Below are positions 1 through 64,000 of a stretch of DNA of 64,000 nucleotides, piece by piece. Position numbers and translations under genes: made by a program. This stretch comes from Branchiostoma floridae. Its lineage: Eukaryota > Chordata > Leptocardii > Amphioxiformes > Branchiostomatidae. Numbering within the stretch: position 1 is the first letter of the stretch; every line of letters begins with the position of its first letter. The notes under the pieces were generated by a model. The model made no database searches. It was not told the DNA's origin and saw nothing but the letters and a program-made list of their open reading frames with translations. The stretch covers positions 10,045,087-10,109,086 of the forward strand of contig NC_049984.1 in NCBI RefSeq assembly GCF_000003815.2. Reading direction: 5' to 3'.

Positions 1-1546
1 TGTCGACATTCTGGGAAGCTGTATTGCAGACAGCTGCATTCGGCGCAATCTCAAAACAGTATGAACTCAGCAAACTGTAATGCTGAAGTTGACAGTCAAG
101 CTGTGTGGAACAGTCGTACGATGGTTTCATTCAAACCTTCTAGTTTTTCAAGGGCGTCACCTGTACATGTTAACATTGGAGTATTTGCGGGCAGTGCTTG
201 AAGCATAGTTATGGCTCCCAGTGAGAGTCTTGCCACTTGTTTCCAGGTGAGGCTAAGAAGTTTTGAAGTACCGTCGTGGCCCTTAAGTCTCATTCATGTA
301 AAGAGTGCCGAGCCAAAAACTGAACGGCTGCATGGACGCATGTATTCAGCGGTGAGAAATTCCCTTTCAGTCAGCCCAACGAATCTCGAGCTCAAAAGTT
401 ATGTAACTGAAGAAATTAGCAGGTAATGTTTGGCAACCGCTCGCAATGTCGGAGGTACACAGTCCCAGGTTCTGAGTGGTGCGGTTGTACACGAACATTT
501 GCTTTATTGGTCATTGGCAAATTTTTCTCATGATGTAGGGAAAATGTGCTCATCAAAGGATGACTAATATTGGGAGGTTTCCTGTAGCTTCATTATGAAC
601 GCGCCCATGTAAAAACGTATTTTTGTATTACTTTCAATGGGGTGAAAAAAACTCATGAATGAGGAGCTCGAGACGTCAACGGTGTGTGTTGCAATAACTT
701 GACAGATCACGAGGTGATTGAGGAAGGTTGCAGCTAGCATGAAAAGTAACGCGGTCAGATGGGATCGATAAAAGAGAATCCCACCATCAGAAATCTACCA
801 CTTTTTCATCGCTGTATCGTACATTTCAGTTAAGCCAGGGCATACCTGAGTATACCTCCAGGGAAATTATGGGCCATCTCAGAACAAGTTGCGTATTGCT
901 TAACCTCTTGCTAGTCATAAATATCATATTTGTACCCCGTCAGAAGATCACAAGTATCATAACGTATTCTCACCTCACGTCCAAAGAGATTATGGATGCA
1001 ATCATTCAGTCGCGCAATAGAAACGTGGTCGGAGTCAATAATCTTCAAGAAGATGCCGGGTGGAGAAAGTCGTGACGTCTCATAAGATTCTCAATATGCA
1101 GGAAATCTAACTCAAGAGTGTTAGAAAATTTAAAGATATAGCACGTATGTCTTTCATGAAGCCCGTATCTTTCCTATGACCAATATCCTTATTGAGATAT
1201 GTCTACAAGTTTGTCTAGATAACAGTATACACGGAAATCAAGAAGGTAACTTATGGCAAAGTAAAATGACTTTTTTATGCCAGTGAACATGAATACAGTA
1301 AATAGGCCATGGTTTCTAAATTTGGACCAGTGAAAAGTTGCACGGGGCAGCAGTGAATATTTCAAAACTTGTCGAAGTCCGTGAAACCCGTTTTCAGACA
1401 CAACTTAACGATTTTCCCTCCCGGCATCTGCCTGGACATCAGGCAGCGAAGATAACGACGCTAATGGCCCGATGTAGCGGTCTCGTGGAGCGCGAAACGG
1501 CTGCACGTGTCAGCTCTAATGGGCACGTGTTAGACACCAAGTCATA

Positions 1547-2130
1547 GATTTGCTGTTGAAGTCACGTGAGAGTCACGAATGTAGTGTCTGCCAAGGACTA
1601 AGTGCTTGATAAAAGACCTCCAGGTCAGAAGCACAGTTCTGGGGACGAGTCAGTGACCGAGGCGCTCCGATGAACAATTGGGTTTTCTATTTTGTGAAGG
1701 TTTCTTTATGTCTTCCTGCCAAAGCCCGATAAAAACTGAAAAACACACGTCAAAAACAGCCGGAACCGAACCTCTGTTTGGAGAGTACCTCCCGTGGCTC
1801 GGCTGTTCATGAGCGCATCGGTCACTGACTCGTTAATCTCCAAGCAGATCCTACGGTAGCATAAGATAGTATCAAAAGCTGGCAGAGGAGGGAAGCCGGC
1901 TTAGGAGTGGCAAATGTACACCTCTTAGCTGACTACACTCCTTGGCCAGTTTGGTACTATCTTATGCCATTGTAGGATCTGCTTGGAGATTACTGACTCG
2001 TCTCCAGATCAGTGTTTATCGGTCACAGACTCGTCTCTAGATGAGTGTTTCCGACCTGCAGGTCTCTCATCAAACAATCAGTACTCGCCAGTAGTAGATT
2101 TGTGACTCCCGCGTGACTTCAACATCAAAT
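1547..2130. mobile_element. Long diverged foldback element
   Basis: The first 120 bases (GTTGAAGTCACGTGAGAGTC, then later GACGAGTCAGTGACCG) reappear as a diverged reverse complement in the last 120 (2010-2130). The arms are imperfect. A smaller element (1834-1992) has inserted in the middle. Confidence 0.6.
1834..1992. mobile_element. Mutator-like MITE, 159 bp, 9-bp target duplication
   Basis: Terminal inverted repeats begin TAATCTCCAAGCAGATCCTA and extend over about 40 bases. The 9-bp CTGACTCGT is present directly on both sides (1825-1833 and 1993-2001). A 9-bp duplication is typical of the Mutator superfamily. No coding capacity. Confidence 0.75.
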
Positions 2131-3035
2131 GTCCCAGAAATAGGGGTACAGTACATGGTATATGTGAAGGCTATAAAAAATATAGTATAATCGCCTTATT
2201 ACATTCCATTACGGACGAATTCTGACGTCTGTACTGTAGATAGTGAGATGGAAAAGGTACTTAAGTCGTTCAAATTCAGGTCTGACTATAGTTTATGCAT
2301 TAAATGTCTGGTCCCAAAACCAAAAATTATTCATAATTATTCCAAAATTAAGAAATTCTACAATACAACTTCTGAATAACACTAAAAGGGACACATATTC
2401 ATTGAAAACAACTAACTTTTCTGTCATGTCGGAAAATTGGAAAGATGAAATACGTAAAACACATTATTATATATAGTGTCGAACGTAAGAGAGTCGAAGA
2501 CTAATTTTCCTCCTTTGTTGTACCTAATGGAACATGGGACAGAATGCCTCTCTCTACTTGCACGCAATTAATGTTTCGTATTGTACAAAGTAACTAAATG
2601 ATGATACTAGCATCATGAAAATAATGTTTCTAAAACAAGACGTTAACTTAGCAAACTGGATGGAGTAGACTGGACAGGACATACTTTACTCTATATATTC
2701 AATACCCTGAGGATTAAGGAGGCAGACAGCTATTCCCAGCCACAAGTGAGAATGTATTGTAAGGATATGTGTTTCTCCGTGAACTTAATGGTTCTGTCGG
2801 CTTCTTAGGGTCTGGGCAATCAATCCAGCAGACCAGGTGGGTGTACGAGACGCCTGTGACGTCAGACGTGTCTGAGAACGTGGTCACGTGCTGTGGGAAC
2901 GTGAAAAATGCATTTCAAGCTGTAGGCGAGGCTTACGTGTGTGGGGTCAGGGACGGTGCTTCACTAGATTCATCAAAGCGCTAAATAACCTTCTCAAGTA
3001 CAGTAATACAGACAACGAACGGACGGCTAACCTAT

Positions 3036-3153
3036 TACAGTGGAAGCCACTTAATTGCACGTCGGATATACGCACACTTCGGTCAATTGCAAGGATAATT
3101 GCACGGAATTCGCTGCGGCAAATTAGGTGTGCAATTAAGTGGCTTCCACTGTA
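3036..3153. mobile_element. Short TA-flanked inverted-repeat element
   Basis: Ends are inverted copies starting CAGTGGAAGCCACTTAATTG, flanked by TA on both sides, as in Tc1/mariner-type insertions. A related, longer element with similar ends lies at 63068-63263. Confidence 0.7.
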
Positions 3154-3648
3154 TCACTTTATATACTAGTAATTAAACTGTCTTGTCGGCAAGGTGTAAG
3201 CGCCCAAAACGTATGTTGTAGTTTGACATCGAGCTAGTCCTCTCTGCATGTGTATGTCAAAATGAAATGAATATAGTACAAAGTATGAATTATGCGGTTT
3301 GAATATGCGACACAGAAAAATAAAACGGTAAAAAAACAGTAGAATAGAACATTAAAAATGAATCATAAGCAGAAAAGAATGACTGAAAAGTCATGGAAAA
3401 TACTAACACGTAGTATGGATATTCTATACACATGAGAGTAATAGATATAACTGCCGTGCATATCCCTAGATATAACTGCCGTGACAGCATGCGGTGATGG
3501 TAAAGCTTTTATTTTGGCTCCCCTGACGCTAGTTTCCACATGAAGAGGTCTAGGATGTACAATAATGGAGGCTTCCGTCTCACCGGATGAACGATAAAAT
3601 CCGACGTTTCATCTTTCTCGCCAAAAAGCGAGATCAACTCAATCAACT

Positions 3649-3876
3649 GGATATGATTGTGGAAACGGGCAGATGATCTCCACAGCCATCCGGCATTTTT
3701 CGTCAGTGACACTAGAGAAATCTTGCTGGAGAGAGTTTTTATACCCTAGCTGTTATACAGTCATGCTGGATAGAGCTTTTATATCTCCGTGTTCTCAAGC
3801 AAGGTTTCTCTAGTGTCTCTGACGAAAGACGCCGGGTGACTGTCTGAAACGTCTGACCGTTTCCAAAATCATATCC
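3649..3876. repeat. Inverted repeat, dispersed family
   Basis: Arms 3649-3725 and 3800-3876 are about 77 bases each and imperfect reverse complements, containing GGAAACGG and CGTCAGTGACACTAGAG. A similar stretch occurs at 46911-47035 and a fragment at about 59818-59850, so this is a dispersed repeat. Confidence 0.6.
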
Positions 3877-4345
3877 AGCTGTTTGAGTAACTGCCTTTTG
3901 TCCTATGGCCTGGATGTCTAACCTTCATCGACGTTTCATCTTTCTACTCGAACAATGTGTAGGGAGTTGTCCTGCTATGTCATTTATACAGATACATCGG
4001 AAGGGTAAGAATGTCTCTGACGAAAGTGCAGGCGCAAAGCTGTTGGCATTAACAGATTGATATTTTTATCTAACAGTATCACGGTTAGATCTTTGATGGA
4101 CGTCGTCTGAAATTTTTATACACGTGAGAAAATCTTACCAAACTTTACTAAGCTACAAAATACCTGCTTCTGTAACTGTTTCAAAGAAAACCTCTGACCA
4201 ATTATAGTGTGTATCACATTGGTACCATGGTGAGAGTGAGGTACATATGTTCATCAATATGGGCATTTTTTGTGTTCTGTGGTACTTTCCTTGATTATGA
4301 TCATGAGGACATAACTATGTTCAGGTAGTATCTTAGTACACACAA

Positions 4346-4742
4346 TACACCTTTCTCACGCGGCGGCCATGATAGATCGAAAAAGAGGTCAATGAGGCAA
4401 ACAGACAAAACTTATTTCTAAAATCAGGTCCCATTTAGTTTTCCCCCAAACCACACAAATTTTCATGATATAAGATAGAATAATAAATATTACAAGAAGT
4501 GTTATGCACCGAAAGATGTAGCAATTTAGAGTAGTGTAGACTGACCCCATAGTCCCTTAAGAGATGCAAAATAACAACATAATAATGCAAATTTGTAACG
4601 AATTTGCAGCCATTCACTTATTGGTCGATTTCCTAATTGGCAGGCTACCATTGGTCGAACTGCTAATTATGATGGAAAGCCTTTTGTTTGCCACATTGAA
4701 CTCGTTTTAGATCTATCATGGCCGCCGCGTGAGAAAGGTGTA
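4346..4742. mobile_element. TA-flanked MITE, about 397 bp
   Basis: Inverted ends of about 30 bases starting CACCTTTCTCACGCGGCGGC, each bordered by TA. The interior is AT-rich and non-coding. Confidence 0.7.
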
Positions 4743-6438
4743 TGTACACGACTATCGAGGGTTTCATGATTCCAGTCCCTAAACCGGAGACATAGATAGA
4801 AAGGGAACTTCGCCTGGGTGAAAGTGCGTGTCACAACAGCCAGATTTCCAATAACTCGTGATCTTTGTCGACGAAGATCACTGCTTCTGCATTGCTTAGA
4901 GCGTGGTCACATACGTCATGCGAAGTTGCAAAGTTCACCTGTCTTGTTGGTACACAAAGTACTGTTTCGGATCCATGTCGTTGGACGGTTCTGTCACGGC
5001 TAACTTGAAAATCCTATAGCTATGTCATCAAAATCGTGCGACGATCGCACGACCTATGTGACCGCGCCCTAATCATCAGAACAATATACATAACCCAACC
5101 ATACTTTAAGCAGGATTTTAAATAGGATTAGTAATAAATGCAGCCCAATATACAATTGTGTGCAGCGAAGTGTGGTGAATAATTTTGGACCATGTCCCGG
5201 TCTGCTTTAATCTGTAACAAGTGGGTTTCGACGTTGCCTTATCCGAACGGTAGTAGGGGCACGGCATATTAAAACCATTACAACAATACACTGGTGTATT
5301 GAATCACCTGAATCTAGAGTCAACCGTCTATGAGCAGTATGTGAGGATGCCGATTTCCGCGTTGTAAAATACAACATCCCTTCTTTGAAACCACTTCAGT
5401 CGGATACCAGATGTTACCTCTGCGTAAAACAGAATACCGAGCAGTCTCGCCTCAGGGAAGCCTTTATACCAATGGATGTCAGCAAAGAGTGCAGGGACTC
5501 AGGCAGGAAACGCTATTTCCTGTGTACAGTAGTAAGTATGTGACCGCGGAGTTATGCGCACCGCGACACGTCCGCATGTCGGTCTGGGCTGGTGGAACGT
5601 TGGCGCAAATGCTGAGAACTCGCTGGCCATTACTTGTAACAGGGAGGCAACCACAAAACAGTGTACACTAATCTATAGATAGAATGTTAAGTAACAAAAG
5701 GGAAAACATTGCATGACCTCGTTTGTCCATTGTACATATTTCTAGTAGCATTGAAGGGGGAGCTTTGCATCAAATTCCCACACCGTTAAAAGTAAAACTC
5801 GCACAAGTCACGAGTAGAAGAATATCCTATGCTACACGGGAGTATATAAGTGTATCAAATCGATACAATTAAGTCAACAAAAAGCAAACTAAATAAAGAC
5901 TTTTAGAAAAGCACGAAGCCTACCAGGAAGAATAAAGGAGCCAGACACAGATTTCCATCAAAGGTTTTCAATAAACGTGATTACATAACAAGATCAGCGA
6001 TGCGCCGATAGACAGAGGGAAACGACACCGTCAGATACCATCCCCAGGGTTATCCGTCAATCTCAACATTGGCAGGAGTCCAGGCGAGGCAGAACCATGT
6101 GGGACACAGTACAGGACATCCACCTGTCACGCCTACCTCGGAACAGGTGGGTTTGGCAGACAAGGAAACTTTGCTTTCATCTGCATTTTTTCGAAAGTCA
6201 TGGTGCGAAGGGATTTTTAAAAGGTACACAACAAGGTTATTGTACATGTACGAGGGATGCTGATGGGCATAGATGGACCAGAGGTACCGATACTTGGTGT
6301 GCAGTCATAACAATGAAGTAGCCTCTACCAGGCTCCGCGGATCTAATAGTAGAAATTAGACAAATAGAGTCAATAGTACGCTAGGGGAGTCAGCCGGAGG
6401 AGTTACTTGTTGCTCCACAGGTTTGGCGCTTGAAGAAT

Positions 6439-6538
6439 NNNNNNNNNNNNNNNNNNNNNNNNNNNNNNNNNNNNNNNNNNNNNNNNNNNNNNNNNNNNNN
6501 NNNNNNNNNNNNNNNNNNNNNNNNNNNNNNNNNNNNNN
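6439..6538. other. Assembly gap (100 N)
   Basis: One hundred consecutive N, a standard placeholder for a gap of unknown size. Anything read across it is unreliable. Confidence 1.
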
Positions 6539-7279
6539 CTGTCAGAAGTAAAAATCATGGAACAGGAAATTGGACAATCCCAATCCCCCTGGACCCGACT
6601 TCTACATATTCCCCACCGTACACAAAAGTGTCGGACTTTGCTGTATTGGTGTGTATGCATGCACTTGTCTGCTTTGAAATTCTCTAGTGTGTACATGCCA
6701 AGCCCAGGTGTTCCTGATACCTGTACCTATTCAGGTCACGTAGTCTCCGTATCACCACGTTCGCCTACACGTTGTCTACGTGCATTCCCAAACGCGAGAC
6801 GCCCGCTGTGTAAATCGATTTGGATGGCTCTTGTGTGTGGAGGGCCACGGTATTCAAGGTCGGGGTTTCTCAAACGGCACTCTACTAAATTACCACACCC
6901 TTAATACATAGCACACTTCGGTACCTGTATATAAGCGGATATGCAAATATTGTTAAGCGTCTCAAACACAACCTGGGGAGAATGGGAAGAAATGCACTGT
7001 CACGACGTGATACAGCACTTCTTCGATCTAGGACAGGACCAGATTACGTGCGCCACCTAGCGGGCAAAAGTCTGCCAACACGTAGATGTGAACAACTGAC
7101 AAGTTACCATCAAACTCTGTCTTGGTGGACTTCCCTGCCAATACTTATATAAACAGTGTCCTAGTACTAGTGGGATTTTCAGTATTTGTCAAAATCTCCC
7201 TTAGATTAAGAAACACTACATTAAACTAACTTGAGCCTATATTGCACACTGGAGATGGAAGTCTCAGGGCTATCTAAAT

Positions 7280-7731
7280 TAGGAATGAGTACCGGTATAG
7301 AGAATTCAGGTCCGGTTCAGGTCCAGAGTATCAGGTCTGGACCTGAACGAACCTGAACTTGATTCAGTTTGTGAGGACTTGTGAACGGACGATAATCATA
7401 ACAATTGTCCATTTCGCAACAAAGAAATCTGTTTTGTGGATTATTCGACTCCCATTGGAGTTTTAAAAGAATACAAAGCTAACTGCCTCAGTCTGTACTA
7501 TTGATTGTAGAACTTATTAGAAATGACTATAGACTCTACACTACTTCGCCTTTGTTATTTTCTTCGACTGCTAAGCCCCGAAACGTTTGAATGCCTAATC
7601 AGATAATCTGTCCATTTTTTCAATAGGTCCAACATCCGGTCCGCCGAATTTTCAGGTTCTATTTTCTGGACCGGTCCAATAAGACAAAAAAACGTTTTTT
7701 TACCGGTACACTGTCCCGGTACCCATCCCTA
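7280..7731. mobile_element. hAT-type MITE, 452 bp, 8-bp target duplication
   Basis: The ends are TAGGAATGAGTACCGG and the inverted form of TAGGGATGGGTACCGG. ATCTAAAT flanks both sides exactly (7272-7279 and 7732-7739). An 8-bp duplication and a TAGGGATG end are hAT hallmarks. The interior is rich in GGTCC/ACCTGAAC motifs and codes for nothing. A related end lies near 17310-17323. Confidence 0.85.
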
Positions 7732-7739
7732 ATCTAAAT

Positions 7740-8553
7740 CTATCACCCCTAAGTCTTATCATTCCAGAGACTAAAAAGTGATTTCAGGTTCTTCTTAGCT
7801 CTATTAGAATTGAGCATTAATTACTCATTGGCCGAAAAAATATAAAAAGACAAAAACATAATTGTATTTTAAAACGAATGTATGTGCATGTTAAATTTGT
7901 TTACGATGCTGAAGTTACGACTGGAATGTGCTGGTACCAACTGTCAAGTAGTAAGACTGACATAATTTTGGTGGGGAGAAATATGTATGTACTGTGCAGA
8001 CGTTGCTTTATTTCACGTCCATAGCATCAAAACTGGTAATCTCAGAAGATAAAAAACATATCATAGGTTTTAACCTTAGTTTGGGATTGGGCACCGAAAA
8101 TTTTGCCGATATATCGGTCGAGAACTTCCTGGTAATGCGGCCTTATCACCTGATTACCCAGATAATGCATTTTCGCGTCATGGCCGAACAACACAGTACT
8201 TCTACGCGACCCCCGTGTCTATGACGTAAGGGTAAAAAAGAAGTGCGACCGAAATCTTGAAGCGTATGCAAACATTGTTACGTGAAGAACAACGGGAATG
8301 AATTTTGCTATATGGTAGTATAGTAAGTCAACTTTCAGGCCGCATGTGAGAGATTGTGGTGCATGTTCGTCCATTCATTGTATCAATGCGCGTGACCTTT
8401 ACAGCTGATTGCCTCGGTGAGTCGGCTGAATGTACGTCCACATTACCCCCGCATGGTCGTAGCATAGGTACCATCCGTATAGTAGTTCGCTTCTATTCTG
8501 CTAAACAACAAGGAATTGGTGTGCGTTCTTATTCTGTCGTATAGTCATGTGAG
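7740..8553. other. Non-coding stretch
   Basis: No gene or RNA recognised. A fragment at about 8463-8500 resembles 18890-18920, suggesting a dispersed repeat. Confidence 0.5.
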
Positions 8554-9557
8554 GTCTCTTTCTGGGCATATGTTGCGATTATACCTTCCGCGGTTCTCAA
8601 GGCCACGGTGACGTCATAGCCCTGGGCAGGTGAACACCCGTTATCACCGCCTCAGGTGCACAGAGGGCTTCAGAGGCCGGATTTTCCGCACCAGGTCGAT
8701 GCGGACGGGCGACGGACATGTCTTGGTGCTAAAGTCCGGCGGCACTGGCTTGGTATAAAAAAAATAGGTGTAAAAAGCCCTGGCGCAATGCATTCCAATG
8801 GGACCCAGGGCTTTTTAAGCGCCCTTAAGAGCGGCGACGCGATGTGCGCCCGCCATGGGTCCCCAGCCATGCCCCTGGCCAAGGCGCTGGGGATGGGCAC
8901 CATAGTCTGGGGGAAAGACGTCTCTTTCTGGGCATATGTTGCGATTATACCTTCCGCGGTTCTCAAGGCCACGATGACGTCATAGCCCTGGGCAGGTGAA
9001 CACCCGTTATCACCGCCTCAGGTGCACAGAGGGCTTCAGAGGCCGGATCTTCCGCACCAGGTCGATGCGGACGGGCGACGGACATGTCTTGGTGCTAAAG
9101 TCCGGCGGCACTGGCTTGGTATAAAAAAAATAGGTGTAAAAAGCCCTGGCGCAATGCATTCCAATGGGACCCAGGGCTTTTTAAGCGCCCTTAAGAGCGG
9201 CGACGCGATGTGCGCCCGCCATGGGTCCCCAGCCATGCCCCTGGCCAAGGCGCTGGGGATGGGCACCATAGTCTGGGGGAAAGACGTCTCTTTCTGGGCA
9301 TATGTTGCGATTATACCTTCCGCGGTTCTCAAGGCCACGATGACGTCATAGCCCTGGGCAGGTGAACACCCGTTATCACCGCCTCAGGTGCACAGAGGGC
9401 TTCAGAGGCCGGATCTTCCGCACCAGATCAGGGACGGGCGACGGACATGTCTTGGTGCTAAAGTCCGGCGGCACTGGCTTGGTATAAAAAAAATAGGTGT
9501 AAAAAGCCCTGGCGCAATGCATTCCAATGGGACCCAGGGCTTTTTAAGCGCCCTTAA
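8554..9557. repeat. 366-bp GC-rich tandem array, 2.7 copies
   Basis: Unit starts are at about 8555, 8921 and 9287. Units are nearly identical (one G/A change near 8608; a small deletion near 9428 in the third). Each complete unit has a CRE palindrome TGACGTCA (8609, 8975, 9341), a TATA-like GGTATAAAAAAAATAGG, and a perfect 12-bp stem AAAAAGCCCTGG / CCAGGGCTTTTT around a 21-base loop (8772-8816, 9138-9182, 9501-9545). The unit length is divisible by three, so the same open frames recur on both strands. It matches no snRNA, 5S or SRP RNA that I know. Confidence 0.9.
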
Positions 9558-10808
9558 CCTGTTTCTTACGCTTGACTTGACTTGAGGTAAGAAGTTCAAC
9601 CACTGACTTTTATGAAACGTATATGCTCATTGTGCAAATAATTGGAATAATGAAATGTAAATGTAAGTGGGGTTAAGATGTTAGCTCCCAGTTCTTTGGG
9701 AATTCCGCTACAAGAGTTCGACACTAGAGGTAATAAGCCACACCGACACAAGGCATTTTCCTGTGACTCGCTTACAGCTCACAGTCAGGACCAACGCTTC
9801 TCTTGACTCCTGTCCTCTACTGACTTGGCAAGTGAGCCGCCAGTTAACTTTATTTCAGAGCTCATGACACCTACATGTACGTACCAGACAGTCATCTGGT
9901 CCAAACAGCAGGGGAAACCTTCTAAACTGCCTGACAAAGGTGTTACATTGGTGACTTTGGTATCTTTGTAGTTCTTACTCATCAAAGGTCATCAAAGACA
10001 ATAACACGGGGCGGCAAACGCTTTGTTGTATCTACCTTCAAGGCCCGTCAAGGAAGTAAGTATCTTGGTGGGAACACGGTGACTTGGTCATCAGAAACAA
10101 ATGTAGATGCAGAAGAATGACACAAAGATATAATCTCTAACAAAAGGAACCACATAGTTTTAATAAAATAAAGTATGACTGTAACAAAATACGAGTATCT
10201 GTTCTCAAATGTGTCCAGGTTTCCAAAGAATACACAGAAATGACTATCGTGGGTGTAATACTCGTAAACATTATCTGTGTACAAAATATAGTTCTATCTT
10301 AATGTTGGTCATTGTTATTAACAACAAGTGTAACATAACATTATTCACCATAGACATTAACTGTAGACATACATGTAATTATTTGTGTGTATGTAAATCT
10401 ATTAGTAACAGACAAAAACACACTGAATAGATATATACATGTGCCTACCTACCCTTCTCTATCACATGTTTACTGATCACTTCCCAATGATAATAAACTG
10501 ACAGGCTACAACTACAAGTACAATAGCAGTCCTTCTTTATCTCTTTCCTTCTTTTCACGTCTATCTCGACAATGCATTACACCTTTCTCATGTCTTCTAA
10601 AATGTTTTCACCTCTACTTCTCCTTCATGTAGGAGTTTCCATGACCAGTGCGTCCCTTCCTACTCACTTGTGATACCTCACTTCCTGACTTGTGCCCCCT
10701 CCCTACCCCCTTGTGATACAGGATGACCTTTGTCCTCCCAACCCCTTGTGATACTTGACAAGTGTTTCCCCCAACCCCACCCCCACTGCCAGACTTGTGC
10801 CCCCTTCC
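9558..10808. other. Region downstream of the SWIM-SNF2 stop
   Basis: Probably includes the 3' UTR of the minus-strand helicase gene next to 10808. No other gene seen. 10640-10800 is C/T-rich with repeated CCCCTTGTGATAC-like phrases. Confidence 0.5.
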
Positions 10809-13219
10809 CTACTCCCTGGTGAAGAGCTGTTTGATCTGGTCATCGTTCAGGTTGCCTATCCAGGTCTCCCCGGCCTGTACAGACAAGTCAGACAGGTCCT
10901 TCTTCTTCTCCAGCATTGCATCAATCTTCTCTTCAAAGGTGTTCTCTGTTGGAATGACAAACAATACAGGTGACAACATGATACAACCAGATCTCTAGCA
11001 ACCAGTTTTCTCCTTGTTTTCTCCACCCTTCTCAGTTTTCTGTTGTTTTTCTTTGTGTATCACTTGGTGTCATGCCTGTCCATTCTCTGAAATTGTCCTC
11101 CGATCTTTTCCTACAACAAAATACATTTCACTTAAGTCTCCTATTATTGTCGTCTAAAACCTGGACCACTACTGTGAAAGTTGAATTGAAAATGTGAGCA
11201 GAGAGAACTGGCTTGAGACTGGAAGAGAGAAAACTAGCCTCTATAGCTTCAAATCAGGTTTCTGACACTGCCATTTATGATGCAAGTCAGCAGAAAATGA
11301 AGCTATTAGAATACAGTTTATAAACAACAACCCTGGGGTGTAAACTCATCATAGAACAAAAATCATGGATAAAGTAGGATCAAACATAAGGAGAAAACTG
11401 AGAACAGGAAATGACTTTCGTAAGATTCCCCATAAAAATTCCATTTCAGCGAGACTATTTGGATCAAAATTAGGCAAACAAAACCGTTGAAGGATACGAA
11501 TTGGCTTCTTTCTTATGAACAAATGATCCTGACCTTGTATTGGAAAATTGAACAAATAACAGTATCCATGTTAAGGACATTGTCGGATCAGAAAGGTATT
11601 TCCCTGGAGTTCAACACCAAAGCCATGTTTGCAGAAATAACTTCACTCTGAGGAACTTTCACAAAATCTTATTACATCTCTTATTGAGTATCTATCCATC
11701 AAACTTGATGAAAAACTGACCTGAGATGAAGCGATAGACAAACACGGTCTTGGTCTGTCCGATACGAAACGCGCGGTCGGTTGCTTGGTTCTCCTTGGCA
11801 GGGTTGAACCACAGGTCATAGTGGATCACATGATTGGCAGCTGTCAGGTTCAACCTGTAGAATAATTTGCAGTGAAAAGTAGTCAGTTACAATGTACTTT
11901 CACTTTCAAATGCACTTTTCAATCATTTGTCCCTATCTCAACATAAACAATGTACATACAGAGTGGAAGAATCTTCACTAAGCTAAATCACCATATTTTT
12001 CTTTGATATATTACTGCTCTTTCCTGATCAAAAACAATGTATCTTGCACATTGGGAATGGTATACAGAAATATAATGTACAGAATAGAACTTAAAGAATA
12101 CTTTACATCAGTATTCCTTGTATATCACTATATATATTTATGCTCAACAGCAAGCCAAGAAGTGCCACCATCACTGTGGTAGAGGTATGAGTCAGACAAA
12201 TGCCCAAATTCCCAGTCATTGTAAGGCTGAGTCTTCTAGGACGTCTTAGAGTTTTGGCAAAACACAAAATTTCCAGTACTTGTAAGGCTGGGTCTTCTAA
12301 GAAGTTTTAGACTATATCTGTCCTTTAATACAGAGCTCTTACCCAACCCCTCCTGCCTGCAGGGACACTATCATGATCTGTCTGTGTGGCTGGGTCTGGA
12401 AGGCAGTGGTGGCTTCATCCCTCTTCTGCTGGGACAAGCTGCCCTGGAATATTCAAACACAACTGTGTGTGTTGGAGCAGTTTTGAAACTGTACAACAAT
12501 GTACATCTGGTGGTGTCATGTTTTTCTATGACACAAATGTAGCAAGATTATACATCCATTTCAGGTATGGGCTGTTTGATGTAAAAATAAAACGTTTCAC
12601 ATGGAAAAATTCAAATGACTCCAACTGCAACATGATAACAGGACATATGGTGTCAATAACTGATTGAAAGGCTGAGACAGTAATAGTGCAGCGTTCATGT
12701 GTATGATAGGACGAGAACAAAATCAGCAAGGGAAAATTCTAAGATGGAACACCATACCACTAAACTGTTATGACCACTATTTTATTTTAATCCTCATCCT
12801 GCTGAGAAATTTTTTGTATATTTAACCCCCCTAAGCTAGTTAATCAGATCAGTAAAACTTGGCCTATTCTGTGCTGCTGCTGCAGATTTACTTCCCCAAT
12901 CTATGCAGTTTGCTGAGGTATGCAGCATTTAAGTGTGAAATGCTACAAACCCATAAAGATACTGGACCCACATACAGGCATGATATATGTGCATCCCACA
13001 TACATACGGGCTTAGCAGGACAAGAGTTACAGAACAGTTAAAATATAAGTGTCTAGAAAACAACAAGATATTCCCCACCTCGAAGATGAGTGGCTTGACC
13101 TTGAAGTGCGCCTCCACCATCTGAGCCATGAGTTTGATCATCTGTACGTACTGGGAGAAGATGAGCACCTTCTCTCCCTGCTGCAGGATGGGCTGGAGCA
13201 GGTCTATCAGTACCTTCAT
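10809..13219 (-). other. SNF2 helicase C-lobe exons
   Basis: Four exons encode [15 protein letters not shown] (motif IV region), [20 protein letters not shown] (motif V) and [12 protein letters not shown] (motif VI, about residues 1211-1222). The gene ends in a short tail of the form FEEKIDAML...LTREL-type, here finishing FTRE before TAG. The motif VI arginines are intact, so the enzyme looks catalytically competent. Confidence 0.9.
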
Positions 13220-16200
13220 CTGGAGTAAACAGTTTGGTTTGGTTTGGTTTAATTCAGATCTCCATTAGTGACTGATACAGCTGTGTCACTCACCCAACAT
13301 GTATGCTAGCAGAAAGGGTTGCAGTCCTTAGGACAGGACGTTAAGCCCTGGTCCACTGTTTATTAATGTGCTTGTTGAAAAGAGATAGGGAAATTTCCCC
13401 GGTACAATGAACCTGTAAATACTGTACATAGCGTCTGTCCTCTCTGTCATGACCAGTAGAGGAAAAGCTCTTCAGTGAGCTAAAACTGTATCAAGTTCAC
13501 TTTCCTTTCCTTTTTTTTTCCTTTTCACAGTCTACAGTGGAATCCTAACATGTTTGATTCTTACCTTGCCAGATGCCTGGATGTCCCTGTTGCTGTTCTT
13601 GGTGAAGTTGGCAGGGTGGTTGCAGATCTGCTTGAGGAATGTCATGGTCTGGAAGATCACTCCTGTCCTCTCCTTCTTCTCCTTGGCCTCTGCCAGCTTC
13701 TTGACCATGTTCTGAACAACACTCTGAAGTACAGCAAAGGACGGAAATGGAAAATCATCTTTGAAAAGGATGAGACTAATTTTAAGTTCACAATTTGATT
13801 TCCCTATTCTAAGACATTGGGCCAGAACATTGGGCCAGGACGACTTTTAAAAAGATGACTTACTTAATGCAGCACAAAATCCCTGAAAATTGGTCAGTGA
13901 AAGTTTTGGGTTTGGCAAAGACATTTACAGTTGATTTTTGTGTTTTGTACATCTTTACATCATTTTGAATAATAATGTAGAAACCACAACCCCCTAGACT
14001 ACCAAATTTCAAGCAAGTCCTGTTGGTTGTGACCATATATTATTTAACAACTAAATAGAAACAAGTAAAAAGAATATGAGGACTACCTCAAACAAGTGAA
14101 AAGAATCTTAGGACTACCTCATACAAAGCAGCTTGTTCAGCAGTTAGAGAGTTGTACTTAGGCGTGGTGATCTTGTCGGGTAAGTCTTTGATGATAGACT
14201 TGTCTGTCTTCAACCTACGCAAGAGGAATGGCCTGGTTATGGCACGGAGGGCCTCCACACGATCCGCGTCACGATGCAGCTGGGAACAAGGGAGAGGACT
14301 GATGATTTCTTAAGAAACCTAAAAAAGGTTTTAACTGCAAACATTGGTAGGTGCTGGGGAAAATGGATTTGGTAGACAATGCGAAAACAATGTGTAGGGT
14401 TCATGCAAATGATACCTAAGAAATAGATCAATCTTTTGACACAGGTGTTAATGTTAATGTTATTATTATGGTTATTGCTATTATTATTGGGTGGGCCGAC
14501 TACTCTCTCTTCACAGCCAGGGGCTGAATTGTGAGGAGCTTATAATAGGCAAGGTGAGGGTGTCAAGTTCTCAAAAAACAAAAGAGTGCCAGTTTTATTT
14601 TGAAAGAATTGCAGGATTCTTCCTTGGACACAACTAGATAGTCATATGGGATTGTCAAGCACCTACTAAGATGTATCGAACTGATCTGAAGTCAAGGTCC
14701 TCATCGACTCCTGATGGACGAACATCATCACTAAGATGTTATTCTTCTAGACATGACTATGGGGTTAGAAAAGATGAGTAGATAAACCAACTAGGTTTGT
14801 ACCTACCTCTATAGGCTTGGCATATGCATGTGTGAAGTCCTTGTTGGTGCCCAGGTACTTGGGGAAGGTGAAGTCGAACACAGACCACAGCTCGGACAGG
14901 TTGTTCTCAACTGGTGTTCCTGACAGCGCAACATGCATCTTAGCCTTCATACGCTTCATCGCCTAGTGAGCAGAGAAAGGGAAAGATAAGGACTAAAAGC
15001 TTAATAAACCAGTCTACAAGTTGTTTCAAAAAATTTATAAGTCGTTTCATATTATATATCACATCTGTGTCTTCTAAATCATTGGAACCAAATCCTGACC
15101 CTCACCTTTGCTGTCTGTGACTTGCAGTTCTTGATGTACTGAGCTTCATCAATCAAAACCATACCTACAGGAAGATAAAGCACATTAGAAGTTTGACGTG
15201 TCCCTTTCTACCATTCATATCTACTCTGTCCTTGGTGCTGAATACCTTCACACTGCCTTACTTCTGCAATTTCTATCATTCATACCTGCTCTGTCCTTGG
15301 TGCTGAATACGGTTATTACCTTCACACTGCCTCATTGTTTAGTACAATTCACAATCACCCTGTCCTTGGTGCTGAATACTAGTACCTTCACATCGCCTTA
15401 TTGTTTTAAATGCTGTTCAGCACTTGCCCTGTCCTTGGTACTGAATATCTTAACACTGCTGTATTGTGTTGTACATGTATATTGTTAACACTGTCCTTGG
15501 TGCTGAATACATTTTATGCTACCTAGCTCCTAGAAATAAATACCAATCAACCTGCTATGTCTTTTATGCAACCATTCACCATGAACAAGGCTGATGGATG
15601 TCTCAACTCTTCCAGTGTTGGTCAGATAAAGTTTGGTTTCATAATGTAGTTACCACCACAGACCAACTTTCGTGCTAACGTTCATGTATAATTTGTATAA
15701 TTGACTATTTGTACACAAGACTACAAAACATACTGTACTGTATCTTTGCCAGAGAATCGACGTCAATCCTAACAATGTGGTAGGTGGTGATGATGATGTC
15801 AGTGTGCGGAACGTCCCACGACACACGCGCACGCTTCTTCTTCGGTCCCTCCCCTGCAGACGGTCGCTTCCCGGCTCCGTTAGGCGTGTCTGTTTGGTTC
15901 TCATACTCCTGTAGAGCCAGGTCGTCGGAGTTCCCATGGCACTGGGTACTGGGCAGCGTTCTACCTGCACCATAGTACCTGAGTTTATGGACACAAGTAT
16001 AAGGAGACAAGTCTATCATGTTCTGTGAAGAAAGTCAACCCCAGTGACAAACTGGGACAAGGGGTGATACATATAGTCTAAGACCAATGGTCCCTTATTC
16101 GTGATAAAAAATCATATTGTTAGCAATTAAGATTTTGAACTATGCTGTCTTTTTAAATTGATGTACTTAACTTATAGTTTATTTCTCCCTGGAGGATCAC

Positions 16201-19200
16201 ATGTGAATACCAACGTAATTCAGACATAACTAAATGTCTGCAACAAGGTATGTTAATAAAGATTTCAAAGATTTCAAACTTAGCCATGTTTGGGATTGTG
16301 TTCTCACAGCAAAAGCACCAACTACATTGGCTGTATATAGCAGCGAGACAAATAACTCCAGTTACTCTCACCTCTCAAATAGAAGTACCCCCTGGAATAA
16401 AAGTACCCCCCGGACAAATCTTCAAAATCTAATAAAAGTACCCCCTGGAATAAAAGTACCCCCCGGAAAAATACCAAATTGACATGTAAACTGTGCCCAT
16501 GCTACTTCAGTCCAAGAGAAGATGATAAGCAGGTAGGCTCTTTTTATTTATTTATGCCTCAGTACCATATCAGTTAATTGTATAAATAATGAACAGAATA
16601 ATTCCTATGTTATTGCACATATTTTCTTTATCTGAGTGTCACACCATCAACAAAGATTAAAATAAAAGTAAAAAAATGAATGAAAATAAAAATTGAAGAA
16701 ATAAAAAAAGAAGTTAATTTTATAATCATTGTTACAAAATAACATTTTGAAGAAACATTCCAACTTAGAATACCTTATTGACCACTTTTTTGCTATTTTC
16801 AATGTTGCAGAAACCAACGAGGTCATAGACACTGCCCCCTATCGAGAAATAACAGTACTGCAGAAAATATATAGTTCTCTCGCGCATTACCGCGAGATTC
16901 GGCGTGAGTTGATGAATCCAACATGGCGGATGTTTTCTAGCCGATTGAACGCTGTGCTTTGTTTTGGAAGGATTTTTTCGTTGCTGGAACATTAAAACAA
17001 GTTGACTACGGGTGAAAAATAGTGGAAAAGTATTGGTAACTTTTCAATTTGTTTGGTTGGTGGTTAATTTCTGTGTTTTGATAGAGAATTTACGGAAGTA
17101 AGTGACTGTGTGTGTAGCATGTGACCTCGATGTTTTCGTCTTTGTTCAGCGCAAATTTCAAGATTTTTGGAAGGTTAAAGATGGTCTAAAACGAAAAGGA
17201 TATATTTTTTTACGAGTCTAGTACCGACCGAATCACTTGTGTTCCGGTATTTTTGGACCTGAACCGAAACGTTTTTGCAAGTCCAGAACCGGTCCTGCGT
17301 ACCGGTACGCATCCCTAGTTATGTTTGGGTCATAGCGCTAGCGGCAGGGAAATCCGCGCTGCCTCGTCCGAAAATAGTGAATTTTAAGCAAAAATACCGC
17401 GGAAATATGGGCAGAAAATACCAAACTTTCAATATTTTTGGGGTCCCTGGTTAGTAAAGAAAGCCCCAATTTGAAAAAAAAAATAAACGTACCGTCTAAA
17501 ATAAGGACGTACCGGGTGGATTTTGAGGCGGAAAAAAATAAACGTACCGGTACGTTTATTTGAGAGGTGAGAGTAGAAGCTCTAAGGCAGGTGTCTGAGA
17601 GACATCAAACAGTAAGCAAAGTGAGTACTAACTTGTTGTGAAAATGATATCCTACGTCTATCATAGTGTTCAATTGTTAAGAAGTGAGAAGAAACTGTAG
17701 ATTTGTAGATGGCCTCTTCTCTCTTAATGACTGATGTAACTGATACAGAGTTGTGCATGGATTGGAAAACAATTTGTGTACTAAAATTAAAAGTTAATCT
17801 AGCATTCCTCAGTAGCTATAAGGTAACTGAGACTGACAATGATAATGAAGTAATCTGCACCAATAGTATTAGAGCCATGTGATATAAATAACATAACCTA
17901 ACTTTGACTTATTTTTCAGGGTATTTTGCAATACCAGACAAGTCACCAACCTTGAGACAGTGAGAGAGGGTGCGAATCGCTGGATCTCCCTCTCCCAGTT
18001 ACTCATGACACTAGTGGGGACCACCAGTAGTACAGGATGGGTCAGGTCACCTCTATTCTTCAGGTGGAGCATGGCAGCAATAGACTGGATAGTCTTCCCT
18101 AGACCCATGTCATCTGCCAGGATCACCTGCAAGTCATGTATAAGTAAGAGATGTAAGAGAGATGGAACAAAGCTATACAGCAAAACCTGTACCACCTCTG
18201 CAGAAAGACCATCTGGCTGCTGTGACCACTTTTTGGTGGTCCCTGGGATACTTTTTCCCAGTTTTGGGCAGTGCAGAGTGTAGTCCTTGTGGAAGCATAT
18301 AAAAAAGTAAGCCAATACAGTTTGAAGAAGAGTTCTGTCTACATCACTATTCAACCCTACTAATTATGTTTACACACAAACAAAAAACATGTATGATACT
18401 TCAACAACCATTTTTTACACAACCATTTCTTAAAATTTCGGTGACCAATTGCCTTGACAGACGGTCATGGAAACGTTGGTGTGAATATAGCAATGGTTGT
18501 GTAAAAAGAGTGTCAATGCTGTTTTGAGAGAACCTACCCCAAAGCCATGCTGTACGTTGGACACCAGCCACCTGTAGCCAGAGACCTGGTAGGGCCGGAG
18601 TGTTGCCACCAGATTGTGGGGTACGGGGTGTTCATCCACCTTCTTCACAGATTCCACCATAGAGCTCAAGCTAGCTGAGAGGTGGAACATGCTATCCTCC
18701 AGCAAGGACTCCTATGGGTAGGAAAAACATCGCGAAATGCAGGGTTCAGCTTTGTTCACATAATTTGACAATAAGGGATGGCAAAGCATCGGTGTGGTGT
18801 GGTGTGAGTGCTTGGCTAATACTATTAGGTGCAGGCTTTTAGACTATGACAAGTCTCATGTTGTGCCCTTGAGAAATAGCCTGGGTACCATCCAGGTAGT
18901 AGTTCGCTATTATGTTCACTTCTCCTACCTGTTTGGATAACTGTATATTCAAATCTTTTGGTGGTGACGTCAGTTAATGATCGATTTGCTCATTCAATAA
19001 TAACAGGTCCTCCCGCAAGCAGACTGAGGGCGTTTCGGATGTTGGATCGCCTGTTCGAACAAGCGTTTCAACTCATTCCTCAATTCCGCCATGTATAGGG
19101 ACCAATAATATATTCTTGGAACACAGGGGTCTGCCTGTGTTCTATACTATAAACTTTATAAAAAGTTATTCATCATGACTGTTTAACATTTATATTGACA

Positions 19201-22200
19201 ACCCTAAAGTGTAACACTACCATTATCTACAGTAGCATTACCTTCAGCAGGTCCAGTGGGGAAAGCTGTGGTGGCTCCTGTTTGACCTTGTTGAGAATGG
19301 ACGACATCTCCTCAGGCTTGACAGAGATGTACTTGTCCCTGAACCTGACCAGACCCTCCCCACTCTGTAGCAGCTGCTGGAACTCATGGACAGCAATGTA
19401 TTCATTTCCTGTAATATAACAGGACAGAGAACCGATCTAAGTGTTCTGATAGGGTAAACAATGTTAAAATGTGTTTACAACAATCTGTTATTACATGTTG
19501 AAAAAACTGTCATGAAAAAAAGACACTTGTTAAGAATTTCTACATCTCTGACAAGTGCAAAAACCATCAATGGAACAATGTCATGTTACTGGAACTTCAT
19601 TTACTTTTGCAGCAGTTTTACTTTGCAGCAGAAGAATAAAGAATTCTTTGCTATGTTACAAATTTCCAAGATTTACAATACTGCAAAAAAGTAGTCTTAC
19701 AGCAAATATCAAACCTTTGTAAAAGTTTCATGATTCACAACATCTTTCAAACATTGCTGCATAGGATGGGTCGAATACAGCAATGAATGGTACCTACCAA
19801 TGGCAATTTTCCAGTTGTATGTTAGTAAGTCATCTATGCTGAAGAAGGACTGCTGGTTCCTGGTGGAACCCTCCAGCTCAGCATAAACCACAGCTTTGGG
19901 CTTCAGGATCTTCCTGTTGGAAAATGATAAAAACAAAAATTAAAGAACTCTTGAGTTCTGCTCTTTCTATAATCAATTGAAACTTGATACTATGATAATA
20001 CATGTAACTTGTTTGATTCCTACAGTTAATTCTCCACTACAAGGACAACTACACACAAATGCCATGACAGGTCCAAAAGACAGCACTGAGTTGTTTTGTC
20101 ATAACTGTAGTTCATATGTATCACAACCTGTCTACTCAGTTTTCTTCATATAAAATGGACAAGGCTGCTTCCTACAAATCTTATCAAGTCCTTATTGGGA
20201 CTCTCGTCATTGCCTCAAATTGACACATGGTAGCAATCAGACAAGTGCAGCAAAAAAATGCTAAAAACTATATACTCTAAGGGTAAGTTAAAAAGTTCTC
20301 ATTTATATCTAGTTGCAACTTTTTACCTGAGCTCCTTAGGAAGAATGACTTTGACTCCCAGGTTGTTGAAGACATCGACTGTGTTTAAGATGAAGTCTTC
20401 CAGCTGCACTGCAGTCAAGGCAATGGAGTCTTCCTTCAACAGTCGTCCTACATGGGGGAGGTAGGTGTGTAGGGTGGCCAGGAACTTCATGGCCTGGGCA
20501 GTAAGAAATGACATTCAACTTGTTTGTATCAGCAATATTCAGAGTATCAGATGAGACAAAACGTACGGGGCAATCAGGATAAACTGTTATTTCGTAGCTG
20601 CCACTTGAAATGATATGTCTTTCGAGGTGCATTTGAAGTGGAGAAATGTCAATTGTCATTCAAAGCTTACTCTAACTGCAGTGTGACCACATTCTATGGC
20701 ATTCAAACATTATTAGAAACGTTCTGATCTCATTCGATGCGAGAACTGACAAGGCAAGCCACTTTAAATCCTACCAGAATGTGGCCAAAAGAATATCTGG
20801 AATGCAGTGAGAATGTCTAGAATGCAATACAACTACCCAGGAACTGACAAAGAATAGTTGTTTTGGTGGCATTTGGCTCATTCCTTCTCGTGTGAAGGGG
20901 ATTTGAAGTCCGTTTGGAATTCCCACCCGATTGTGGCATGAATTTTGCAAATTCTATATTCCGTCTGGTTCTGCTTGATTCCTGCTAATTCGGTGTCAGT
21001 GTGAAGGCCCTATAACCCAAAGTCTTACCTGAGCTTTAGCCCAGCTGTTACTCATCAGGAAGCGCCTGATTGGCTTATGTTGAGCCAGTTCATTGTCCCT
21101 CATCTTTACCCACAATTCCATGCTATAGTGATCTGGGGGCGGCAGCTCCTGTGGAAAAAAAATTTGGACAGGAAAAACCCTTAAGAAGAAGTGACACTAT
21201 CATTAATGAAGTGACTTGACTTGGCAATTGCAATAGTTGTTGCGTATCCTACTTTCCTTATAGGCAATACAAACTACAGAAACGAAAAGTATGTATCCAT
21301 CAGAATTATCAAACGTAGTTGGTTTTAGTAACTTTTACAAGGCAAATTGTCTTACATAAAGAACAATTTATAACTACTCAAAACTGAAGACATGAGGTCC
21401 TGATATGACAACTACATACTTCAGTTTTGATCTTCTTTCCCTTAGTCTTCAGAGGACTGATGTGAACTGCCACTTCTAGTTCTGTCTTGATCAGGTCGAA
21501 GACACCGAAGTATTTGTTGATGGCCCGGGGAACACTCTGCTGGGCAATGGACATGATGGTGTACACTTTCCCACTGAAAAATGCCAGAGACTCAGGTGGA
21601 GGGTTGTTCTTGGACTTCTTGTGCATGAAGTGTAGATCCTAGTAGGGGAGACAAGAATTTCAATGTGGTGAAAACGTCACAGTCCTGTAACAGAGATGCT
21701 TGAATATGAACACATCTAGATGAGCATTATCATGAATGTGATTTAGGAAGTGTACTTTTCTTACCTTGACAAACTTAGTGAGGAGAACAGACAGGACATG
21801 GAGGGATGCAGAACATCCACCCAGAGGCATCTCATCCACTTCAACACAGGGGTCATCTAGACAGCACAACAAATAACTTCAACTGATATTCTCTTGTATG
21901 TTCCCAACACTGACCTGTGAGAGCCAATGGTCATCATTTCCATGCACAAAACAATAAACAGCTTTGAAAGTTTGATCATTGTGAGGTTGTGGTACATTTG
22001 TTTAACAGTCACAGCCACAGTAATGAAGTTACCTTCAGGGTAGATCTTATTCAGATTGTCCAGCTGTTCTGCCACCAGCTCGGCCGTGTGAACCGGCCGC
22101 CAAACGATCTTGAAGTCTGCAATCTTATTCTGCTGTCGTCGAGATAAGGGCAGCACATCAGGGATGAGCACCTGCAGAAAAGGCAATAAAAGGTCATTTC

Positions 22201-25200
22201 GCACCCCTAATGCTTTTTATCCTCTGACATGTACCTCAGCTCAGAAGAAAGTCTATCCTGTTGGAAGATTTTAACAAAAATGCTCCTGCAGCTCTATGCA
22301 AGGGGGCCCACATTCTGGTACAAAAAATACAGACCATAGCTTGTTCAGAACACGAGATATTAAAACCAGAAGTTCTGATGTAGCAGTGATAACAAGCCTC
22401 TAGGCAACCCAAAGACCTACCCACAAACCAAATTTGAAGACAATCCATGTAGCCCTTCTCTAGTTATTTGTGTTCAGAGGCAGATGGACATCATATTCAT
22501 TGGAGGTAACAAAAATGCAGATAAAGCAACAGCGTTGCTGTACCTGATTCCTCATGAGCATCATGGCCACTCTGCAGCTGTAGAAGAAGAACCTGTATGA
22601 GGGGCTGCCAAAGTCAGAACTGAGCCACAGGAACATCTGCATGGCTGTCTGCAGGTCCACCTTCAGCCAGGTTTGTTCCTCTTCCTGTCCATCCCTCCAC
22701 AATGGGATCACTTCCTGGAGTCAGGAATATAGAGCAACATCAATTATGGACATTGCAGACATTGTGTAACATAGTGCTCTTTTGTTAGCAGTTTATGTCA
22801 TGTCAGTCTCACAAAAGGTATTGTCCAACAACATCATCCTGACAACAAATGTTTCCCATACATCTGAAACAGATGCTTAGAGGTGATGCCCATCTCCATT
22901 TCTGTAGCCCTTGGGCCCCACATTTGTGCAAGCTATTACAGCAGGGTGCTAGTCCCCTGGTAGTGATGTGTCCCATACTCTTCCTAATAAGTGCTGAGTG
23001 CTAAGCAGAGAAAGCAGCATGTACCATTTTTATAGTCTTTGTTATGACTCGGCTGAGGATCGCACTCACGACCTACCGAATGCAGGGTGAACAATCTACC
23101 TACTCGGCCATTGCTGTGGATGGACAAAAAACTTACCTTCAACAGTTCAAATTTGGCTGTACCTCACTTCTTCTTTCACTTGTTCCATTTCACATTGGTT
23201 TTCTAGAAATGTTGAGGGGATGAAAGGTAGCATCCATCCTCTCCTACATTTCTCCTGATGTATAACATATATAACAGTAATACACTGTTTCACAACTTGG
23301 TAAAGAGTGCAGCACCTACCGCAGTGTATGGCATCTGGTTCTTAAATACACTTGAGATGGTGACCCACTGGGTGCTACCAGACCCTTCCATGTCTACTGC
23401 TGTCTTCTTGTCCCAGACTGGGTTGTGGATATGAAGCTTGGCCGAGTCAAACCTGGTGAAAAATGAAAGATATCTAAGATGAAACACTGAAGCATGGAAT
23501 GACTGTTCACAATATTATTACCCTTACATAAAGCTCTTGAGATGTTACTATGCTTTACACAAGCCCAGGAGATGTTGAAAATGGCCATTTATATAATTAC
23601 TGTAAATGTAGGTTTGTAGGGATTTAATACTGCAGTAGTGAGAAAATTGAGTGTTCGTTGTGGTTTTTAGTTTGCAGTTGAAACATGGCAGCATGGAGGC
23701 ATAAAACAGAACGAGTATTTTCACGATACTGGAACAAGTTAAACTATTTCCGACACAAAAAATATGATTTTCCCAAAAGTTGGGCTTTCCAGAATGACTT
23801 CTACCAACACAGATGAACTTTCAAGCTATTTTCACAATAGTGAAGTTTGCAGTTAAGAGGTTACTTCAAAGACATTCCAACATTTATCGTAGATTAAAGT
23901 TTCTACATCTTTAAAGAAAATGCATCACTGTACTTTGCATCCAGAATCAGGCGGAATCTTGCGGCTGACATAACGTTCTGTACATCATCATGGTCCAGTG
24001 TACTCAGCCAATGGGCCGAGCCTGCCTTCCCAGCATTCATCAGGTCATCCAGCACCTTCGTACCCTGCTTGGCTGCATAGCTGGGAAGTTGTGAGAAAAC
24101 CAGAAATTCAATATATGAATATGTTTTAAAATGCTGTACCTCTACGCGGCTGAGCAACGGCTTGTTATATAACACTGAACAACTTGTCAAACCTGACCTT
24201 TGCATATCTGACTGAAAATGTTGCTTGAAGCTGTTTAGTGAGGATGCACCTACAGAACTTGATGGCAACAAATTCCACTGAGTGATAGTTTAAGGAAGTA
24301 TGAATATCTGAACACATCAATCCTTGGTTAAAAACTATTACTTGAGATTGAAGGCATAATCAATACTGCTTAGAAACTTTTGTTACAGTCTGATTTTATC
24401 ACTCATTTATACATGACACTCTTGTTGGCCTTATTACCTGTAAAACTCCTCCATGACAGACTTGTAGTCCAGCTCCAATGAGAAGGGAGGATTGCTCCTC
24501 AGGCAACTCAGGATGAAGTCAGACATCGGAGGGATTTTTACCAAAGGGCAGGGCAGAATGTGGTTCTCATTGACTTCAATCTCAGCTGATGACTGGAATG
24601 AAAAAAAAGAATTTGTCAAGTCAATGCAACCCTAGGGATGAGTAGCCTGGATCCTAGACTCACTGTTACCAAATCATTCACAGGCCAGCTCCCTGGCTTT
24701 AGGGTCAATATGCTCCCAAGGAAATTCTACAACAGCCTGAGTTAGACCCTGATAAACACTGCATAATAGATACTATTGAGATGAGGTTTCTGTCATCCAG
24801 GCTAAGGGAAGAGTAATGCTACAGATCTAATGGACCCTTCACAGAATATATTATGCCTCTCCAACATAAGATGCTTTAGTCAAAAGATGGAGCAGAGAAT
24901 GTGGTATGGTTGAGGTGTCAAAATAACAAAAGGACCACAAGTCATACTGACAGAGGCATGTTTTGTGATCAACAAACAAAGAATATACACATGTACCACA
25001 AATGAAACTTTGACTTCCAAGAAAGTTGGCTATGATTTTACTGGGACATTGTTACACAAAATGTTTAACATATCAAGTGCAACTAATAATGGACATACCG
25101 GTCTTAGAGGTCGGGAGAGCGGCAGTGGATACCCTGGGTCCGTGTCGGAAGGCTTGATGTTGAAGTAGCCCATAAGATCCACTCCTCGCAGGTTAAACAA

Positions 25201-27318
25201 GGTGAAGGGGTTCTTGTCGATCTCCGAGGTGATGAGGTAGTACACGGCAGCCATGTGCTTACAGGGGTTGGCATCGTCAGGACACGAGCAGCGAGCCCTC
25301 ATGTCATACCAGTGAGCGGGCAGCAGGTCAATATCAGCCTGTTGGACAAGAACTTAACAAATTAGATTACAAATGTCACAACAGCAGAACCTAACCCTCC
25401 AACAAGTGACATACAACTTTGAAATGGTACTGCAACTTTGAAATGGTACACAATAAAGGCCTGCATCTTAGAGCTAAACCCTAAGTTGCCCATACATAAG
25501 AACAAGGCCAACCTTCCTGATCAGAAGATGCACTGGGCCTGGCGCCCAACTCCATTTTTAAGCCCAGTGGGCCACACATACACAATGTAGTTAAAAGCGT
25601 AACAGCAGGGGGCTAGTCTACTGGTAGTATAGTGTGTTCAGCTTCCATACTCTTCCTCTTAGCAGAGAAAGAAGTATGTACCATTTGGTATCACCCTGCA
25701 ACAGCAGCCAGTCTTCCTTGTTGGTCTCCCATCCAAGAACTGACCCGACTGCACATTGCTAAGATCAATGGATCAGGTGTATCTATCAACATGCCACAGC
25801 CATAGCCTAAGGCCAGTGTCTTGATGAATGGTGAAGAAAATTATTCATGAGGTTTTTACTTGGTAAACCTTCATATTCTGGTTCTCCCTTGAGCTCTAAC
25901 TTTTCATCACACTTTCTCTATCTACACCATGAGAAATTTTCCATTGATAGGGAGGAAGCAAACATCACCTCCTCAAGAGTGGAGAGTAGCTCGTCTGGGA
26001 GATCACCATTGATGATCTGGCCATACAGAAGGGGGTTCTCATTGATGACATCATACACACGCTGGAGGTGGGCGTGGTTCAGGAGCTCGAACTGCACCTT
26101 GACGCCGTATGGCCGAGGACTGGTCCCCTGGACCGCCGCAGATACCTGGATTAGAAGCATGGAAATGATAAGGGCTTTGCACAGCAATCTCTGAACTTCC
26201 AAATGGAGATGTTGGGAGATTTTTTGGATTAGGTGCACTGGTGCACCCAGCTGAAAAAATTGGGTGCACCAAAAAATTTTTGGGTGCACCACTTAAATTT
26301 AAGTAGAATGTCAGAAAATCCTTATAATAAAACTTTCTAACACTTTTTAAGATGTCAGGAATATGATATATAAGTATTCTTTGATATATTTACATACAAA
26401 AGCCTATGAAAATATTTGGGTGCACAGAAAATAATTGCGTGCATAGCTCCAATTTTAGGTGCACCTGGGTGCACATGCACCCAGTATTTTGAGCCCTGCT
26501 GTGTCTAGATTGGGCCCAAGACACAATATCATTGAATATGGACAGTTTGAATGCTTGAGAGTTTGCCAGACTTGTGTTAGAACCGTTTGAACAGTAAATA
26601 TTCACTACCTTTGTTTAACAATTACATTCACCTCAATAAATCCATACAAACATGATGTTGACTACTTGTATGATATGTTATGTTCTCTCTTAGACCAAGG
26701 ACATTATTGCCTAAGTCCCATGTCTTTATTTATCTTGTACTATGCCTGACCTTGGCTCCATCAATGCTGACATTCAGCACTTTCCCAGTGTTGGCATAGC
26801 TCTTCCCCCGTCCAAGACGTTTATTTGTATCCAAGTTCCTACATTTACACAAGAAAGAGAACTTTTATAATCAAACAACATGTTTTCTCATAACAACAGT
26901 TCAATGATTTACCTGGAAAAAAGCACACTATGTTTCTGTTACAAAGGGAATCAAACAACATGTTTTGTCATAATTCCTGTTTGTGTTAAATGGGGGATTC
27001 CATGTCTATTTCACACTTACTTGATCAAAGGCATTCCAGACAAGGAAATTATTCAAGGACAAAACAAAACCTTGTGAAATATCTGGTGGTACAAGGTGTC
27101 AATGCAAATTCCAGACATGACAAAACACAGGAACAATTTGAACAATGCATCAAATCTGCATCACAGTACACAGGAAAATCTGAATAGATAGCAAGATAGA
27201 GAAATGCTTATGATATGAGAAGGAAAATGTATCATATACAGCAAGATTGTGCTACTCACCCCAAGGCATCTAGAAAAGCTGCACCCCATGTGGTCTTCCC
27301 ATATGTGTTCCTAACCAT
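10809..27318 (-). CDS. SWIM zinc finger - SNF2 helicase (bacterial YwqA/HepA type), 26 coding exons, 1277 aa
   Basis: Predicted nuclear ATP-dependent DNA translocase of the SNF2 family. Exons, 5' to 3': 27318-27260, 26838-26751, 26145-25969, 25338-25099, 24592-24438, 24080-23934, 23452-23320, 22714-22544, 22171-22033, 21856-21765, 21638-21420, 21148-21029, 20493-20327, 19913-19798, 19408-19242, 18711-18538, 18126-17951, 15978-15734, 15164-15106, 14962-14807, 14279-14118, 13723-13565, 13219-13079, 12443-12343, 11854-11721, 10945-10809. All have GT/AG borders and the phases close to 3834 nt including a TAG stop. Domains: N-terminal SWIM-family region (1-190), a long middle region in the place of the SNF2-associated domain (about 200-740), SNF2 ATPase lobe (about 750-1040) and helicase C lobe (1108-1260). 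The start is the first ATG after a 5' UTR splice. In bacteria the SWIM and SNF2 parts are usually adjacent genes; here they are fused. Substrate unknown. The family call is strong; nuclear location is inferred from an NLS-like insert. Confidence 0.9.
13230..13445. repeat. Probable dispersed repeat in intron
   Basis: This intronic stretch starts with (TGGTT)-type short repeats and continues with repeat-like sequence. Assignment rests on appearance only. Confidence 0.3.
15190..15515. repeat. Degenerate intronic tandem repeat
   Basis: CTGTCCTTGGTGCTGAATAC recurs about five times at 65-80 base spacing, with CCTTCACACTGCC after most copies. It lies in the intron between exons 15978-15734 and 15164-15106 of the helicase gene. 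Confidence 0.8.
16365..17573. mobile_element. 1.2-kb TA-flanked inverted-repeat element in helicase intron
   Basis: Ends are CTCTCACCTCTCAAATA and its reverse complement, each bordered by TA. Subterminal AAAAGTACCCCC repeats occur on the left and ACGTACC repeats on the right. No transposase frame. Inside are split TCTCGCG/CGCGAGA half-sites (16878-16897), AACATGGCGG (16920-16929, YY1-like) and a hAT-like end CCGGTACGCATCCCTA near 17308-17323, so it may be composite. Confidence 0.65.
22870..23120. repeat. SINE-like dispersed repeat with tRNA-like segment
   Basis: Shares GCCCATCTCCATTT, GGGCCCCACA and CATACTCTTCCT phrases with 25510-25770 and partly with 50886-50985. On the minus strand 23115-23041 contains TGGCCGAGTAGG, like a Pol III A box, and a looser B-box-like GTGCGATCC. 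A tRNA-derived SINE is plausible. Confidence 0.5.
24643..24804. mobile_element. Short inverted-repeat element (TAGCCTGGAT ends)
   Basis: Begins TAGCCTGGATCC and ends ATCCAGGCTA, 162 bp, in a helicase intron. The ends match those of the palindrome at 47194-47279. Confidence 0.55.
25099..25338 (-). other. SWIM zinc-finger exon of the SNF2 gene
   Basis: This 80-codon exon encodes C-x-C-x6-C-x-H (Cys125, Cys127, Cys134, His136 of the protein), the SWIM zinc-binding pattern, followed by the MAAVYYL helix usual after the last His. SWIM domains bind nucleic acid or protein. The preceding exons (26145-25969, 26838-26751, 27318-27260) read like the N-terminus of bacterial SWIM proteins: [11 protein letters not shown], then [16 protein letters not shown], then RPYGVKV. 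Confidence 0.85.
25510..25770. repeat. SINE-like dispersed repeat, second copy
   Basis: Related to 22870-23120 and to 50886-50985 (CAGAAGATGCA, GGGCCACACATA). Lies in the intron between exons 26145-25969 and 25338-25099. Confidence 0.5.
26225..26505. mobile_element. hAT-like fragment rich in GGGTGCACC
   Basis: The right end is GTATTTTGAGCCCTG, whose reverse complement CAGGGCTC is hAT-like. Multiple GGGTGCACC and inverted copies occur within. No matching left end, so it is probably truncated. Confidence 0.45.
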
Positions 27319-28400
27319 CTTGTCTCTTCAAAATGCCTGTGAAAAATTATCCTGTCATTCAGTTAATACAAAGGTTTATACAATCACATAAGCCTGAATA
27401 TCAAGTCTGAATACAAGGGTCATTGAAAATATATGAAGATTTTAAAAAAAATGATTTGTAATATTTCTATCAACAGCAAAAAGATTAGAAAAACATTATA
27501 AAATTATTACAGCATAATTTAACGTTACTCATTGAAAAACATTCTGATACTGATCAGTGATAGATTCTGTTGCTTCTCACTTCACTTTCTGTTGACTACC
27601 AGAATTTTATCCAGATGTACATTTTTTTCAGGAACGCTCAAACAATGGGATCCCATATTATGACGCATTTTTTCCTGCCTCTTGTGAACCAGACATCTGT
27701 TTTCAGTAAGCGACTTCCTGAACTTTTCGCGCCACGGGAATGACAACAACACCCAAGGGATGAGGGGGTGCAGAAAAATAGAAGGGACCGTGCTTGGCAC
27801 AAGATGGCAAAATACTATTCAACAATTGGTAACAATTTCTACCAAGAAACACGCAAATGATCATTAACAAATGCAGCTCTATTAAATCTTAACAACAATT
27901 TATTCTGTGCAGAAGCCGACCTGGAACGTCTAGCAGAATTTTTTGCTTTCTAGTTGAAAAACATTCTACTTTTCCATTAACGTTTAATATAACTTAAGTT
28001 TTGACAAAAATGCTTCTCTTTTACAATGGCATTAAAAACATGTAACGTTGTCGTGGGAAATGAATACTTTGATTAAATCAAATAATCTTTGAGACATGCC
28101 GAGACATGTCCTAGCACACGGGTGCACCGGTCAAATTATGCATTATGCCGGTGGCCCCGGTGGTAACCAAAAATCTATCGCTGTCTTCTGGTTCCTGTGA
28201 ATTCTTCGACAAATCTTAACAAACAAAACATAGCGGTACCAAACAAGAGAATCTCACCTTACTCTTCACTTGCAAGTCCGCGTAGGATGCGAGTTAGTAA
28301 AACCTTCTTGGGTGATTCCCTTTCAGTGGGAGAGCGTGCAGCGAACTGACCGCCGGTGCTGGACGTCTCCTCCTCACTGTGTCTCCTCCTGTTCCCAAGA
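27260..28400 (-). promoter_or_regulatory. 5' UTR exons of the SWIM-SNF2 gene
   Basis: The ATG exon spans 27336-27260; a CACAG acceptor precedes it and the ATG is at 27318-27316. A non-coding exon whose lower edge is 28258, just above a GTGAG donor, is the best candidate for the first exon. Its cap site is not visible but should lie near 28.3-28.4 kb. The 27337-28257 stretch between them is intron without other recognisable genes. Confidence 0.6.
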
Positions 28401-29029
28401 GTTACTTTTTCCCGCGAAAAAAGTTTTCAGGCGATACTACTTACCTAACAGGGTATACCTAATAGATAAATATCAGTTTTCGGAAAATAGTGAAGAACAT
28501 AGACTTACATTTGGCAATAATTACTACCCGTAAGAATTTTATTTTGACATAATCTCCGATAAAGGCTGAAATAGTCATCATTTATAAGAAAAAATTCATC
28601 ATTTTAGCACCCTACAGGAATTAATGGTATTATCTTTAGTCACGTGATAAGTATGCTGCAGTTTAAAAGCATTATTTTCACCAAATTTCAGTCCCCGGTC
28701 AGGTAATAATAACCTGTACATACTAGGAATATTTTTTGCAAGCTGTAAAGTTTATGATTTAATGATGCGCTACAGACAAAATAAACTAGAAGTTGGTAAT
28801 ATATGTGTGGATAATTAGATTACGTCATAGAGGTCAAAGGTTATGTTTTTCTCGCCATGTTTCTGCCCCAAGCGGCAGACCGCAAGATGGAAGGATGAGT
28901 CGACGTTTTCCTTTGTTGTCTGTATATCTCTGCCGGGTTTGTCCGACAAACGCCCGTCTGGATGACCTACTTTGTGCCATGATTATGCCGCGATAGTTTT
29001 TAGAGAGCAAAACCGTGGCTTTTGGAAAG
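28258..29029. promoter_or_regulatory. Divergent promoter between SWIM-SNF2 (-) and DCAF11 (+)
   Basis: The first exon of the minus gene (lower edge 28258) and the untranslated first exon of DCAF11 (donor at 29030) face away from each other within about 0.8 kb. A perfect palindromic E2F consensus, TTTCCCGCGAAA, lies at 28408-28419. No TATA box was seen. E2F control is inferred from the motif only. Confidence 0.6.
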
Positions 29030-29174
29030 GTAAGTGGTGTTAAATGTTTGTAAACAAATGATTATTTGGTGGCTATATTAAGGAGGTTTTATCAGATGTT
29101 GCATAACGACGTTGCGATGTTAACTATTTTCACCGCCTTGCTTCTCTAACTCTAGTTGCAGAAGTTTGCCAAGG

Positions 29175-32100
29175 ATGGACACACTTGTGGGCGGTGTCAA
29201 CCCACTGAAATGTGGTGCCTCATCTCTTGATGGGAGCACTGCATATCTTCTGAAACAGGTAGAGTTCGTGAATTTCACTTTGCTCTATCGAGGTTAAATT
29301 TACTCATCACAAAAAATTATGAAATCCAGCACCCATGTTGGATACTAGTAGGGGTAACACTTTTGATTTCTTTGCAGAGGGAATTTGGGATGTGCACAAA
29401 TTCTGGTCCATTCTCAACTGGGCAGAGAAACTCCATAGGAGCTGGGTAAGTCAGTAATTTGACAAGAGAAAAATATCAAGTACTTAGTAACATGCAAGCG
29501 CAAGATTACCAGATCTATGTACAGAATAAATTTTGTTGACAGCTTTCCATACAGTCATGTTTCCTGGTAATGGTTCTTTCTATCACAATTTTAGAGCATT
29601 TATCACTTACATTGTCTCGTGTTGAAGAATATTCATTTGCCATTTTCTATTTGTTTATATAATCACATTATGAATCAATACTTATAGTGCTGTTTATAAC
29701 ATTAATAATAATAGGCCACAGCATGTAAATTTTATGGATGACATCAGCGACAGAGCGTGCATTAATTTTCGCCTGATTTAAAAAAACAAGATTTTTTCCC
29801 TTCTGCAGGGATGGTCATGACAATAAAGTACCAAAATGAGCAAATATGTTGTGTTGTAATGTAATGATTGTACTTGTACTAGAAGTGACACTTGCGAGGT
29901 ACCCAGGACTGTAGTTGTAGAAATAAAACTTATTGGATAGTTGTAAAAGTGACACTAATATGGAAGCCATGAGTATGGTTACCAACTTTGTTGGTCACTT
30001 GGTGATTCCAGTCTACCACACTAGTGTCACTTTTACCATACCAGTTCATGTCTTGAATACAGGAATAAATGCCTTGTTGGCTCTGATGCCATGTTTTGTC
30101 CCTTTATTTTTGAAAATGTAGCCATCTTGTTTTTTTTCACCAATCTATTTTTGCAGTCTGCAGAGGATATCATCCATAAAATTTGCTAGCTGTGGCCTTA
30201 CATAATTTACATACATTTTTCCAGCTTCATTCCCAACCGAATGGAAACAGTGGCAGCATATGGTGAGAAGGTTTTCTGTGGAACATTCTCCAAGGATGGA
30301 TCAGTGTTCCTCAGTTCATCTCAGGGTCAGTACATCGTTATGGCATTTTGTTTTCACCTTTCACCATTACAATACATGCATTCCATCATACTTGTATGAG
30401 ATGCATTAAGCTATTAGGTGAGTGCAGCAGGGTTGTAGCGAGCACCCGTCCTTCTTTTGATGGAATTTTGCAGCTGGGGACAGAAAACAATTTTGCCCAT
30501 TCCATCCACTGTGACGGACAAAAATCAATATAAAAAAATGTCACCATTGTGTAATTTTTCACCAAAACAGATGCCATTAAACAGCTTAGTCTACCAGCAA
30601 AATTTACACCTCAAAATGCAGGAAATAGCATTTCTGAGGGTCTAGATTTCAAACTTTTCAGGGGGGTATGCCCCCGGAACCACCTTGGAATGTTGCGCTG
30701 AAGTGCTCGATAGGATTCAGAATCGAGGGGACGGAAAATGATTTCAGGCTGGCCACAACCCTGGAGTGCAGTGATAAAAACAGAAAGAGGGCAGCTTCAG
30801 TATTCCATATTGCAAGAAAATATGCAGACATAGGAGAAAATTGTACAAATTAAAAACAGAGTTACACAGTCATACAAAGTTTGGTTTCTGTCTTCACAAG
30901 GAGGTTTCAACATCCTTGGTCTTCATAAGTGTAGATTGGAATTGTCAAACCCCTTACAATGCCTCACCACACAGATGACCATATCCGTCTGTACAACACG
31001 TCACACGGCAGCTTTACAGAGAAGAGATGTATCACAGCACGGGACGTGGGATGGAGTGTACTGGACACTGCCTTCAGGTGAGGGCTACAGCCATGTCATA
31101 AGTACTGTAAATCTTCAAATGTTCAGGATGATTTTATTTTGCAGTTTAGTGGTGCCTTTCATATCTGTAAAATCACAGCATCTTGGATATGTGTTTTTGT
31201 GCTTAAGTATTTTTAAACACAATGAAAACCTCCTTTACACTCTTGCTATGAAATTGAATCCATGTGAAAACAAATGAATTGGCTGAACTTGTCCACAGAA
31301 ATGTACAATGTCTGAACAAAATGAATATGTCTCATCTTTTGTATCTGTTTCCTTTCCCCTAGCCCTGATGGCACCTGTGTTATATACTCCAGTTGGTCAG
31401 ACTTCAGTAAGTCAACACCCAACAGTCCCACCTCTGAATTTCTATTCCTGCCTTTCTTTACTCAGGAAGTAAAAAGTAACATTTGGATCCCTTTCCTTTC
31501 AGTAGTTTCTCACCATATGTCATTTCCAAAAACAATTTTAAGATTTTGTATGATGTTGAACCATCTAATTTTTAATCAAATATGGAATATTTCATTAATC
31601 TACAGTTCATCTTGTTGATATATCTTCAAAGGGTGAGGAATCACACATGGCCTTGGACCTCAGGTAATTACATGTGTATAAGAGGCGCTTCAATCAGGAA
31701 CATTATCATTGTGGTTACAGACAAAGAAGTTGGGGGTATTTTCAAAAGGAAGCACAGTTTTACTCCAATAAACACAATTGATGTCTGCACATGATAACTT
31801 TAACTAGTTTTTCAGTCAAATCTGCTCAGGCTTTTGAAATAAAGGCATGACTCAGTAACTGCACCTTTGTTATGGTTGTGCTATAAATGAAGGAAAACAG
31901 CAGGGTATAACACTACAATAGCATGCAGGTGTGGGGCAGGTGTGCCATGCTAGGCATAACGGGCCATGTGAACATCTTTTGTTATTTAAGGTATACACGT
32001 ATTAGGAGTCACATATTTAGAACTAAGTCTTGTTCTCAAGATAATCAGTTTAAAAAAAAGGAAAGAACAGATTCAATATTGGTAACACTGTAAATCATTC

Positions 32101-32774
32101 TTACAGTTTTAACTATATGTAGCTATACTATAGTGTTTGCTATCATACTGCAGTGCTTATGATCAACATTCTGTTGCTTTTTCTTGCCTTTTTCCAGCCC
32201 CCTTGAACGAGACTTTGCCATCTTCTCTGTGGTCTTCTCTCATGATGGCAAGGAAATCCTTGGAGGGTGAGAGGCTTTGTACAAGTCTGTAGAATATTAG
32301 ACGTGTTGTGGCAATTTGTAAGACTCAATATGCTAACCTCTGATATCACCTATGTCTTGAATAAGAAGCGGGTAACTAATAGTGTGTACTCTTGTACATT
32401 TCAGTTCACCGTATCCAGTAATAATTGAAAAAAATCTGAGATATATCTACTGTATGATTCCATAGTTTTTCACTGAAAGAACTGGTACCTTCATGTACTT
32501 GTTGCAAAAGCTATGATCACAATAACCATATTTTTATAATGCACACATTCCTCCCCCAGTGCCAGTGACTGCTATATGTACATCTTCAACCGAGAGAGAA
32601 ACCAAAGAACACTAATGGTGAGTCATACTTTGCTGTCACCCCAGATGTCAAAGGTCATGTTCTTTTGTTCTCAACCTGAGTGACCAGTGTAATCATGACA
32701 TATATTTAAATGCTAACTGGCATTTTCAACATGGTAATTACCTTTGCTACAAGGTTATGTTTTCGGTAGGATTT

Positions 32775-32812
<38 letters not shown>

Positions 32813-35800
32813 TTGTGTGGTTGACCAGCATAACTCTAGAATGCCTTAATGGATTGTATTGATATTTGGTATGTGGGTAGGTCGTGATGAGACCTTGTTG
32901 TACCAGATTTTGTCCTCCAGCAAAAATACATCAGATTCCAAATAAAAATCAAGCAAATTCATGAGTGGCCTACAAGAAGGGAATATATTAGTGAAACTAG
33001 CCAGTTACAAATGAAGGTGATGTTTGCTACAGATATTTGTGAATGATGTTGAACACCTTTCCAGATGGATGCCCATGAAGATGACATAAACAGTGTGAAG
33101 TTTGCAGACGAGTCCTCCCACATCCTGTACTCGGCAGGGGATGATGGTGTGTGTAAGGTCTGGGACAGGAGGATTCTGGATGAGGAGGACCCCCAGCCTG
33201 TTGGCATCTTCGCTGGCCACAGCGATGGTATCACTTATATTGACTCCAAGGTAGATCAACTTCCAGGAGACATGACATACACATCAATACTCTGACTGAC
33301 AAATGTTGTTTATCACTTACCATCTTTGGACAGCAGCAGAAACCTTTTTGCTGCCAATAACCTTGTGAAAGGCACTTTACAAGACTTTCCTCAAGTGAAA
33401 ATGAGTACCTTGCGTCCTTCAGATAGGAAGTTAAATGGGGGTCCTGTTTTTGAGGGGAGCCACACCTCGAGCAATTAAAAGAAGCCACTACACACTTAGA
33501 AAAAACTATGGGTCCTTCCCTTTGTGAGTGGTTCAAAACCTATATTCCTGTGGCCACAGCTGGGGAAATTACTGTCATATTGAGGTCAATTGGGGCTGTA
33601 TGTATGTTGCCATTGCAGACCCTTATGATTTAGCCACGCCTACTGTAAGCTCTATTGAAATTAGCCCATCTAATAACATTAAGGTTTACCTACAACACTG
33701 GAATATGCAGTTGAGGTGCACCTATAGTGCTGGGTTTAAATGACACATTGTCTTTTCCAACCTTCAGGGAGATGGCCGCTACCTCATCACAAACTCTAAG
33801 GACCAAACCATCAAGCTCTGGGACGTCAGAAAGTTCTCATCCTCAGAGGGGTTGGAGGTACGTTCAGAGACTGTACTGGTCAATATTTGGCTTTGTCTTC
33901 CTTGTCTGTGAATAACAGTAATATACCCAGTAACACTTGTGTACTGTTTCCTATAGATGGTTGCTTCTCAGGCAATTGCTATTTGGCTTTCTGATACATT
34001 TGTAGTTCACACTGCTATGACACACCCTATCAAACCTTTTTCAGTCCACAAGACGAGCCATTACAAACTACAGATGGGACTACAGGTGGATGTCAGTACC
34101 AAAGATAGGTCAGTTGTTTTTTCCAAAGCCAGTCTGTTTTAGTCTTTTAAGCTCTTGAAGGAAAGAAAATCAAATTTTCCTACACAGACTACACAGTTAG
34201 ACAAAATTGAAAATAATGTTGTTTTTAATAATAGTTCGGAACTGTAGGAGGAAGCTAAAAGGGGACACATCTGTGATGACTTATCGAGGCCATAACATCA
34301 CCAAAACTCTCATCAGGTGCAGGTTTTCACCTGTACACACAACTGGTCAGGTAAGATATGCCACTGTTATAGTGTAACCTGACAATTTGTCTGTTTTTAC
34401 ATGATCTAAGAGTCCTAATGTAACTAAAAGTCCAATAAAAACTTTACTGTTATTAATATACAAATGTACTTGTATTTAACGACTTAACTTTCTATGAAAG
34501 ATCTAATGTTACATATGTGATTTCTCCACAGAGATATATCTACACCGGATGTGGCACTGGTGCTGTCATCAGTAAGTTCTTCTTCATAGTTGTATTTGCC
34601 TTAACCTTCAAAACAAACACCTTTTTAAATACTGTTGCCAGCTTCTAGTATGTGACTTGTACTAGTGGCATGCTTCCTATTTATATACTAAGAAAGCTAA
34701 CCTGACTTACATTTATGTATTTCTTTGGAACTAGTAGTACATGTACATGTTGTATCATGTTGTATCTCATCTAACTGTATGTAAAATGTAAATAATCTTT
34801 TTTTCTTTTCTCCCACAGTCTATGACATTCTCTCAGGAAATATGGTTGCCAAGCTGATTGGTCACATATCCTTTCAGAGTTACAATGTCAGATATAGCGT
34901 CTCTAGTAACAGTATGCTATTGAAGTAGTATCGTAATGGTGTGCTGACTTATTTCATTCATGTGATTCAGACAGAGTGATATTCCTTTTAGTCTATAATA
35001 GATTTAATATTATTAAAAAAAACTTGGAGGTAGGGGATAGGGGAGGCCTAGCCTCTGGCCTAGTCTTGAGATCTCACAAGAATAGGCCATTCTATGATCA
35101 AGGTGTACTGAGCAGTCACCAAAAGTTTGGAGGTATTTATGTGTTTTCAAGAGTCACTGTTTGAAGAATTATTCTATTGACTTGAAAAACATGTTCTTTG
35201 TTGCCTATTTGTAGTGCTATCCGATATCCTAACATAGTGTCAAGGCATTTTAAATATGATATAGTCGGATAAAATTTCCTACTGATTTATGTCAATCAAA
35301 TCATAAGAGTTTGTAATGTTAAGACATAAGTTTTGCTGCCCTTCACTATCCTTAACATTTCACACAAAGCCTGTGTTAGGGATGTGTCCTGGCACCCGAC
35401 TGATGTGCGGATCGTCAGCAGCTCTGTGAGTGGGAAATGTTTATTCTTATGATAGCACTATTGTTCTTTTGTATGTGAATGATAGAGCCATTGAGTTGTA
35501 TGATGATCAACTTCCATACCTCTGGTTGTTGCTCCCCATCCCTTTAACTTTTTTTGGATGTTCATATTATGATCATTTTCTTCTGGCAATTGGAAGCTGT
35601 CCTGTCTCTTTTGTGGAATGACTGACATTAAAGTGTATGCAATTCCTTGAGGAAGCAGAAGTAAGAGAAATGTGTAGTTCAATTCATGCATTTAATACTC
35701 AAAGTTATCACAGTTATGTCTTCAAAGTCATGTATCACTGCAGTAACAGTTGTAAAAAAAATGGACAACAAAGTTTTTTGTACTGGTCCAAGTGTTTTAC

Positions 35801-36722
35801 CTAAGGCCACAGCAAGTAAATTTTATGGCTGACATCCACGCGCTCATTAATTTTCGCCTGATTTCAGAAAAAAAAACAAGAATTTTTTTCTTCTTCAGGG
35901 AAAGCCGGATAGACGAAAATGGGTAAAGGTTGTGTTGTAACCTAATCATTGAATGTAGAATTGACACTAGAGACTCTGTAGCATTGACTGTAGTTGCAGA
36001 GGTGCAACTTGATAGATAGTTGTAAAAGTGGCACAACTATGGAAGCTATGAGTGAAGTTGCCAACATGGTTAATGATACCAGTCTACCACACTAGTGTCA
36101 CTTTAGCTCCACTGGTGCACTTCATAAGTACAGGAATGAATGCCTTGTTGACTGCGATGCCATATTTTGTCACTTCAAGTCTTGTTACAACGTCTATTTT
36201 GAAAATTTGCCATCTTGTTTTTTTTACCCATCTTGTTTGTTTTTTTCACCCTATCTCATTATTTTTGCAGTATGCAGAGGATGTCATCCATAAAATTTAC
36301 TTGCTGTGGCCTAAGACTGACGTTTTGGTGACTGACAGTCAGTCACCGAAACATCAGTCTAAAACACTTGGCTCGGTACAAAGAACTTTGTTGTCCTGTG
36401 ACTAATATCAACCTGATGAAACTGTACGCAGAGTTGTAGACAGGTCGAATGAAAGTGTGATGACAACATGATTGTTTATTTGTTTGCTTGTCTGTTTGTT
36501 ACTCAGTGGGATGGACATGTCAGCCAGTGGGATTACCAAGGCTCAGATCACCCTCAGGATTCCGACTCGGACTCAGAATACGAGACGGGGCACAGTGGTG
36601 GACGACTTGTCATCATCAACGTTAACGGTGTCCGCAGGAAGAGTAAACGGTTAAAACAACAGGACCAGGCAAGGCACAAGAGACATCGGCCCGAGGAGGC
36701 CCCATCTAGGTCGTCCTTGTGA
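29175..36722 (+). CDS. DCAF11: DDB1- and CUL4-associated factor 11 (WDR23), 16 coding exons, 467 aa
   Basis: WD40 substrate receptor of CUL4-DDB1 ubiquitin ligases; in other animals it targets NRF2/SKN-1. Exons: 29175-29258, 29378-29445, 30225-30325, 30975-31077, 31363-31406, 31606-31663, 32198-32266, 32560-32617, 33065-33250, 33768-33857, 34045-34108, 34235-34350, 34532-34571, 34819-34865, 35366-35425, 36507-36722 (TGA). The total of 1404 nt closes in frame. Diagnostic runs include RDVGWSVLD, HEDDINSVKFAD, NSKDQTIKLWDVRKFSS, RKLKGDTSVMTYRGH, IRCRFSPVHTTGQ and KACVRDVSWHP, which match vertebrate DCAF11 nearly word for word. WDxR boxes, which contact DDB1, are at about residues 228-231 (WDRR) and 275-278 (WDVR). 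The protein is shorter than the human one (about 546 aa) mostly at the N-terminus. The tail is acidic then basic (KSKRLKQQ...KRHR). All introns are GT-AG except the AT-AC intron at 34866-35365. ATTAAA at 36781 may be a poly(A) signal. Confidence 0.95.
29711..30200. mobile_element. Harbinger-like MITE, copy 1 (DCAF11 intron 3)
   Basis: Ends are near-inverted GGCCACAGCATGTAAATTTT copies with ATCCATAAAATTT at the other end. It shares its whole structure with 35809-36313. Flanking triplets are ATA and TTA, close to the TWA target of PIF/Harbinger elements. Confidence 0.7.
30428..30763. mobile_element. hAT-type MITE, 336 bp, 8-bp target duplication (DCAF11 intron)
   Basis: Starts CAGGGTTGTAGC and ends with the inverted CAGGGTTGTGGC. 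The 8-bp GAGTGCAG flanks it exactly (30420-30427 and 30764-30771). Non-coding. Confidence 0.85.
32781..32810. repeat. (GT)n microsatellite
   Basis: Thirty bases of uninterrupted GT in the DCAF11 intron 32618-33064. Confidence 0.95.
34866..35365 (+). other. U12-type AT-AC intron in DCAF11
   Basis: The intron begins ATATCCTTT, the exact U12 5' splice consensus, after the CAC codon for His376. It ends in AC before AAA (Lys377). A branch site TCCTTAAC lies at 35349-35356, about ten bases before the AC. The flanking exons join in frame as ...LIGH-KACVRDVSWHP, which is the conserved DCAF11 sequence. No GT-AG alternative gives this protein. Confidence 0.93.
35813..36310. mobile_element. Harbinger-like MITE, copy 2 (DCAF11 intron 15)
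   Basis: Inverted ends starting GGCCACAGCAAGTAAATTTT (about 35 bases), flanked on both sides by TAA, the PIF/Harbinger target. Same orientation as copy 1. A 47-base palindrome (36314-36360, AGACTGACGTTTTGGTGACT and its inverse) abuts it. Confidence 0.8.
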
Positions 36723-38523
36723 TGTTCAGACTGTAGCAAGTTCTTTGCTTTAGATTTACTGTTTGCATGTTGAAAAAAAAATTAAATCATTGCTGCCTGA
36801 GAACATCCAGACATTTTAGCACTCCACAGGTGCCTTTTTTTCTAACTTGGATCAGTACATAGGTGTACCTGACAAAGCGCTTGAGGAACACAGTGTATTT
36901 GATTAAACTGCTGCTTGCATCCCAGCAGTTGGCTAGTCTTCACACTGTGCTTCCATGTGTAACAGAAGAATATTGTTTCACCCATAGATGGTTACTTTGA
37001 TAATGCCAATGCACATCATACAAATTGCCACATGGTAAAATATATGTGGCAAATAGTTTAAATTCTAAGTGAGATGGAGTTTCTGTTGGAATGATGAATT
37101 CAAATCATGGACAAAGGCAAAGAATGAAGAGTGCAGCAAGTAGTATTCCTATTAGAACTTCACAAAAGATTTGTCTGTTCTGATACTTGACAAATGTATC
37201 TACATACATTTAAGCATCTATTTTTTTCATTCATCTGTAGTAACTTAAGCTGCACTTTGATGACTTTTTGTCCTCTTATTCCAAGGAGGTTGAACCTCCT
37301 TGCTTATTCTTAGTATCAAGGGGCACAAATTTGTATTATAATATTTACAGCTTCTTGAATACATGCATGATTACTCAGTTTTCAACTTGTGCTGGAACAG
37401 TTTTTATTTTGCATGTTAATATCAATTAATTGTATGTTGATGACACAGAAAATATGTCTGTTGTTTTGTTGGGCATGTGTATCAGGAATATTGTTAATTG
37501 TTATTCTTTATCTAATTTATTTATCTATTTCAATACATTTTTATGATGTCGGGTCCACTTTTCCAATTGTTACTAAATGTAAGGAAGACCATGTCATGTT
37601 GTGAGCAATCTTTCTGAAGAGAATGTTTCCACTATATTACAAGCCTGATATTTTCCAGGAGATATTGAGATTTTATAGCTTTTTTGTATTTTATCATTTT
37701 TGCTCAATGAAAGGAAACATGTTTGAAGGCAATGCAATCTCTGCAATTAGAAGCAAATATCCAATTTTTGTCTAGTTGTAGAGCTTGAATTGTGTATCTG
37801 AATGTCTAACATTCACAAATGTAGAAAGGACACATGATTCATTGTCAAGGGATTACTGTTGAAACCTTCAATTTCCTGTAACCTCAGTCTTCCAGAATGG
37901 CTATGTAAAAATTAAATGACTTGTAACAATCGTACCATTGTTTTCTGCGATTTTTCAATTTTGAAAAATAATCTTTAACTTCAAAGTCGTTATGTATGGG
38001 GCAGTAAACACCACAGTGCAATCAGTGAGTATACTGGCATGCCTAGCTTCATTAAATTGCGATTGTAGCGGCCCTCCCAATACCACTGGTGGGGAGGTCT
38101 AATACAGCCCTGGAGACTGCACAGTAATGCTGTAAAATGGTATAAACTCTAACAATATAGATCCGGCCACCTCCGTCCGTGTATATCAAAGTACTTAACG
38201 CAATACAAATTATGCAAATGATTATACAGTCCGTAGCTCACCAGGTTCGTAATGTACTAAGGGTTTTGTCAGCAAAAATGAAAATATTCTGGATTCCGAA
38301 ATCTTCATATTGTTGACCATACTGGCACATTTGCATTCCACCACTCATTTCATATTTCCTGCATTCACGAACAGTGCAGAATTCGAAATATACCCCAATA
38401 CAAAAGTGACACAAGTGTAACACAGAGTGTGTGTTACGTAACGTCCCCTGCCGAAGGGGGAGTAACAGTGACAAATTGCCCCAATAGTTCACCCTGGTCA
38501 AAGTTCACTCTGTATTGTCAGCC
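36723..38523. other. 3' UTR of DCAF11 and upstream region of the Rv2258c-like gene
   Basis: AT-rich, without open frames of note. Candidate poly(A) signals ATTAAA at 36781 and about 37911. No TATA box recognised before 38524. Confidence 0.5.
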
Positions 38524-41500
38524 ATGGGTGACAACGTGGATCTACAAGGGGCAGAAAATAAAAGTCCTACCGATGACCAGGCCGACGAGACCAAGGAGAT
38601 CTTTGCTAAGAAGATCTCGGACACGATCACGTCAGGTTTCGTGACCCTGTCTCTGGCCATCGGCAGGAGGACGGGCCTTTTCGACGAGCTGGCCAGGCAA
38701 CAGGAGCCAAGAACCGCGCACGAGATAGCGGCGGCGGCGGGGCTGAAAGAAAGGTACGGGCACGATCGCTGTGTGGGTACAGTGTGGCTATTTGAGATAC
38801 GATTATGTGTTTGTCTGTTGGTGGAGGAAGTAAATGCACAGTAAGTCGCATCTCTGCCTGTGGCAATGTGAAACGGTTAAAGATTTCTTAAAGTGGCTGG
38901 TGTTGTGATGACCTATATATACAGTAGCCCGAGCATAATCGAGCAAACATTCGATTTCGATTTTATATGTTGTCAATATGGGGAAGCCGTCAACTTGTAG
39001 CCAGATATGAACTGCATGATGTATAAAATAGTAATGAAAAAGAAGTCTATAAGCTATATTGTGTCTGAGAATCAGCATTTGAAATCATATGTTCATCGAT
39101 TTATTTGTTTTCACGGATCTGGAACTCTCACTTCCGCATACTATTCTTGACCTTTCAATTATGCGTTTTGCATGATTCAGATAGTGTCGCGCGGTGTCCG
39201 CTTAAAGCTTACTTGCATGTCGTCTACAACATTTTGTAACTCATGCGATCAAGATGTCATGCACATAGTACATAGCCAGGATCATAGATGGTTAAGAGAC
39301 ATTTACCCTCACAATTACTGGTTCATGTAACTAGTTGATAGCCTACGGTTCACAATCAACACACCTACGTTACGATATCCGATTAGGATGAAGCTGCTAG
39401 TGCAGTATACAGTATCAAACTAATACATGTATAACTAGAAAGGCCGACATTTGCTTGAGAGCAAATGCAGCATATTTCAGCCATCTCCCTCCCCATGCAA
39501 CAACAGACTATTCCAAAATCACCCATGTGCAAGAATTGAACACTTTTGTTTAAAAGTCACTTCCACTAATGACACTTAATGACACCCAAAAATGAATCTT
39601 ACAAAATTCCTAGTGCAAGAATGGACTCTTCCAGTGCACCCCATGTGAATTTGCACAATAGACCAGTCCAGAAATACTCTCACTGAAAACATGGTCAAGG
39701 TTGAACTAAGCAAAACAGGCATGAAAAGGTAAAATAGACCAGTCCAAAAACACTTCCACTAAAAATGGAATATTGAATTATCACCTTTCTAAAACTAAAT
39801 TTGAAAACATCCCCATGCAAGAATGGACTCTTTTTGCGATGCCCCTATGTAAAGTGGTGCAGTCCAAAAATACATCCGCTAAAATTGGACTTGGACGTAA
39901 TCACCAAATTCCAAAAATGGATTTTAAAAATCCCCCCATGTAAGGATTGACTCTTCCAGCACAATCTATGTAAAATTGCAAAGTTGACCAGTCAAAAAAT
40001 AACCACACTGAAACACTTTGACATATCAAATCACCAAAGTCCATAAACAAATTTTTAAAAATGCCCCCCTCCATGCAAGAATGGACTCTTCCAGTACCCC
40101 ATGTAAAATTGCAAAATAGTCCAGTTCAAAAATACTCCCATTGAAAGACATTATATAATCAACAGTCCAAAGATGAATTTAAAAAAATATGTACCCCCTC
40201 CGTGCCAGAATGGACTCATCCAGATAACACCGGGCTCACTGATTGGCTGCCAATCCCCTTCGGGATGTTGACTCAGGCTACGTGATTGGTTGCCTCTTTA
40301 ATCAAGTTACTAGTATATATAGACATGTGCACATGCTGTCTTCAGGTGGGAGAGGTCAACGACCTCAAGGTCGTTGACCCTCTGGCCAGTGGAGAATTAC
40401 TCAAAAAGTACCCAAATATATCATTTTGAAGTGGTTTATGCCAGAAATTATACATGGGTCATTTGAATGAATATCTAGTGCACCTATTTACCAAAATGTA
40501 GGTCATTTGGTTACAAGACCAGGGAACAGGAGCCAAAAGCGTACGTTTTTGGTCAAACAATGGCCAAAAAATTCCAAAATTAAGCATTTTGTTGTACCGT
40601 ATGCCAAAGGTGTCAATGAATTCATGTGCGCATATGTAGACGGCACTCCTATACCAAATTTCAGGTCATTTGGTTGTAAAATGGGGGTATAGGAGCCAAA
40701 AAATGTCATTTCTGGGGCAAAAAATGCCAAAAATGCCAAAATTAAGCATTTTGCTGTACCGTATGCCAAAATTGTTTTTGGAATTTTGTGGGCATATGAT
40801 CAAGGCACCTCTGTACCAAATTTTAGGTCATTCGGCTGTAACACCAGGGAACAGGGGGGCAAAATGTACATAAAAATTGCAAAAAACATGAATAAAATCA
40901 TTCTAAAGGAAGATATGAAAAAAATGAGAAAAAAGCACCTGGGTATTGACCCACTCTACCCTTGTGCCAAATTTCAAGTAATTCGGTCCAGGAACGACGG
41001 AGTTGAATCGATTTGAAGATTTGACAGGAGAAAGAAAGAAACATTACGAATACAATATATTTCACCATACCTATGGTATGGCTGAAATATAATGATAGAT
41101 TCGAAATCATTAGACAAACACAGTTTGGCGGTGGTAAAGAGCTGTACGACACTGTTCTTTATAAACTTGAGGTCAGTTAATCTGCTCTTTGCTGCCGCCA
41201 ACCTGTCCCTGTTACTGTAACGTTAACTTACAGGTATGTCCGGGAGTGGCTGGGATCTATGGTGACCTCCCGTATCGTAGAGGTGGACACAACATTGGAC
41301 ATTCCTCGGTACTTCGTCCCACCTCACCGGGCAGCCGTCCTGTCGCCCAGCGGTGCTGAGATCCTCAGGATGGCGTTCTCCGAGCGGGTTGTGCATCTGG
41401 CTAAAGTCATGGACGACATGGTGGAGTGCTTCAAGGACGATGGTCCACCAGGTATGGTAAAACCAATGGGGATGATAGAAAATACAACCAGTTGGAATCT

Positions 41501-43804
41501 ATACTATAGTAGCTATATATAACATGTATAACATATGTTTGGCCAATAGTTGGCTATACAGTCAAACCTGCCCGAGCGACCACCTCTTCTCAGCGACCAC
41601 CTGGCCATTTCGACCGCTTTTTCTCGGTCCCGATTTTTTTTCCCATTGACGTAAGCATTAAGCAACCTTTTCTCAACGACCACCTGGCCAACGCGACCGC
41701 GACCGGCCCAAATTGGGACCCATAACGACCGCATCATTTTTAAAATTGAGGTTTTCATCGATTTTTGATGATAACTAGCGCGATTTTGTGCCGAAATCGG
41801 CCAGTTTGCGTCGGATTTTGACTGTCATTACGATGTTATGTTTAGAATACAGATGGCGGCGGTCAATGGGTGGGTCAATGGGGCAGTCTACTGTAATACT
41901 GGGAGGAAATTTCGTTGTAAGAAAATCCGAATTTAGTTGTTACAGAAGTTTTTTTTTTAAAAATCTATATCATCATAAGGTGAACGAATGACGTATAACG
42001 TGAAACGTATATAGCCTCATACTTTTTCAAGAAAGATCTGTGTAGCTCATACCTTTTAAGAAAGAGCTTTTGTTCAACTGTACTGTACATTCACCAGTGG
42101 GTAAGTACGCTATCGGGCATCGAATTCTAAAGGTGCACCGTAGTTATTTCAGATAAGGCGATCATGAACACAAGAACGCATAAAGTCTTGTATGGTAACA
42201 GACAGTATCAAAATATTGAGCTTTAGAACACTGTATCGAATAAAAGCTCGATAAAAGCTTGGGGTTAAATTTATAGTTTACAGTGTGCGTGTTGTATTTG
42301 ACATTAAAGACCTCGCTTCTTTGCGTGCGTGCAGTGTGCTTGCTATTGCCATTAAACACAACGGAAACCATTTATACTTTGCATCGGGCATGTTTTGAGT
42401 TGATACTCTTCTCAGCGACCACCTGTCCAAATCGACCGTTTTTTCCCGGTCCCCCGGGTGGTCGACTTGGGCAGGTTTGACTGTATATCAAACACACTTG
42501 TCAATGGGAATATGCCCTCTTTATACGGAAATTCTTTATGTTGATGGAACGGTGCCCATCATTTCCTTTTATACGTGTAAACATATATGGCCTCCGTCGG
42601 TCAAGTGTAACAATACTCCGATAAGTAACACATGATAGCTAAGTTGAAAAGTTTGTTTGTGACAAGTCATAAAGTGATGACAACGACAAGATTCAAAGTA
42701 TTGTTTTTGTTTTGCAACACATTACTTTCGAAGGTGTATTATTCTTACATTTTCTTGTGCTATTCACTGCGTGTCTTAAGAATTTGACACAGAAACTTAT
42801 TTTCATTTTCACAGGGTTACCAAGCTCTGCTTACCCGGACTTCCAGGGATGGCTACAGAAGGTGAAAGGACCGATGCTCGATTCTACCTTCATCGACAAC
42901 TTTCTTCCTACCATTCCTGGGCTAATCGAGAAGCTCGGTAAGAAGAATTAGATTTGAAGATTTAACAAAGTTATCAAGAAGGTAGCATGGTACTGGTAGT
43001 ACTCAGTCCTCAAGCTTTGAATGTACCTTAGCAGCGACTGAAATGCACCTAGCATCGGAACGTATTTCGAGTGTGGGCTAGTCTAGGGTTCGCAAACAAC
43101 ACAACACGTAATTTTGTCTTAAAGCAAATGAAGTTCCAAGCTCATAGTGGAATGCGTTTAAAAGCAATGATGTTTAGCCTTTTGTGGCTGATGATGGCTT
43201 TAATTGCCAAGATGTATATGATGTCTTTTTTGTAGAATCTGGAATCACAGTGTGCGACCTCGGCTGTGCCAGCGGCTACCTCCTCTTCCTCATGGCCCGA
43301 AGTTTCCCCAACAGCACGTACTACGGGATAGACCTATCAGCAGAGGCCGTCAGTATGGCCAAGAAGGAAGCTGCCGCCAGGGGGATCACCAACGTCATCT
43401 GCGATGTTGGGGACGCCACCAAACTACCCGACGACTGGTCCGAGAAATTCGATTACGTCATTACCCTGTCCACCATACACGACGTCAACGCGCCGGAGCG
43501 GTGTCTGAGGGAGATCCGGCGGGTGCTGAAGCCAGGGGGACAGTTCTCCATGTGGGAGCGAGACGCACACACTCAGCACCACGACAACATCGGCAACCCT
43601 ACTGCCAGTATGATCTACGTCATCAGCATGATGTCGTGTGTGCCGATGTCGCTCCATGACAACGGCGCGGGTCTAGGGGCGATGTGGGGACACGAACAGG
43701 CCCTGCCCATGCTGGAGAGGGCCGGCTTCTCTGACGTGAAGAAGTTGGGTATCCCCGGAAACCAGGGTGTAGCGCATTACCTTTGTTCTAAGTCAGGAGA
43801 GTAA
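38524..43804 (+). CDS. SAM-dependent methyltransferase, Rv2258c-like, 4 exons, 379 aa
   Basis: Predicted soluble S-adenosylmethionine-dependent methyltransferase; substrate unknown. Exons: 38524-38753, 41234-41451, 42815-42937, 43236-43804 (TAA); 1140 nt closing in frame. The N-terminal part (about 30-140) has the look of the winged-helix dimerisation domain of Rv2258c-type enzymes: FVTLSLAIGRRTGLFDEL, then TAHEIAAAAGL, then YVREWLGSMV. The C-terminal Rossmann domain carries motif I DLGCASGY (198-205), an acidic YYGIDLS loop and VLKPGGQFSMWERD. Start is the ATG in GCCATGG. Intron 1 (38754-41233) and intron 2 (41452-42814) are filled with repeats. AATAAA signals are at 43893 and 44223. The family is mainly bacterial with scattered animal members, so ancient transfer is possible. 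Confidence 0.9.
39480..40225. repeat. About 130-bp degenerate tandem repeat, roughly six copies
   Basis: The phrase ATGCAAGAATGGACTCTTCC followed by CCCATGTAAAATTGCA and AGTCCAAAAATACTCCC recurs at about 39491, 39611, 39810, 39935, 40066 and 40196 in intron 1 of the Rv2258c-like gene. Confidence 0.75.
40480..40995. repeat. About 170-bp tandem repeat, three copies
   Basis: ACCAAATTTCAGGTCATTTG and AAAATTAAGCATTTTG recur at about 170-base spacing in the same intron. Copies are imperfect. Confidence 0.7.
41559..42483. mobile_element. Tc1/mariner-like non-autonomous element, copy A, 925 bp
   Basis: TA-flanked inverted ends CAGTCAAACCTGCCC, in intron 2 of the Rv2258c-like gene. Repeated GCGACCACCTGGCC phrases near the ends. 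No transposase frame. Copy B (52584-53416) is the same element in the opposite orientation. Confidence 0.85.
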
Positions 43805-45163
43805 CATGGAGTATGTACCAGTATTTACCCAAAGGGGATATAGGCATGTATATTACACGTTTTAGATTAGGTTGGATGATCAATTAAAAGAAAATAAAAT
43901 ATTTGTCACTTGTATGACCACTATCAGCAGATGCTGCTTATTTGTTTGAAATGGAATCATTCTTCAAATCTACCTCAATTAACGTAGGCACTGGGACCAA
44001 GGACGACATTATATCACATATATACATGTATACATTCCAAATCGTCTTAACTCGACTCTCGACTTCAAGCACCTAGCTTCAAAGGTCTTTGAAAAAGGGA
44101 AGCGCATACATATTGTTTGTGCTAAGGTTTAAAGATAACATGATGATATCCATAATGTTATAGATAGTCTATCATCTACTAAGTTCCTGCATCCATTTTC
44201 TTTCAGTTCTGCAGTACATATGAAATAAAGTGTGAAGTCATTCCCTAACATCGAACTGTGTTTATTTTCTTGTCACAGGCTAGGCTATTATATTCACTGA
44301 TTCAAACCTCAAATATTAGCACATGTGGATCCATAATTGTATGTGGTACAATATACAATTTTGCATATGACAAATCAGTCGAAGAAGAACATGACTGGGT
44401 TACTTTAGTTCAGGACGTATACATGGGTTTCAAACTGTTTGGTTTAACCCTGCTGTTAACGTCAATACCAATCTATTTGGAAACACTAATGAGCGTCTGA
44501 AAGGCACACTCTGTCTGGCTGGCTGGAGAGAACCATTTGAAGGCACCAGCAAACTCCTAACCTATTCAAAAAGCGCTTTGGTATGGAAGACTAGCTCTCA
44601 TCAATTCATAATAAACAATTTACAAGCAGAAAAAAAAAACCTGAAAAGTTGCTGAAGCTATATCGTCTGCAGTGAATCTAATATCCAAGCAGATTTTGAA
44701 GTAGTAACAAATCGTATGAAGGAGGTTCAGCCTCAAAAGGCAGTATTGTTAACTTGTATGTTTATCTTTCCGCGCCTACAACTCAAGATCAGGTTGCTTG
44801 ATTGGTGCGGTGTTCGTACTCGACTAAGAAGTGACGCGTACTCGATACTTTCTACAGTTCTGGCTTCCTGGACAAGAGTAGAAAGACCGGGAAGTAAACA
44901 TGGAAGATCAGCTCTTCGACCGGCTTTGTCGTCTTTGTGGTTTCGTATAACCTGTAAACCGATAAAAGGGACAGGTTTGTCATTTTGTATTTTCCGCACA
45001 AACCTGCATGTTACGTGTAGAAAAATCATCGGGTACGGATCGACAAATTTAAGTATTAAAAGTCCCTAGAACATGTAATGATAAAACCTGATAGAACTCG
45101 TGTCGCAAGGCCATTGGTTTTTAGTCATGAACAGAAAAACAATGTTTTCTGTCAGGTTTTATA
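43805..45163. other. Intergenic region between convergent methyltransferase genes
   Basis: Holds the 3' UTR of the plus gene (AATAAA at 43893 and 44223). On the minus strand a possible extra terminal exon of the other gene lies near 44830-44730 (reads NLILSCRRGK), not proven. Nothing else recognised. Confidence 0.5.
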
Positions 45164-48100
45164 TCATCTGAAGGTCAAGAAGGTCACACTATACCTCTGC
45201 TGTAGGTTCTGAAGTAAGGCACCAAGATCTTCAGGATGGCGCCTGCAGTACTCCTGGTACCCTGACCACGTCGACAGGTAGCCGATAAATTCTGGCAAGG
45301 TGTACTCCCCTTTGATAGACATGGAGTAGTCCCTGTAACCACAGTGGCACATGGTTCGTTATGTAATTGATAATACCGGAAGTTATGTCTTTGATATACA
45401 GAAGTTATAATATCATCAAGTTGATGCTCGAATATAGTTGAGGTCGGATTCACTAAAACGTAAATCACTGCATCCACCTCCATGTTCATGTCCATGTGAC
45501 GTGTATACATACACAATGGTTGTCTTTCCTATCAGCCTGCTTACATTGAGGTAGGTTGACTGGGTAGTGCATGTTACCACATTCCTCTCTTTCAATATTT
45601 CCCAAGTACGTTGAAAAAGTGTACAAGCGCACAATAATGCTAGTACGCAATTGCTGCTAATAGACAACGCTAGTTACGTACCTAATAGTTTCTTCATATG
45701 GCATTGGGAGGTCTCGATAGTAATTGTCGATGTACTGTTGTCCCTTGTTCCAGCAGCCTTTTAGGGAACCCTTGTAGAACTAAAGAACACGGTGAAAAAT
45801 GTAAGCTAAGTAGCGGTGTACCGAAAGTGCGAAAAGGAACGAAAAGGAACGAAAAGGAACGAAAAGGAAAGTACCGAAAGTGCGAAAAGGAACGAAAAGG
45901 AACGAAAAGGAAAGTACCGAAAGTGCGAAAAGGAACGAAAAGGAACATTTGCTCCTTTTCGTTCCTTTTCGTTCCTTTTCGTTCCTTTTCGTTCCTTTTC
46001 GTTCCTTTTCGTTCCTTTTCGCACTTTTGGTACTTTCATTTTTGTTCCTTTTCGTTCCTTTTCGTTCCTTTTCGTTCCTTTTCGTTCCTTTTCGTTCCTT
46101 TTCGTTCCTTTTCGTTCCTTTTCGTTCCTTTTCGTTCCTTTTCGTTCCTTTTCGTTCCTTTTCGCACTTTCGGTAGACCCCTAAGTAGAACACCAAAACG
46201 TTGTTGACACATTGGTGTTTGTGTGGGGGTGTGCATCGTACACGTGTGTCTGTATGGCTTTGTGTTTGTGCTTTCAGACATTTATGGTCAGCATGACTTA
46301 AGTGGATTTCGGGTCTAGTTACGTGGTGATCGTTGAGTAGAAACAAAATGAGGAAAAAAAGAATCTCACGAACTGCGTGGTGTTTTGTTGAAACAAATTG
46401 CCATTAATCATCATCATCATCATTAATCATCCTCTATGAGGTGCAGCAAGTAAAGTCTTTCATCGCTATGAGAAGTTCCAGGCCCTCTAGACCAGTTGAT
46501 AAAATTCACACAATTCCCCCTCCTATTCTTACCTCCCATACTATGCTGTTCAGCTCATCAGTACAGTCCTCGCCGTAGTTAATATAGCTCATCCCATAGC
46601 AGTACACCGCCAGGCAGCCCAGCGGTGTGAGGACACGGTTCACTTCCTTATGGAATTTGGGGAAGTCAAACCAATGGGCAGCCGTGGCACAGGTGATGAG
46701 GTCAATGCTACCGTCTGGGAAGGGCAACTCCTCTGCACTTCCAACCCTACAGAAAGTAAAGCAGGCCAATCTCGGTCAAAACATTATGCTTGATTCTTAA
46801 CCTCAAAAGTGACTTCTTATAGGATACCCCCCCCCCCCCAAAAAACGATATGAGTAGCAATTGCCGGGTAGGAGTTGGTGCTCCCCATTACAGAACGATA
46901 TACATATAGCTTCGATGAAGGTTAGGCATCCAAGTAATAAGATATGCCAAATAGCAATTACCCAAGCATCTGGATAATGATATTATGGAAACGGTCAGAC
47001 GTTTCAGGTAGAATCCTTTCGTCAGTGACAGAAGACATACGAATGCAAAAACGGGATCGTAAGATACAGCTGCGAACAGCATTACAACCCTAACTACAAT
47101 AATTCGTCATGAGGTGAACCTCCTTCCCGGAGTAATGATGCTATAATTTCCATGTCCTTTGTACTTGTGAAATAAGTCGGTCAACACTCACATTAGCCTG
47201 GATACCAGAGCCCAGCCCGATATAAAAAATTTCGCGATAGATATTTTTGAGATCGGGCTGGGGTCTGGTATCCAGGCTACACTCACATGTATTGGATATT
47301 GCTGTAGTTGTTGTTAGCGGTCGCCACTTCAATCTGCGCGTCACTAACATCCATGCCTGTGACGCGCTGGAAATGGGGCGCCAGGATCTCTGTAGTCTGA
47401 CCTGATCCGCACCCGAGATCAACCGCATGGTACAGCTGTGTAGGCTTCTGCACATTGCAACAAGAAAAGGTGTAAGAATCCGTCTTAAGTTACTTAAATT
47501 GTTATTATCATTACTATCCCTAATACGTGTAGTACGCACTAGACTAGTCTGAAAGGTCACAATTCTTTTTCAAGCGCACTTCTGTAAAGATGTTACAGTT
47601 TTGTAAATGTAAAAGCGACATTGACTCTTGTAGAAATAAAGAACATAATGTACTGTCGTTGAGTTGCTGTAGATCTACTACATTAGACACAGATGATAAC
47701 ACACCTCTTTTGGCTGATGCAAAGTTTACAGTGTAAGAGGTAGTGTCTGACAATAATATCCGCATTTATATGTAGGGTAATTAAATAAAAGGTGTTGAAA
47801 TAAATGGTAGTTTGACTATCTAAAGTTTAGACGGAGCCTTGAAAGATTAATTGCGGAACGTCAAGAAAAAACACCAGGGAGTCTAGAATCAACATTGAGC
47901 TCCGTCTTTCCAAGGACTAACGACATATCAGATGTCAATACATTCTATCCAGATGTACTTAAAGTATGCTGACTACAAATATCCATTTTCATGGAGATAA
48001 ATATATAATAGTGGGTTATTGGGACCTTGACCGTCAGTGCCCGCTACATTTCGAATGGCGGCTATTGGGTGCAAAGCAGAAGGGCATGGGCCCAGGCACG

Positions 48101-48641
48101 TTTGCAACGACGACTACGAGGAACAACGGGTATAGCCTCTACCAGGCTCCGTGGATCAACGGATGATAGAAATTGGACAAATAGAGGGAATAGTATGCTG
48201 GGATCCCAGCATACTATTCTTTCTATTTGTCCAATTTTCTTTCCCGGGAGACGGCCGGTCGGAGGAGTCAGTACACGACTCCTCTGGCCGGAACGTTACG
48301 GTGAAAACGAAACAACGTGAATTACTGCACAGGTAACGCCTAACTATGCGCCAAAGCACATAATGATCCACCGAACCGATCATGGGATACAACTACGAAC
48401 ACTCAACCCTTGGAAAATTTCAAAACCTTCGTCAGGAGGTTACCCTCCTTTCCCGGATGTAAAAAAAAATCACCCTTACCTTTTCCATAAGAAAGGAGAC
48501 CGCTTTGTTCACAATGTCCGAACCCCACTTGGGACGGAACCTGTGATACAGCCTGGCGTGGTCAGCTTCTTCGAACATACGGCCGGACTTTGTCCAATGG
48601 CCGCTGTCGTGATGTCCATTCACTGACGTGACAGCAAACAT
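45164..48641 (-). CDS. Class I methyltransferase (type-11 family, DDB_G0268948-like), 5 exons, 267 aa
   Basis: Predicted cytosolic SAM methyltransferase of unknown substrate. Exons: 48641-48480, 47447-47287, 46746-46533, 45779-45682, 45332-45164 (TGA); 804 nt in frame. Features: FEEADHARLYHRFRP near the N-terminus, motif I VDLGCGSGQT (63-72), the acidic GMDVSDAQI loop, GSAEELPFPDGSIDLITCATAAHWFD, RVLTPLG, and a C-terminal STWSGYQEYCRRHPED that is characteristic of the family. The Met at 48641 aligns best with family starts. An in-frame upstream Met at 48725-48723 would add 28 residues. The usual end of the family (a hydrophobic strand then GRK) is missing here; an extra 3' exon around 44730-44830 is possible. 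Confidence 0.88.
45822..46182. repeat. GAAAAGGAAC decamer array forming a giant inverted repeat
   Basis: From 45822 to about 45950 the plus strand repeats CGAAAAGGAA-type decamers with interspersed TACCGAAAGTGC. From about 45951 to 46182 it repeats the reverse complement, GTTCCTTTTC, about twenty times, ending GCACTTTCGGTA. The arms can pair into a long hairpin. It sits in the intron just upstream (transcript sense) of exon 45779-45682 of the minus methyltransferase. Confidence 0.95.
47194..47279. mobile_element. 86-bp palindromic MITE beside a splice donor
   Basis: TAGCCTGGATACCAGAGCCC and its near-perfect reverse complement surround a short AT-rich loop. It starts seven bases past the GT of the donor of exon 47447-47287. 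Confidence 0.8.
47810..48130. repeat. Dispersed repeat, copy 1
   Basis: Shares TTTGACTATCTA, ATTGCGGAACGTCAAG, TCAGATGTCAATACATTCTA and GGCATGGGCCCAGGCACGTT in the same order with 49190-49450. Lies in intron 1 of the minus methyltransferase. Confidence 0.85.
48168..48240. repeat. Palindrome, about 73 bases
   Basis: AATTGGACAAATAGAG... is mirrored by ...CTATTTGTCCAATT around a central GGATCC near 48202. The left half resembles 6340-6395. Confidence 0.85.
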
Positions 48642-48725
48642 GTTGTTACCTAAGGTTTTCAAGTCGTTTGTAGCACTTCTTCTAGACGACTGCTTGAGAG
48701 CGGAACAGGGAACAACTTGATGCAA

Positions 48726-50353
48726 GGAGCACGTACCGGAACGTAACTATTGGTCAGAGTTTTATAGGAATAACGGACGTTACCTATGATTTTTGTTCCA
48801 ACACAACTTTGTGTAAACTATCTACGAGGCATATCCTTATATACTCTACTTTCTGCCATATATAGAAAGACGGAGTGGTATAGCAAGGGCGTTGTATAGA
48901 AATATAACGTCCTTGACATAATAGATAGCATCACTGTGTACGTGACACTGGGCGTATAAACAGTGTCACTGTGACACTGGGCACTTGTAAAGACCTACGT
49001 TACAAAGAATTGAGAATAGCACCAATGGTACGCTTAAACTAACTTCTGCTACGTCCATTGACACTAGAGCACGTATAACTATGCAAATAAAACCTAAGTC
49101 AAAGGCGTCTTATTGTGTACACCTCTGTCTAGGCTATCTATATGCCCCCAAATCATACAAATTTATCTTTCTTTTTTACGTATTATGAAAAATTTGACTA
49201 TCTAGAGTTTAGACGAAGTAAAAATGAAAGATGAATTGCGGAACGTCAAGGAAAGAGGAGAGTCTAAAATCAACGTTGAGCTTCGTCTTTCTAAGGATTA
49301 ACGATGTATCAGATGTCAATACATTCTATCCAGAGGTTGGTAAAGTATGCTGACCACAAATATCCATTTTCATGGACCTTGACCAGTGTAGTGGGCATGG
49401 GCCCAGGCACGTTACGTTTGCAACGAGGATAAAGAGAAACAGCGGGGGCAAAGAAGACGAAATTAGATGGGAGTGCCACTGGACACCCTGTAATCGTGGC
49501 ATGACGTCACCGCATACGTGCTACTTCTCACGGTTATGCTAGAGTCATATTTCCCAATCGGGTATATCAATAAATGTACACAAGTTTTGCTCTTGAATAA
49601 TTCCTGGTACGTGGCGTCACAGGGCCAGCCAAAGTGCGTACGTGCAGGTGAACTGCTCTCTGGGTCACAGGAATGTAGACTAAAAAGTGCACAACGCATA
49701 CACTGTCATCTGTTCTGAGTTATACGTTGGTCACAATTGTGCCGGTGCAACATAGTCTGGTCTATTTTGCGGTAGAAAACATTGCTATCTTTAAAAGGAA
49801 AAAATACGAGACGGTATACGTATAGATATTGCATAAATACTAAATCATCAGACAAGGACAACTAAAGACGGCATAGACACAGAACTTATAGAGGAATACG
49901 TCATTATTATTAAACATGCTGAATCTTGAAGTCATTTTTCTTGAATGACAATCTTTGAGCAGAATAAGATCCCATCATTAGCCTACGTTTATCACATCGC
50001 TATAAAGCTACAGTTATAGCTAATAAACAACGGGTGCTTTAGACTTCGTTCTTTGTGAACAGTTCTCTTTGTGAACAATTCTCTCATGACGATAGACCTA
50101 CCATGTCTATGGGGTGCTGTCGACCACGTTTAAAAACTTCAACGAACGATAAGATAGAAATTTCCTATCACATTCTGAGTTAACGTTATCATAAAGTACG
50201 TGTATTATTCAAACTATGTTCTAGTCAGACTGGCCACAATTTTCAAACTGAAACACAACAGTGTTGTGAAAAGGTGTGCAAAGTAAAGAAAAAGCTACAC
50301 GTGAAAGTAAAAGGCATTTGATTCAGGCAGTTGTGAACAGTAGAAGAGAAGAA
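48726..50353. other. Intergenic region between the minus methyltransferase and the protease gene
   Basis: Contains a second copy of the 47810-48130 repeat at 49190-49450, and presumably the methyltransferase promoter and protease 3' UTR. CAGTGTCACTGTGACACTGG at about 48960 is a small palindrome. No gene recognised. Confidence 0.5.
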
Positions 50354-63862
<13,509 letters not shown>

Positions 63863-64000
63863 CTGGGAGAGAAGTAACTAAGTATTAATTGTACAATTGT
63901 ACAAAGAAAGTCTTCTTGGTCATATATCGGCAAAAGATATCTCATTCTTACATGTTAAAGAAAGACATTGGTATGTCAGCGGTCTAGACGCAGTTCTTTA

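Follow-up and report, generated by a model that had tools for sequence, protein, structure and literature searches.

Related SWIM and SNF2 systems

Prokaryotic SNF2 ATPases associated with SWIM zinc fingers have already been published, and the same source describes several occasions on which prokaryotic SWI2/SNF2 families moved to eukaryotes (PMC5512222). The best solved relative of the motor discussed here, by sequence, is SsoRad54, the Sulfolobus SNF2/Rad54 helicase (1z63, 385 bits). Its SNF2 core was solved with double-stranded DNA, and the deposited chain comprises the ATPase core only. Here we describe a gene from Branchiostoma floridae, found in a window of 64,000 nucleotides, that joins a SWIM zinc finger, a DUF3670 domain and a complete SNF2 motor in one reading frame. 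Its kind is already known; what the gene adds is a member in an animal, with introns and an insert.

Structure of the gene

The gene occupies the minus strand of the window from 27318 to 10809. In the genome, which totals 513 Mb, it lies on scaffold C6, about 10.06 Mb in. When its 26 exons are joined by script, they give a protein of 1277 amino acids that starts with an ATG at 27318, ends with a stop at 10809 and contains no internal stop. All 25 introns begin with GT and end with AG; their phases are 0 in 15 cases, 1 in four and 2 in six. The coordinates, exon number and length given in the original prediction are exact, and the single uninterrupted frame that it described, with a SWIM finger and an SNF2 motor, is confirmed. 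The model is predicted from the genomic sequence and assumes a single splice form, first exon included.

Pfam finds SWIM (E = 1e-05), DUF3670 (3.8e-25), SNF2 (1.4e-67) and Helicase_C (6.2e-23) along the protein. Because these E values are joined by colinearity with bacterial proteins of about 1170 amino acids, chance is excluded as an explanation of the domain chain.

Exons 1 to 3 (27260..27318, 26751..26838 and 25969..26145) lead to exon 4 (25099..25338), which contains the SWIM zinc finger at residues 121-142 (25237..25302). The four ligand positions of its motif, which spans residues 125-136 (C125-x-C127-x6-C134-x-H136), are identical in all 18 aligned bacterial and archaeal proteins. Exons 5 to 12 follow at 24438..24592, 23934..24080, 23320..23452, 22544..22714, 22033..22171, 21765..21856, 21420..21638 and 21029..21148. 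The weakest part of the gene model is formed by exons 6-8, 10-12 and 18, with a mean identity of 4-14% to the 18 prokaryotic rows; exon 7 is the least conserved of all, and the value for exon 18 is low because of its insert. No PDB sequence matches the middle of the protein (residues 188-761) at any E value up to 1. Within it, residues 202-519 match the Aliarcobacter protein described below with 92 bits.

DUF3670 starts at residue 602 in exon 13 (20327..20493), continues through exons 14 (19798..19913) and 15 (19242..19408) and ends in exon 16 (18538..18711), where the SNF2 domain starts. Exon 17 (17951..18126) holds motifs I (DDMGLGKT, residue 793) and Ia. Motif II, DEAQ at residues 934-937 (15139..15150), lies in exon 19 (15106..15164) and motif III in exon 20 (14807..14962). 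After exon 21 (14118..14279), the SNF2 domain ends in exon 22 (13565..13723). Helicase_C covers exons 23 (13079..13219) and 24 (12343..12443), the latter with motif V; motif VI lies in exon 25 (11721..11854), and exon 26 (10809..10945) ends with the stop. All 18 relatives share K799, D934 and E935; R1215 is shared by 16 of them (one gap, one K) and R1218 by 17 (one gap). The residues of motifs I, II and VI are thus intact, as in SNF2 translocases of double-stranded DNA. DEAQ itself was dropped as a diagnostic mark, because eukaryotic Ino80 also reads DEAQ in the alignment.

Between motifs Ia and II, exon 18 (15734..15978) carries an insert of 45 residues (857-901; 15816..15950), any column of which is filled in at most one of the 18 aligned relatives. 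It includes PKKKRARV (residues 892-899; 15822..15845), which we take, from knowledge of such motifs, to be a possible classical nuclear localisation signal. Like the introns, this insert looks like something made in the animal.

Fused relatives in prokaryotes

The closest counterpart is an Aliarcobacter plasmid gene, annotated as one CDS, which matches animal residues 1-1273 with 684 bits (tblastn). The two proteins share 37% identity over 1135 aligned residues, and 51% in the motor. SWIM and motor stand in a single frame at 38 of the prokaryotic loci fetched, and the fused prokaryotic family shares with the animal protein the order SWIM, DUF3670, SNF2, Helicase_C in one chain.

Eighteen of these fused loci come from 168 that were classified: five on plasmids and 13 among 80 genome loci, the best 80 of at least 592 confirmed matches. 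In that classification, "motor alone" means that no SWIM match was found within the DNA examined around the locus, and one locus, L015, is cut by a contig edge and frame-shifted, so that its fusion state is unreadable. The remaining 20 belong to the same phylum as the Treponema match, whose title is the basis for calling them spirochaete loci here. They were selected because their frames are long, and all 20 are fused. In this phylum 32 frames of at least 1139 amino acids were counted, of which these 20 were fetched and one more is the Treponema match itself; the shorter frames of about 850-980 amino acids, possibly of the split type, were left out. At ten of the 18 loci one neighbouring gene each was scanned for a conserved partner, and only an FGE-sulfatase domain recurs (2 of 10).

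Trees place the animal motor within this family. The first tree had 62 rows: 59 chosen from the 168 loci, the animal protein, SsoRad54 and Ino80. After removal of three rows flagged as long (Ino80, L096 and L099) and two viral ones (L092 and L094), the animal motor falls inside the fused prokaryotic clade (99/91) and beside Aliarcobacter (98/89). In an enlarged tree, which combines 30 of the 62 rows with 20 new ones, it again groups with Aliarcobacter (96/96), inside a spirochaete-type clade of 21 rows (100/99). An AU test rejects a position outside the fused set (p-AU 0.00016). A position outside the spirochaete/Aliarcobacter set receives p 0.0363 when that set has three rows, and 0.0149 when it has 20 rows and was named after the tree was seen. 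A tree of the SWIM part, with L011 and L071 left out, also unites the fused proteins and the animal one (100/96), yet its AU p is 0.386.

A prokaryotic origin of the animal gene, judged from these sequences, is well supported. It very probably descends from a gene that was already fused. A virus as donor is unsupported: a SWIM match was found at none of the 80 viral loci kept (from at least 568 relatives), and none of 1022 matching phage records covers 80% of the Aliarcobacter query.

Probable transfer into the animal lineage

We put a probability of roughly 0.7 on the following reading as a whole. An ancestor of the animal would have taken up the fused gene, the likeliest donor being a relative of the spirochaete/Aliarcobacter form. 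The 25 introns would have come later, as would the basic insert, which may direct the protein to the nucleus, and the protein would do the work of an SNF2 translocase. That the recipient was the animal lineage itself, not an older or intermediate eukaryote, is our inference.

The gene could instead be a relic, received by an early eukaryote as a fused prokaryotic gene and then lost from most lineages. The 25 introns suggest a long residence, and the repeated transfers mentioned above would provide precedents. On the other hand, the nearest kin of the animal gene are particular bacterial groups and not the base of the clade, and exon 15 is the only place in the 513-Mb genome that reaches the DUF3670 cut-off. 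Judged from the prokaryotic relatives and this one genome, this alternative is unlikely. A second DUF3670 match, on C16 (E 0.715), lies under the cut-off and was dropped; it sits in a frame of 596 residues that is presumably a prolyl 4-hydroxylase, judged by eye.

Proposed function

In the most likely scheme, ATP would drive the two SNF2 lobes along double-stranded DNA, the usual mode of SNF2 motors. The SWIM/N-terminal and DUF3670 parts would either bind the substrate or restrain the motor. The outcome would be that DNA-bound proteins are slid or stripped. The chances that the animal protein has this translocating or stripping role are about even; if it is a translocase, it probably works in the nucleus.

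A different task would be the recycling of nuclear RNA polymerase, in the manner of RapA and YwqA. HepA and YwqA of B. subtilis are described as Swi2/Snf2 translocases that interact with RNA polymerase (PMC7385302), and B. subtilis is among four control genomes that contain DUF3670. Against this, the RapA model NF003426 gives the animal protein only 58.9 bits where its cut-off is 576, and no polymerase-binding region was found in the protein. Polymerase recycling is improbable.

The PADLOC motor models give the animal protein up to 418.2 bits for ZorD and up to 407.4 for DpdE, which indicates the type of motor that prokaryotes employ in DNA conflicts. It is a rather speculative thought that a plasmid-borne conflict motor, related to those of phage-defence systems, was taken over whole by the animal and now guards its nucleus against foreign or mobile DNA, with an import signal that arose inside the motor domain.

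Separate genes for SWIM and helicase

The original prediction pointed to bacteria in which the SWIM protein and the SNF2 helicase are encoded by separate genes, and such pairs are real, with Streptomyces, Nostoc and Thiodictyon among the examples. It proposed that one pair had entered the animal and fused there, and it named nesting of the animal gene among such pairs as a result that would support transfer. The prokaryotic origin stands, with the motor inside a prokaryotic clade, next to the Aliarcobacter plasmid gene and spirochaete genes. The fusion does not: fused genes are already widespread in prokaryotes, and the animal motor sits among them instead.

An AU test also speaks against grouping the animal with the split pairs and the rows next to them, which it rejects at p 3.5e-05. 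Motors of fused genes score 462-575 bits against the animal protein and those of split pairs 351-453, ranges that do not overlap. The order of the parts is also reversed. At 35 of 36 split-class loci the helicase precedes SWIM, and the 36th resembles an interrupted fused frame; in the fused prokaryotic genes and in the animal gene, SWIM comes first. Fusion within the animal is therefore very improbable.

Native and contaminant alternatives

A native eukaryotic SNF2 remodeller that acquired a SWIM finger by domain shuffling would have the full set of SNF2 motifs, as this protein does, and DEAQ occurs in Ino80. Such an origin is nevertheless scarcely credible given the presence of DUF3670 and the end-to-end alignment with bacterial fused proteins. 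The animal motor is less similar to eukaryotic SNF2 subfamilies (INO80, ISWI, SNF2, CHD, ERCC6 and others) than to prokaryotic motors. SsoRad54 reaches 385-390 bits and the best eukaryotic chain at most 256. In the search in which SsoRad54 scores 385 bits, the best eukaryotic chain has 248, and the archaeal protein stands above every eukaryotic chain among the 60 listed of 87; this nearness to SsoRad54 fits the SSO1653-like SNF2 group. Host SNF2 genes at eight other loci were compared as well, with matches under 35 residues dropped. In all 12 comparisons their identity falls below the median of the bacterial fused proteins over the corresponding stretch. A place inside the eukaryotic SNF2 subfamilies, named in the original prediction as a result that would count against transfer, is thus contradicted by the scores; in the 62-row tree these subfamilies are represented by the one Ino80 row, itself flagged as long.

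Bacterial contamination or misassembly, which the bacterial type of the protein might suggest, is refuted because introns, all 25 of them GT-AG, interrupt the conserved domains, and the locus lies deep inside scaffold C6 in a window whose other frames encode trypsin, ShK, laminin-G and F5/8C domains.

Comparison with known systems

In the literature, mostly non-subscription papers, no animal SWIM-SNF2 gene was found. To our knowledge, ZSWIM proteins have no helicase domain. Animal ZSWIM8 is part of a CUL3 complex. For the phage-defence protein ZorD of the Zorya system (8qy7), the animal protein scores 316.4 bits against NF041790, an NCBIfam model with a cut-off of 1500; RapA/HepA, as noted, falls below its cut-off as well.

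The best NCBIfam match is the SCO1167/SCO6262 family helicase (NF058637), with 600.1 bits, far under the cut-off of 1200. This is the family of the split pairs, which have the same family of motor and a related SWIM module but differ from the animal gene in consisting of two genes, with the helicase before SWIM. The closest systems are the fused SWIM-DUF3670-SNF2 genes of Aliarcobacter (WP_151029474.1), Aeromonas (WP_042468249.1), Treponema and other spirochaete loci. They have the same order of parts and are colinear with the animal protein from end to end. The animal copy differs by its 25 introns and by the 45 residues of basic insert between motifs Ia and II.

If the preferred reading is true, an animal uses an SNF2 motor that does not derive from eukaryotic chromatin remodellers but reached it from bacteria with SWIM and motor already assembled. 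One could then ask how a DNA motor of prokaryotic origin acts on chromatin. The fused and split forms offer a clean bacterial test set, with the same parts in one chain or in two genes, and in opposite order.

An intact, intron-rich gene

The gene lies on the minus strand, with its coding sequence running from a start at 27318 to the end of the stop codon at 10809. When its 26 exons are joined by script, they yield 1277 residues with zero internal stops, in exact agreement with the exon count, length and coordinates of the original prediction. All 25 introns are of the GT...AG type, and third-position GC is 0.667. Pfam places SWIM at residues 121-142, DUF3670 at 602-731, SNF2 at 771-1092 and Helicase_C at 1107-1220. 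With all SNF2 motifs undamaged, the stop-free frame does join SWIM to a complete SNF2 motor, as had been claimed. The animal gene is real and intron-rich.

The window (C6:10045087-10109086) belongs to a host genome of 513,431,437 bases in 431 contigs, in which an exon-by-exon search finds a single DUF3670 place above cut-off. Further frames of the window encode trypsin, ShK, laminin-G and F5/8C domains, animal-type content as expected. A 208-residue open stretch on the plus strand (43178-43801) carries a class I methyltransferase domain (Methyltransf_31, E 2.7e-30). Past the 3' end of the animal gene lies a 366-base tandem repeat (8554-9557; 2.8 copies, 99% matches). At 45830-46164, two adjoining arrays of 10-base units, CGAAAAGGAA then TCCTTTTCGT, are mutually reverse-complementary and might fold into a large hairpin. 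At about 6437-6540 the bases are undetermined (X in the translated frame), probably because of an assembly gap.

Fused and split relatives

The top match in a tblastn search of plasmids is a gene of Aliarcobacter cibarius, with residues 1-1273 unbroken (684 bits). The next matches, from Aeromonas, Cupriavidus and Persicobacter, have the same build, and separate helicase and SWIM genes appear lower in the list. The fused gene is annotated as a single CDS in Aliarcobacter, Aeromonas and Persicobacter pPP6, and forms a single open frame in Cupriavidus and Persicobacter pPP1. Separate bacterial gene pairs, which had been proposed as the source, also exist, being annotated in Streptomyces, Nostoc and Thiodictyon.

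Altogether 168 loci were classified by script, the genome and viral loci being the best 80 of 592 and 80 of 568 matches. Eighteen are fused (5 on plasmids and 13 among the best 80 of 592 genome matches), in 36 the two parts lie in separate frames, and the other 114, including 80 viral loci, have the motor only, without SWIM in the DNA examined around the locus. Against the animal protein, fused motors score 462-575 bits and split motors 351-453, so that the ranges are separate; motor-alone loci among the best 80 of 592 genome matches reach 520 bits.

The helicase precedes SWIM in 35 of the 36 split loci. The other, L011 from an Alphaproteobacteria MAG, has SWIM first and the helicase second, in neighbouring frames separated by a single stop (2112-2114). 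It looks like an interrupted fused gene, and the stop may reflect a read error, recoding or decay.

The Succinatimonas genome of fused locus L029 carries three DUF3670 helicase genes on one strand of one contig (G005:C42:2750-14262), two of which match in frame length the L029 gene (1323) and its SNF2 neighbour (1256). In Wolbachia phage WO (MN180251.1:61139-62965), an SNF2/RAD54 helicase matches residues 345-939 of the Aliarcobacter protein, without the SWIM part.

In the phylum of the Treponema match, the spirochaetes, DUF3670 is present in 53 of 392 genomes, above cut-off in 51. Twenty long-frame loci were fetched, out of 32 long frames, and all 20 are fused.

Origin of the fusion

In a motor tree of 57 rows, the animal row falls within the fused clade (99/91), grouping with Aliarcobacter (98/89) and then with two spirochaete rows (100/98). 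The AU test rejects a position of the animal row beyond the fused set (p-AU 0.00016). Prokaryotic descent, as originally proposed, is thus well supported. Descent from a split pair is not supported, since grouping the animal with split pairs and their neighbours is rejected by the AU test (p 3.5e-05). For the SWIM part alone, fused loci and animal group at 100/96, with an alternative placement at p 0.386, which is not rejected.

After 20 new rows were added, the animal still pairs with Aliarcobacter (96/96), inside a 21-row clade (100/99) that includes 17 of the new rows. The remaining three belong to other parts of the wider fused group, and one of them adjoins Gastranaerophilales motor-alone rows. 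Placing the animal outside the spirochaete/Aliarcobacter set of that clade gives p 0.0149, and placing it with spirochaetes minus Aliarcobacter p 0.0749; both values are softer than they look, because the sets were chosen after the tree was seen.

Fusion inside the animal lineage is very unlikely, given the fused prokaryotic loci and the animal's placement among them rather than among pairs. The SWIM-SNF2 fusion very probably predates the gene's arrival in the animal (probability about 0.85). The original prediction was therefore right about the gene itself and wrong about how its two parts came together.

Apparent animal additions

The introns and a 45-residue insert appear to be animal additions. 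Exon 18 encodes the insert, which falls between motif Ia and motif II. In any one of its columns, no more than one of the 18 aligned relatives has a residue. Inside the insert sits PKKKRARV. At sites other than the insert, 14 of the 18 relatives contain K[KR]x[KR] and 9 contain four basic residues in a row; because such simple basic patterns are common in relatives, a role for PKKKRARV as an import signal is a prediction only. The motif is unusual for its place in an animal-specific insert, not for its basic pattern, which is similar to the classical SV40-type import signal.
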